Shown: piece by piece, positions 1 through 64,000 of the stretch
How positions within the stretch are numbered: position 1 is the first letter of the stretch
Layout of the letters: each line of letters starts with the position of its first letter
Program-made: the position numbers and the translations under genes
Notes under the pieces: model-generated
Database searches by the model: none
The model's input: only the letters and a program-made list of their open reading frames with translations
Told to the model about the DNA's origin: nothing
Source of the DNA: Arctopsyche grandis
Taxonomy: Eukaryota > Arthropoda > Insecta > Trichoptera > Hydropsychidae
Length of the DNA stretch: 64,000 nucleotides
NCBI RefSeq assembly: GCF_051622035.1
Contig: NC_135367.1
Span: forward strand, 29,404,001 to 29,468,000
Reading direction: 5' to 3'

Positions 1-129
1 TAGATGCTAATAGAAGAGATCTTACTATCAATTCTATGTTTCTCGGTATTTAAAATGCACATACATATGTACTGTGAAATGTTATTTTTATTTCATCGAT
101 TTTTTACGCGGAAATAATTTTCGTTGTAG

Positions 130-1738
130 GGTTTGATGGCTCGGTGTACGATTACTTTTACGGTTACGAAGATTTAATGGCAAGAAAGATAGTTTTTGTG
201 GGTGATGCTGATCTTAGAATAAAAGAAGATTATTTAAGAATTCTAAGATACTTTAGGTAATGGTTCATTAGTTTTATTTTATTTCATACATATATACAGT
301 CGGCCCCATGAGACCATGGATTCCGATAACACCTGCGACTTCCCCCTGAGAGCACGGTCACCGATAACACATCTCCAATGTATTGAACGTGTACGTCAAT
401 ATATCGAATATGTCAGGGCAGCCCAACCTTTTGTAGTTGCAATCTATATCTTTCCATAAAAATCTGTTTATATTTACAAACATAGAATGTTTATTTAACA
501 TTTCAGTAAAAAATAGAACCATTTAAAATACAACCACACAAAAAACGAGCTCAAATTTTCGCATAATCACATAACATTTGTGCTCTCGTCATATAAACAT
601 TGTGACTGGGGCTGCCAAACTTATATACACGAACCAACGAATGTTCGTATACAATTTTTTTTCTCGAAAAAACTTATTCCCCAATTTTCCATAAATTTCA
701 AACCCCCGATAACACGGTCCCAAAAATCGTGTTCTCAGGGGGCCCACTGTATACATACATATGTATACAGTGGTATACAGTCTGTATGTACCAATTTCTG
801 ATTCTATTTTTTCATCAAGATTTTATGGTCGAATTGCTGAACATCAGAATGGTCACGATGAAGAAACTCTGAAGTGCATTGCCAGCAACGCTGCAGGTTT
901 GCAGAGAATATCCGGTGAGAGAATCTGGGTTGAATTTAAGAAAATTCTGTCTGGAAAATTTGCAGGCGACTTATTAAAAATGATGATGGATTTGCAGATT
1001 GGAAAATATATAGGTGACTAAAGATGACGTTAAAAAAGTCGATTTATTACCTCATTATAATTAAGTTTACGATAATAAATGTTACCTTAATTTCATAGGT
1101 CTCCCGGAGAACCAAAATGTGGATGAATTAGACAGGGTATGGAAACATGTTCAAAAAATGAATTATCAGCCGATGACCCTTTTAGCGAGCGTTCTCAATA
1201 ACATAGAAGACGTTACAAATTTGAATGATAGGTTAAAATTTTCAACTTTCGATAGAGATCTTGCATATTATGTCGTCGAACATAGGAAAGATAAGATATC
1301 CGTAGATCGTTTATTGTAAGTGTTTTTCGACTTCGTTAATATTCTCATATACGTACATTTCAATAATTTAATATATTTATTTTTAGACCATATCAAAAAC
1401 TCTTCATGAATGCTAAAACGAGACCACAAGTCATTCGGCTATATATAGCGGAAATACTGAAATATAGAAATGATATAGAGCTGCTGGAAGCATTTAATAA
1501 ATGGGAAATGCCGAGGTTTCCGCCCGTAACCACCGCAGTACTCAATAAAAATGGAGTCATCATTCCGAAAATGTACGGAGTCGTTTTGAACGCTCTTAAA
1601 GATTATTGGGCTAACAATAAATTTGATGTGAGACTCGAAGAGTTAGAAAAGCAAATTCCAATTATAATGAGCAATATGAATGTAGCTGATTTTCAATATG
1701 AAAAATTTACTAAATCAAAAAAAAAAAAAATAAATTAA
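130..1738 (+). CDS. TRNT1: CCA tRNA nucleotidyltransferase 1, 3' part of gene (four exons)
   Basis: This enzyme adds CCA to tRNA 3' ends in mitochondria and nucleus/cytosol. The exons are 130-256, 820-1013, 1099-1315 and 1387-1738, all with GT/AG borders and compatible phases (2, 1, 2), ending in TAA at 1736-1738. The 5' part, with the catalytic-carboxylate and RRD motifs, lies left of the window. The first visible exon encodes FDGSVYDYF and then, at 225-239, EDYLR, which fits the class II motif D (EDxxR) that selects the incoming nucleotide. The following exon begins with FYGRIAEH, and the remaining exons give the helical neck, body and tail, including KPYQ-like and RYR-type tail segments and a lysine-rich end. 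Length and order agree with animal TRNT1 as I remember it. A MITE occupies most of the first intron. The gene is tail to tail with the next gene, 175 bp apart. Identity is confident; splice sites were placed by eye. Confidence 0.93.
297..749. mobile_element. pogo/Tigger-like MITE in a TRNT1 intron
   Basis: A 453-bp element has inverted ends: CAGTCGGCCCCATGAGA on the left, and on the right the complement of CAGTGGGCCCCCTGAGA. It is flanked on both sides by TA, and the flanks read TATA-C and G-TATA. A subterminal block CCGATAACAC occurs near both ends. A TA target site and a terminus beginning CAGT are typical of the pogo/Tigger branch of Tc1/mariner. No transposase reading frame is present; the short open frame across it is uninterpretable. 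It sits inside the intron 257-819 and leaves both splice sites intact. Confidence 0.75.
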
Positions 1739-1913
1739 ATCACTCGAATTTTTTTTAATAAGGTACATTTTTTTATTGTATGTGCATATGTACATAAGAC
1801 CTTAAGTAAATTTGTATAAGAGTATATGTAAAAATACTACATATGTATAATATTATAGGGTGTGCATAATTTTGATTTGATATAATTTTGGTAAAGTGAA
1901 GAAATCAAGTCTT
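1739..1913. other. Convergent 3' flanks of TRNT1 and the ANCHR-like gene
   Basis: This short, very A/T-rich stretch lies between the two stop codons. On the minus strand AATAAA occurs at 1772-1777, a plausible poly(A) signal for the ANCHR-like gene. There is no clear canonical AATAAA for TRNT1 on the plus strand (only AATAAG at 1757-1762). The two transcripts probably overlap at their 3' ends. Confidence 0.4.
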
Positions 1914-3787
1914 TTATAAATCTTCATCAGACATGTCATCATCCGAAGATAATATCTCAGACGATTTGTCATCGGAGAGCTCATCGTCGCTCACAGCCAT
2001 CATAGCCTGAAATTGTACAATGAACAGGATTTGTATTTTGAAAAATGAATAATTGAGTTTTTTTTACCCACCTCTTGGATGACACGCATGACCATCTCTT
2101 TATCGGATACATTTTTAACTTGAGCGTTTTCAGATCCTTTTTCAACAGAGTTTGAGTCTTTGAGTTTGTCCAGTCTTTGTCTAATATCGCAATCGACGTT
2201 GGCCCTTTTATTTTCGATTTCACACTCGGCCATGTACTGGTTTAATAGGTCGTCAGACTTTTGTTGATCACTCCTCGTGTCGGGCCTAGGCAAATTCGAC
2301 TGAAAATAGTACAAGATAAAATGTAAGCATACACCATATAATGCTATGTACATATGTGAAGTTAGTGAATTTCATCCCAAATATAACATTTTTGCTTCGG
2401 TATGTACACAAACAAATATGAATAGAAATACAAAATAAAAGACCTTTTTTAAATACTGAATAATAAAATTTATTGTACATGTATTACAATAATATATATG
2501 TGTATATAAATAAATGCGGAAATTGAAGCTATAAAATGCGAAATAGACGGTTGTGCAGTCCTTTTATTTGAAGTAAATGTGAACATGCATACATACATAC
2601 ATATAATATGTATGTACATATTGTATAATTTTAAAGCAAATGTAAACCGCGAATGTAATAAATTAGTACTTATCATAATTTATAAATATTTCAAATTTTA
2701 CATATGTTATATGTTCTATATGTATATTATATGTTATAATAGAAGGCAGATTTTTAATCGAGTTCAAGTTCTCTGTAAATTTAAATAAATAGCGTAAAAT
2801 GTAATTATATAAAATAAATATCATTTGATGTCATTACATTGGTCACTCTTTTTCTACCTTGGGAGCGCTGGTCGCAGTCGGCTCATCGCGAAGTTTTGCA
2901 AGCCTGTCTCTAATCTCAACATCGGATGGTGTTGGACCCTTCTTCCTATCTTCTCTTAGCTTTTCGAGGCGATCGGCGATCTCTTGATCGGCTTCTGACA
3001 ATCCTCTTTTCAGTTGTTGCATTCTACTACTCGATTGGTAAAGTGTTATAGGAGGTTTCGAAGGATTATCTAAGCTTTCTATTCGTCTAAAATTTAATAC
3101 GAAATGTATGTTACAGCCAGCTGGGATGAATAAAACAGAGCATACATACATACATAAGTCAGTGGCGTGCCGTGGAAATCTGCCCATCCCCTTGTATGTA
3201 CATTTGTGAGTGAGGCTGTTCGATGAAAAAGGGAGATTCCCACGTCTCGCCACTGACATACATTGTACATATGTATGCATGTAATTGTGTAGGAGAAGAC
3301 CTTAAATATGCTTTTGGTGGTTCAAATGTGTTTGGGTCAGGGTTGTTTTTGTCAGAATTTTCAGACATTTTACAATTTGAGCACGCCTGAAAATAAACAA
3401 TAATGGTTATTTGGTCACACGCTGACATGTACATGTTGATTTTAATATACATATGTAGTAATTTAGGCACCTTTTTCTTTTTGTCAAATTTCTCCACGTA
3501 TACTTTGTCAGTTAAACACCTTTTACAATATGCAAATCCACAACCAGGGCATCCATGCTAAAAAAATTATATCTTTGACAAATAATGTACAAAATCCAGT
3601 TACGATTAATTACAGAAAACAAAAGCGAAAATAAAATCATTTTTTCTTGCGACAGGTTTTTGTGATTTGTCATAATATAAATGCAAACATTCGCATAATT
3701 TCCATGCAAAGTCGGTGCAGAAAGTCTAAATATATTCACCTCGCTCCTAAGTAGCGTGAATTTTTTTCCACATCCGTTACAAAACAT
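1914..3787 (-). CDS. ZFYVE19: ANCHR/ZFYVE19-like FYVE zinc-finger protein (six exons, 256 aa)
   Basis: In vertebrates ANCHR holds VPS4 at the midbody in the abscission checkpoint and binds phosphoinositides and ESCRT-III partners. The exons on the minus strand are 3740-3787, 3471-3557, 3301-3386, 2858-3086, 2072-2299 and 1914-2006, all GT/AG with matching phases, and the ATG is at 3787-3785. The N-terminus has eight zinc ligands (C3, C6, C19, C22, C27, C30, C47, C50) in FYVE spacing, but with HGCPGCG in place of the basic R+HHC+xCG motif, as in ANCHR. Two amphipathic repeats follow, LSEADQEIADRLEKLRED and PSDVEIRDRLAKLRDE. These match the MIM-like helices of ANCHR. A PDTRSDQQ...DDLLNQY block and a third RQRLDKLK helix come next. 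The protein ends in an acidic serine/aspartate tail. It is shorter than the human protein and I see no B-box at the C-terminus. Confidence 0.85.
3160..3255. mobile_element. Tiny hAT-type MITE in an ANCHR intron
   Basis: A 96-bp element starts CAGTGGCG and ends CGCCACTG. The imperfect inverted similarity continues inward for about 24 bases (CGTGG and AATCT blocks). The 8-bp flanks ACATAAGT and ACATACAT agree at six of eight positions, as expected for a decayed hAT duplication. It lies within intron 3087-3300 and has no coding capacity. Its ends resemble those of the larger hAT element at 8280. Confidence 0.6.
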
Positions 3788-4274
3788 TTAATTATTGTGT
3801 AATTATTTAATTCGTATAATATAAAAGGGTCGATTGAATGTCTATAACAATAATAATTTTCAGAGACGAATAAAAGGTAAGCAAAAAACAAAATTATATA
3901 AACGTTTCTCAGTAAGAGGTGCAGAATGAAGCATTCAAATAGGTGAGGTAAATGTAAATACCAAAAAATTCTGATAACTAGCGAAAATCGATACGAAACG
4001 AAGATGACAGATAACACCCATCTGTCAATGACATCAGTATGATTTGGTCTAAAAAATTGAGGTTCTCTCCATGTCCTTAGTGTTTTCTTTGGACTCGGGT
4101 ACTTATGATGTCGAAATATATTAATTACATACATAGCTTTCTTGTTCAAGCGAATGTCTATTGTTTAAAAGAAATATGTTATGTATCATAGCAATGAACT
4201 ATCGGCGATAGTCGAGTTTAACGAATATACATATTTTTTGTTTTCGTCGAACTATTTTCCGTGGACTTTGTTTG
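3788..4274. promoter_or_regulatory. Divergent intergenic region, probable bidirectional promoter
   Basis: The stretch separates the start of the ANCHR-like gene (-) from the first recognised exon of the four-TM protein gene (+). It is A/T-rich. I see no convincing TATA box or conserved element, and the open frames across it on either strand carry no recognisable protein. The promoter role is inferred only from gene orientation. Confidence 0.3.
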
Positions 4275-5044
4275 ATGATGTTCAAAGACAAAATGTTGTG
4301 GTCGTTCTGTGGAAGCACCTCTCTGAGGGCTGGTACAATCATTACTCGGCATCTTGTCAGCAATATTTAGCCTCATCTTAATGCTGACAGCTTATGTAAA
4401 GTACAAAACTATCATTTTAGACTGGCTAACGCAACGATTAGGTATGAAAAACACTGTAACTAATGCTTTATTCGACTAAAACTATTGTGATACAATTAAT
4501 AATCCCAAGTATGAACAATCTATTACATATTCATATGTTCATACTTGTTTTTAGTGAAAGTGATTATAGGAATCAATTTAGCAATGACAGTTGTTTTCAT
4601 CTCCATTTCACTCATCATAGGTGCAATAAGAGTACGCGTTTTTATAAACCTAAGACAATTCATCACAAATGTTATAAATTTTATTATATTATAATAATTT
4701 TTATTTTTTCTTCAGTACAATATGTTCCTAATGGTTCGGTGATTACTAGTCAAATGAGAACCGGTCACAGGACAACCGGTTGCTCTAGATCGGTCACACG
4801 TGATCACCCGGCACACTAAAACTGGTCACACCCTAAAATCGGTCAACCAGTTTTCTCGTGACCGTTTTTAGGGTGTGACCAGATTTCTCGTGACCAGTTT
4901 TAGTGTGACGGGTGATCATGTGTGACCAATCTAGAGCGACCGGTTGTCCTGTGACTAGTTCACATATGACTAGTAATCCGTTTACCGTTCCTAATGATGC
5001 CTTGGGTAATATTTGGTATAATGCTAGTTGTGGGATTACATACG
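4275..5044 (+). pseudogene. Broken four-TM membrane protein gene (DUF4728/LAPTM4-like), three exons seen
   Basis: Three exon-like blocks encode hydrophobic helices. Exon A (about 4275-4441) starts MFKDKMLWSFCGSTSLRAG, a Cys-containing segment followed by a TGTI-like stretch typical of insect DUF4728 and LAPTM4 proteins. It needs a one-base shift near 4345-4349 to continue into ILSAIFSLILMLTAYV. Exon B (4555-4631) gives VIIGINLAMTVVFISISLII and ends AIR before GTACGC. Exon C (4716-5044) begins YNMFL and continues MPWVIFGIMLVVGLH, with the donor CG|GTGAGT. Phases fit (1, then 0). A 254-bp MULE-type element interrupts exon C. The fourth helix and stop were not found downstream. The frameshift plus insertion argue for a dead copy, though a sequencing error or an allelic insertion cannot be excluded. 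Family assignment is by pattern only. Confidence 0.5.
4733..4986. mobile_element. MULE-type foldback MITE inserted in an exon
   Basis: A 254-bp element is flanked by a perfect 9-bp duplication, GTTCCTAAT (4724-4732 and 4987-4995). Its ends are GGT...GATTACTAGTCA and the inverted counterpart TGACTAGTAATC...ACC. Nearly the whole element is one long inverted repeat, with arms of about 115 bp around a centre near 4855. The arms are rich in GGTCAC/GTGACC-like blocks. A 9-bp duplication and long inverted arms fit Mutator-like foldbacks. It has no coding capacity. Confidence 0.75.
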
Positions 5045-5326
5045 GTGAGTTTCTCTTGCGATGGAAAGCATCGGAGTGGAGTTCCAGCACCTATTTACTT
5101 GGTTAAGGAAATCGATTGCTCAAAAAATGATGTTTCATTAATAATTAATTGACGGTTCGTATTTATTTTATTTTATTTTATTTAAATAGGCACACATACA
5201 GAATAAAATATAAAAAGAAAGTTGTATAATGAGACAAAAAATAATAATAAACATAAATAAAAATATAATATTCCATTTACAGTGAGCACCACATGGTGAT
5301 ATAAAAAAGTAAAATTACAAAAACGA

Positions 5327-5488
5327 TGTGGCGGCTCGCTTATACGACATGGTCGAGTTTGGTTGCCTTCCTGCGAGTGGGGACCAACCCGGCTGGGTTC
5401 GGAGTGCTGCTACTCACTCTGTCTTCAGCTGTCATATAATAAACACGTGCATTAACATGCCAGTCGTCTCATTCGTTCATCCGCCATA
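5327..5488 (+). repeat. 5' LTR of the TRIM-like element
   Basis: Matches 6240-6401 over its full length with very few differences (one seen: CCGCC versus CCTCC near the end). It has short inverted termini, TGTGGCGG and CCGCCATA, and the poly(A) signal AATAAA near 5441. Confidence 0.8.
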
Positions 5489-6239
5489 CTGGTGACCCCC
5501 GACATCGAGCCACGCAGCCTCGATCAATTTCAACATGCCGCTCATCCCTGCCTCGCCGAGCCAGGCGGGAGAAGCTACCCGCCGCGCCCCCATCGCCATC
5601 AACACGCGTCGCGGCCCGCGGGTGACAATAAACGAGCAGACACGGCTACCTACCTACCTAAAGACGTCCAGCCACAACGTCGACGACAGGTGCTTTAAAA
5701 AAATGGGGGAGCGAATGAGACGACGATAGCTGGATGTGGAGTCATGCGCGATCCACTACACATAGAACGGTCATCCAGCACCACAAGACATACACCACCT
5801 CAGCACCATCATCATCATCATCATCATCATCAAGGCCCCGTCCGTCCCCACGAGCGTCGTCACGCCGAGACGGGCGGTAGCGCTACAACACCTCCACGAG
5901 CCACAACGACTCACAGTCCAGCTCGGAGTATCATCAACCACATCGATGCCCCTGCCGCCCCCGCCGCCCCACCAACCGACATCAGCCTCGGAAGAGCGGC
6001 GCCGCCGCAGCATCGCATCGCGCGACCATCGGACCAGCCACCGTCCTGCTCGCGACGTCACCGCCCTCGAATCTACCGACCATTCAGGGCGGTACACCTA
6101 TGTACACAGCGGATGACCCACGTCAACAATTTTTTCTCCCCACGTAATAATTTTTTCTCTTTGTGTAACAATAATTTTTTTCTTTTGTAAAATTTGTTTC
6201 TTTGTAATTTTGGTATCGCTGATGCTGGGGGGGGAGTGA

Positions 6240-6401
6240 TGTGGCGGCTCGCTTATACGACATGGTCGAGTTTGGTTGCCTTCCTGCGAGTGGGGACCAA
6301 CCCGGCTGGGTTCGGAGTGCTGCTACTCACTCTGTCTTCAGCTGTCATATAATAAACACGTGCATTAACATGCCAGTCGTCTCATTCGTTCATCCTCCAT
6401 A
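6240..6401 (+). repeat. 3' LTR of the TRIM-like element
   Basis: The partner of the 5' LTR at a constant offset of 913 bases, immediately downstream of a polypurine tract at about 6227-6239. Confidence 0.8.
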
Positions 6402-6571
6402 ACATCAAGATTTAAAAAAAAGAAAAGAAACAGATAAAGAAAAAGATACAGATAAAGTAAAAAAGAAAAAGAAAGACTATAAGGGTGAAGAAGCAAATCA
6501 ACCACATATTATTTTCTTCACCTTTGTCCTAAAAATACTAAAAGAGTCACTAAAGAGGTCAGGACAATCAT

Positions 6572-7308
6572 CTAAGCTATCGTAAATACGGCATATACGA
6601 ACGATTGCACTATTGAAAGAGGTGTTGCTTTAACAAATTGGTGGATAAAAAATTTGGTGAATCGGGCTTTGAATGCTTTGAAAGATTTGGTGAATCGGGC
6701 ATTAACGTTAAAATTAATCTCGCTTAAAACAGATGTGTCAAGAATACCATTAGCAATCTTATATAAAATTAACAAATCAGAAACCCTTCTACGCTGAGAC
6801 AAACTTGCAATATGGAAAAAAGAAAGTCTGTCATTATAAGATGGTAACAGTTTTTTAAGACCAGTCTTATAGGATAAATGGCGCAAAAAACGCTTCTGGA
6901 TTGTTTCTAAATGCTCAATGTGAGTTTGGTAATAGGGAGACCATATGATTGAGGCATACTCCATATTACTACGAACTAAACTGTAATAGAGTAGAATCAG
7001 AGTATGGGGATTCTTAAAGGGCTTCGCAACTCGGCAAATAAATCCCAAGAGTTTATAAGATTTAGTAACAATATGATTAATATGTTCATTAAATGATAGT
7101 TTGGAATCTATAAGTATACCTAAGTCTCTGGCACAATTTTTTGCTGTAAGATCTACGTTATTAATATTGTAAGTAAAGTCAATTAGGTTACGATTTCTGG
7201 AAAGTGTCAATGAGAAGCATTTAGAAATATTGAGATGCATAAGGTTTACATTACACCATTCAGATATTATATCAATGTCGGATTGTAATTTTAAGCAATC
7301 CGACTCAC
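6572..7308 (-). pseudogene. LINE ORF2 C-terminal fragment (end of reverse transcriptase)
   Basis: An open frame of about 245 codons starts with SDCLKLQSDIDIISEWC and MHLNISKC. This is the region just after the catalytic YADD block in Jockey/CR1-type elements. It continues with DLGILIDSKLSFNEHI, the usual LGV-D-KL-F-xH motif, then YCxLVRSxxEYxxxIWSP and the QxRFLRHL segment, and ends at a TGA/TAA boundary at 6572. The endonuclease and the catalytic half of the RT are missing through 5' truncation, so the fragment is not functional. No frameshift is seen inside it. Confidence 0.8.
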
Positions 7309-7310
7309 TA

Positions 7311-7580
7311 ATTTAACTGGTAAGTATTTTAGTCAGTATTTAATCGCGTGGGGTTCGATGATTATTCCGCACAAAGCAATCTCGCACACGTCGAGAGTTA
7401 AAACGCGAACTTTCATACTAATAACGAGAACTCGAGTGTCAAATGTCGTGTAGGCTTGTCGTGTGCGCGAACGCATGGTTTTTGCGACTATGAGTGGGAG
7501 TGGTGCGAATGGCTGTCATACATGTATGTAGTTGGGGCCGTCGCTGTCAGTTGCTGCGCCGTCAGTCGTGTTGACTGTTG
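7311..7580 (+). promoter_or_regulatory. Presenilin upstream region and 5' UTR
   Basis: This is the stretch between the truncated LINE and the presenilin ATG. It is markedly richer in CpG than its surroundings, as expected of a housekeeping-type promoter. No TATA box stands out. A short upstream frame, ATG 7475 to TAG 7531 (18 codons), would lie in the 5' UTR if transcription starts before it. The LINE end lies only about 270 bp from the start codon. Confidence 0.4.
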
Positions 7581-10500
7581 ATGAAGAGCAAACGAGCCGG
7601 CCAAGGTGAAGGTGAAGGTGAAGGTGAAGGTGAAGGCGAAGGCGGAGGCGAGGAGTCGGTCGTCGAGAGTCAGAGCTCGTCCGAGAGCCAAAGCTGCTCC
7701 AGCGTAGCTTCCGAGCGAACGGCCCTCATGGACGCTCACGTCGACGAGCACTCGCTCAACCGGAGTCGCAACCGGTCGAGCTCGGCTCACCCCTCTCACA
7801 AGTCGACCCCTTCCTATGGGGTAAGTTTTCTCCTTCTCTCTGTGGATCCTTAACCTTTCACGTCAAAGTCACGGTGCACTTTTGATCATGACAAACACAT
7901 ACATTGCAGACACTGCACCCGAATTAAACGGTCTCAAAAATATATATATATATATCAATATACGGGGACATACAAGAAAAATATAATTAAAGAAATCATA
8001 TAAATATATACGGTAAAACTGTAACTAAAATTACCCCTAGCTTGTCGAATTTGGTAACAAATAAAAATGAGCCTACCATTGACGGAGCACCATGATTTTT
8101 TAAATTGTTCTAAATATTAAGAAATATAATCAAAAACATCTTGTCCTGTCGTATGCTCGCCAAGTTCTTTGCAGCATAGATATTGATTAATTATTTTGAA
8201 CGAATCCCATTTTCCTAATTCGCGGATTTGTTTTAACCATATTTTTCGCGGTGCACCGGTTAAGAACCACCGGTGTAGACAGTGGCGGACTGGCCATACA
8301 AGCGAACATGCCCGATGGCATGTGGGCCCCACTATGTGTTAGAAAATATGGGCCCTCAGTAAAATTAAATTACTTTTTAACTATTTCACGTGTGTAAAAA
8401 TTTATAGGATATTGCACTTTGGGACCTAAAGTTTGGGTATTTCAACAAAACAAATTTCTTACTATATACACAAACAACTAATACATGCTTTAACAGCCCA
8501 AGGATCGGTTAACTTTTTTTATTAGGCTCGAAATGTAAGTTTCAACATTTGCGTGGGCCCTTTTGCTGGGCCCATTTCTAACCTCAATATCATGTATATA
8601 CCAATACCTATGTAACAACTACCTACTGAAATAAAAATGAGAATAAACAAATTTCCGTGAATAATATAAACTGAATTGCTTAAAACAATTTTGATAGGAC
8701 GATTCATCATCAACCGGCGATTTAAATTTACTTCATACTTTCAAAATAACATTTGATTATACTTCGACGATATAGTAAGATTTAAATACACAATTTTAAA
8801 CAGTTTCCGAAGATAAAATCTATTCGTAATCTAGACACATCCATGTATATGGAAATATAGGATAGGGGCCCCCTTCCCAAAATCCCGATTTTCGCATGAT
8901 CACAAAACTTTATCTATTGTTATTACGTACATATGTATGTATGTATATACATAGATAAAGTGAAAATACAGTCGGTAGAAATTAAATTAATTGATAGTTT
9001 TTTAGTGACTCAGTTTGATGGTCGATTTTTGCTGACCATGTGAAGATTTTTGGAAAAAAAATTTCGCCTGCGGCGCTTTTTTCCCTTTTTATATAATATT
9101 TTTTTATAATTAGTTTATCAAAAATAAGCTTACTTTTTTCATATTTTATTACTCAATAAGGTGTATGCAAAGAATATTTTCCATTTTTATTCCGATATAG
9201 AAAAGATTTTTTGAAAAAAAATTCAATTTGACCAATCTTTGCCTGCCCCCCCCCCCGAAGAAAAAGCTGAAATGACGTCCCTGATTGTTTTCTACCGAAA
9301 GTAAAAGCCCGCTTTTATGCCGCATTCTTTTATGATGCATTCTATTTACCTAGGACAAGGGTTAAAAAGAAATATACAATGTAATTTATGGATCTATTTT
9401 GCTTTTGCCATTTTTCTTGTACTTAAATTTGTTTATTCCCATTTTTGAAAATTTTATATTTTTTTACCCTTGATTTTTAGCGTGGTGGAAAGCAGAAAAT
9501 GTTGTTGTATGGGGGGGGGGGACAAATTTTTTTAACCTGGGTGGGCCCCCTTTGACTCCTGGCATGCACTAATTTCAGTCCCAGTCCGCCACTGGGTGTA
9601 GACATATGTAGTGTAGTCACTTTTTCATACTTGTAATGCTTTACTTTCATGTTCTGAGAAGACCGACGACATTGCAGTGCCCAATGTGTCGGTGGTGCGA
9701 CCGCGACCCAGCGCCGAAAGAAGATCCACTTCGGGAAACCAGGACAGGGCTTCGGCAGCGACTGCGGCTCACGAAGAGCAAGAGGAAGAACTAAAATATG
9801 GGGCTAAACATGTTATCAAATTGTTTGTACCCGTGTCTCTGTGCATGCTCGTCGTCGTGGCCACCATACGTTCCGTCACGTTTTACACAACCAAAGATGT
9901 TTATTTGTAAGTTTTGCTAATATCGACACATGTTTCAAATGTTGGTGACTTATCCGTCGACTGCATAGTACGTATTTATTTCGCAGATTGTATACGCCGT
10001 TCCACGAAGAGAGTCCAAATACCGGCACAAAAGCGTGGAACGCCTTGGCGAATTCGATGATTCTTATGGCCGTTATTATTGTGATGACCGTTATACTAAT
10101 TTTACTGTACAAATATAGTTGCTATAAGATTGTGCACGGTTGGTTGATAATGTCTTCGTTGATGTTGCTCTTCATATTCGCATATCTTTACTTAGAGTGA
10201 GTGATTTACTTTCATCTGTTGCATGCACTGCACGTGTGTACGTAAATGAAACATAATAAATTATGTACAATTTAATTACTTTTATGTAGGGTGGTACTGA
10301 AGGCGTACAATGTTCCCATGGATTATATCACTTTGTGCTTGGCGATGTGGAACTTTGGCGTGATGGGCATGATCTGCATACATTGGAAGGGTCCTTTGCG
10401 TCTCCAGCAAGCCTATCTCATATTTGTAGCTGCTCTCATGGCTTTGGTGTTTATAAAATACTTGCCAGAATGGACCACGTGGGTCGTGCTCGCCGTTATA

Positions 10501-11667
10501 TCTATTTGGGGTTGACGATAATATTTCCCATTTCGTTACATAACTATGAAAAATTTCTAAAAATTATTTTTATTTTATTTTATTTTATTTATAGATTTGG
10601 TGGCAGTTTTGACTCCCAAAGGTCCACTAAGAATACTAGTGGAAACGGCACAGTCTAGAAACGAACCCATATTTCCTGCCTTAATTTATTCTTGTGAGTT
10701 AATTCTGTTTGTATCTATGTACATGTACATTTTGAATGTGTACTAATTCACGTGCTAATTACTTTTTCCAGCTACTTTCATATACACTTATATGATAGCG
10801 GCCACTTCTCCACAATCTGAAGGTATTTATTACAATATACATATGCTTTATATTGTACATAGTATGTAATTCTTCTTTACCATTTCTGTACATAAGTACA
10901 GGTCAAATCTTCCGTCCTCTTTTAGAGGCTTTAATTTGTTTATTTTCTGCATTTAGGTAGTTCGGCAGAGACTGATGCAGGCTTTGATAGTGGTTGGGAA
11001 GAGCGTGCTGATGACAGAGCTGAACGTAGACGACAAGATATGAGAGTTGAACAAGATTCATCCGGTGCGGCCAGAACTACAGCCGTGAGACGTGTCAATC
11101 AGCAACCTAATCCTCAACAGCAAGTTGTCCTTCAAGAAGAAGAACGTAAGCCAACTACATATGTGTATATTTGTATGTATTTTATTCTTAAACATTATTT
11201 CATTTCGTTCATTAAAAAGGATTATTATTTTCAGGTGGTGTTAAGTTGGGCTTGGGAGATTTTATATTTTACAGCGTTCTCGTTGGAAAAGCTTCTTCGT
11301 ATGGCGATTGGAATACGACGCTCGCTTGCTTTGTGGCGATTCTGATAGTATGTTATGTTTTTTTTAATTTATACTACACTGTACATATATAACACATTAC
11401 GTTTTGCCATACTTACATACATGCACATGTACCGTGTAGTGATAATCCTTTTTTCCTCAATTTTAATCATATGTTTTCAACACACATTCTTAAAGTTTTT
11501 ATTTGTTTCAGGGATTATGTATAACTTTGCTACTTTTAGCAATTTTGAAAAAGGCACTTCCGGCATTGCCCATCTCGATAACATTTGGTTTGATATTTTA
11601 TTTTGGTACTAGAGAAATTGTCGCTCCGTTTTCAGACGCATTAGCCAGTGAACAAGTATTTATATGA
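7581..11667 (+). CDS. Psn: Presenilin, catalytic subunit of gamma-secretase (nine exons, 508 aa)
   Basis: Presenilin is the intramembrane aspartyl protease that cuts Notch and other type I proteins after ectodomain shedding; it works with nicastrin, Aph-1 and Pen-2. The exons are 7581-7820, 9659-9906, 9987-10196, 10290-10510, 10595-10693, 10772-10822, 10957-11145, 11235-11347 and 11512-11667, with GT/AG borders and consistent phases. The soluble N-terminus (about 115 residues) has a Gly-Glu run and serine-rich segment. [18 protein letters not shown] opens TM1. The first catalytic Asp, D307, is in ISIWDLVAVL; its codon is split by an intron (G|AT). The second, D428, is in [15 protein letters not shown]. 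The PAL motif is P474-L476, and the protein ends in QVFI, the conserved hydrophobic C-terminus. The cytosolic loop between TM6 and TM7 is short and charged. The first exon uses the ATG at 7581. The exon 2 acceptor (9658/9659) is the least certain border. A hAT element lies in intron 1. Confidence 0.96.
8280..9594. mobile_element. Non-autonomous hAT element in presenilin intron 1
   Basis: A 1315-bp element is bounded by CAGTGGCGGACTGG and its inverted counterpart CCAGTCCGCCACTG. It is flanked by a perfect 8-bp duplication GGTGTAGA (8272-8279 and 9595-9602). Eight-base duplications and CAGTGGCG-type ends are hallmarks of hAT. GGGCCC-containing blocks recur near both ends. The interior is A/T-rich, includes a TATG/CATA microsatellite near 8930-8955, and has no transposase motif. 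It probably derives from an autonomous parent by internal loss. Confidence 0.85.
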
Positions 11668-12655
11668 TGATTTTGTCACATTAGCGCTTTTATCACTGCA
11701 ATACTTATACATATATGGCTCGATTATGCTATACATACATACATGCCAATCTACATACATACATATTTATCAACTTCTTTTTATCTAACAAATTTATTTA
11801 AAAAAATGTATTTATAGTAAGTACATATTTTTGTAACATTAAGTAGTTAAGGTAATATAAAATTAAAACAAAAATTTAAAAGCAACGGCGAGACATTTAT
11901 TTGTTGCGATAACAATTTAAGTTGAAGGGTAATTCGATAACATTCAAGATCTCTGCATTCTGAAGCATTCCTGTCTTATGTTTGCTGTAAAACTGTATGT
12001 ACAATGATTGTGTTCTATACATGTGGATACGTACAATATATATAGATACATATGTTTAGAATATTCTCATAGATCATAGAACAATACGTATTATGCATTA
12101 TGTACATATATACATACATACATATGTAGGTATACATAATAACATCATTGACATTATTTTTTTATTTGTAAAATAAAGTATAATTTACAAGTTTTATGCG
12201 TTTTATTTATTACGTAAATTGCTGGATGTATGTATATATTTATATTTGGTTCTTTATTTAACGAGCAAATTATGTAAAATTTCAGTCATGTGTGACAGTA
12301 GCTGAGTGGATACAGTAACACATGGTCGATGAGTACGCAATATCCTTATTAACATAAGCCGACGCACATTCAGGGACTCAAACCGATAACCGAAATAGCC
12401 GGAACGAAAACCGAAATCGAACCGATATTTTTTACGGTTCGGTAAAATTGATATACGTATGTATACATATATGTACTTTGGGAATGAAAGAATTAATGGA
12501 CAAACATACAGGAATGTATGTATATGTTGAAACGTTTAGAAATATACATATAATATCGATATCAAACAAATCTACTCTGTTACAAGTAAATATAACAGAT
12601 GATGGAGCTAATATGATAGCTCAATTATATCTGTTATTGAACATATGTACATAAA
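11668..12655. other. Presenilin 3' flank and gene-free stretch
   Basis: This is A/T-rich DNA with many CATA/TATG runs typical of insect intergenic DNA. A canonical AATAAA at 12172-12177 is a possible poly(A) signal for presenilin, giving a 3' UTR of about 500 bases. From 12290 to 12450 is a moderately complex patch with a tRNA A-box-like string (TAGCTGAGTGG), considered and not called as a SINE. The open frame at 12448-12654 has no recognisable features. Confidence 0.4.
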
Positions 12656-12890
12656 TGTGGGTGGAGTTCCTGAACAGTTGACGCTGTTCAAGACCACGGT
12701 GGGAATATGGCGGTGGAGATGAAGATCAAACACGTGCGTTTTCAGTCATGTTGTTTATTAAAACGACACCACGCGGTGGTTTAGCGACCAACCGCCCCCA
12801 GTGGAAGGTTAACTTCTACTAACTGTAAAATAGCGGTCGCTTTCGCGCCCTCTGCCACTTTCCATCCCCTCCCTACAATCGGTCGTAACA
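12656..12890 (-). mobile_element. Probable solo LTR (gypsy-like)
   Basis: A 235-bp segment is unusually G/C-rich for this neighbourhood. On the minus strand it starts TGTTACGACCG, contains TTTTAATAAACAAC (poly(A) signal) and a CACGTG box, and ends CCACCCACA, that is TG...CA. No second copy, primer site or polypurine tract adjoins it, so a solo LTR left by LTR-LTR recombination is the simplest reading. Flanking 5-bp sequences do not match, so the borders are approximate. Confidence 0.5.
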
Positions 12891-13191
12891 TACCCATTCT
12901 CAGCCATAGCCCATACATCAGCCTTTCGTTCAATCCCAACACTACATAAATGTATCGAAATTAACGTCATCGTTAAATTATCGAGACAATACGGCTATTA
13001 AAAGAATCCACGATGAAAATCCACGCAAATTTGGATTCAATCAAAATTGAAACTACAAAACTTAAAAATAGATACACCCATAGAATAAAACAAATTACTA
13101 GCTTGTTGTCGCACTTTTGTTCCTAAATGCAGGGCCCGATGAAAAGTTGGTAAGCCTAGAGAGTCAATTAATTAAGAATAAAAAAAATGTA
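12891..13191. other. Intergenic, nothing recognised
   Basis: About 300 bases of A/T-rich sequence between the solo LTR and the next LTR element. I see no gene, RNA or repeat structure in it. Confidence 0.5.
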
Positions 13192-13402
13192 TGTAGGAAT
13201 GATTTTTAAACGAGCCGAGCCGTTTGTGTGGTTGGTCAAACTGCTAGGGATAAAGTATGTGTGTGGTATGCATGGGAGAGACCGGATGCGTGTTGTTATG
13301 GTCACTTGTTGGAGAACAGGCCGGAAGACATGTTATAATAAATAGTTCTGACTTAATCTGCGCGTTTCGCTTGGAATCCTTCACATCCGGATCCTATATT
13401 CA
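13192..13402 (+). repeat. 5' LTR of the gag-only element
   Basis: 211 bp, TGTAGG...TTCA, with AATAAATA near 13340 as poly(A) signal. It is similar over its whole length to 15861-16063. Confidence 0.75.
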
Positions 13403-13418
13403 GGGGCTCGTCCGGGAT
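13403..13418 (+). other. Primer-binding site matching tRNA-Pro
   Basis: GGGGCTCGTCCGGGAT directly follows the LTR end TTCA. These 16 bases are what gammaretroviruses use to bind the 3' end of tRNA-Pro; only the two bases preceding them (normally TG) differ. The position, immediately downstream of an LTR, supports primer-site function. Confidence 0.65.
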
Positions 13419-13495
13419 GCCCGAAGACATTCCAGTGACAGGCAGGAGCGGTCAGACGACGACGCGGAATTGTGACAGTTGAGGTTAAGGACGCA

Positions 13496-14333
13496 ATGAC
13501 AGCGAGAACGCGTACGAGCATGAATACGAAGCCCATGACGTGGGTGACGTCACGACAGCGAACACGCCACACCACGATGATGATATCCAAGACGACAACG
13601 CCATTGGCAGCGTCAGTTGTACGTCGGCTAACTGTCGTGGAGATGCAGAGGTTCGCGGACTTAGACGAAGATGATGACGACGAGAATGAAGAGGAAGAAG
13701 AAGACGAAGTGCCATATTTTGACAGAGACAAATTCGAGACTTACGCGCCACGGTTTAAGGGGATCGGCGGTGTGCCAATCAGCCAGTGGATTGAGCACAT
13801 GGAAGAATTTGAAGTTCTTCCACTGGACGCCCCTGCAGCAAATGGTCTACGGGAGAGTATATTGCGTAGGAACAGCGAGAATGTTCCTGGATTCAGAAGG
13901 GATAATTAGATCATGGACTATCCTTAAGCAGAAGCTGATAGAAGAGTTCCAGTGGGATGACGAAGAGCTCGTCTTTGAAGAACGAGAAATGCTTGCTCAA
14001 GCAGAGCCCATTGACTCCGATTCAAGTGGGGCCGGTGAAACACCAAATATGTCAAATGGTACACAGCCTGCAGCATCGCCGTCTCAAACTACTTTAGACG
14101 CTTCTTCGGTGCGACTAGACACGGGTGAAACAGATATGACTAAATCACAAGAAGAAATAAGAGAACCAGTCAGTATTCCAATACAAGAAGAAATAAGAAA
14201 ATAAGTCAGTATCCCGGGTGCCGCCCTGTTGGGTAGCCCCATAACAGAATCCGTTGTGAAATTTGTTAATAAACCGTGTGTTTTGATGGAGGAACTTAGA
14301 ACGGAGTCTGCCGAGGAGAAAAAAAGAGCAAGA
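13496..14333 (+). pseudogene. Gag-like gene remnant (frameshifted)
   Basis: The first frame (to 13909) has an acidic stretch of Glu/Asp and then a capsid-like start, YFDRDKFETYAPRFKG and WIEHMEEFEVL. Homology then continues in the frame open over 13671-14204 with ARMFLDSEG, SWTILKQKLIEEF, the usual pattern at the end of the Ty3/gypsy gag capsid domain. The two are out of phase around 13830-13870, so a frameshift is required. After a TAA at 14202-14204 the same frame reads on with KFVNKPCVLMEELR to 14333. There is no zinc knuckle. Family assignment rests on these short patterns. Confidence 0.5.
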
Positions 14334-14334
14334 G

Positions 14335-14964
14335 ATGAGGGATCGTAAGAAAGTGTGGCAACAGGCATGTAAAAGACAATTTAAATGTCACAAAAGACCT
14401 TTGCAGCAACGGGCTTCACGAGAGATGTCTGCTCAAAGAGAACTCATTGTTTCCAATAATGAACAGGACGATGCGAACATGGCTGATGGAGGTGTGAACC
14501 TGGCTGATGGAAGTATGGACGGTGATGGTTTGCAAAGAGGAAGACTTTGGGACTACGGAGACATACCGTCTTCAAATACAGATGAACCACCCGATGATCA
14601 ATTTGGAAAAGGATCTAAGGATTATAGTCATTTGAAGAATTCTGAAGATGAGAATAAAGAAAAGGAGGAACATAAGGACAAAGAGAAAGATATGGCTAAA
14701 TCACAAGAAGGATTAAGAGACCCAGTCAAAATTTCAACACCGAAGGACACTATATTCACTTTCAAGTTCGGTCGTAGTCGGATTGATGTTAATTCAATGG
14801 AAAAGAAAATAGGACCATGGATTGAGAAAAGACTTACTGGATGTATCAGTGAGCCAGAACCAATATGTGTTGACTTCATTTATGGTAAATTACTAGCAGA
14901 AAATCTGTGGGGTGACGGCAGATTCATCGGATGGTCACGGAGAATCGCCGCTGGCATTGGATAG
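14335..14964 (+). CDS. Hypothetical acidic protein of the LTR element (209 aa)
   Basis: An open frame of 209 codons lies inside the LTR element, downstream of the gag remnant. It is rich in Lys/Glu, with a coiled-coil-like charged run around residues 95-125 and a repeated short segment: MAKSQEGLRDPVKI here, MTKSQEEIREPVSI in the gag frame about 550 bases upstream. The C-terminal 60 residues are less biased (GPWIEKRLTGCISEPE, WGDGRFIGW). I do not recognise it. It may be an element-specific accessory protein, or the shifted end of a once longer gag polyprotein. Confidence 0.35.
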   Translation: MRDRKKVWQQACKRQFKCHKRPLQQRASREMSAQRELIVSNNEQDDANMADGGVNLADGSMDGDGLQRGRLWDYGDIPSSNTDEPPDDQFGKGSKDYSHLKNSEDENKEKEEHKDKEKDMAKSQEGLRDPVKISTPKDTIFTFKFGRSRIDVNSMEKKIGPWIEKRLTGCISEPEPICVDFIYGKLLAENLWGDGRFIGWSRRIAAGIG

Positions 14965-15860
14965 TATTTAAGTTGTACCGATGGAAGTGAAGTGTGCGTT
15001 TGTGAATTAGAGAATAAGTGAAATATCTGGAGGGTTTTTAGTTAAGCCTTACTTGTAATTTGATGATTGAAAAGTGTAATGTTTTATTGCTTATTCTAGT
15101 ATTTTTTGGGAAGTGCTTTGTACATTGAATCATGTTTTAATTTGGTTACATGCTTAGAATAATATAAGATAACTGTATTGAAATGTAATTCTAGTAATGT
15201 TTTAAAATGTGATTGTTTCCGATGTAAAGATTTAACTTCTGTCATTGTAAAGGTATTGATTTAAATGTTTTATTGCTAATTCTAGTAATGTTTTAAAATG
15301 TGATTGTTTCCGAGGTAAAGATTTAACTTGTCATTGTAAAGGTATTGATTTTAATGTTTTGTATTGCTTGTAATAATTTTAAATTGTAATTGTGATGTGT
15401 AACTTTATTGAAGATTGAATTGTGTTGAAATGTAAAAATTGATTTTTAGTGAAATGTGTAACGATTAATTTGTTATAATTGTAATTGTTATGTAAATTGT
15501 AAAATGATTGAAGTATAAGTGTATTGAAATGTAATTGTGATGATGATTGTAATTGTGATGATGATTGTAATTGTGATGTAAATTGTAATTGTGACAATTG
15601 AAAGCATGTTTAGAAGAATATAAGATGATTTTATGGAATGGAAGATGAAACATTGTTGAGGATGATAGAGGAAATGTTTTAAAATAATGTGAGATGAAAC
15701 ATTGTTGAGGATGATAGAGGAAATGTTTTAAAAGAATGTAAGATGATACATTGTATAGAGTGGAAGATGAAATGTAAAAGAATATGAGATGAAATGCTGT
15801 AAAAATATAAAAGACAAAGAATGTCATCCGAGGGCGAATGACAGTCAGGAATGACCGAAA
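14965..15860 (+). repeat. A/T-rich LTR-element tail with local tandem duplications
   Basis: There is no coding signal. A 91-bp unit containing CTAGTAATGTTTTAAAATG occurs twice (about 15191-15371). A GTAATTGTGATGATGATT unit is repeated near 15530-15590. A unit of about 49 bp, GATGAAACATTGTTGAGGAT, occurs twice (about 15644-15741). Purine bias increases towards the 3' LTR, but a clean polypurine tract is not evident. Confidence 0.6.
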
Positions 15861-16063
15861 TGTAGGAATGATTTTTAAACGAGCCGTAGGTATGGTTGGT
15901 CAAGCTGGGATAAAGTGTGTGTGGTATGCATGGGAGAGACCGGATGCGTGCTGTTATGGTCACTTGTTAGAGAACAGGCCCGAAGATAACATGTACAATA
16001 AATACATAGTTCTGACTTAATCTGCGTTTCACTTGGAATCCTTCACATCCGGATCCTATATAT
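15861..16063 (+). repeat. 3' LTR of the gag-only element
   Basis: Counterpart of 13192-13402, starting TGTAGGAATG. The distal end reads GGATCCTATA and grades into the neighbouring TA repeat, so its exact end is uncertain. Confidence 0.7.
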
Positions 16064-16076
16064 ATCCTATATATAT

Positions 16077-16078
<2 letters not shown>

Positions 16079-16136
<58 letters not shown>
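16079..16136. repeat. TA dinucleotide microsatellite
   Basis: About 29 uninterrupted TA units, preceded by three TATATATCC-like units that look like expansions of the LTR end. Confidence 0.95.
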
Positions 16137-16142
<6 letters not shown>

Positions 16143-16245
16143 AAATAGCATACATATATAAATAAAGATAAAACCAGCATACATACACATTATGGTAAAT
16201 AATAAAAAAACAAAATGAAAACAACATGTGTAAATATGTATGAAG

Positions 16246-17566
16246 CTAGAAGTCATTTAAAATATGCTGCCTGACAGAACTGTATAATGAAGTAAAAACA
16301 TCAAGGCTCCCAGAAAGCAGGTTAAATAGTCGAATGGCTCTTGAAAGGGGTGAGTCATCAAGCACATTAGTTCTGGCCCTAATAGGCATGAAAAGAGTTC
16401 TGGGGCGAGATTCTCTCAGTTTCTCAGGTACTCTAAGTTTAAGAATACACAGAACTTCAGGAAGATAACATTCACCCCTTAGAATTTTTAGAAAAAGCTT
16501 ACCAAGATGATTATTTCTACGTGAAGCTAAGGAGTCAAAGCCCAAGGAGCCCATGACAAACTTACTGGGAAATAAGTAGGGATGGCGCCCAAACTCTCTC
16601 ATGTAGAGATAGCGAAGAAATTTTCTTTGCACCCTCTCTAACATTAGCGTGTACCTTAATTGATTAGGACTCCATATGGCCGAACCAGATTCAAGCAAAC
16701 TGCGCACCAATGTAGTATACAGTAAACGCGTCACTCTGGTGCTATTAAAGGCGCGTGAGTTTCTAATGACGAAGCCTAAAGTTTTTATAGCCCTATTGCA
16801 CATATCTTGGATATGAGAATTAAAATTCCAGATATTTGAAAAAGTAATTCCCAAATCCTTGATATATGTGTGACGGGCAAGAATAGAGCCATCAATATTG
16901 TAACCAAATTCAATTGATGATCGAGATCTGGAAAAAGAGACAACGTGACACTTGTCAACGCTTATCGAAAGACAATATGAGTGTGACCAAATAACGAGTG
17001 AATCTAAATCGCTCTGTAGCAGTAGAGCATCGGAAGAAGATTCAACGCACCTAAAAAGTTTTAGATCATCTGCATATAATAAGAAGTTGCAGTTGTGGAA
17101 TATTTCCCTAATATCATTAACAAATAAAATGAATAGTAAGGGGCCGAGATTAGAACCCTGTGAAACACCAAAGCAGGTTAGGTATTCAACAGAAGAATAA
17201 ATTCCATATTTTACAAACTAACGTCGATTCTTGAAATAATTTGGAATAACTGAGAGAGACCATATGAGAAACCATAACCAATTAGTTTATTGATAAGGAT
17301 GGAGTGATTTACTTTGTCGAAAACCTTTGCGAAATCCGTGTAAACAGTATCTGTTTGAATATTAGCATCCAAGGAACTTGTTACAAAACCAGAAAATGAC
17401 AAATTTGTGGTCATTGAACGTTGTGGAAGAAATCCATGTTGCTGATCAATAATCATACTCTGGCAATGATTGAAAATATACCTATGAAGTATAATTTCAA
17501 AAAGTTTTGCAGAAGAGGATATTATAGCAACCAGGCGATAGTTTCTAAATACAAAAACATACAAAA
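16246..17566 (-). pseudogene. Decayed Jockey-like LINE, reverse-transcriptase region
   Basis: Read on the minus strand from 17566, this shows NYRLVAIISSSAKLFE, QHGFLPQRS, DFAKVFDKVNH, GVSQGSNLGPLLFILFVNDI, the catalytic LLYADDLKLF, then KDLGITFSNIWNF and YTTLVRSLLESGSAIWSP, ending at a stop at 16246. These are RT motifs in the order of Jockey/CR1-type LINEs. The frame is broken near 17211-17250 (a shift plus a TAG), and the endonuclease and ORF1 are absent (5' truncation), so it is dead. Its truncated 5' end abuts the start of satellite array A; its A/T-rich 3' UTR runs into the TA microsatellite. Confidence 0.8.
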
Positions 17567-17575
17567 CATATAAAA

Positions 17576-19229
17576 ACCTTACGTGCTAACCCAACCTAAC
17601 CCAACCTAACCTAACCCTCACCGGTGCAAAGTATTCACCGATGAAAGATATACACCTTAAGCGCTAACTTAACCTAACCTAATCGTCACCGGAGCAAAGT
17701 ATTCAACAATGCAAGATATACAAACACCTTACGTGCTAAACCAACCTAACCCAACGTAACCTAGCCATGACCGGTGCAAAGTATTCACCGATGAAAGATA
17801 TACACCTAAAGCGCTAACCCAACCTAACCCAATCGTCACCGGAGCAAAGTATTCAACAATGCGAGATAAAAACACCTTACGTGCTAACCCAACCTAACCC
17901 AACCTGACCTAACCCTCACCAGTGCAAAGCATTCACCGATGAAAGATATACACCTTACGCGCTAACCCAACCTAGCCCAATCGTCACCGGAGCAAATTAT
18001 TCAACAATGCGAGATATACAAACACCTAACGTGCTATCCCAACCTTACCCAACCTAACCTAGCCATCACCGGTGCAAAGTATTCACCGATGAAAGATATA
18101 CATCTTACGCGCTAACTCAACGTAACCCAATCGTCACCGGAGCGAAGAGTTCAACAATGCGTGATATACAAACACCTAACGTGCTAACCCAACCTAACCC
18201 AACGTAACCTAACCCATCCTAACCTAGCAATCACCGGTGCAAAGTATTCACCGATGAAAGATATACATCTTACGCGCTAACTCAACCTAACCCAACCTAA
18301 CCTAACCCTCACCGGTGCAAAGTAATCACCGATGAAAGATATACACCTTACGCGCTAACTCAACCTAACCCAATCGTCACCGGAGCAAAAAATTCAACAA
18401 TGCGTGATATACAAACACCTTACGTGCTAACCCAACCTAAAACAACCTAACCTTAACCTCACGGGTGCAAAGTATTCAAAGATGAAAGATATACACCTTA
18501 CGCGCTAACTCAACCTAACCAAATCGTCACCGGAGCAAAGAACTCAACAATGCGAGATATACAAACACCTAACGTGCTAACCCAACCTAACCCTACCTAA
18601 CCTAGACATCTCCGGTGTAAAATATTCACCGATGAAAGATATACACCTTACGCGCTAACCCAACCTAACTTAATCGTCACCGGAGAAAAGTATTTAACAA
18701 TGCTAGATATACAAAAACCAAACGTGCTAACCCAGCCTAACCCAACCCAACCTAACCCTCATCGGAGCAAAGTATTCACCGATGAAAGATATACACCTTA
18801 CGCGCTTACCAAACCGAACCTTATCGTCACCGGAGCAAAGTATTAGCCGATGAAAGATTTACACCCAACCGAACCCAACCTTACCTCGCCATCACCGGTG
18901 CAAAATATTCACCGATGAAAGATATACACCTTACGCGCTAACCCAACCTAACCCAAACGTCACCGGAGCAAATAATTCAACAATGCGAGATAAACAAACA
19001 CCTTACGTGCTAACCCAACCTAACGCTACCTAACTTAGCCATCACCGTTGTAAAATATTCACCGATGAAAGATATACACTTTACGCGCTCACTCAACCTA
19101 ACCCAATCGTCACCGGAGCAAAGAATTCAACAATACAAGATATACAAACACCTTACGTGCTAACCCAACCTAACTTAATCGTGACCAGAGTAAAGTATTT
19201 TACAATTCTAGATATACAAACACCTTACT
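17576..19229 (-). repeat. Satellite array A (about 75-bp monomers, about 150-bp dimers)
   Basis: Two alternating half-units are seen, one with TCACCGGTGCAAAGTATTCA and one with TCACCGGAGCAAAGTATTCA. Each is followed by GATGAAAGATATACACC or ATGCGAGATATACAAACACC and a block of AACCTAACCC repeats. CCGGTGC recurs at 17621, 17771, then about 17919 (as CCAGTGC) and 18069, a dimer period near 150. About 22 monomers are present, each differing by several substitutions, so it is an older, less homogenised array than B. The CCTAA blocks are the complement of insect TTAGG. Read on the minus strand, the monomer aligns with the array B monomer. Confidence 0.9.
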
Positions 19230-22200
19230 AGTTTTTTTTATATTTTTGCAATGTCGAATTCTTTGATTTTGGTAAAAGTAAGCTAGGTTGGGATAGGTTT
19301 GGTTAGGAAAGCAAGTTTTGTGTTTATGTCGAATTCTTTGATTTCGGTGAAAGTTAGGCTAGGTTGGATTAGGTTTGGTGAGGTTAGAGAGTTTTGTGTA
19401 TATTTTTGCATTGTCGATTTCTTTGATTTCGGTGATAGTAAGGCTAGGTTGGGTTAGGTTTGGTGAGGTTAGCGAGTTTTGTGTATATTTTTAAAAAGTC
19501 GATATCTTTGATTTCGGTTAGAGTAAAGCTAGGTTGGGTTAGGTTTTGTGAGGTTAGGAATTTTTGTGAAAATCTTACAATCTCGAATTCTTTGATTTCG
19601 GTGACGGTACGGTTGGGTTGGGTTAGGTTTGGTGAGGTTAGCAAGTTTTGTGTATATTTTTCCAATGTCGAATTCTTTGATTTCGGTGATGGTTAGGTAA
19701 GGTTGGGTTAGGTTTGGTGAGGTTAGCGAGATTTGTGTATATTTTTGCATTGTCGAATTCTTTAATTTCGGTGACGGTTAGGTTGGGTTGGGTTAGGTTT
19801 GGTGAGGTTAGCGAGATTTGTGTAAATCTTTAAACTCAAGTTCTTTGATTTCGGTGATGGTTAGGTTTGGTTGGGTTAGGTTTGGTGAGTTTAGCGAGTT
19901 TCGTGTATATTTTTGCAATGTCGAATTCTTTAATTTCGGTGACGGTTAGGTTAGGTTGGGTTAGGTTTGGTGAGGTTAGCGAGTTTTGTGTAAATCTTAC
20001 AATCTCGAATTCTTTGATTTCGGTGAAGGTTAGGTTAGGTTGGATTAGGTTTGGTGAGGTTAGCGGGTTTTGTGTATATTTTTGCGATGTCGAATTCTTT
20101 GATTTCGGTGACAGTTAGGCAAGGTTGGGTTAGGTTTGGTGAGGTAAGCGAGTTTTGTGTATATTTTTGCATTGTCGAATTCTTTGATTTCGGTGTTGGT
20201 TAGGTTAGATTGGGTTAGGTTTGGTGAGGTTAGCGGGTTTTGTGTATATTTTTGTATTGTACAATTCTTTGATTTCGGTGATAGTTAGGCTAGGTTGGGT
20301 TAGGTTTGGTGAGGTAAGCGAGTTTTGTGTATATTTTTGCATTGTCGAACTCTTTGATTTCAGTGATAGTTAGGGTAGGTTGGGTTAGGTTTGGTGAGGT
20401 TAGCGAGTTTTGTGTATATTTTTGCATTGTCGATTTCTTTGATTTCGGTGATAGTGAGGCTAGGTTGGGTTAGGTTTGGTGAGGTTAACGAGTTTTGTGT
20501 ACATCTTACAATCTCGAATTCTTTGATTTCGGTGATGGTAAGGTTAGGTTGGATAAGGTTTGGTGAGGTTAGCGAGTTTCGTGTATATTTTAAAATCTTA
20601 AATTCTTTGACTTCGGTGATGGTTACGTTAGGTTGGGTTAGTTTTGGTGAGGTAAGCGAGTTTTGTTTAAATTTAAAAATCTCGAATTCTTTGATTTCGG
20701 TGATGGTTAGGTTAGGTTGGGTTAGCTTTGGTGGGTTAGCGAATGTCGTGAAAATCTTACAATCTCGAATTCTTTGATTTCGGTCTTGGATAGGTTAGGT
20801 TGGGTTAGGTATGGTGAGGTAAGCGAGTATTGTGTATAATTTTGCAATGTCGAATTCTTTGATTTCGGTGACGGTTAGGTTGGGTTGGGTTAGGTTTGGT
20901 GAGGTTAGCGAGTTTTGTGTAAATCTTACAATCTCGAATTCTTTGATTTCGGTGAAGGTTAGGTTAGGTTGGATTAGGTTTGGTGAGGTTAGCGGGTTTT
21001 GTGTATATTTTTGCGATGTCGAATTCTTTGATTTCGGTGTTGGTTAGGTTAGGTTGGGTTAGGTTTGGTGAGGTTAGCGAGTTTTGTGTATATTTTTGCA
21101 ATGTCGAATTCTTTGATTTCGGTGACGGTTAGGTTGGGTTGGGTTAGGTTTGGTGAGGTTAGCGAGTTTTGTGTAAATCTTACAATCTCGAATTCTTTGA
21201 TTTCGGTGAAGGTTAGGTTAGGTTGGATTAGGTTTGGTGAGGTTAGCGGGTTTTGTGTATATTTTTGCAATGTCGAATTCTTTAATTTCGGTGACGGTTA
21301 GGTTAGGTTGGGTTAGGTTTGGTGAGGTTAGCGAGTTTTGTGTACATCTTACAATCTCGAATTCTTTAATTTCGGTGATGGTTAGGTTAGGTTGGATAAG
21401 GTTTGGTGAGGTTATCGAGTTTCGTGTATATTTTAAAATCTCGAATTCTTTGATTTCGGTGATGGTTAGGTTAGGTTGGGTTAATTTTGGTGAGGTAAGC
21501 GAGTTTTGTTTAAATTTATGAATCTCGAATTCTTTGATTTCGTTGATGGTTAGGTTAGGTTGGGTTAGCTTTGGTGGGTTAGCGAATGTCGTGAAAATCT
21601 TAGAATCTCGAATTCTTTGATTTTGGTGTTGGATAGGTTAGGTTGGGTTAGGTTTGTTGAGGTAAGCGAGTTTTGTGTATATTTTTGCAATGTCGAATTC
21701 TTTGATTTCGGTGACGGTTAGGTTGGGTTGGGTTAGGTTTGGTGAGGTTAGCGAGTTTTGTGTATATTTTTGCAATTTTGAATTCTTTGATTTCGGTGAT
21801 GGTTAGGTTAGGTTGGGTTAGCTTTGGTGAGGTTAGCGAATTCCGTGGAAATCTTACAATCTCGAATTCTTTGATTTCGGTCTTGGATAGGTTAGGTTGG
21901 GTTAGGAATGGTGAGGTAAGCGAGTTTTGTGTATATTTTTGCATTGTCGAATTCTTTGATTTCGGTGATGGTTAGGTTAGGTTGGATAAGGTTTGGTGAG
22001 GTTAGCGAGTTTCGTTTATACTTTTGCAAAGTCGATTTCTTTGATTTCGGTAAAAGTTAGGCTAGGTTGGGTTAGGTTTGTTGAGGTTAACGAGTTTTGT
22101 GTACATCTGAGAATCTCGAATTCTTTGATTTCGGTGATGGTGAGGTTTCGTTGGATAAGGTTTGGTGAGGTTAGCGAGTTTCGTGTATATTTTAAAATCT

Positions 22201-22497
22201 CGAATTCTTTGATTTCGGTGATGGTTAGGTTAGGTTGGGTTAGTTTTGGTGAGGTAAGCGAGTTTTGTTTAAATTTAAAAATCTCGAATTCTTTAATTTC
22301 GGTGATGGTTAGGTTAGGTTAAGTTAGCTTTGGTGGGTTCGCGAATGTCGTGAAAATCTTAGAATCTCGAATTCTTTGATTTCGGTGTTAGATAGGTTAG
22401 GTTGGGTTAGGTATGGTGAGGTAAGCGAGTTTTGTGTATATTTTTGCATTGTCGATCTCTTTGATTTCGGTGATAGTTAGGCTAGGTTGGGTTAGGT

Positions 22498-23172
22498 TTG
22501 GTGAGGTTAGCGAGTTTTGTGTATATTTTTGCATTGTCGATTTCTTTGATTTCGGTGATAGTTAGGCTAGGTTGGGTTAGGTTTGGTGAGGTTAACGAGT
22601 TTTGTGTACATCTTACAATCTCGAATTCTTTGATTTCGGTGATGGTTAGGTTAGGTTGGATAAGGTTTGGTGAGGTTATCGAGTTTCGTGTATATTTTAA
22701 AATCTCGAATTTTTTGATTTCGGTGATGGTTAGGTTAGGTTGGGTTAATTTTGGTGAGGTAAGCGAGTTTTGTTTAAATTTATGAATCTCGAATTCTTTG
22801 ATTTCGGTGATGGTTAGGTTAGGTTGGGTTAGCTTTGGTGGGTTAGCGAATGTCGTGAAAATCTTAGAATCTCGAATTCTTTGATTTTGGTGTTGGATAG
22901 GTTAGGTTGGGTTAGGTATGGTGAGGTAAGCGAGTTTTGTGTATATTTTTGCAATGTCGAATTCTTTGATTTCGGTGATGGTTAGGTAAGGTTGGGTTAG
23001 GTTTGGTGAGGTTAGCGAGATTTGTGAATATTTTTGCATTGTCGAATTCTTTGATTTCGGTGATAGTTAGGCTAGGTTGGGTTAGGTTTGGTGAGGTTAG
23101 CGAGTTTTGTGTATATTTTTGCATTGTCGATCTCTTTGATTTCGGTGATAGTTAGGCTAGGTTGGGTTAGGT
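22498..23172 (+). repeat. 675-bp higher-order repeat unit (eight monomers)
   Basis: The unit has monomer lengths 85-84-84-84-83-85-85-85, total 675, with the middle-segment series GCATTGTCGATTTC, ACAATCTCG, AAAATCTCG, TGAATCTCG, GAATCTCG (83-bp type), GCAATGTCG, GCATTGTCGAATTC and GCATTGTCGATCTC. The same ordered unit recurs at 31943, 35065, 49506 and three times in tandem at 51541-53565. Variants of 506-507, 590 and 759 bp, differing by whole monomers, occur at 37173-39028 and 57617-58631. Confidence 0.8.
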
Positions 23173-26100
23173 TTGGTGAGGTTAACGAGTTTTGTGTATA
23201 TTTTTGCATTGTCGATTTCTTTGATTTCGGTGATAGTTAGGCTAGGTTGGGTTAGGTTTGGTGAGGTTAACGAGTTTTGTGTACATCTTACAATCTCGAA
23301 TTCTTTGATTTCGGTGACGGTTAGGTTGGGTTGGGTTAGCTTTGGTGGGTTAGCGAATGTCGTGAAAATCTTACAATCTCGAATTCTTTGATTTCGGTCT
23401 TGGATAGGTTAGGTTGGGTTAGGTATGGTGAGGTAAGCGAGTTTTGTGTATAATTTTGCAATGTCGAATTCTTTGATTTCGGTGACGGTTAGGTTGGGTT
23501 GGGTTAGGTTTGGTGAGGTTAGCGAGTTTTGTGTAAATCTTACAATCTCGAATTCTTTGATTTCGGTGAAGGTTAGGTTAGGTTGGATTAGGTTTGGTGA
23601 GGTTAGCGGGTTTTGTGTATATTTTTGCGATGTCGAATTCTTTGATTTCGGTGAAGGTTAGGTTAGGTTGGATTAGGTTTGGTGAGGTTAGCGGGTTTTG
23701 TGTATATTTTTGCAATGTCGCTTTCTTTGATTTCGGTGATGGTAAGGTTAGGTTGGGTTAGGTTTGTTGAGGTAAGCGAGTTTTGTGTATATTTTTGCAA
23801 TGTCGAATTCTTTGATTTCGGTGACGGTTAGGTTGGGTTGGGTTAGGTTTGGTGAGGTTAGCGAGTTTTGTGTAAATCTTAAAAACTCGAGTTCTTTGAT
23901 TTCGGTGATGGTTAAGTTAGGTTGGGTTAGGTTTGGTGAGTTAAGGGAGTTTCGTGTATATTTTTGCAATGTCGAATTCTTTGATTTCGGTGATGGTTAG
24001 GTTAGGTTGGGTTAGAATTGGTGAGGTTGGCGAATTTTTTGTATATTTTTGCAATGTCGAATTCTTTGATTTCGGTGAAAGTTAGGCTAAGTTGGGTTAG
24101 GTTTTGTGAGGTTAGCGAGTTATGTAAAAATCTAACAATATCGAATTCTTTGATTTCGGTGTCGGTTAAGTTGGGTTGAGTAAGGTTTGGTGAGGTGGGC
24201 GAGTTTCGTGTATATTTTTGAAATGTCGAATTCTTTGATTTCGGTGATAGTTAGGGTAGGTTGGGTTAGGTTTGGTGAGGTAAGCGGGTTTTTTGTATAT
24301 TTTTGCGATGTCGAATTCTTTGATTTCGGTGATAGTTAGGCTAGGTTGGGTAAAGTTTGGTGAGGTTAGCGAGTTTTGTGTATATTTTTGCATTGTCGAA
24401 TTCTTTGATTTCGGTGATAGTTAGGCTAGGTTGGTTTAGTTTTGGTGAGGTTAACGAGTTTTGTGTACATCTGACAATCTCGAATTTGTTGATTTCGGTG
24501 ATGGTTAGGTTAGGTTGGATAAGGTTTGGTGAGGTTAGCGAGTTTCGTGTATATTTTAAAATCTCGAATTCTTTGATTTCGGTGATGGTTAGGTTAGGTT
24601 GGCTTAATTTTGGTGAGGTAAGCGAGTTTTGATTAAATTTATAAATCTCGAATTCTTTGATTTCGGTGATGGTTAGGTTAGGTTGGGTTAGCTTTGGTGT
24701 GTTAGCGAATGTCGTGAAAATCTAAGAATCTCGAATTCTTTGATTTCGGTGATGGATAGGTTAGGTTGGGTTAGGTATGGTGAGGTAAGCGAGTTTTGTG
24801 TATATTTTTGCAATGTCGAATCTTTTGACTTCGGTGACGGTTAGGTTGGGTTGGATTAGGTTTGGTGAGGTTAGCGAGATTTGTGTAAATCTTTAAAACT
24901 CGAGTTCTTTGATTTCGGTGATGGTTAGGTTAGGTTGGGTTAGGTTTGGTGAAATTAGCGAGTTTTGGGTATATTTTTGCAATGTCGAATTCTTTGATTT
25001 CGGTGACGGTTAGGTTGGGTTGGGTTAGGTTTGGTGAGGTAAGCGAGTTTTGTGTAAATCTTACAATCTCGAATTCTTTGATTTCGGTGATGGTTAGGTT
25101 AGGTTGGATTAGGTTTGGTGAGGTTAGCGAGTTTCGTGTATATTTTAAAATCTCGAATTCTCTGATTTCGGTGATGGTAAGGTTAGGTTGGGTTAGTTTT
25201 GGTGAGGTAAGGGAGTTTTGTTAAAATTTTAAAATCTCGAATTCTTTGAGTTCGGTAATGGTTAGGTAAGGTTGGGTTAGGTTCGGTGAGGTTAGCAAGT
25301 TTTGTGTATATTTTTGCATTGTCGAATTCTTTGATTTCGGTGATAGTTCGGCTAGGTTGGGTTAGGTTTGGTGAGGTTAACGAGTTTTGTGTACATCTGA
25401 CAATCTCGAATTCTTTGATTTCGGTGATGGTTAGGTTTGGTTGGATAGGGTTTGGTGAGGTTAGCGAGTTTCGTGTATATTTTAAAATCTCGAATTCTTT
25501 GATTTCGGTGATGGTTAGGTTAGGTTGGGTTAGTTTTGGTGAGGTAAGCGAGTTTTGTTTAAAGTTAAAAATCTCGAATTCTTTGATTTCGGTGATGGTT
25601 AGGTTAGGTTAAGTTAGCTTTGGTGGGTTCGCGAATGTCGTGAAAATCTTAGAATCTCGAATTCTTTGATTTCGGTGTTGGATAGGTTAGGTTGGGTTAG
25701 GTATGGTGAGGTAAGCGAGTTTTGTGTATATTTTTGCAATGTCAAATCTTTTGACTTCGGTGACGGGTTGGTTGGGTTGGGTTAGGTTTGGTGAGGTAAG
25801 TGAGATTTGTGTAAATCTTTAAAACTCAAGTTCTTTGTTTTCGGTGATCGTTAGGTTAGGTTGGGTTAGGTTTGGTGAGGTTACCGAGTTTTGTGTATAT
25901 TTTTGCAATGTCGATTTCTTTGATTTCAATGATGGTTAGGTTAGGTTGGGTTAGGTTTGGTGAGGTAAGCGAGTTTTGTGTATATTTTTGCATTGTCGAA
26001 TTCTTTGATTTCGGTGAAAGTTAAGCTAGGTTGGGTCAGGTTTGGTGAGGTTAGCGAGTTTTGTGTATATTTTTGCATTGTCGATTTCTTTGATTTCGGT

Positions 26101-29100
26101 AATAGTTAGGCTAGGTTGGGTTAGGTTTGGTGAGGTTAACGAGTTTTGTGTACATCTGACAATCTCGAATTCTTTGATTTCGGTGATGGTTAGGTTTCGT
26201 TGGATAAGGTTTGTTAAGGTTAGCGAGTTTCGTGTATATTTTAAAATCTCGAATTCTTTGATTTCGGTGATGGTTAGGTTAGGTTGGGTTAGTTTTGGTG
26301 AGGTAAGCGAGTTTTGTTAAAATTTCAAAATCTCGAATTCTTTAATTTCGGTGATGGTTAGGTTAGGTTAAGTTAGCTTTGGTGGGTTCGCGAATGTCGT
26401 GAAAATCTTAGAATCTCGAATTCTTTGATTTCGGTGTTGGATAGGTTAGGTTGGGTTAGGTATGGTGAGGTAAGCGAGTTTTGTGTATATTTTTGCAATG
26501 TCGAATTCTTTGACTTCGGTGAAAGTTAAGCTAGGTTGGGTCAGGTTTGGTGAGGTTAGCGAGTTTTGTGTATATTTTTGCATTGTCGATTTCTTTGATT
26601 TCGGTAATAGTTAGGCTAGGTTGGGTTAGGTTTGGTGAGGTTAGCGAGTTTTGTGTATATTTTTGCATTGTCGATTTCTTTGATTTCGGTGATAGTTAGG
26701 CTAGGTTGGGTTAGGTTTGGTGAGGTTAACGAGTTTTGTGTACATCTTACAATCTCGAATTCTTTGATTTCGGTGATGGTTAGGTTAGGTTGGGTTAGGT
26801 TTGGTGAGTTTAGCGAGTTTCGGGTATATTTTTGCAATGTCGAATTCTTTGATTTCGGTGACGGTTAGGTTGGGTTGGGTTAGGTTTGGTGAGGTAAGCG
26901 AGTTTTGTGTAAATCTTACAATCTCGAATTCTTTGATTTTGGTGATGGTTAGGTTAGGTCGGATTAGGTTTGGTGAGGTTAGCGAGTTTCGTGTATACTT
27001 TTGCAAGGTCGATTTCTTTGATTTCGTTGATAGTTAGGCTAGGTTGGGTTAAGTTTGGTGAGGTTACCGAGTTTTGTGTATATTTTTGCAATGTCGATTT
27101 CTTTGATTTCGGTGATGGTTAGGTTAGGTTGGGTTAGGTTTGGTGAGGTTAGCGAGTTTTGTGTATAATTTTGCATTGTCAAATTCTTTGTGTTCGGTGA
27201 AAGTTAGGCTAGGTTGGGTTAGGTTTGGTGAGGTAAGCGAGTTTTGTGTATATTTTTGCATTGTCGAATTCTTTGATTTCGGTGATAGTTAGGCTAGGTT
27301 GGGTTAGGTTTGGTGAGGTTAACGAGTTTTGTGTACATCTTACAATCTCGAATTCTTTGATTTCGGTGATGGTTAGGTTAGGTTGGATAAGGTTTGGTGA
27401 GGTTATCGAGTTTCGTGTATATTTTAAAATCTCGAATTCTTTGATTTCGGTGATGGTTAGGTTAGGTTGGGTTAATTTTGGTGAGGTAAGCGAGTTTTGT
27501 TTAAATTTATGAATCTCGAATTCTTTGATTTCGGTGATGGTTAGGTTAGGTTGGGTTAGCTTTGGTGGGTTAGCGAATGTCGTGAAAATCTTAGAATCTC
27601 GAATTCTTTGATTTTGGTGTTGGATAGGTTAGGTTGGGTTAGGTATGGTGAGGTAAGCGAGTTTTTGTGTATATTTTTGCAATGTCGAATTCTTTGATTT
27701 CGGTGATGGTTAGATAAGGTTGGGTTAGGTTTGGTGAGGTAAGCGAGATTTGTGAATATTTTTGCATTGTCGAATTCTTTGATTTCGGTGATAGTAAGGC
27801 TAGGTTGGGTTAGGTTTGGTGAGGTTAGCGAGTTTTGTGTATATTTTTGCATTGTCGATCTCTTTGATTTCGGTGATAGTTAGGCTAGGTTGGGTTAGGT
27901 TTGGTGAGGTTAGCGAGTTTTGTGTATATTTTTGCATTGTCGATCTCTTTGATTTCGGTGATAGTTAGGCTAGGTTGGGTTAGGTTTGGTGAGGTTAACG
28001 AGTTTTGTGTATATTTTTGCATTGTCGATTTCTTTGATTTCGGTGATAGTTAGGCTAGGTTGGGTTAGGTTTGGTGAGGTTAACGAGTTTTGTGTACATC
28101 TTACAATTTCGAATTCTTTGATTTCGGTGATGGTTAGGTTAGGTTGGATAAGGTTTGGTGAGGTTAGCGAGTTTCGTGTATATTTTAAAATCTCGAATTC
28201 TTTGATTTCGGTGATGGTTTGGTTAGGTTGGCTTAGCTTTGGTGGGTTAGCGAATGTCGTGAAAATCTTAGGATCTCGAATTTTTTGATTTCGGTGTTGG
28301 ATAGGTTAGGTTGGGTTAGGTATGGTGAGGTAAGCGAGTTTTGTGTATATTTTTGCATTGTCGATCTCTTTGATTTCGGTGATAGTTAGGCTAGGTTGGG
28401 TTAGGTTTGGTGAGGTTAGCGAGTTTTGTGTATATTTTTGCATTGTCGATTTCTTTGATTTCGGTGATAGTTAGGCTAGGTTGGGTTAGGTTTGGTGAGG
28501 TTAACGAGTTTTGTGTACATCTCACATCTAGGTTGGGTTAGGTATGGTGAGGTAAGCGAGTTTTGTGTATATTTTTGCAATGTCGAATCTTTTGACTTCG
28601 GTGACGGTTAGGTTGGGTTAGGTTAGGTTTGGTGAGGTTAGCGAGATTTGTGTAAATCTTTAAAACTCGAGTTCTTTGATTTCGGTGATGGTTAGGTTAG
28701 GTTGGGTTAGGTTTGGTGAGTTTAGCGAGTTTCGGGTATATTTTTGCAATGTCGAATTCTTTGATTTCGGTGACGGTTAGGTTGGGTTGGGTTAGGTTTG
28801 GTGAGGTAAGCGAGTTTTGTGTAAATCTTACAATCTCGAATTCTTTGATTTTGGTGATGGTTAGGTTAGGTCGGATTAGGTTTGGTGAGGTTAGCGAGTT
28901 TCGTGTATAATTTTGCAAGGTCGATTTCTTTGATTTCGTTGATAGTTAGGCTAGGTTGGGTTAAGTTTGGTGAGGTTACCGAGTTTTGTGTATATTTTTG
29001 CAATGTCGATTTCTTTGATTTCGGTGATGGTTAGGTTAGGTTGGGTTAGGTTTGGTGAGGTTAGCGAGTTTTGTGTATAATTTTGCATTGTCGAATTCTT

Positions 29101-32100
29101 TGATTTCGGTGAAAGTTAAGCTAGGTTGGGTCAGGTTTGGTGAGGTTAGCGAGTTTTGTGTATAATTTTGCATTGTTAAATTCTTTGATTTCGGTGATAG
29201 TTAGGCTAGGTTGGGTTAGGTTTGGTGAGGTAAGCGAGTTTTGTGTATATTTTTGCATTGTCGAATTCTTTGATTTCGGTGAAAGTTAAGCTAGGTTGGG
29301 TCAGGTTTGGTGAGGTAAGCGAGTTTTGTGTATATTTTTGCATTGTCGATTTCTTTGATTTCGGTGATAGTTAGGCTAGGTTGGGTTAGGTTTGGTGAGG
29401 TTAACGAGTTTTGTGTACATCTTACAATCTCGAATTCTTTGATTTCGGTGATGGTTAGGTTAGGTTGGATAAGGTTTGGTGAGGTTAGCGAGTTTCGTTT
29501 ATACTTTTGCAAAGTCGATTTCTTTGATTTCGGTGATAGTTAGGCTAGGTTGGGTTAGGTTTGGTGAGGTTACCGAGTTTTGTGTATATTTTTGCAATGT
29601 CGAATTCTTTGACTTCGGTGACGGTTAGGTTGGGTTGGGTTAGGTTTGGTGAGGTTAGCGAGATTTGTGTAAATATTTAAAACTCGAGTTCTTTGATTTC
29701 GGTGTTGGTTAGGTTAGGTTGGGTTAGGTTTGGTGAGTTTAGCTAGTTTCGTGTATATTTTTGCAATGTCGAATTCTTTAATTTCGGTGACGGTTAGGTT
29801 GGGTTGGGTTAGGTTTGGTGAGGTTAGCGAGTTTTGTGTAAATCTTACAATCTCGAATTCTTTGATTTCGGTGATGGTTAGGTTAGGTTGGATTTGGTTT
29901 GGTGAGGTTAGCGAGTTTCGTGTATATTTTAAAATCTCGAATGCTCTGATTTCGGTGATGGTTAGGTTAGATTGGGTTAGTTTTATTGAGGTAAGCGAGT
30001 TTTGTTAAAATTTTAAAATCTCGAATTCTTTGAGTTCGGTGATGGTTAGGTTAGGTTGGGTTATTTTTGGTGAGGTTACCGAATTTCGTGAAAATCTTAC
30101 GATCTCGAATTCTTTGATTTCGGTGTTGGATAGGTTAGGTTGGGTTAGGTATGGTGAGGTAAGCGAGTTATATGTATATTTTTGCAATGTCGAATCTTTT
30201 GACTTCGGTGACGGTTAGGTTGGGTTGGGTTAGGTTTGGTGAGGTTAGCGAGATTTGTGTAAATCTTTAAAACTCAAGTTCTTTGTTTTCGGTGATCGTT
30301 AGGTTAGGTTGGGTTAGGTTTGGTGAGGTGAGCGAGTTTTGTGTATTTTTTTGCATTGTCGAATTATTTGATTTCGGTGATAGTTAGGCTAGGTTGGGTT
30401 AGGTTTGGTGAGGTTACCGAGTTTTGTGTATATTTTTGCAATGTCGATTTCTTTGATTTCGGTGATGGTTATGTTAGGTTGGGTAAGGTTTGGTGAGGTA
30501 ACCGAGTTTTGTGTATATTTTTGCAATGTCGATTTCTTTGATTTCGGTGATGGTGAGGTTTCGTTGGATAAGGTTTGGTGAGGTAAGCGAGTTTGGTGTA
30601 TATTTTAAAATCTCGAATTCTTTGATTTCGGTGATGGTTAGGTTAGGTTGGGTTAGTTTTGGTGAGGTAAGCGAGTTTTGTTAAAATTTTAAAATCTCGA
30701 ATTCTTTGAGTTCGGTGATGGTTAGGTTAGGTTGGGTTATTTTTGGTGAGGTTACCGAATTTCGTGAAAATCTTACGATTTTGTGTTAATCTTTAAAACT
30801 CAAGTTCTTTGATTTCAGTGATAGTTAGGCTAGGTTGGGTTAGGTTTGGTGGGGTTACCGAGTTTTGTGTATATTTTTGCAATGTCGATTTTTTTAATTT
30901 GGTGATGGTTAGGTTAGGTTGGGTAAGGTTTGGTGAGGTAACCGAGTTTTGTGAATATTTTTGCAATGTCGAATTCTCTGATTTCGGTGATGGTAAGGTT
31001 AGGTTGGGTTAGTTTTGGTGAGGTAAGGGAGTTTTGTTAAAATTTTAAAATCTCGAATTCTTTGAGTTCGGTGATGGTTAGGTTAGGTTGGGTTATTTTT
31101 GGTGAGGTTACCGAATTTCGTGAAAATCTTACAATCTCGAATTCTTTGATTTCGGTGTTGGATAGGTTAGGTTGGGTTAGGTATGGTGAGGTAAGCGAGT
31201 TATATGTATATTTTTGCAATGTCGAATCTTTTGACTTCGGTGACGGTTAGGTTGGGTTGGGTTAGGTTTGGTGAGGTTAGCGAGATTTGTGTAAATCTTT
31301 AAAACTCAAGTTCTTTGTTTTCGGTGATAGTTAGGTTAGGTTGGGTTAGGTTTGGTGAGGTGAGCGAGTTTTGTGTATTTTTTTGCATTGTCGAATTATT
31401 TGATTTCGGTGATAGTTAGGCTAGGTTGGGTTAGGTTTGGTGAGGTTACCGAGTTTTGTGTATATTTTTGCAATGTCGATTTCTTTGATTTCGGTGATGG
31501 TTATGTTAGGTTGGGTAAGGTTTGGTGAGGTAACCGAGTTTTGTGTATATTTTTGCAATGTCGATTTCTTTGATTTCGGTGATGGTGAGGTTTCGTTGGA
31601 TAAGGTTTGGTGAGGTTAGCGAGTTTCGTGTATATTTTAAAATCTCGAATTCTTTGATTTCGGTGATGGTTAGGTTAGGTTGGGTTAGTTTTGGTGAGGT
31701 AAGCGAGTTTTGTTTAAATTTAAAAATCTCGAATTCTTTAATTTCGGTGATGGTTAGGTTAGGTTAAGTTAGCTTTGGTGGGTTCGCGAATGTCGTGAAA
31801 ATCTTAGAATCTCGAATTCTTTGATTTCGGTGTTGGATAGGTTAGGTTGGGTTAGGTATGGTGAGGTAAGCGAGTTTTGTGTATATTTTTGCATTGTCGA
31901 TCTCTTTGATTTCGGTGATAGTTAGGCTAGGTTGGGTTAGGTTTGGTGAGGTTAGCGAGTTTTGTGTATATTTTTGCATTGTCGATTTCTTTGATTTCGG
32001 TGATAGTTAGGCTAGGTTGGGTTAGGTTTGGTGAGGTTAACGAGTTTTGTGTACATCTTACAATCTCGAATTCTTTGATTTCGGTGATGGTTAGGTTAGG

Positions 32101-35100
32101 TTGGATAAGGTTTGGTGAGGTTATCGAGTTTCGTGTATATTTTAAAATCTCGAATTCTTTGATTTCGGTGATGGTTAGGTTAGGTTGGGTTAATTTTGGT
32201 GAGGTAAGCGAGTTTTGTTTAAATTTATGAATCTCGAATTCTTTGATTTCGGTGATGGTTAGGTTAGGTTGGGTTAGCTTTGGTGGGTTAGCGAATGTCG
32301 TGAAAATCTTAGAATCTCGAATTCTTTGATTTTGGTGTTGGATAGGTTAGGTTGGGTTAGGTATGGTGAGGTAAGCGAGTTTTGTGTATATTTTTGCAAT
32401 GTCGAATTCTTTGATTTCGGTGATGGTTAGGTAAGGTTGGGTTAGGTTTGGTGAGGTTAGCGAGATTTGTGAATATTTTTGCATTGTCGAATTCTTTGAT
32501 TTCGGTGATAGTTAGGCTAGGTTGGGTTTGGTTTGGTGAGGTTAGCGAGTTTTGTGTATATTTTTGCATTGTCGATCTCTTTGATTTCGGTGATAGTTAG
32601 GCTAGGTTGGGTTAGGTTTGGTGAGGTTAGCGAGTTTTGTGTATATTTTTGCATTGTCGATCTCTTTGATTTCGGTGATAGTTAGGCTAGGTTGGGTAAG
32701 GTTTGGTGAGGTAACCGAGTTTTGTGAATATTTTTGCATTGTCGATTTCTTTGATTTCGGTGATGGTAAGGTTAGGTTAGGTAAGGTTTGTTGAGGTTAG
32801 CGAGTTTTTTGTATATTTTTGCATTGTCGAATTCTTTGATTTCGGTGATAGTTAGGCTAGGTTGGGTTAGGTTTGGTGAGGTAAGCGAGATTTGTGTATA
32901 TTTTTGCATTGTCGAATTCTTTGATTTCGGTGATAGTTAGGCTATGTTGGGTTAGGTTTGGTGAGGTTAACGAGTTTTGTGTACATCTTACATACTCGAA
33001 TTCGTTGATTTCGATAATGGTTAGGTTAGGTTGGATAAGGTTTGGTGAGGTTAGCGAGTTTCGTGTATATTTTAAAATCTCGAATTCTTTGATTTCGGTG
33101 ATGGTTAGGTTAGGTTGGGTTAATTTTGGTGAGGTAAGCGAGATTTGTTTAAATTTATAAATCTCGAATTCTTTGATTTCGGTGATGGTTAGGTTAGGTT
33201 GGGTTAGCTTTGGTGGGTTAGCGAATGTCGTGAAAATCTTAGAATCTCGAATTCTTTGATTTCGGTGTTGGATAGGTTAGGTTGGGTTAGGTATGGTGAG
33301 GTAAGCGAGTTTTGTGTATATTTTTGCAATGTCGAATCTTTTGACTTCGGTGACGGTTAGATTGGGTTGGGTTAGATTTGGTGAGGTTAGCGAGATTTGT
33401 GTAAATCTTTAAAACTCGAGTTCTTTGATTTCGGTGATGGTTAGGTTAGGTTGGGTTAGGTTTGGTGAGTTTAGCGAGTTTCGGGTATATTTTTGCAATG
33501 TCGAATTCTTTGATTTCGGTGACGGTTAGGTTGGGTTGGGTTAGGTTTGGTGAGGTAAGCGAGTTTTGTGTAAATCTTACAATCTCGAATTCTTTGATTT
33601 TGGTGATGGTTAGGTTAGGTCGGATTAGGTTTGGTGAGGTTAGCGAGTTTCGTGTATACTTTTGCAAGGTCGATTTCTTTGATTTCGGTGATAGTTAGGC
33701 TAGGTTGGGTTAGGTTTGGTGAGGTTACCGAGTTTTGTGTATATTTTTGCATTGTCGATTTCTTTGATTTCCGTGATAGTTAGGCTAGGTTAGGTTAGGT
33801 TTGGTGAGGTTAACGAGTTTTGTGTACATCTTACAATCTCGAATTCTTTAATTTCGGTGATGGTTAGGTTAGGTTGGATAAGGTTTGGTGAGGTTATCGA
33901 GTTTCGTGTATATTTTAAAATCTCGAATTCTTTGATTTCGGTGATGGTTAGGTTAGGTTGGGTTAATTTTGGTGAGGTAAGCGAGTTTTGTTTAAATTTA
34001 TGAATCTCGAATTCTTTGATTTCGTTGATGGTTAGGTTAGGTTGGGTTAGCTTTGGTGGGTTAGCGAATGTCGTGAAAATCTTAGAATCTCGAATTCTTT
34101 GATTTTGGTGTTGGATAGGTTAGGTTGGGTTAGGTTTGGTGAGGTTAGCGAGATTTGTGAATATTTTTGAATTGTCGAATTCTTTGATTTCGGTGATAGT
34201 TAGGCTAGGTTGGGTTAGGTTTGGTGAGGTTAGCGAGTTTTGTGTATATTTTTGCATTGTCGAACTCTTTGATTTCGTTGATAGTTAGGCTAGGTTGGGT
34301 TAGGTTTGGTGAGGTTAGCGAGTTTTGTGTATATTTTTGCAATTTTGAATTATTTGATTTCGGTGATGGTTAGGTTAGGTTGGGTTAGCTTTGGTGAGGT
34401 TAGCGAATTCCGTGGAAATCTTACAATCTCGAATTCTTTGATTTCGGTCTTGGATAGGTTAGGTTGGGTTAGGAATGGTGAGGTAAGCGAGTTTTGTGTA
34501 TATTTTTGCATTGTCGAATTCTTTGATTTCGGTGATGGTTAGGTTAGGTTGGATAAGGTTTGGTGAGGTTAGCGAGTTTCGTTTATACTTTTGCAAAGTC
34601 GATTTCTTTGATTTCGGTAAAAGTTAGGCTAGGTTGGGTTAGGTTTGTTGAGGTTAACGAGTTTTGTGTACATCTGACAATCTCGAATTCTTTGATTTCG
34701 GTGATGGTGAGGTTTCGTTGGATAAGGTTTGGTGAGGTTAGCGAGTTTCGTGTATATTTTAAAATCTCGAATTCTTTGATTTCGGTGATGGTTAGGTTAG
34801 GTTGGGTTAGTTTTGGTGAGGTAAGCGAGTTTTGTTTAAATTTAAAAATCTCGAATTCTTTAATTTCGGTGATGGTTAGGTTAGGTTAAGTTGGCTTTGG
34901 TGGGTTCGCGAATGTCGTGAAAATCTTAGAATCTCGAATTCTTTGATTTCGGTGTTGGATAGGTTAGGTTGGGTTAGGTATGGTGAGGTAAGCGAGTTTT
35001 GTGTATATTTTTGCATTGTCGATCTCTTTGATTTCGGTGATAGTTAGGCTAGGTTGGGTAAGGTTTGGTGAGGTTAGCGAGTTTTGTGTATATTTTTGCA

Positions 35101-38100
35101 TTGTCGATTTCTTTGATTTCGGTGATAGTTAGGCTAGGTTGGGTTAGGTTTGGTGAGGTTAACGAGTTTTGTGTACATCTTACAATCTCGAATTCTTTGA
35201 TTTCGGTGATGGTTAGGTTAGGTTGGATAAGGTTTGGTGAGGTTATCGAGTTTCGTGTATATTTTAAAATCTCGAATTCTTTGATTTCGGTGATGGTTAG
35301 GTTAGGTTGGGTTAATTTTGGTGAGGTAAGCGAGTTTTGTTTAAATTTATGAATCTCGAATTCTTTGATTTCGGTGATGGTTAGGTTAGGTTGGGTTAGC
35401 TTTGGTGGGTTAGCGAATGTCGTGAAAATCTTAGAATCTCGAATTCTTTGATTTTGGTGTTGGATAGGTTAGGTTGGGTTAGGTATGGTGAGGTAAGCGA
35501 GTTTTGTGTATATTTTTGCAATGTCGAATTCTTTGATTTCGGTGATGGTTAGGTAAGGTTGGGTTAGGTTTGGTGAGGTTAGCGAGATTTGTGAATATTT
35601 TTGCATTGTCGAATTCTTTGATTTCGGTGATAGTTAGGCTAGGTTGGGTTAGGTTTGGTGAGGTTAGCGAGTTTTGTGTATATTTTTGCATTGTCGATCT
35701 CTTTGATTTCGGTGATAGTTAGGCTAGGTTGGGTTAGGTTTGGTGAGGCTAACGAGTTTTGTGTATATTTTTGCATTGTCGATTTCTTTGATTTCGGTGA
35801 TAGTTAGGCTAGGTTGGGTTAGGTTTGGTGAGGTTAACGAGTTTTGTGTACATCTTACAATCTCGAATTCTTTGATTTCGGTGATGGTTAGGTTAGGTTG
35901 GATAAGGTTTGGTGAGGTAAGCGAGTTTCGTGTATATTTTAAAATCTCGAATTCTTTGATTTCGGTGATGGTTAGGTTAGGTTGGGTTAATTTTGGTGAG
36001 GTAAGTGAGTTTTGTTTAAATTTATAAATCTCGAATTCTTTGATTTCGGTGATGGTTAGGTTAGGTTGGGTTAATTTTGGTGAGGTAAGCGAGTTTTGTT
36101 TAAATTTATGAATCTCGAATTCTTTGATTTCGGTGATGGTTAGGTTAGGTTGGGTTAGCTTTGGTGGGTTAGCGAATGTCGTGAAAATCTTAGAATCTCG
36201 AATTCTTTGATTTTGGTGTTGGATAGGTTAGGTTGGGTTAGGTTTGGTGAGGTTAGCGAGATTTGTGAATATTTTTGCATTGTCGAATTCTTTGATTTCG
36301 GTGATAGTTAGGCTAGGTTGGGTTAGGTTTGGTGAGGTAAGCGAGTTTTGTGTATATTTTTGCATTGTCGAACTCTTTGATTTCGTTGATAGTTAGGCTA
36401 GGTTGGGTTAGGTTTGGTGAGGTTAGCGAGTTTTGTGTATATTTTTGCAATTTTGAATTCTTTGATTTCGGTGATGGTTAGGTTAGGTTGGGTTAGCTTT
36501 GGTGAGGTTAGCGAATTCCGTGGAAATCTTACAATCTCGAATTCTTTGATTTCGGTCTTGGATAGGTTAGGTTGGGTTAGGAATGGTGAGGTAAGCGAGT
36601 TTTGTGTATATTTTTGCATTGTCGAATTCTTTGATTTCGGTGATGGTTAGGTTAGGTTGGATAAGGTTTGGTGAGGTTAGCGAGTTTCGTTTATACTTTT
36701 GCAAAGTCGATTTCTTTGATTTCGGTAAAAGTTAGGCTAGGTTGGGTTAGGTTTGTTGAGGTTAACGAGTTTTGTGTACATCTGACAATCTCGAATTCTT
36801 TGATTTCGGTGATGGTGAGGTTTCGTTGGATAAGGTTTGGTGAGGTTAGCGAGTTTCGTGTATATTTTAAAATCTCGAATTCTTTGATTTCGGTGATGGT
36901 TAGGTTAGGTTGGGTTAATTTTGGTGAGGTAAGCGAGTTTTGTTTAAATTTATGAATCTCGAATTCTTTGATTTCGGTGATGGTTAGGTTAGGTTGGGTT
37001 AGCTTTGGTGGGTTAGCGAATGTCGTGAAAATCTTAGAATCTCGAATTCTTTGATTTTGGTGTTGGATAGGTTAGGTTGGGTTAGGTATGGTGAGGTAAG
37101 CGAGTTTTGTGTATATTTTTGCAATGTCGAATTCTTTGATTTCGGTGATGGTTAGGTAAGGTTGGGTTAGGTTTGGTGAGGTTAGCGAGTTTTGTGTATA
37201 TTTTTGCATTGTCGATTTCTTTGATTTCGGTAATAGTTAGGCTAGGTTGGGTTAGGTTTGGTGAGGTTAACGAGTTTTGCGTACATCTTACAATCTCGAA
37301 TTCTTTGATTTCGGTGATGGTTAGGTTAGGTTGGATAAGGTTTGGTGAGGTTATCGAGTTTCGTGTATATTTTAAAATCTCGAATTCTTTGATTTCGGTG
37401 ATGGTTAGGTTAGGTTGGGTTAATTTTGGTGAGGTAAGCGAGTTTTGTTTAAATTTATGAATCTCGAATTCTTTGATTTCGGTGATGGTTAGGTTAGGTT
37501 GGGTTAGCTTTGGTGGGTTAGCGAATGTCGTGAAACTCTTAGAATCTCGAATTCTTTGATTTCGGTGATGGTTAGGTAAGGTTGGGTTAGGTTTGGTGAG
37601 GTTAGCGAGATTTGTGAATATTTTTGCATTGTCGAATTCTTTGATTTCGGTGATAGTTAGGCTAGGTTGGGTTAGGTTTGGTGAGGTTAGCGAGTTTTGT
37701 GTATATTTTTGCATTGTCGATCTCTTTGATTTCGGTGATAGTTAGGCTAGGTTGGGTTAGGTTTGGTGAGGTTAACGAGTTTTGTGTATATTTTTGCATT
37801 GTCGATTTCTTTGATTTCGGTGATAGTTAGGCTAGGTTGGGTTAGGTTTGGTGAGGTTAACGAGTTTTGTGTACATCTTACAATCTCGAATTTTTTGATT
37901 TCGGTGATGGTTAGGTTAGGTTGGATAAGGTTTGGTGAGGTAAGCGAGTTTCGTGTATATTTTAAAATCTCGAATTCTTTGATTTCGGTGATGGTTAGGT
38001 TAGGTTGGGTTAATTTTGGTGAGGTAAGTGAGTTTTGTTTAAATTTATAAATCTCGAATTCTTTGATTTCGGTGATGGTTAGGTTAGGTTGGGTTAATTT

Positions 38101-39027
38101 TGGTGAGGTAAGCGAGTTTTGTTTAAATTTATGAATCTCGAATTCTTTGATTTCGGTGATGGTTAGGTTAGGTTGGGTTAGCTTTGGTGGGTTAGCGAAT
38201 GTCGTGAAAATCTTAGAATCTCGAATTCTTTGATTTTGGTGTTGGATAGGTTAGGTTGGGTTAGGTATGGTGAGGTAAGCGAGTTTTGTGTATATTTTTG
38301 CAATGTCGAATTCTTTGATTTCGGTGATGGTTAGGTAAGGTTGGGTTAGGTTTGGTGAGGTTAGCGAGATTTGTGAATATTTTTGCATTGTCGAATTCTT
38401 TGATTTCGGTGATAGTTAGGCTAGGTTGGGTTAGGTTTGGTGAGGTTAGCGAGTTTTGTGTATATTTTTGCATTGTCGATCTCTTTGATTTCGGTGATAG
38501 TTAGGCTAGGTTGGGTTAGGTTTGGTGAGGTTAACGAGTTTTGTGTATATTTTTGCATTGTCGATTTCTTTGATTTCGGTGATAGTTAGGCTAGGTTGGG
38601 TTAGTTTTGGTGAGGTTAACGAGTTTTGTGTACATCTTACAATCTCGAATTCTTTGATTTCGGTGATGGTTAGGTTAGGTTGGATAAGGTTTGGTGAGGT
38701 AAGCGAGTTTCGTGTATATTTTAAAATCTCGAATTCTTTGATTTCGGTGATGGTTAGGTTAGGTTGGGTTAGCTTTGGTGGGTTAGCGAATGTCGTGAAA
38801 ATCTTAGAATCTCGAATTCTTTGATTTTGGTGTTGGATAGGTTAGGTTGGGTTAGGTATGGTGAGGTAAGCGAGTTTTGTGTATATTTTTGCAATGTCGA
38901 ATTCTTTGATTTCGGTGATGGTTAGGTAAGGTTGGGTTAGGTTTGGTGAGGTTAGCGAGATTTGTGAATATTTTTGCATTGTCGAATTCTTTGATTTCGG
39001 TGATAGTTAGGCTAGGTTGGGTTAGGT

Positions 39028-40620
39028 TTGGTGAGGTTAGCGAGTTTTGTGTATGTTTTTGCATTGTCGATCTCTTTGATTTCGGTGATAGTTAGGCTAA
39101 GTTGGGTTAGGTTTGGTGAGGTTAACGAGTTTTGTGTACATCTTACAATCTCGAATTCGTTGATTTCGATAATGGTTAGGTTAGGTTGGATAAGGTTTGG
39201 TGAGGTTAGCGAGTTTCGTGTATATTTTAAAATCTCGAATTCTTTGATTTCGGTGATGGTTAGGTTAGGTTGGGTTAGTTTTGGTGAGGTAAGCGAGTTT
39301 TGTTTAAATTTAAAAATCTCGAATTCTTTAATTTCGGTGATGGTTAGGTTAGGTTAAGTTAGCTTTGGTGGGTTCGCGAATGTCGTGAAAATCTTAGAAT
39401 CTCGAATTCTTTGATTTCGGTGTCTGATAGGTTAGGTTGGGTTAGGTATGGTGAGGTAAGCGAGTTTTGTGTATATTTTTGCATTGTCGATCTCTTTGAT
39501 TTCGGTGATAGTTAGGCTAGGTTGGGTTAGGTTTGGTGAGGTTAGCGAGTTTTGTGTATATTTTTGCATTGTCGATTTCTTTGATTTCGGTGATGGTTAG
39601 GTTAGGTTGGATAAGGTTTGGTGAGGTTATCGAGTTTCGTGTATATTTTAAAATCTCGAATTCTTTGATTTCGGTGATGGTTAGGTTAGGTTGGGTTAAT
39701 TTTGGTGAGGTAAGCGAGTTTTGTTTAAATTTATGAATCTCGAATTCTTTGATTTCGGTGATGGTTAGGTTAGGTTGGGTTAGCTTTGGTGGGTTAGCGA
39801 ATGTCGTGAAAATCTTAGAATCTCGAATTCTTTGATTTTGGTGTTGGATAGGTTAGGTTGGGTTAGGTTTGGTGAGGTAAGCGAGTTTTGTGTATATTTT
39901 TGCAATGTCGAATTCTTTGATTTCGGTGATGGTTAGGTAAGGTTGGGTTAGGTTTGGTGAGGTTTGCGAGATTTGTGAATATTTTTGCATTGTCGAATTT
40001 TTTGATTTCGGTGATAGTTAGGCTTGGTTGGGTTAGGTTTGGTGAGGTAAGCGAGTTTTGTGTATATTTTTGCATTGTCGATCTCTTTGATTTCGGTGAT
40101 AGTTAGGCTAGGTTGGGTAAGGTTTGGTGAGGTAACCGAGTTTTGTGAATATTTTTGCAATGTCGATTTCTTTGATTTCGGTGATGGTAAGGTTAGGTTA
40201 GGTAAGGTTTGTTGAGGTTAGCGAGTTTTTTGTATATTTTTGCATTGTCGAATTCTTTGATTTCGGTGATAGTTAGGCTAGGTTGGGTTAGGTTTGGTGA
40301 GGTAAGCGAGATTTGTGTATATTTTTGCATTGTCGAATTCTTTGATTTCGGTGATAGTTAGGCTATGTTGGGTTAGGTTTGGTGAGGTTAACGAGTTTTG
40401 TGTACATCTTACATACTCGAATTCGTTGATTTCGATAATGGTTAGGTTAGGTTGGATAAGGTTTGGTGAGGTTAGCGAGTTTCGTGTATATTTTAAAATC
40501 TCGAATTCTTTGATTTCGGTGATGGTTAGGTTAGGTTGGGTTAATTTTGGTAAGGTAAGCGAGATTTGTTTAAATTTATAAATCTCGAATTCTTTGATTT
40601 CGGTGATGGTTAGGTTAGGT
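39028..40620 (+). repeat. Long duplicated satellite block, copy 1
   Basis: This block and 53566-55158 carry the same ordered monomer variants at a constant offset of 14,538, including rare variants such as GATTTCGATAATGG and CTATGTTGGG. Within it the two copies differ by reciprocal single-monomer losses near 39600 and 54300. Confidence 0.75.
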
Positions 40621-41226
40621 TGGGTTACCTTTGGTGGGTTAGCGAATGTCGTGAAAATCTTAGAATCTCGAATTCTTTGATTTCGGTGTTGGATAGGTTA
40701 GCTTGGGTTAGGTATGGTGAGGTAAGCGAGTTTTGTGTATATTTTTGCAATGTTGAATCTTTTGACATCGGTGACGGTTAGGTTGGGTTGGGTTAGGTTT
40801 GGTGAGGTTAGCGAGATTTGTGTAAATCTTTAAAACTCGAGTTCTTTGATTTCGGTGATGGTTAGGTTAGGTTGGGTTAGGTTTGGTGAGTTTGAGTAGC
40901 GCGCGGACAGTGGGAGCGAGTGGACGTGTCTGTGCGCGCTCTCTCGGCCGAGCACCGACGCCGGCTGTCTACACAGTCCAGAACCGCTACCGCTACTAGA
41001 AGCCAGGAGTCGCAACTAGGAGTCAGGAGGGGCCATTGGCACTTCACTGCGTCTGTGCCAGTAGTATCAGACGTATCTGAAGGAGGTAGGAGAGGCTGTG
41101 TGTTTGCATGTAAAAAAAAAAAAAAAAAAACCAGGCCGCCACGTTGTTATAACTACCACACAACCCATAACACACCGACAGTTGTCGAAACACCACGCAC
41201 ATAGCGATAATAATAATTGACACTTT

Positions 41227-41800
41227 GCAAATTGTCGTTATATCGCGTGTAACACAACATCGCTAATCATCTGACCACGCACGCCGGTTCCGATCGCTAT
41301 ACGAATACGACCAGCTGACTATCTGTCAAATCGCGCGACAACCATTGACATTTCTCGGGGGCGCGGGGAGCTGCCAGTCACTGTCAAAGGTGGCTACACT
41401 GTGAAAAAAGCCAGTGAAACGCCCGCAAATCGTCGTTATATCACGTGTAATACAATACAATACATCGCTTGAACAGCTGTACCACACCACGCCGGTTCCG
41501 ATCGTGACACGAATACGATCAGCTGACTAGCTGTCAAATAGCGTGACAGCCAATTATATTTCACGCCTGCCTCAGGCAAAGGTGGCTACACTGTGAATAA
41601 AGCCAGTGAAACATCCGCAAATTGTTGTAATATTACGTGTAATACAATACAATACAATACATTCCTAGACCATCTGACTACACCACGCCGGTTTCGATCG
41701 CGACACGAACACGATCAGCTGACTAGCTGTCAAATCGTGGGGGCGCCGGCGAGCCGCTTGCCACAGACGATCGTTGCAAAGCACCCACTGTACAACACGG
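41227..41800 (+). repeat. Tandem repeat of about 195 bp in the LINE 5' UTR (three copies)
   Basis: Copies start at about 41227, 41424 and 41617. Each begins GCAAATTGTCGTTATAT or a close variant, continues with CACGCCGGTTCCGATCG, GATCAGCTGACTAGCTGTCA, and (copies 1 and 2) GGTGGCTACACTGTGAA. The third copy is shortened. Tandem 5' UTR repeats are common in LINEs and may be promoter units. Confidence 0.75.
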
Positions 41801-41847
41801 CATTCATACAAATAAATAAACAAATATAAATAATTATCTGCAAAACC

Positions 41848-42064
41848 AATTAAGATTAAAACTCTAATTAAATTATTTATTCACTAGCGACACCTATGGT
41901 CAATTTAGATTAAAACCGTAATTAAATTATTTACTCACTAGCGACACCTATGGTCAATTTAGATTAAAACCTTAATTAAATTATTTATACACTAGCGACA
42001 TCTATGGTCAATTAAGATCAAAACCTTAAATTAAATTATTTATTCACTAGCGACATCTATGGTC
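41848..42064 (+). repeat. 54-bp tandem repeat in the LINE 5' UTR (four copies)
   Basis: Four copies of about 54 bp, each with AATTTAGATTAAAACC, TAATTAAATTATTTA and CACTAGCGACACCTATGGTC, differing by a few substitutions. Confidence 0.85.
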
Positions 42065-42497
42065 ACAATTAAAAATCTTTACCGCAAAAAATCGTAAGAA
42101 GTAAACGTCACCGGGAACGAACCGCCGACATACATAGTTCGCACTATGAACAGCTGACATACATGCGCGTGACTACCTGCCCCCATACGCGAGAGACGTA
42201 ACATCATTACATGCACAGCTGATTCTTAGACCAGCTGACCACAACAAACGACACATCGTGGATTATCTGCTGATATGAATGTCCATTTACTTTATCTGTC
42301 ATTATAAATGCTATTCTTCATGTTTATGTATGAATGTATTTATGTTTATGTTTAATTGGTATTTTGTTTTTTTCTTTTTTGTTTTTTTCTTTTTTGTGTT
42401 ATATTTTTTTGACTAGTGTGGCACTTTAGGCTTTAGCGCTACAGGAAATCCTGTTAAGCCACAATGGTCTGTTAAAAATAAATAAATAAATAAATGA

Positions 42498-43712
42498 ATG
42501 ACAATGAGCAACGAAAAGCCACAGCAACAAATTATGGATCCAATAAACAGAATAAAAGTGGAAATGGACATGCTCGTGGAGTTTGTGTCAAACGTCAAAA
42601 ACACGAAGGAAAACATTAAAACCCAAATTAGCCTAGTACGCAGATTAGTGACAAGCCTAGCCGAGGAAGAGCAGAAAAAGAATAAAATCAACAAAACTGC
42701 ATCTAAAGCTTCCGACGCGAGCACGGCGACAGAGACGACAGAGAAAAACACTCAGACCGAGACCGAAGAGTGGAAGACCCAACGGAAACAGCAGCGGAAG
42801 CAAAAGTGGAAGCCCCAGAAGCCGCTACAGAAGCAACAGGAACAGGAGCAAGCGCAACAGGAAGAAAAACAGCAGCAGCGCCCACAGCCGTATCCATATC
42901 CACAGCCGCAGACGCAGCAGCAACGACAACAACAAAACAAGGTCCAGCAGAAAAAACCCAAACTGACTATACCGCGCCCAAAAACCGAAGCGATAACACT
43001 GAAGCGAAGCGAAAGTAATAACAACACGTACGCGGATATTCTCAAAAAAATAAGAACCACCGTAGACATCGCTGCAACTGGATGCCAGGTGGACCGCATC
43101 AGAAAAACCCGGAACGGTATGATCCTAATGGAACTGGAAAGGAACGGCGGCAACCCCACAACGCTAGCAGACGCCATTAAAACAGCACTAGGTGACGACA
43201 CAACGGTCAGGAGATTAACGACGATGGTGAAGATAGAGGTGCGGGACCTGGATGAAGGAGAAGAGCGCCAAGATGTGATGGACGCCCTCAAACCAGTACT
43301 GGGAACGCTTACAGTCGAGGAGGCTGAAGTGGTCAGCCTATTCAACACTTACAACGGAACAAGAGTCGCAGTTGTAAAGATGGCAAGCGACAAAGCACGT
43401 ACAATCCTAAAAAAAGGTAAGCTTCGCGTAGGATGGGTAAACTGCCGCGTACGACAGCACATAGAAGCGGTCCGCTGTTACAAGTGCCAGGAGTACGGAC
43501 ACTTGGCAGCCACCTGCAGCGGAAGTGACAGGTCCCAACTGTGTCGCCGATGTGGTAAAGGAGGCCACATAGCGGCCAAATGCGAGAACAGTCTGTGCTG
43601 CATTGTCTGCAAAGACCGCGGCACGGACACACAGCACATGGCAGGGACACCCAAGTGTCCTGCATACAAAACCGAACTGGAGAGACAGAGGAAGGGGAAG
43701 ACACAAACATAA
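42498..43712 (+). CDS. LINE ORF1 protein, gag-like with three zinc knuckles (404 aa)
   Basis: This nucleic-acid-binding protein of an R1-clade LINE packages the RNA and, in TRAS/SART relatives, directs the particle to its chromosomal target. The N-terminal 130 residues are charged and then Gln/Pro-rich (low complexity). A central basic segment leads to an RRM-like or coiled region around residues 170-310. Three Cys/His knuckles close the protein: CYKCQEYGHLAATC from residue 327, LCRRCGKGGHIAAKC, and a third of CxxC...H...C form ending GTPKC. The start is ATG 42498 (MTMSNEK); a second in-frame ATG lies two codons later. The TAA stop at 43710-43712 overlaps the ORF2 ATG. Confidence 0.9.
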   Translation: MTMSNEKPQQQIMDPINRIKVEMDMLVEFVSNVKNTKENIKTQISLVRRLVTSLAEEEQKKNKINKTASKASDASTATETTEKNTQTETEEWKTQRKQQRKQKWKPQKPLQKQQEQEQAQQEEKQQQRPQPYPYPQPQTQQQRQQQNKVQQKKPKLTIPRPKTEAITLKRSESNNNTYADILKKIRTTVDIAATGCQVDRIRKTRNGMILMELERNGGNPTTLADAIKTALGDDTTVRRLTTMVKIEVRDLDEGEERQDVMDALKPVLGTLTVEEAEVVSLFNTYNGTRVAVVKMASDKARTILKKGKLRVGWVNCRVRQHIEAVRCYKCQEYGHLAATCSGSDRSQLCRRCGKGGHIAAKCENSLCCIVCKDRGTDTQHMAGTPKCPAYKTELERQRKGKTQT

Positions 43713-46700
43713 TGGCTGCAAATGGAAAAATAAGAGTCCTCCAGGTAAACCTTAACCATTGCAGGGCTGCGCAGGACCTCCTCCTGCAGACCATCTATGA
43801 GAAAAAAATTGACATCACAATAATAAGCGAACAACATCGCCCATTAAATGGAGATTGGTTCGCCGACACAACCCAGCGCTCGGCGATCTACATCTCACGC
43901 GGAAGCGGGATAATCACAGAGGCAGGAACACCACAGGTAGGTGCAGTCTGGGTTCGGGTGCGGGGCGTGCGGTTCTACAGCTGTTACTGTTCGCCGAACG
44001 CCTCGGTCTCGGACTTCGTACTGTTTCTGCACGAATTGGAGGCGAGCGTCAGCAGGAGCACAGGACGAGTGGTCGTTGCCGGAGACTTCAATGCAAAGTC
44101 TACAGAGTGGGAATCACCTATCACCGATGAGCGCGGTCGCCTACTAGCTGACACAATGGCCAGACTAAACCTGCATGTCCTGAACACCGGAAGTGCAAAT
44201 ACCTTTGTCAGAGGAAGCACTGGCTCCATAGTCGACGTCGCTTTCGCGGACGAGGACACCATTGGCCGCATTACCAACTGGGAGGTGCTCAGCGACACAA
44301 CACTAAGCGACCACCAATACATCTCATACGAGCTAAGAGACACAAGAACGACCGATTCGACCCCGCATAAGACCGAGCCGACAAGGTGGGCCGTCGGCAA
44401 GCTAGACACTAAAACGTGCGAAGAGACGCTCAAGTTCGAGTGTGGCCGTATTCAAGATACCACAACTGGAACAGAACTTTGCAAAGAGACAACGGCAGCG
44501 ATCGCTCGGGCTTGCGAGGCCTCGATGCCGAAGAAGGGTGGAGTGGGACGGAAACCACAATATTGGTGGAACGACGAAATTGCAGAGCTGCGAAGAACCT
44601 GCACAAGAAAACGAAGAGAGCACTGTCGGACTGAACGAAGACACAGATCAGGCCACGAAGACGACCAAACGGCCATCGAAACCGCAAGCGAAGCCCACAA
44701 AGAAGCAAGAAGAGCAGTCACCTACGCAATCAGGAGGAGTAAAAAGTTGATGTGGGAACAACTCATAGCGACGGTGGACCTGGACCCATGGGGCCAAGCG
44801 TATCGTATGGTCCGTGGTAAGCTGTCCGGCCACCGCCAAATTCCCTTCTTAAACAGAGATGGAAATCTGGAAACGATAGTTTCACACCTTTTCCCTACAC
44901 ACAAAGAGACGACACCACAAGCGTGGATCATAGAGCCCGAAGACATCCCAGAGTTTACACTGGGTGAACTATACTCGGCAACAAAACGGCTGTCCACTGA
45001 CAAATCACCTGGACCTGACGGAATACCGAATGAAATTCTCCGCATATCGGCTAAAGTCTGCCCGAAAACATTGCTGCGGACATTCAACAGCTGCCTCAAG
45101 AGCGGAGAATTCCCAAAAATATGGAAAAGGCAGAAACTCGTGCTCATACCCAAGGGCAACAAACCACCGGAGGAGCCGTCGTCATACCGGCCACTGTGCA
45201 TGTTGGACGGATTGGGCAAACTCCTCGAGCGCCTCATATTACAGAGAGTAGCGAAGACGACGGAGACGGAAGGCGGGTTATGTTCGCAGCAATACGGGTT
45301 CAGACCCGGTCGGTCCACGGTAGACGCAATAGCCGAGGTCATAAAGACAATAAAAGACGCTCATAGTGGAACATTAAAAACGAGCAGTCACTGCATAATG
45401 GTGACACTGGACGTTAAAAATGCTTTTAATTCTGCCAGATGGGATAAAATAATGTCGGCTCTATCGGAGCTCGGTGGAATACCAGACTACCTTGTAAGAA
45501 TAATAGGAAGTTACCTGTCGGAGAGGGTTCTGATCACAAGACTGGCAGAACGCAAGATCTCCTCTGGTGTTCCACAGGGCTCTGTCATGGGACCAACATT
45601 ATGGAACATAATGTACGACTCACTTCTTAAATTAAGACTTCCAGGAGGAGCGAAGCTGGTGGGTTTTGCAGACGACGTAGCTATCATTGTTGTGGCTAGG
45701 AAAATAACGGACCTCGAGACCGCCACAAACGACACTCTCGACCTGGTGAACGACTGGATGACGGAAGCCGGACTACAGCTTGCACCACAAAAAACCGAGG
45801 CGGTTTTGTTCACCAGAAAAAGGAAAATCGAACCCCCGAAAATCACCATTTCGGGATACGACGTGAGACTAAAAAGGTATTTGACTTATCTTGGAATAAT
45901 TCTAGATGACAAATTAACCTTTAAGAAACAAGCTGAGCATGCCGCGGAGAAAGCGGCAAGAGCTGTCAACAACATCGGACGACTAATGCCCAACATCGGA
46001 GGGCCCAAACCATGCCGAAGAAAACTACTCAACAGCGTAGTGCACTCGGTGATCCTATACGGTGCACCAATATGGGCGCCCAGCATGGCAGTGGAGAGAA
46101 CCAGGAAATACCTCGCAAGAGTACAACGCAGGGGCGTACTGAGAATCGTATCGGCATATACAACAGTATCCGAGTGCGCAGTACTGGTTATTGCTGGAGT
46201 ACCACCCATCGACCTACTGGCACATGAAAGAAAGAAGGTATACGAGGGAAGAAAGGAGGGAACGAAAAAAGTAAGAGCGACGGCACGGGCGGAGCTCATG
46301 ACGGAATGGCAGGTCCGCTGGGACGGCGCAGACAAAGGTAGATGGACACATCGACTGATCCCATCAATCGCAGCCTGGACAAGGAGGAAAAGCGCAAAAC
46401 CGGACTACCACACAACCCAGCTACTAACCAGCCATGGGTGTTTCGGAGCATTCCTCAACCGCATCGGAAAGGAAACGACAGCAGGATGTCACCACTGTGC
46501 ATCAATCAGAGATGACGCAGAACATACACTCCTCGTATGCCCTGCATGGGAATCTGAAAGAGCGACACTCGAAGAAAGCACCCCGGTCAACACTGAAGAC
46601 ATAGCACAGAACATCACTAAAGACGTAGCCTCTTGGGAAGCATTCGCAGAGTTCGCAAGGAGCGTCATGAAGCAGAAGGAGGAGGCCGAACGGCTAAGGA

Positions 46701-46732
46701 AAGCGGAAAGACTTATAGAAGGAAATGAATAG
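43712..46732 (+). CDS. LINE ORF2: APE endonuclease and reverse transcriptase (1006 aa)
   Basis: The enzyme nicks the target and copies its RNA from the nick (target-primed reverse transcription). The ATG at 43712 overlaps the ORF1 stop as TAATG; the frame is open further upstream, but this start fits the family. Endonuclease: VNLNHCRAAQDLL near residue 12, ISEQHR with the catalytic Glu near 40, VVVAGDFNAKSTEW, and catalytic SDH at residues 199-201. Reverse transcriptase: SPGPDGIPNEIL, YRPLCMLDGLGKLLE, QYGFRPGRSTVDAI, VTLDVKNAFNSARW, GVPQGSVMGPTLWN, and the catalytic FADD at 652-655. A CxxC...H...C zinc motif (CHHCASIRDDAEHTLLVC) lies near residue 925. No RNase H domain is seen, as usual for R1. 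There are no internal stops. Encoding its own endonuclease fits a site-specific element. Confidence 0.95.
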   Translation: MAANGKIRVLQVNLNHCRAAQDLLLQTIYEKKIDITIISEQHRPLNGDWFADTTQRSAIYISRGSGIITEAGTPQVGAVWVRVRGVRFYSCYCSPNASVSDFVLFLHELEASVSRSTGRVVVAGDFNAKSTEWESPITDERGRLLADTMARLNLHVLNTGSANTFVRGSTGSIVDVAFADEDTIGRITNWEVLSDTTLSDHQYISYELRDTRTTDSTPHKTEPTRWAVGKLDTKTCEETLKFECGRIQDTTTGTELCKETTAAIARACEASMPKKGGVGRKPQYWWNDEIAELRRTCTRKRREHCRTERRHRSGHEDDQTAIETASEAHKEARRAVTYAIRRSKKLMWEQLIATVDLDPWGQAYRMVRGKLSGHRQIPFLNRDGNLETIVSHLFPTHKETTPQAWIIEPEDIPEFTLGELYSATKRLSTDKSPGPDGIPNEILRISAKVCPKTLLRTFNSCLKSGEFPKIWKRQKLVLIPKGNKPPEEPSSYRPLCMLDGLGKLLERLILQRVAKTTETEGGLCSQQYGFRPGRSTVDAIAEVIKTIKDAHSGTLKTSSHCIMVTLDVKNAFNSARWDKIMSALSELGGIPDYLVRIIGSYLSERVLITRLAERKISSGVPQGSVMGPTLWNIMYDSLLKLRLPGGAKLVGFADDVAIIVVARKITDLETATNDTLDLVNDWMTEAGLQLAPQKTEAVLFTRKRKIEPPKITISGYDVRLKRYLTYLGIILDDKLTFKKQAEHAAEKAARAVNNIGRLMPNIGGPKPCRRKLLNSVVHSVILYGAPIWAPSMAVERTRKYLARVQRRGVLRIVSAYTTVSECAVLVIAGVPPIDLLAHERKKVYEGRKEGTKKVRATARAELMTEWQVRWDGADKGRWTHRLIPSIAAWTRRKSAKPDYHTTQLLTSHGCFGAFLNRIGKETTAGCHHCASIRDDAEHTLLVCPAWESERATLEESTPVNTEDIAQNITKDVASWEAFAEFARSVMKQKEEAERLRKAERLIEGNE

Positions 46733-47050
46733 ATGTCAACCCATAGATATAGATATACTATTACCAGCCTATGATTAATACTGCAAATGAATGTTTTTCA
46801 GGAAACAGAAACCAAGCGGGTCAACTAGATGAACTGGAAAGGAGGGATCCGCACAAAAAGGAGAAGCCAACAAGGACGAAATCAGCCCCTGCGGAAGCAA
46901 TCCACCAACGAGTGGGGTCCCCAAAGGGGTGAGGTGAGTCGGGGGAGTTTTTTAGTCAGTAAAAATCTGACACTTCCCTCTAGTGCGGACTAGAGGGAGT
47001 CTTATTGAAGATTTTCTCCTCCCACGCATAGGAAAAAAAAAAAAAAAAAA
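46733..47050 (+). other. LINE 3' UTR and poly(A) tail
   Basis: About 300 bases follow the ORF2 stop. A stem is possible around 46976-47000, where CCCTCTAGTGCGGACTAGAGGG is self-complementary (CCCTCTAGT with ACTAGAGGG). This may be the hairpin recognised by the reverse transcriptase. The region is followed by 18 A. The same sequence precedes 27 A in the truncated copy. Confidence 0.6.
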
Positions 47051-50000
47051 GGTTTGGTGAGTTTAGCGAGTTTCGGGTATATTGTTGCAATGTCGAATTC
47101 TTTGATTTCGGTGACGGTTAGGTTGGGTTGGGTTAGGTTTGGTGAGGTAAGCGAGTTTTGTGTAAATCTTACAATCTCGAATTCTTTGATTTTGGTGATG
47201 GTTAGGTTAGGTCGGATTAGGTTTGGTGAGGTTAGCGAGTTTCGTGTATACTTTTGCAAGGTCGATTTCTTTGATTTCGGTGATGGTTAGGTTAGGTTGG
47301 GTTAGGTTTGGTGAGGTTAGCGAGTTTTGTGTATAATTTTGCATTGTCGAATTCTTTGATTTCGGTGAAAGTTAAGCTAGGTTGGGTCAGGTTTGGTGAG
47401 GTTAGCGAGTTTTGTGTATATTTTTGCATTGTCGATTTCTTTGATTTCGGTGATAGTTAGGCTAGGTTGGGTTAGGTTTGGTGAGGTAAGCGAGTTTTGT
47501 GTATATTTTTGCATTGTCGAATTCTTTGATTTCGGTGAAAGTTAAGCTAGGTTGGGTCAGGTTTGGTGAGGTAAACGAGTTTTGTGTATATTTTTGCATT
47601 GTCGATTTCTTTGATTTCGGTGATAGTTAGGCTAGGTTGGGTTAGGTTTGGTGAGGTTAACGAGTTTTGTGTACATCTTACAATCTCGAATTCTTTGATT
47701 TCGGTGATGGTTAGGTTAGGTTGGATAAGGTTTGGTGAGGTTAGCGAGTTTCGTTTATACTTTTGCAAAGTCGATTTCTTTGATTTCGGTGATAGTTAGG
47801 CTAGGTTGGGTTAGGTTTGGTGAGGTAACCGAGTTTTGTGTATATTTTTGCAATGTCGAATTCTTTGACTTCGGTGACGGTTAGGTTGGGTTGGGTTAGG
47901 TTTGGTGAAGTTAGCGAGATTTGTGTAAATCTTACAATCTCGAATTTTTTTGATTTCGGTGATGGTAAGGTTAGGTTGGATTAGGTTTGGTGAGGTTAGC
48001 GAGTTTCGTGTATATTTTTGCAATGTCGAATTCTTTGATTTCGGTGAAAGTTAAGCTAGGTTGGGTCAGGTTTGGTGAGGTAAGCGAGTTTTGTGTATAT
48101 TTTTGCATTGTCGATTTCTTTGATTTCGGTGATAGTTAGGCTAGGTTGGGTTAGGTTTGGTGAGGTTACCGAGTTTTGTGTATATTTTTGCATTGTCGAT
48201 TTCTTTGATTTCCGTGATAGTTAGGCTAGGTTAGGTTAGGTTTGGTGAGGTTAACGAGTTTTGTGTACATCTTACAATCTCGAATTCTTTAATTTCGGTG
48301 ATGGTTAGGTTAGGTTGGATAAGGTTTGGTGAGGTTATCGAGTTTCGTGTATATTTTAAAATCTCGAATTCTTTGATTTCGGTGATGGTTAGGTTAGGTT
48401 GGGTTAATTTTGGTGAGGTAAGCGAGTTTTGTTTAAATTTATGAATCTCGAATTCTTTGATTTCGTTGATGGTTAGGTTAGGTTGGGTTAGCTTTGGTGG
48501 GTTAGCGAATGTCGTGAAAATCTTAGAATCTCGAATTCTTTGATTTTGGTGTTGGATAGGTTAGGTTGGGTTAGGTTTGGTGAGGTTAGCGAGATTTGTG
48601 AATATTTTTGCATTGTCGAATTCTTTGATTTCGGTGATAGTTAGGCTAGGTTGGGTTAGGTTTGGTGAGGTTAGCGAGTTTTGTGTATATTTTTGCATTG
48701 TCGAACTCTTTGATTTCGTTGATAGTTAGGCTAGGTTGGGTTAGGTTTGGTGAGGTTAGCGAGTTTTGTGTATATTTTTGCAATTTTGAATTCTTTGATT
48801 TCGGTGATGGTTAGGTTAGGTTGGGTTAGCTTTGGTGAGGTTAGCGAATTCCGTGGAAATCTTACAATCTCGAATTCTTTGATTTCGGTCTTGGATAGGT
48901 TAGGTTGGGTTAGGAATGGTGAGGTAAGCGAGTTTTGTGTATATTTTTGCATTGTCGAATTCTTTGATTTCGGTGATGGTTAGGTTAGGTTGGATAAGGT
49001 TTGGTGAGGTTAGCGAGTTTCGTTTATACTTTTGCAAAGTCGATTTCTTTGATTTCGGTAAAAGTAAGGCTAGGTTGGGTTAGGTTTGTTGAGGTTAACG
49101 AGTTTTGTGTACATCTGACAATCTCGAATTCTTTGATTTCGGTGATGGTGAGGTTTCGTTGGATAAGGTTTGGTGAGGTTAGCGAGTTTCGTGTATATTT
49201 TAAAATCTCGAATTCTTTGATTTCGGTGATGGTTAGGTTAGGTTGGGTTAGTTTTGGTGAGGTAAGCGAGTTTTGTTTAAATTTAAAAATCTCGAATTCT
49301 TTAATTTCGGTGATGGTTAGGTTAGGTTAAGTTAGCTTTGGTGGGTTCGCGAATGTCGTGAAAATCTTAGAATCTCGAATTCTTTGATTTCGGTGTTGGA
49401 TAGGTTAGGTTGGGTTAGGTATGGTGAGGTAAGCGAGTTTTGTGTATATTTTTGCATTGTCGATCTCTTTGATTTCGGTGATAGTTAGGCTAGGTTGGGT
49501 TAGGTTTGGTGAGGTTAGCGAGTTTTGTGTATATTTTTGCATTGTCGATTTCTTTGATTTCGGTGATAGTTAGGCTAGGTTGGGTTAGGTTTGGTGAGGT
49601 TAACGAGTTTTGTGTACATCTTACAATCTCGAATTCTTTGATTTCGGTGATGGTTAGGTTAGGTTGGATAAGGTTTGGTGAGGTTATCAAGTTTCGTGTA
49701 TATTTTAAAATCTCGAATTCTTTGATTTCGGTGATGGTTAGGTTAGGTTGGGTTAATTTTGGTGAGGTAAGCGAGTTTTGTTTAAATTTATGAATCTCGA
49801 ATTCTTTGATTTCGGTGATGGTTAGGTTAGGTTGGGTTAGCTTTGGTGGGTTAGCGAATGTCGTGAAAATCTTAGAATCTCGAATTCTTTGATTTTGGTG
49901 TTGGATAGGTTAGGTTGGGTTAGGTATGGTGAGGTAAGCGAGTTTTGTGTATATTTTTGCAATGTCGAATTCTTTGATTTCGGTGATGGTTAGGTAAGGT

Positions 50001-50611
50001 TGGGTTAGGTTTGGTGAGGTTAGCGAGATTTGTGAATATTTTTGCATTGTCGAATTCTTTGATTTCGGTGATAGTTAGGCTAGGTTGGGTAAGGTTTGGT
50101 GAGGTTAGCGAGTTTTGTGTATATTTTTGCATTGTCGATCTCTTTGATTTCGGTGATAGTTAGGCTAGGTTGGGTTAGGTTTGGTGAGGTTAACGAGTTT
50201 TGTGTATATTTTTGCATTGTCGATTTCTTTGATTTCGGTGATAGTTAGGCTAGGTTGGGTTAGGTTTGGCGAGGTTAACGAGTTTTGTGTACATCTTACA
50301 ATCTCGAATTCTTTGATTTCGGTGATGGTTAGGTTAGGTTGGATAAGGTTTGGTGAGGTAAGCGAGTTTCGTGTATATTTTAAAATCTCGAATTCTTTGA
50401 TTTCGGTGATGGTTAGGTTAGGTTGGGTTAATTTTGGTGAGGTAAGTGAGTTTTGTTTAAATTTATAAATCTCGAATTCTTTGATTTCGGTGATGGTTAG
50501 GTTAGGTTGGGTTAATTTTGGTGAGGTAAGCGAGTTTTGTTTAAATTTATGAATCTCGAATTCTTTGATTTCGGTGATGGTTAGGTTAGGTTGGGTTAGC
50601 TTTGGTGGGTT
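47051..50611 (+). repeat. Satellite array B, second segment
   Basis: The array continues in the same orientation and register after the LINE. The first monomer starts with the target duplication and completes the monomer interrupted at 40893. It includes an eight-monomer higher-order unit from 49506. Confidence 0.98.
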
Positions 50612-51369
50612 CGGAATGGCAGGTCCGCTGGGACGGCGCAGACAAAGGTAGATGGACACATCGACTGATCCCATCAATCGCAGCCTGGACAAGGAGGAAA
50701 AGCGCAAAACCGGACTACCACACAACCCAGCTACTAACCAGCCATGGGTGTTTCGGAGCATTCCTCAACCGCATCGGAAAGGAAACGACAGCAGGATGTC
50801 ACCACTGTGCATCAATCAGAGATGACGCAGAACATACACTCCTCGTATGCCCTGCATGGGAATCTGAAAGAGCGACACTCGAAGAAAGCACCCCGGTCAA
50901 CACTGAAGACATAGCACAGAACATCACTAAAGACGTAGCCTCTTGGGAAGCATTCGCAGAGTTCGCAAGGAGCGTCATGAAGCAGAAGGAGGAGGCCGAA
51001 CGGCTAAGGAAAGCGGAAAGACTTATAGAAGGAAATGAATAGATGTCAACCCATAGATATAGATATACTATTACCAGCCTATGATTAATACTGCAAATGA
51101 ATGTTTTTCAGGAAACAGAAACCAAGCGGGTCAACTAGATGAACTGGAAAGGAGGGATCCGCACAAAAAGGAGAAGCCAACAAGGACGAAATCAGCCCCT
51201 GCGGAAGCAATCCACCAACGAGTGGGGTCCCCAAAGGGGTGAGGTGAGTCGGGGGAGTTTTTTAGTCAGTAAAAATCTGACACTTCCCTCTAGTGCGGAC
51301 TAGAGGGAGTCTTATTGAAGATTTTCTCCTCCCACGCATAGGAAAAAAAAAAAAAAAAAAAAAAAAAAA
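50612..51369 (+). mobile_element. 5'-truncated copy of the R1-clade LINE
   Basis: A 758-bp copy begins at the position matching 46302 of the full element (offset 4310) and runs to the 3' end with a 27-A tail (51343-51369). It has its own 13-bp duplication GCTTTGGTGGGTT (50599-50611 and 51370-51382). By eye it is identical to the full copy over its length. It carries only the last 143 or so codons of ORF2 (to the stop at 51042) plus the 3' UTR, so it is inert. Different flanks and tail length show an independent insertion, not a duplication of the first copy. Confidence 0.93.
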
Positions 51370-51540
51370 GCTTTGGTGGGTTAGCGAATGTCGTGAAAAT
51401 CTTAGAATCTCGAATTCTTTGATTTTGGTGTTGGATAGGTTAGGTTGGGTTAGGTATGGTGAGGTAAGCGAGTTTTGTGTATATTTTTGCAATGTCGAAT
51501 TCTTTGATTTCGGTGATGGTTAGGTAAGGTTGGGTTAGGT

Positions 51541-53565
51541 TTGGTGAGGTTAGCGAGTTTTGTGTATATTTTTGCATTGTCGATTTCTTTGATTTCGGTG
51601 ATAGTTAGGCTAGGTTGGGTTAGGTTTGGTGAGGTTAACGAGTTTTGTGTACATCTTACAATCTCGAATTCTTTGATTTCGGTGATGGTTAGGTTAGGTT
51701 GGATAAGGTTTGGTGAGGTTATCGAGTTTCGTGTATATTTTAAAATCTCGAATTCTTTGATTTCGGTGATGGTTAGGTTAGGTTGGGTTAATTTTGGTGA
51801 GGTAAGCGAGTTTTGTTTAAATTTATGAATCTCGAATTCTTTGATTTCGGTGATGGTTAGGTTAGGTTGGGTTAGCTTTGGTGGGTTAGCGAATGTCGTG
51901 AAAATCTTAGAATCTCGAATTCTTTGATTTTGGTGTTGGATAGGTTAGGTTGGGTTAGGTATGGTGAGGTAAGCGAGTTTTGTGTATATTTTTGCAATGT
52001 CGAATTCTTTGATTTCGGTGATGGTTAGGTAAGGTTGGGTTAGGTTTGGTGAGGTTAGCGAGATTTGTGAATATTTTTGCATTGTCGAATTCTTTGATTT
52101 CGGTGATAGTTAGGCTAGGTTGGGTTAGGTTTGGTGAGGTTAGCGAGTTTTGTGTATATTTTTGCATTGTCGATCTCTTTGATTTCGGTGATAGTTAGGC
52201 TAGGTTGGGTTAGGTTTGGTGAGGTTAGCGAGTTTTGTGTATATTTTTGCATTGTCGATTTCTTTGATTTCGGTGATAGTTAGGCTAGGTTGGGTTAGGT
52301 TTGGTGAGGTTAACGAGTTTTGTGTACATCTTACAATCTCGAATTCTTTGATTTCGGTGATGGTTAGGTTAGGTTGGATAAGGTTTGGTGAGGTTATCGA
52401 GTTTCGTGTATATTTTAAAATCTCGAATTCTTTGATTTCGGTGATGGTTAGGTTAGGTTGGGTTAATTTTGGTGAGGTAAGCGAGTTTTGTTTAAATTTA
52501 TGAATCTCGAATTCTTTGATTTCGGTGATGGTTAGGTTAGGTTGGGTTAGCTTTGGTGGGTTAGCGAATGTCGTGAAAATCTTAGAATCTCGAATTCTTT
52601 GATTTTGGTGTTGGATAGGTTAGGTTGGGTTAGGTATGTTGAGGTAAGCGAGTTTTGTGTATATTTTTGCAATGTCGAATTCTTTGATTTCGGTGATGGT
52701 TAGGTAAGGTTGGGTTAGGTTTGGTGAGGTTAGCGAGATTTGTGAATATTTTTGCATTGTCGAATTCTTTGATTTCGGTGATAGTTAGGCTAGGTTGGGT
52801 TAGGTTTGGTGAGGTTAGCGAGTTTTGTGTATATTTTTGCATTGTCGATCTCTTTGATTTCGGTGATGGTTAGGCTAGGTTGGGTTAGGTTTGGTGAGGT
52901 TAACGAGTTTTGTGTATATTTTTGCATTGTCGATTTCTTTGATTTCGGTGATAGTTAGGCTAGGTTGGGTTAGGTTTGGTGAGGTTAACGAGTTTTGTGT
53001 ACATCTTACAATCTCGAATTCTTTGATTTCGGTGATGGTTAGGTTAGGTTGGATAAGGTTTGGTGAGGTTATCGAGTTTCGTGTATATTTTAAAATCTCG
53101 AATTCTTTGATTTCGGTGATGGTTAGGTTAGGTTGGGTTAATTTTGGTGAGGTAAGCGAGTTTTGTTTAAATTTATGAATCTCGAATTCTTTGATTTCGG
53201 TGATGGTTAGGTTAGGTTGGGTTAGCTTTGGTGGGTTAGCGAATGTCGTGAAAATCTTAGAATCTCGAATTCTTTGATTTTGGTGTTGGATAGGTTAGGT
53301 TGGGTTAGGTATGGTGAGGTAAGCGAGTTTTGTGTATATTTTTGCAATGTCGAATTCTTTGATTTCGGTGATGGTTAGGTAAGGTTGGGTTAGGTTTGGT
53401 GAGGTTAGCGAGATTTGTGAATATTTTTGCATTGTCGAATTCTTTGATTTCGGTGATAGTTAGGCTAGGTTGGGTTAGGTTTGGTGAGGTTAGCGAGTTT
53501 TGTGTATATTTTTGCATTGTCGATCTCTTTGATTTCGGTGATAGTTAGGCTAGGTTGGGTTAGGT
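51541..53565 (+). repeat. Three tandem copies of the 675-bp higher-order repeat
   Basis: Units begin at 51541, 52216 and 52891, exactly 675 bases apart, with the next related block at 53566. Monomer types follow the same order in each, and only rare single-base differences are visible (for example GTATGTTGAGG at 52634). Such identity between units with clearly different monomers inside each unit is the signature of higher-order repeat amplification. Confidence 0.85.
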
Positions 53566-55158
53566 TTGGTGAGGTTAGCGAGTTTTGTGTATGTTTTTGC
53601 ATTGTCGATCTCTTTGATTTCGGTGATAGTTAGGCTAAGTTGGGTTAGGTTTGGTGAGGTTAACGAGTTTTGTGTACATCTTACAATCTCGAATTCGTTG
53701 ATTTCGATAATGGTTAGGTTAGGTTGGATAAGGTTTGGTGAGGTTAGCGAGTTTCGTGTATATTTTAAAATCTCGAATTCTTTGATTTCGGTGATGGTTA
53801 GGTTAGGTTGGGTTAGTTTTGGTGAGGTAAGCGAGTTTTGTTTAAATTTAAAAATCTCGAATTCTTTAATTTCGGTGATGGTTAGGTTAGGTTAAGTTAG
53901 CTTTGGTGGGTTCGCGAATGTCGTGAAAATCTTAGAATCTCGAATTCTTTGATTTCGGTGTTGGATAGGTTAGGTTGGGTTAGGTATGGTGAGGTAAGCG
54001 AGTTTTGTGTATATTTTTGCATTGTCGATCTCTTTGATTTCGGTGATAGTTAGGCTAGGTTGGGTTAGGTTTGGTGAGGTTAGCGAGTTTTGTGTATATT
54101 TTTGCATTGTCGATTTCTTTGATTTCGGTGTTAGTTAGGCTAGGTTGGGTTAGGTTTGGTGAGGTTAACGAGTTTTGTGTACATCTTACAATCTCGAATT
54201 CTTTGATTTCGGTGATGGTTAGGTTAGGTTGGATAAGGTTTGGTGAGGTTATCGAGTTTCGTGTATATTTTAAAATCTCGAATTCTTTGATTTCGGTGAT
54301 GGTTAGGTTAGGTTGGGTTAGCTTTGGTGGGTTAGCGAATGTCGTGAAAATCTTTGAATCTCGAATTCTTTGATTTTGGTGTTGGATAGGTTAGGTTGGG
54401 TTAGGTTTGGTGAGGTAAGCGAGTTTTGTGTATATTTTTGCAATGTCGAATTCTTTGATTTCGGTGATGGTTAGGTAAGGTTGGGTTAGGTTTGGTGAGG
54501 TTTGCGAGATTTGTGAATATTTTTGCATTGTCGAATTTTTTGATTTCGGTGATAGTTAGGCTTGGTTGGGTTAGGTTTGGTGAGGTAAGCGAGTTTTGTG
54601 TATATTTTTGCATTGTCGATCTCTTTGATTTCGGTGATAGTTAGGCTAGGTTGGGTAAGGTTTGGTGAGGTAACCGAGTTTTGTGAATATTTTTGCAATG
54701 TCGATTTCTTTGATTTCGGTGATGGTAAGGTTAGGTTAGGTAAGGTTTGTTGAGGTTAGCGAGTTTTTTGTATATTTTTGCATTGTCGAATTCTTTGATT
54801 TCGGTGATAGTTAGGCTAGGTTGGGTTAGGTTTGGTGAGGTAAGCGAGATTTGTGTATATTTTTGCATTGTCGAATTCTTTGATTTCGGTGATAGTTAGG
54901 CTATGTTGGGTTAGGTTTGGTGAGGTTAACGAGTTTTGTGTACATCTTACATACTCGAATTCGTTGATTTCGATAATGGTTAGGTTAGGTTGGATAAGGT
55001 TTGGTGAGGTTAGCGAGTTTCGTGTATATTTTAAAATCTCGAATTCTTTGATTTCGGTGATGGTTAGGTTAGGTTGGGTTAATTTTGGTAAGGTAAGCGA
55101 GATTTGTTTAAATTTATAAATCTCGAATTCTTTGATTTCGGTGATGGTTAGGTTAGGT
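53566..55158 (+). repeat. Long duplicated satellite block, copy 2
   Basis: Counterpart of 39028-40620. The LINE at 40894 lies just after copy 1. Copy 2 instead continues as ordinary array. Confidence 0.75.
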
Positions 55159-58100
55159 TGGGTTAGGTTTGGTGAGGTTAGCGAGTTTTGTGTATAATTT
55201 TGCATTGTCGAATTCTTTGATTTCGGTGAAAGTTAAGCTAGGTTGGGTCAGGTTTGGTGAGGTTAGCGAGTTTTGTGTATATTTTTGCATTGTCGATTTC
55301 TTTGATTTCGGTGATAGTTAGGCTAGGTTGGGTTAGGTTTGGTGAGGTAAGCGAGTTTTGTGTATATTTTTGCATTGTCGAATTCTTTGATTTCGGTGAA
55401 AGTTAAGCTAGGTTGGGTCAGGTTTGGTGAGGTAAGCGAGTTTTGTGTATATTTTTGCATTGTCGATTTCTTTGATTTCGGTGATAGTTAGGCTAGGTTG
55501 GGTTAGGTTTGGTGAGGTTAACGAGTTTTGTGTACATCTTACAATCTCGAATTCTTTGATTTCGGTGATGGTTAGGTTAGGTTGGATAAGGTTTGGTGAG
55601 GTTAGCGAGTTTCGTTTATACTTTTGCAAAGTCGATTTCTTTGATTTCGGTGATAGTTAGGCTAGGTTGGGTTAGGTTTGGTGAGGTTACCGAGTTTTGT
55701 GTATATTTTTGCAATGTCGAATTCTTTAACTTCGGTGACGGTTAGGTTGGGTTGGGTTAGGTTTGGTGAAGTTAGCGAGATTTGTGTAAATCTTACAATC
55801 TCGAATTTTTTTGATTTCGGTGATGGTAAGGTTGGGTTGGATTAGGTTTGGTGAGGTTAGCGAGTTTCGTGTATATTTTTGCAATGTCGAATTCTTTGAT
55901 TTCGGTGAAAGTTAAGCTAGGTTGGGTCAGGTTTGGTGAGGTAAGCGAGTTTTGTGTATATTTTTGCATTGTCGATTTCTTTGATTTCGGTGATAGTTAG
56001 GCTAGGTTGGGTTAGGTTTGGTGAGGTTAACGAGTTTTGTGTACATCTTACAATCTCGAATTCTTTGATTTCGGTGATGGTTAGGTTAGGTTGGATAAGG
56101 TTTGGTGAGGTTACCGAGTTTTGTGTATATTTTTGCAATGTCGAATTCTCTGACTTCGGTGACGGTAAGGTTGGGTTGGGTTAGGTTTGGTGAGGTTAGC
56201 GAGTTTTGTGTAAATCTTACAATCTCGAATTTTTTTGATTTCGGTGATGGTTAGGTTAGGTTGGATTTGGTTTGGTGAGGTTAGCGAGTTTCGTGTATAT
56301 TTTAAAATCTCGAATTCTCTGATTTCGGTGATGGTAAGGTTAGGTTGGGTTAGTTTTGGTGAGGTAAGCGAGTTTTGTTAAAATTTTAAAATCTCGAATT
56401 CTTTGATTTCGGTGATGGTAAGGTTTGGTTGGATAAGGTTTGGTGAGGTTAGCGAGTTTCGTGTATATTTTAAAATCTCGAATTCTTTGATTTCGGTGAT
56501 GGTTAGGTTAGGTTGGGTTAGTTTTGGTGAGGTAAGCGAGTTTTGTTTAAATTTAAAAATCTCGAATTCTTTGATTTCGGTGATGGTTAGGTTAGGTTAA
56601 GTTAGCTTTGGTGGGTTCGCAAATGTCGTGAAAATCTTAGAATCTCGAATTCTTTGATTTCGGTGTTGGATAGGTTAGGTTGGGTTAGGTATGGTGAGGT
56701 AAGCGAGTTTTGTGTATATTTTTGCAATGTCGAATTCTTTGACTTCGGTGACGGTTAGGTTGGGTTGGGTTAGGTTTGGTGAGGTTAGCGAGATTTGTGT
56801 AAATATTTAAAACTCGAGTTCTTTGATTTCGGTGTTGGTTAGGTTAGGTTGGGTTAGGTTTGGTGAGTTTAGCTAGTTTCGTGTATATTTTTGCAATGTC
56901 GAATTCTTTAATTTCGGTGACGGTTAGGTTGGGTTGGGTTAGGTTTGGTGAGGTTAGCGAGTTTTGTGTAAATCTTACAATCTCGAATTCTTTGATTTCG
57001 GTGATGGTTAGGTTAGGTTGGATTAGGTTTGGTGAGGTTAGCGAGTTTCGTGTATATTTTAAAATCTCGAATTCTCTGATTTCGGTGATGGTTAGGTTAG
57101 ATTGGGTTAGTTTTATTGAGGTAAGCGAGTTTTGTTAAAATTTTAAAATCTCGAATTCTTTGATTTCGGTGATGGTAAGGTTTGGTTGGATAAGGTTTGG
57201 TGAGGTTAGCGAGTTTCGTGTATATTTTAAAATCTCGAATTCTTTGATTTCGGTGATGGTTAGGTTAGGTTGGGTTAGTTTTGGTGAGGTAAGCGAGTTT
57301 TGTTTAAATTTAAAAATCTCGAATTCTTTGATTTCGGTGATGGTTAGGTTAGGTTAAGTTAGCTTTGGTGGGTTCGCGAATGTCGTGAAAATCTTAGAAT
57401 CTCGAATTCTTTGATTTCGGTGATGGTTAGGTTAGGTTGGGTTATTTTTGGTGAGGTTACCGAATTTCGTGAAAATCTTACAATCTCGAATTCTTTGATT
57501 TCGGTGTTGGATAGGTTAGGTTGGGTTAGGTATGGTGAGGTAAGCGAGTTTTGTGTATATTTTTGCATTGTCGATCTCTTTGATTTCGGTGATAGTTAGG
57601 CTAGGTTGGGTTAGGTTTGGTGAGGTTAGCGAGTTTTGTGTATATTTTTGCATTGTCGATTTCTTTGATTTCGGTGATAGTTAGGCTAGGTTGGGTTAGG
57701 TTTGGTGAGGTTAACGAGTTTTGTGTACATCTTACAATCTCGAATTCTTTGATTTCGGTGATGGTTAGGTTAGGTTGGATAAGGTTTGGTGAGGTTATCG
57801 AGTTTCGTGTATATTTTAAAATCTCGAATTCTTTGATTTCGGTGATGGTTAGGTTAGGTTGGGTTAATTTTGGTGAGGTAAGCGAGTTTTGTTTAAATTT
57901 ATGAATCTCGAATTCTTTGATTTCGGTGATGGTTAGGTAAGGTTGGGTTAGGTTTGGTGAGGTTAGCGAGATTTGTGAATATTTTTGCATTGTCGAATTC
58001 TTTGATTTCGGTGATAGTTAGGCTAGGTTGGGTTAGGTTTGGTGAGGTTAGCGAGTTTTGTGTATATTTTTGCATTACCGATCTCTTTGATTTCGGTGAT

Positions 58101-60132
58101 AGTTAGGCTAGGTTGGGTTAGGTTTGGTGAGGTTAACGAGTTTTGTGTATATTTTTGCATTGTCGATTTCTTTGATTTCGGTGATAGTTAGGCTAGGTTG
58201 GGTTAGGTTTGGTGAGGTTAACGAGTTTTGTGTACATCTTACAATTTCGAATTCTTTGATTTCGGTGATGGTTAGGTTAGGTTGGGTTAGCTTTGGTGGG
58301 TTAGCGAATGTCGTGAAAATCTTAGAATCTCGAATTCTTTGATTTTGGTGTTGGATAGGTTAGGTTGGGTTAGGTTTGGTGAGGTAAGCGAGTTTTGTGT
58401 ATATTTTTGCAATGTCGAATTCTTTGATTTCGGTGATGGTTAGGTAAGGTTGGGTTAGGTTTGGTGAGGTTAGCGAGATTTGTGAATATTTTTGCATTGT
58501 CGAATTCTTTGATTTCGGTGATAGTTAGGCTAGGTTGGGTTAGGTTTGGTGAGGTTAGCGAGTTTTGTGTATATTTTTGCATTGTCGATCTCTTTGATTT
58601 CGGTGATAGTTAGGCTAGGTTGGGTTAGGTTTGGTGAGGTTAACGAGTTTTGTGTATATTTTTGCATTGTCGATTTCTTTGATTTCGGTGATAGTTAGGC
58701 TAGGTTGGGTTAGGTTTGGTGAGGTTAACGAGTTTTGTGTACATCTTACAATCTCGAATTCTTTGATTTCGGTGATGGTTAGGTTAGGTTGGATAAGGTT
58801 TGGTGAGGTAAGCGAGTTTCGTGTATATTTTAAAATCTCGAATTCTTTGATATCGGTGATGGTTAGGTTAGGTTGGGTTAATTTTGGTGAGGTAAATGAG
58901 TTTTGTTTAAATTTATAAATCTCGAATTCTTTGATTTCGGTGATGGTTAGGTTAGGTTGGGTTAGCTTTGGTGGGTTAGCGAATGTCGTGAAAATCTTAG
59001 AATCTCGAATTCTTTGATTTCGGTGTTGGATAGGTTAGGTTGGGTTAGGTTTGGTGAGGTAAGCGAGTTTTGTGTATATTTTTGCAATGTCGAATCTTTT
59101 GACTTCGGTGACGGTTAGGTTGGGTTGGGTTAGGTTTGGTGAGGTTAGCGAGATTTGTGTAAATCTTTAAAACTCGAGTTCTTTGATTTCTGTGATGGTT
59201 AGGTTAGGTTGGGTTAGGTTTGGTGAGTTTAGAGAGTTTCGGGTATATTTTTGCAATGTCGATTTCTTTGATTTCGGTGATGGTTAGGTTAGGTTGGGTT
59301 AGGTTTGGTGAGGTTAGCGAGTTTTGTGTATATTTTTGCATTGTCAAATTCTTTGATTTCGGTGATAGTTAGGCTAGGTTGGGTTAGGTTTGGTGAAGTA
59401 AGCGAGTTTTGTGTATATTTTTGCATTGTCGATCTCTTTGATTTCGGTGATAGTTAGGCTAGGTTGGGTTAGGTTTGGTGAGGTTAACGAGTTTTGTGTA
59501 CATCTTACAATCTCGAATTCGTTGATTTCGGTGATGGTTAGGTTAGGTTGGATAAGGTTTGGTAAGGTTAGCGAGTTTCGTGTATATTTTAAAATCTCGA
59601 ATTCTTTGATTTCGGTGATGGTAAGGTTAGGTTGGGTTAATTTTGGTGAGGTAAGCGTGTTTTGTTCAAATTTAAAAATCTCGAATTCTTTGATTTCGGT
59701 GATGGTTAGGTTAGGTTGGGTTAGCTTTGGTGGGTTAGCGAATGTCGTGAAAATCTTAGAATCTCGAATTTTTTGATTTCGGTGTTGGATAGGTTAGGTT
59801 GGGTTAGGTATGGTGAGGTAAGCGAGTTTTGTGTATATTTTTGCAATGTCGAATCTTTTGACTTCGGTGACGGTTAGGTTGGGTTGGGTTAGGTTTGGTG
59901 AGGTTAGCGAGATTCGTGTAAATCTTTAAAACTCAAGTTCTTTGTTTTCGGTGATGGTTAGGTTAGGTTGGGTTAGGTTTGGTGAGGTTAGCGAGTTTTT
60001 TGTATTTTTTTGCATTGTCGAATTCTTTGATTTCGGTGATAGTTAAGCTAGGTTGGGTTAGGTTTGGTGAGGTAAGCGAGTTTTGTGTATATTTTTGTAT
60101 TGTCGATTTCTTTGACTCGGTGATAGATAGTT

Positions 60133-60172
60133 AAACCTAACCCAACCTAGTAGGCTAGGTTGGGTTAGGTTT
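60133..60172. repeat. Perfect 18-bp inverted repeat inside array B
   Basis: AAACCTAACCCAACCTAG (60133-60150), four-base spacer TAGG, then its exact complement at 60155-60172. It is the only place in array B where I saw the CCTAA orientation on the top strand. It looks like a small templated inversion of the normal TTAGG block. Confidence 0.85.
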
Positions 60173-63100
60173 GGTGAGGTTAACGAGTTTTGTGTACATC
60201 TTACAATTTCAAATTCTTTGATTTCGGTGATGGTTAGGTTAGGTTGGATAAGGTTTGGTGAGGTTAGCGAGTTTCGTGTATATTTTAAAATCTCGAATTC
60301 TTTGATTTCGGTGATGGTAAGGTTAGGTTGGGTTAGGTTTGGTGAGTTTAGCGAGTTTCGGGTATATTTTTGCAATGTCGAATTTTTTGATTTCGGTGAC
60401 GGTTAGGTTGGGTTGGGTTAGGTTTGGTGAGGTAAGCGAGTTTTGTGTAAATCTTACAATCTCGAATTCTTTGATTTTGGTGATGGTTAGGTTAGGTTGG
60501 ATTAGGTTTGGTGAGGTTGGCGAGATTTGTGTATACTTTTGCAAGGTCGATTTCTTTGATTTCGGTGATAGTAAGGCTAGGTTGGGTTAGGTTTGGTGAG
60601 GTTACCGAGTTTTGTGTATATTTTTGCAATGTCGATTTCTTTGATTTCGGTGATAGTTAGGCTAGGTTGGGTTAGGTTTAATGAGGTAAGCTACTTTTTT
60701 TTTTTTTGCATTGTCGATCTCTTTGATTTCGGTGATAGTTAGGCTAGGTTGGGTTAGGTTTGGTGAGGTTAACGAGTTTTGTGTACATCTTACAATCTCG
60801 AATTCTTTGATTTCGGTGATGGTTAGGTTAGGTTGGATTAGGTTTGGTGAGGTTAGCGAGTTTCGTGTATACTTTTGCAAGGTCGATTTCTTTGATTTCG
60901 GTGATAGTTAGGCTAGGTTGGGTTAGGTTTGGTGAGGTTAACGAGTTTTGTGTACATCTTACAATCTCGAATTCTTTGATTTCGGTGATGGTTTGGTTAA
61001 GTTGGATAAGGTTTGGTGAGGTTAGCGAGTTTCGTGTATATTTTAAAATCTCGAATTCTTTGATTTCGGTGATGGTTAGGTTAGGTTGGGTTAATTTTGG
61101 TGAGGTAAGCGAGTTTTGTTTAAATTTATAAATCTCGAATTCTTTGATTTCGGTGATGGTTAGGTTAGGTTGGGTTAGCATTGGTGGGTTAGCGAATGTC
61201 GTGAAAATCTTAGAATCTCGAATTCTTTGATTTTGGTGTTGGATAGGTTAGGTTGGGTTAGGTATGGTGAGGTAAGCGAGTTTTGTGTATATTTTTGCAA
61301 TGTCGAATCTTTTGACTTCGGTGACGGTTAGGTTGGGTTGGGTTAGGTTTGGTGAGGTTAGCGAGATTTGTGTAAATCTTTAAAACTCGAGTTCTTTGAT
61401 TTCGGTGATGGTTAGGTTAGGTTGGGTTAGGTTTGGTGAGTTTATCGAGTTTCGGGTAAATTTTTGCAATGTCGAATTCTTTGATTTTGGTGACGGTTAG
61501 GTTGGGTTGGGTTAGGTTTGGTGAGGTAAGCGAGTTTTGTGTAAATCTTACAATCTCGAATTCTTTGATTTCGGTGATGGTTAGGTTAGGTTGGCTTAGC
61601 TTTGGTGGGTTAGCGAATGTCGTGAAAATCTTAGGATCTCGAATTTTTTGATTTCGGTGTTGGATAGGTTAGGTTGGGTTAGGTATGGTGAGGTAAGCGA
61701 GTTTTGTGTATATTTTTGCAATGTCGAATCTTTTGACTTCGGTGACGGTTAGGTTGGGTTGGGTTAGGTTTGGTGAGGTTAGCGAGATTTGTGTAAATCT
61801 TTAAAACTCAAGTTCTTTGTTTTCGGTGATGGTTAGGTTAGGTTGGGTTAGGTTTGGTGAGGTTAGCGAGTTTTGTGTACATCTTACAATCTCGAATTCT
61901 TTGATTTCGGTGATGGTTAGGTTAGGTTGGGTTAGTTTTGGTGAGGTAAGCGAGTTTTGTTTAAATTTAAAAATCTCGAATTCTTTGATTTCGGTGATGG
62001 TTAGGTTAGGTTAAGTTAGCTTTGGTGGGTTCGCAAATGTCGTGAAAATCTTAGAATCTCGAATTCTTTGATTTCGGTGTTGGATAGGTTAGGTTGGGTT
62101 AGGTATGGTGAGGTAAGCGAGTTTTGTGTATATTTTTGCAATGTCGAATTCTTTGACTTCGGTGACGGTTAGGTTGGGTTGGGTTAGGTTTGGTGAGGTT
62201 AGCGAGATTTGTGTAAATATTTAAAACTCGAGTTCTTTGATTTCGGTGTTGGTTAGGTTAGGTTGGGTTAGGTTTGGTGAGTTTAGCTAGTTTCGTGTAT
62301 ATTTTTGCAATGTCGAATTCTTTAATTTCGGTGACGGTTAGGTTGGGTTGGGTTAGGTTTGGTGAGGTTAGCGAGTTTTGTGTAAATCTTACAATCTCGA
62401 ATTCTTTGATTTCGGTGATGGTTAGGTTAGGTTGGATTAGGTTTGGTGAGGTTAGCGAGTTTCGTGTATATTTTAAAATCTCGAATTCTCTGTTTTCGGT
62501 GATGGTTAGGTTAGATTGGGTTAGTTTTATTGAGGTAAGCGAGTTTTGTTAAAATTTTAAAATCTCGAATTCTTTGATTTCGGTGATGGTAAGGTTTGGT
62601 TGGATAAGGTTTGGTGAGGTTAGCGAGTTTCGTGTATATTTTAAAATCTCGAATTCTTTGATTTCGGTGATGGTTAGGTTAGGTTGGGTTAGTTTTGGTG
62701 AGGTAAGCGAGTTTTGTTTAAATTTAAAAATCTCGAATTCTTTGATTTCGGTGATGGTTAGGTTAGGTTAAGTTAGCTTTGGTGGGTTCGCGAATGTCGT
62801 GAAAATCTTAGAATCTCGAATTCTTTGATTTCGGTGATGGTTAGGTTAGGTTGGGTTAGTTTTGGTGAGGTAAGGGAGTTTTGTTAAAATTTTAAAATCT
62901 CGAATTCTTTGAGTTCGGTGATGGTTAGGTTAGGTTGGGTTATTTTTGGTGAGGTTACCGAATTTCGTGAAAATCTTACAATCTCGAATTCTTTGATTTC
63001 GGTGTTGGATAGGTTAGGTTGGGTTAGGTATGGTGAGGTAAGCGAGTTTTGTGTATATTTTTGCATTGTCGATCTCTTTGATTTCGGTGATAGTTAGGCT

Positions 63101-64000
63101 AGGTTGGGTTAGGTTTGGTGAGGTTAGCGAGTTTTGTGTATATTTTTGCATTGTCGATTTCTTTGATTTCGGTGATAGTTAGGCTAGGTTGGGTTAGGTT
63201 TGGTGAGGTTTGCGAGTTTTGTGTATATTTTTGCATTACCGATCTCTTTGATTTCGGTGATAGTTAGGCTAGGTTGGGTTAGGTTTGGTGAGGTTAACGA
63301 GTTTTGTGTATATTTTTGCATTGTCGATTTCTTTGATTTCGGTGATAGTTAGGCTAGGTTGGGTTAGGTTTGGTGAGGTTAACGAGTTTTGTGTACATCT
63401 TACAATTTCGAATTCTTTGATTTCGGTGATGGTTAGGTTAGGTTGGGTTAGCTTTGGTGGGTTAGCGAATGTCGTGAAAATCTTAGAATCTCGAATTCTT
63501 TGATTTTGGTGTTGGATAGGTTAGGTTGGGTTAGGTTTGGTTAGGTAAGCGAGTTTTGTGTATATTTTTGCAATGTCGAATTCTTTGATTTCGGTGATGG
63601 TTAGGTAAGGTTGGGTTAGGTTAGGTTTGGTGAGGTTAGCGAGATTTGTGAATATTTTTGCATTGTCGAATTCTTTGATTTCGGTGATAGTTAGGCTAGG
63701 TTGCGTTAGGTTTGGTGAGGTTAGCGAGTTTTGTGTATATTTTTGCATTGTCGATCTCTTTGATTTCGGTGATAGTTAGGCTAGGTTGGGTTAGGTTTGG
63801 TGAGGTAAGCGAGTTTTGTGTATATTTTTGCATTGTCGATCTCTTTGATTTCGGTGATAGTTAGGCTAGGTTGGGTTAGGTTTGGTGAGGTTAACGAGTT
63901 TTGTGTACATCTTACAATCTCGAATTCGTTGATTTCGGTGATGGTTAGGTTAGGTTGGATAAGGTTTGGTAAGGTTAGCGAGTTTCGTGTATATTTTAAA

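Follow-up and report, generated by a model that had tools for sequence, protein, structure and literature searches.

R1 elements insert into 28S rDNA, where they make target site duplications (TSDs) of 14 bp. The targets of site-specific LINEs as a whole comprise rRNA and tRNA genes, spliced-leader exons, transposons, microsatellites, and telomere repeats (PMC4640811). SART1, a telomere-specific LINE of Bombyx mori, is inserted in sense on the TTAGG strand, its poly(A) adjoining AGG; three repeats are the minimum that it requires, and with (TTAGG)3 as the target only the third one is used (PMC7265360). The SART search template is AAAAAAAAAAGGTTAGGTTAGG, with poly(A)-GGTTAGGTTAGG (PMC12564400), and Kojima 2005, a paper on SART1, names a UAAUG junction of ORF1 and ORF2 in its title. 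TRAS1 has the opposite orientation, in sense on the CCTAA strand (PMC7265360), and its endonuclease cleaves the TTAGG-type strand at T-A and the CCTAA-type strand at C-T (PMC2868851). YURE LINEs of Ciona, whose relatives belong to a restriction-like-endonuclease lineage, insert occasionally in a U2-derived satellite (PMC4640811). The poplar centromere LINE Celine has only a short A-rich site bias, with a unique TSD for each copy (PMC11288735), and the subtelomeric rotifer LINE Hebe, a member of the jockey clade, is without apparent target preference (PMC2861651). In the titles and abstract openings of the open-access literature, we found no TTAGG-reading LINE with a complex satellite as its main target; YURE is the nearest precedent found there. 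Like the LINE described here, it resides in a satellite that originated from the canonical target of related elements. In contrast, YURE inserts there only occasionally, and its satellite stems from U2 snRNA genes and not from telomeres. Celine is likewise concentrated in a repetitive chromosomal region but is not locked onto one position of a repeat.

The LINE was analyzed in a window of 64,000 bp (C13:29404001-29468000 of the 475.7-Mb host assembly), the right edge of which lies 57 kb from the end of contig C13 (29,525,130 bp). An 85/169-bp satellite fills this window from about 19.24 kb to the right end and is interrupted by two copies of the LINE (Table 1). The satellite monomer includes GGTTAGGTTAGGTTGGGTTA/GG, where the slash marks the favored LINE site, and a segment of the satellite reads GGTTAGGTTAGGTTGGGTTAGGTTTGGTGAGGTTAGCGA. 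The initial annotation of this DNA had described two insertions of one LINE with TSDs, sharing one junction and one orientation, and both statements were confirmed. The truncated copy is identical to the full-length copy over all shared nucleotides (749/749), and both sites have TTGGGTTA before and AGCGA after the insertion, in the same orientation. The left edge of the insertion is ambiguous by one A, since the target A is indistinguishable from poly(A). No further copies of the LINE were found by blastn within the window.

Table 1. Features of the window (positions counted from its first base)
Feature	Position	Strand	Detail
85/169-bp satellite array, left part	19244..40893	+	monomer segment GGTTAGGTTAGGTTGGGTTA/GGTTTGGTGAGGTTAGCGA
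Left TSD, full-length copy	40880..40893	+	GGTTTGGTGAGTTT
Full-length LINE	40894..47050	+	including poly(A)
5' UTR tandem repeats	41385..42065	+	192-bp unit, 1.8 copies; 54-bp unit, 4 copies
ORF1	42498..43712	+	404 aa, CCHC zinc knuckles
ORF1 stop overlapping ORF2 start	43710..43714	+	TAATG
ORF2	43712..46732	+	1006 aa, ATG at 43712; AP-type endonuclease, reverse transcriptase, C-terminal C926-C929-H938-C943 motif
3' UTR stem-loops, upstream of poly(A)	46970..47032	+	arms CCCTCTAGT/ACTAGAGGG and GTCTT/GAAGAT, matched by eye
Right TSD, full-length copy	47051..47064	+	GGTTTGGTGAGTTT
Satellite array separating the two LINE copies	47065..50611	+	
Left TSD, truncated copy	50599..50611	+	GCTTTGGTGGGTT
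5'-truncated LINE copy	50612..51369	+	with poly(A)
Right TSD, truncated copy	51370..51382	+	GCTTTGGTGGGTT
Satellite array, right part	51383..64000	+	

Both ORF1 and ORF2 are open in the full-length window copy, and they meet in a UAAUG stop-start junction, similarly to what was reported for SART1. The exact 20-mer around TAATG was recovered in 18 of 20 fetched copies, the other two being 5'-truncated past it, and all 18 copies that retain the ORF2 start encode an intact ORF2 of 1006 aa. Divergence over ORF2 and the 3' UTR among these 18 copies and the window copy was 0.11% on average and 0.39% at most, in a sample that is biased to young copies because the probe ranks near-identical copies first. 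ORF1 of the same 18 copies comprises 402 aa in 11, is cut to 170 aa in one (L016), and had no recognizable start in 6. The minimum-energy fold of the 3' UTR of the window copy pairs differently from the stem-loop arms matched by eye. We consider it probable that the LINE is a young, autonomous, two-ORF element of the R1/TRAS type which inserts by target priming at TTAGG-like tracts and has the satellite as its niche, these points being taken as one joint claim.

ORF2 matched 800 proteins; among the 120 listed, the first eight were 45-48% identical, and those with an organism name belong to a wasp, Trichogramma, and a beetle, Molorchus. No sequence identified as SART was present among the listed matches of the searches. 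In the best local alignments, ORF2 was 29% identical to TRAS1 of Bombyx mori (P0121) and 26% identical to R1Bm (P0153). In a quick tree confined to 49 ORF2 proteins from this lineage (30), TRAS (7), and R1 (12), these three sets formed separate groups (SH-aLRT of 100, 100, and 99). ORF2 is thus separated from both TRAS1 (SH-aLRT of 100) and R1Bm. The likeness to these two elements lies in the endonuclease, which was modeled with AlphaFold (pLDDT of 90.1) and compared to the PDB using Foldseek. Ranks 1 to 6 were taken by the TRAS1 and R1 endonucleases, ahead of the L1 endonuclease. The AP-type endonuclease of TRAS1 had the closest solved fold (1wdu; best E value 8.9e-18, 28-29% identity), followed by those of R1Bm (1.5e-15, 23%) and L1 (1.5e-13, 15%). 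These best matches agree with the R1/TRAS-type endonuclease that had been proposed from the sequence alone. The putative membership of the LINE in the R1 clade rests mainly on this predicted AP-type endonuclease of the TRAS1/R1Bm kind.

The insertion sites of the LINE were surveyed across the assembly. Of the 118 candidates returned for a 401-bp ORF2 probe, 40 were scored, and each of them showed 100% identity. The exact 21-mer of the 3' end occurred 192 times (reversed control, 0), and the first 100 of these 192 places were listed, in contig order as far as C19. The resulting set of 101 junctions consists of the 40 scored probe matches, the second copy of the window, and 60 of the 61 other listed places (C4:150366 was omitted); 99 of the 101 junctions come from the 100 listed places, and 2 have variant ends. 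Phase was assigned by aligning each 3' flank to the monomer, and a flank was called non-satellite if its best score was at most 19, the maximum of 200 random 60-mers; the flanks so called did not exceed this maximum on the other strand either. Two scans of viral contigs for relatives with flanks confirmed none, and a scan of bacterial genomes gave only L001 and L002, which were not useful.

The satellite holds 95 of the 101 poly(A) junctions, and all 95 are in a single orientation. At every one of these 95 satellite junctions, the target differs from the 28S rDNA of R1, and the orientation is opposite to that of TRAS. By phase, 77 junctions lie at 0, which is ...GGTTA/GG and the position of both window insertions, 12 at -15, 2 at -5, and one each at -10, -20, -1, and +31, with 6 being non-satellite. 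After flanks with at most 2 mismatches in 45 bases were merged, 57 unique flanks remained. Fifty-one of these are in the satellite (43 in phase 0, 3 at -15, and one each at -5, -10, -20, -1, and +31), and 6 are non-satellite. The junctions are therefore not scattered over monomer positions but result from many independent insertions, 77 of 101 at the position noted in the window. Chance agreement, which the initial annotation could not exclude for two sites, is excluded genome-wide by the 77 junctions in phase and by the single orientation of the satellite junctions. Off-phase satellite junctions are displaced upstream by 5, 10, 15, or 20 bp in 16 of 18 cases (6 of 8 unique ones). Since such shifts keep the TTAGG register, it is the TTAGG-like tract that is read. 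Two satellite junctions break the register (L149 at +31 and L146 at -1), and three of the six non-satellite junctions show no resemblance to the target (L060, L128, and L152). Another one, L150, was scored non-satellite (15 versus the threshold of 19), though its first 14 bases look satellite-like. The specificity is strong and not absolute, with 6 of 101 copies outside the satellite. The target preference is real, strong, and very recent.

For sites with both junctions, 26 rows were used, namely, both window copies, 5 copies assembled from several pieces, and 19 of the 20 fetched copies; they correspond to 21 unique sites. The initial annotation had explained the TSDs of 13 versus 14 bp in the window by a one-base deletion. 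This deletion is not the sole cause, since both lengths are common genome-wide: TSDs of 13 bp were found at 11 of the 21 unique sites and TSDs of 14 bp at 8, with single cases of 12 bp and 9 bp, the latter being probably too short, as the aligned element extends into the TSD. At the 19 unique satellite sites with both junctions, an A precedes the TSD in 19/19, G is its first base in 19/19, and the sequence before the junction is TTA/ in 17/19, while the second cut is at T/A in 14/19. One row (C7:2.079 Mb) is ambiguous because consecutive TTAGG units make up its target. At C7:0.32 and 0.36 Mb, the sequences on the 5' and 3' sides of the copies do not pair up as a TSD. For L053-L055, there was no matching TSD where both flanks were read; they are outside the 21 sites, and their 3' junctions are within the 101.

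Insertions in TTAGG tracts were searched in the assembly with a pattern of poly(A)10 and, directly after it, four GGTTAGG-type units. This gave 41 exact matches (control, 0), 28 of them on contig C41. Twenty of the 41, chosen by hand, were fetched and kept apart from the 101 junctions; 13 represent the same LINE, 4 a family B, and 3 a family C, the latter two families having other 3' ends. The GGTTAGG junction form of these 20 is the search criterion itself and so is not independent evidence for the register, and other junction types would be missed. The same LINE was thereby found in perfect TTAGG tracts on C41, C161, and C163. In the insertions on C41, TTAGG tracts are followed by GTACGTATG units that resemble a different satellite. 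The target rule is thus TTA/GG inside a TTAGG-like tract. The initial annotation had postulated a new satellite-targeting lineage whose endonuclease reads the telomere-like segment. The strong specificity and the reading of that segment were upheld, but targeting of the satellite as such was not, given that 13 of 20 TTAGG-pattern matches are the same LINE and 16 of 18 shifts are in 5-bp steps.

The satellite is where most of the TTAGG-type tracts are. With both insertions closed up, the array of the window measures 37,815 bp and contains the target motifs TTGGGTTAGCTTTGGTGGGTTAGCGA 26 times and TTGGGTTAGGTTTGGTGAGTTTAGCGAG 6 times, each count including a closed-up site. The satellite 15-mer TTAGGTTGGGTTAGG occurs 75 times in these 37,815 bp and 116,931 times in the assembly (reversed control, 1). 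From this density, and assuming that the array of the window is typical, the satellite can be estimated at about 59 Mb, which is roughly 12% of the assembly. At the contig ends, plain TTAGG was present at 9 of the 17 inspected ends of C1-C12, satellite-like sequence at 5, and N at 3, and TTAGG was also seen at one end of the small contig C19. An early idea taken from the monomer, that the host telomere motif is TTAGGTTGGG, was ruled out by the nine ends reaching plain TTAGG. At 2 kb inward, all nine TTAGG-bearing ends were still TTAGG; at 6 kb inward, five of the nine were, and the other four were satellite-like. The satellite adjoins the telomeres at the ends where this change was crossed and also forms interstitial blocks. 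Since the 85-bp satellite is the main supply of TTAGG-like tracts and adjoins telomeres, it can be regarded as the niche of the LINE.

The listed copies on C1-C13 occupy 94 places in 47 clusters on 12 of the 13 contigs, and 49 of these 94 lie less than 1 Mb from a contig end, a zone that makes up 5.8% of the sequence of these contigs. In the terminal telomere arrays, no insertion was observed: all 94 listed places are more than 37 kb away from any contig end, and none of the 41 matches of poly(A) to four GGTTAGG units lies in the terminal 10 kb of C1-C13. If TTAGG recognition alone were at work, terminal telomeres would be expected to be entered at some rate. The sampled terminal arrays sum to at least about 38 kb if continuous between the sampled points, or some 7,600 units. 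If these units and the satellite sites were used at the same rate, about 3.5 of the 57 insertions would be terminal, and the chance of none is about 0.03 by these rough counts; adding near-exact satellite sites to the 116,931 would lower this expectation. Telomere avoidance was therefore dropped as a firm claim, the terminal arrays being a small share of the sites, and the evidence for it is weak.

Compared to SART1, the LINE has the same sense orientation on the TTAGG strand, and its poly(A) is joined to (A)GGTTAGG, both in the satellite motif and in perfect TTAGG tracts. TTAGG-like units are present upstream, and TTAGGTTGGGTT matches the upstream 12 bases of SART1 at 11 of 12 positions. The favored satellite site is the last TTA/GG step, with TTAGGTTGGGTT upstream. 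In contrast to SART elements, which reside at chromosome ends, the LINE is mostly found in telomere-like satellite and interstitial TTAGG (0/94 listed places at the ends). By this comparison, the LINE appears SART-like by behavior and not by location at telomere ends. As the orientation and junction of SART1 have been published (PMC7265360, PMC12564400), the specificity is not new, whereas the niche is.

Based on the observed junctions with their uniformity and orientation, the TSDs, the young copies with intact ORF2, and the insertions in perfect TTAGG, we propose that the LINE would retrotranspose by target-primed reverse transcription at TTAGG-like tracts. The CCTAA-like strand would be nicked at CC^TAA or CCT^AA, ambiguous by one A. 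Because the junction A is indistinguishable from poly(A), the priming nick is equally possible at TT/AGG, the SART1 position, and the CCT^AA form would correspond to the published SART1 geometry. This nick would be made by the ORF2 endonuclease. It would prefer sites preceded by about 12 bp that resemble TTAGG repeats, which in the satellite are TTAGGTTGGGTT. The poly(A) RNA would be reverse-transcribed from this first nick, and a cut of the other strand 13-14 bp away, usually at a T/A step, would produce the TSD. Presumably, the endonuclease alone causes the site preference. SART-like reading of TTAGG tracts is the most likely mechanism, and the element is probably an R1-type, SART-like TTAGG-reading LINE that has its home in a telomere-mimicking satellite.

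Alternatively, the endonuclease could be truly adapted to the satellite, with the TTAGGTTGGGTT context preferred over perfect telomere repeats and TTAGG tracts being secondary. Such an adaptation would be consistent with the use of the last TTA/GG step among unique flanks (43 versus 6 at upstream steps) and with the lack of terminal-telomere insertions among the listed copies. However, insertions of the family are also present in TTAGG tracts of C41, C161, and C163, a preference for two upstream units is already predicted by SART1, and terminal telomeres make up so small a share of the sites that absence from them is weak evidence; we regard a satellite-adapted endonuclease as rather unlikely. 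It is very improbable that insertion is broad and that non-satellite copies were removed by selection: a few copies do lie in non-satellite DNA (L060, L066, L128, L132, and L152), but selection cannot explain one phase (77/95) and one orientation (95/95) inside the satellite, and the examined copies are very young. Least probable is a multiplication of a few insertions with the array, as suggested by flanks common to the sets L101-L108, L113-L118, and L024-L027, since 57 unique flanks remain after merging, 5' truncation points, TSDs, and monomer subtypes differ between copies, and the 94 listed places on C1-C13 fall into 47 clusters on 12 of 13 contigs.

SART-like reading of TTAGG-like tracts, with the satellite as niche, bears on how target specificity changes. 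If a LINE that reads TTAGG resides mainly in a complex satellite, this would illustrate a natural way for target specificity to shift, with a copy of the target arising within another repeat and the element moving after it. The case also suggests how a parasite adapted to telomeres can persist in DNA that only resembles them. Because a single genome offers over 100,000 candidate sites together with 57 different flanks on the 3' side, the sequence rules of an AP-type LINE endonuclease would become measurable. In a broader scenario, which seems doubtful to us, three or more LINE families, forming a guild that obeys a common junction rule, would have left the telomere for the mimicking satellite, the endonuclease of the main family would be tuned to TTAGGTTGGGTTAGG, and the satellite would act as a sink that spares the true telomeres. 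The system also lends itself to testing whether satellites of telomere-like sequence protect chromosome ends against elements that seek telomeres.

Two further groups of LINE copies with their own 3' ends were distinguished in the host assembly. The 3' end of family B (L177, L179, L180 and L184) differs from that of family A, the main R1/TRAS-type LINE, and the 3' end of family C (L178, L188 and L196) differs from both. Families B and C have the poly(A)/GGTTAGG junction in the same orientation as family A, this junction being itself the criterion by which their loci were selected. Exact 3' ends of family B numbered 49 genome-wide. We compared the 3' UTRs of family A (window 46951-47033), family B (L179 and L180) and family C (L178), pairing the stem-loop arms by eye alongside single-sequence folds. 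A stem-loop architecture seems to be common to the three families, with arms that differ yet are self-complementary, as does a GTCTT..GAAGAT hairpin. The 5' UTR repeats of the full family A copy are perhaps promoter repeats.

Repeats and LINE-like ORFs in the window
Feature	Position	Strand	Detail
5' UTR tandem repeats, full copy	41385-42065		192 bp x1.8 + 54 bp x4
ORF, LINE reverse transcriptase fragment-like	6572-7240	(-)	read by eye
ORF, LINE reverse transcriptase fragment-like	16246-16854	(-)	read by eye

The two ORFs look like pieces of other LINE reverse transcriptases; a Pfam search gave no match for either. Outside the insect assembly, an R1-like LINE endonuclease piece (34% identity) is coded at one end of a record from a symbiont, the Stammera capleta MAG (CP043985.1), and this piece is perhaps host DNA.

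At about 19.24 kb of the window, the 85-bp array is adjoined by a separate ~150-bp satellite (17568-19228), likewise CCTAACCCAA-rich and in the opposite orientation. Elsewhere, a single 2.93-Mb contig (C41) holds 28 of the 41 exact poly(A)/GGTTAGG x4 junctions of the assembly, and it also carries what looks like a different satellite, built of (TTAGG)n and GTACGTATGTATG units.

Flanks nearly match within three sets of loci (L101-L108, L113-L118 and L024-L027), whose members are separated by distances from a few kilobases up to tens of kilobases. Here single insertions seem to have been copied along with the surrounding array, and the LINE would thus be carried not by retrotransposition alone but also by amplification of the satellite.
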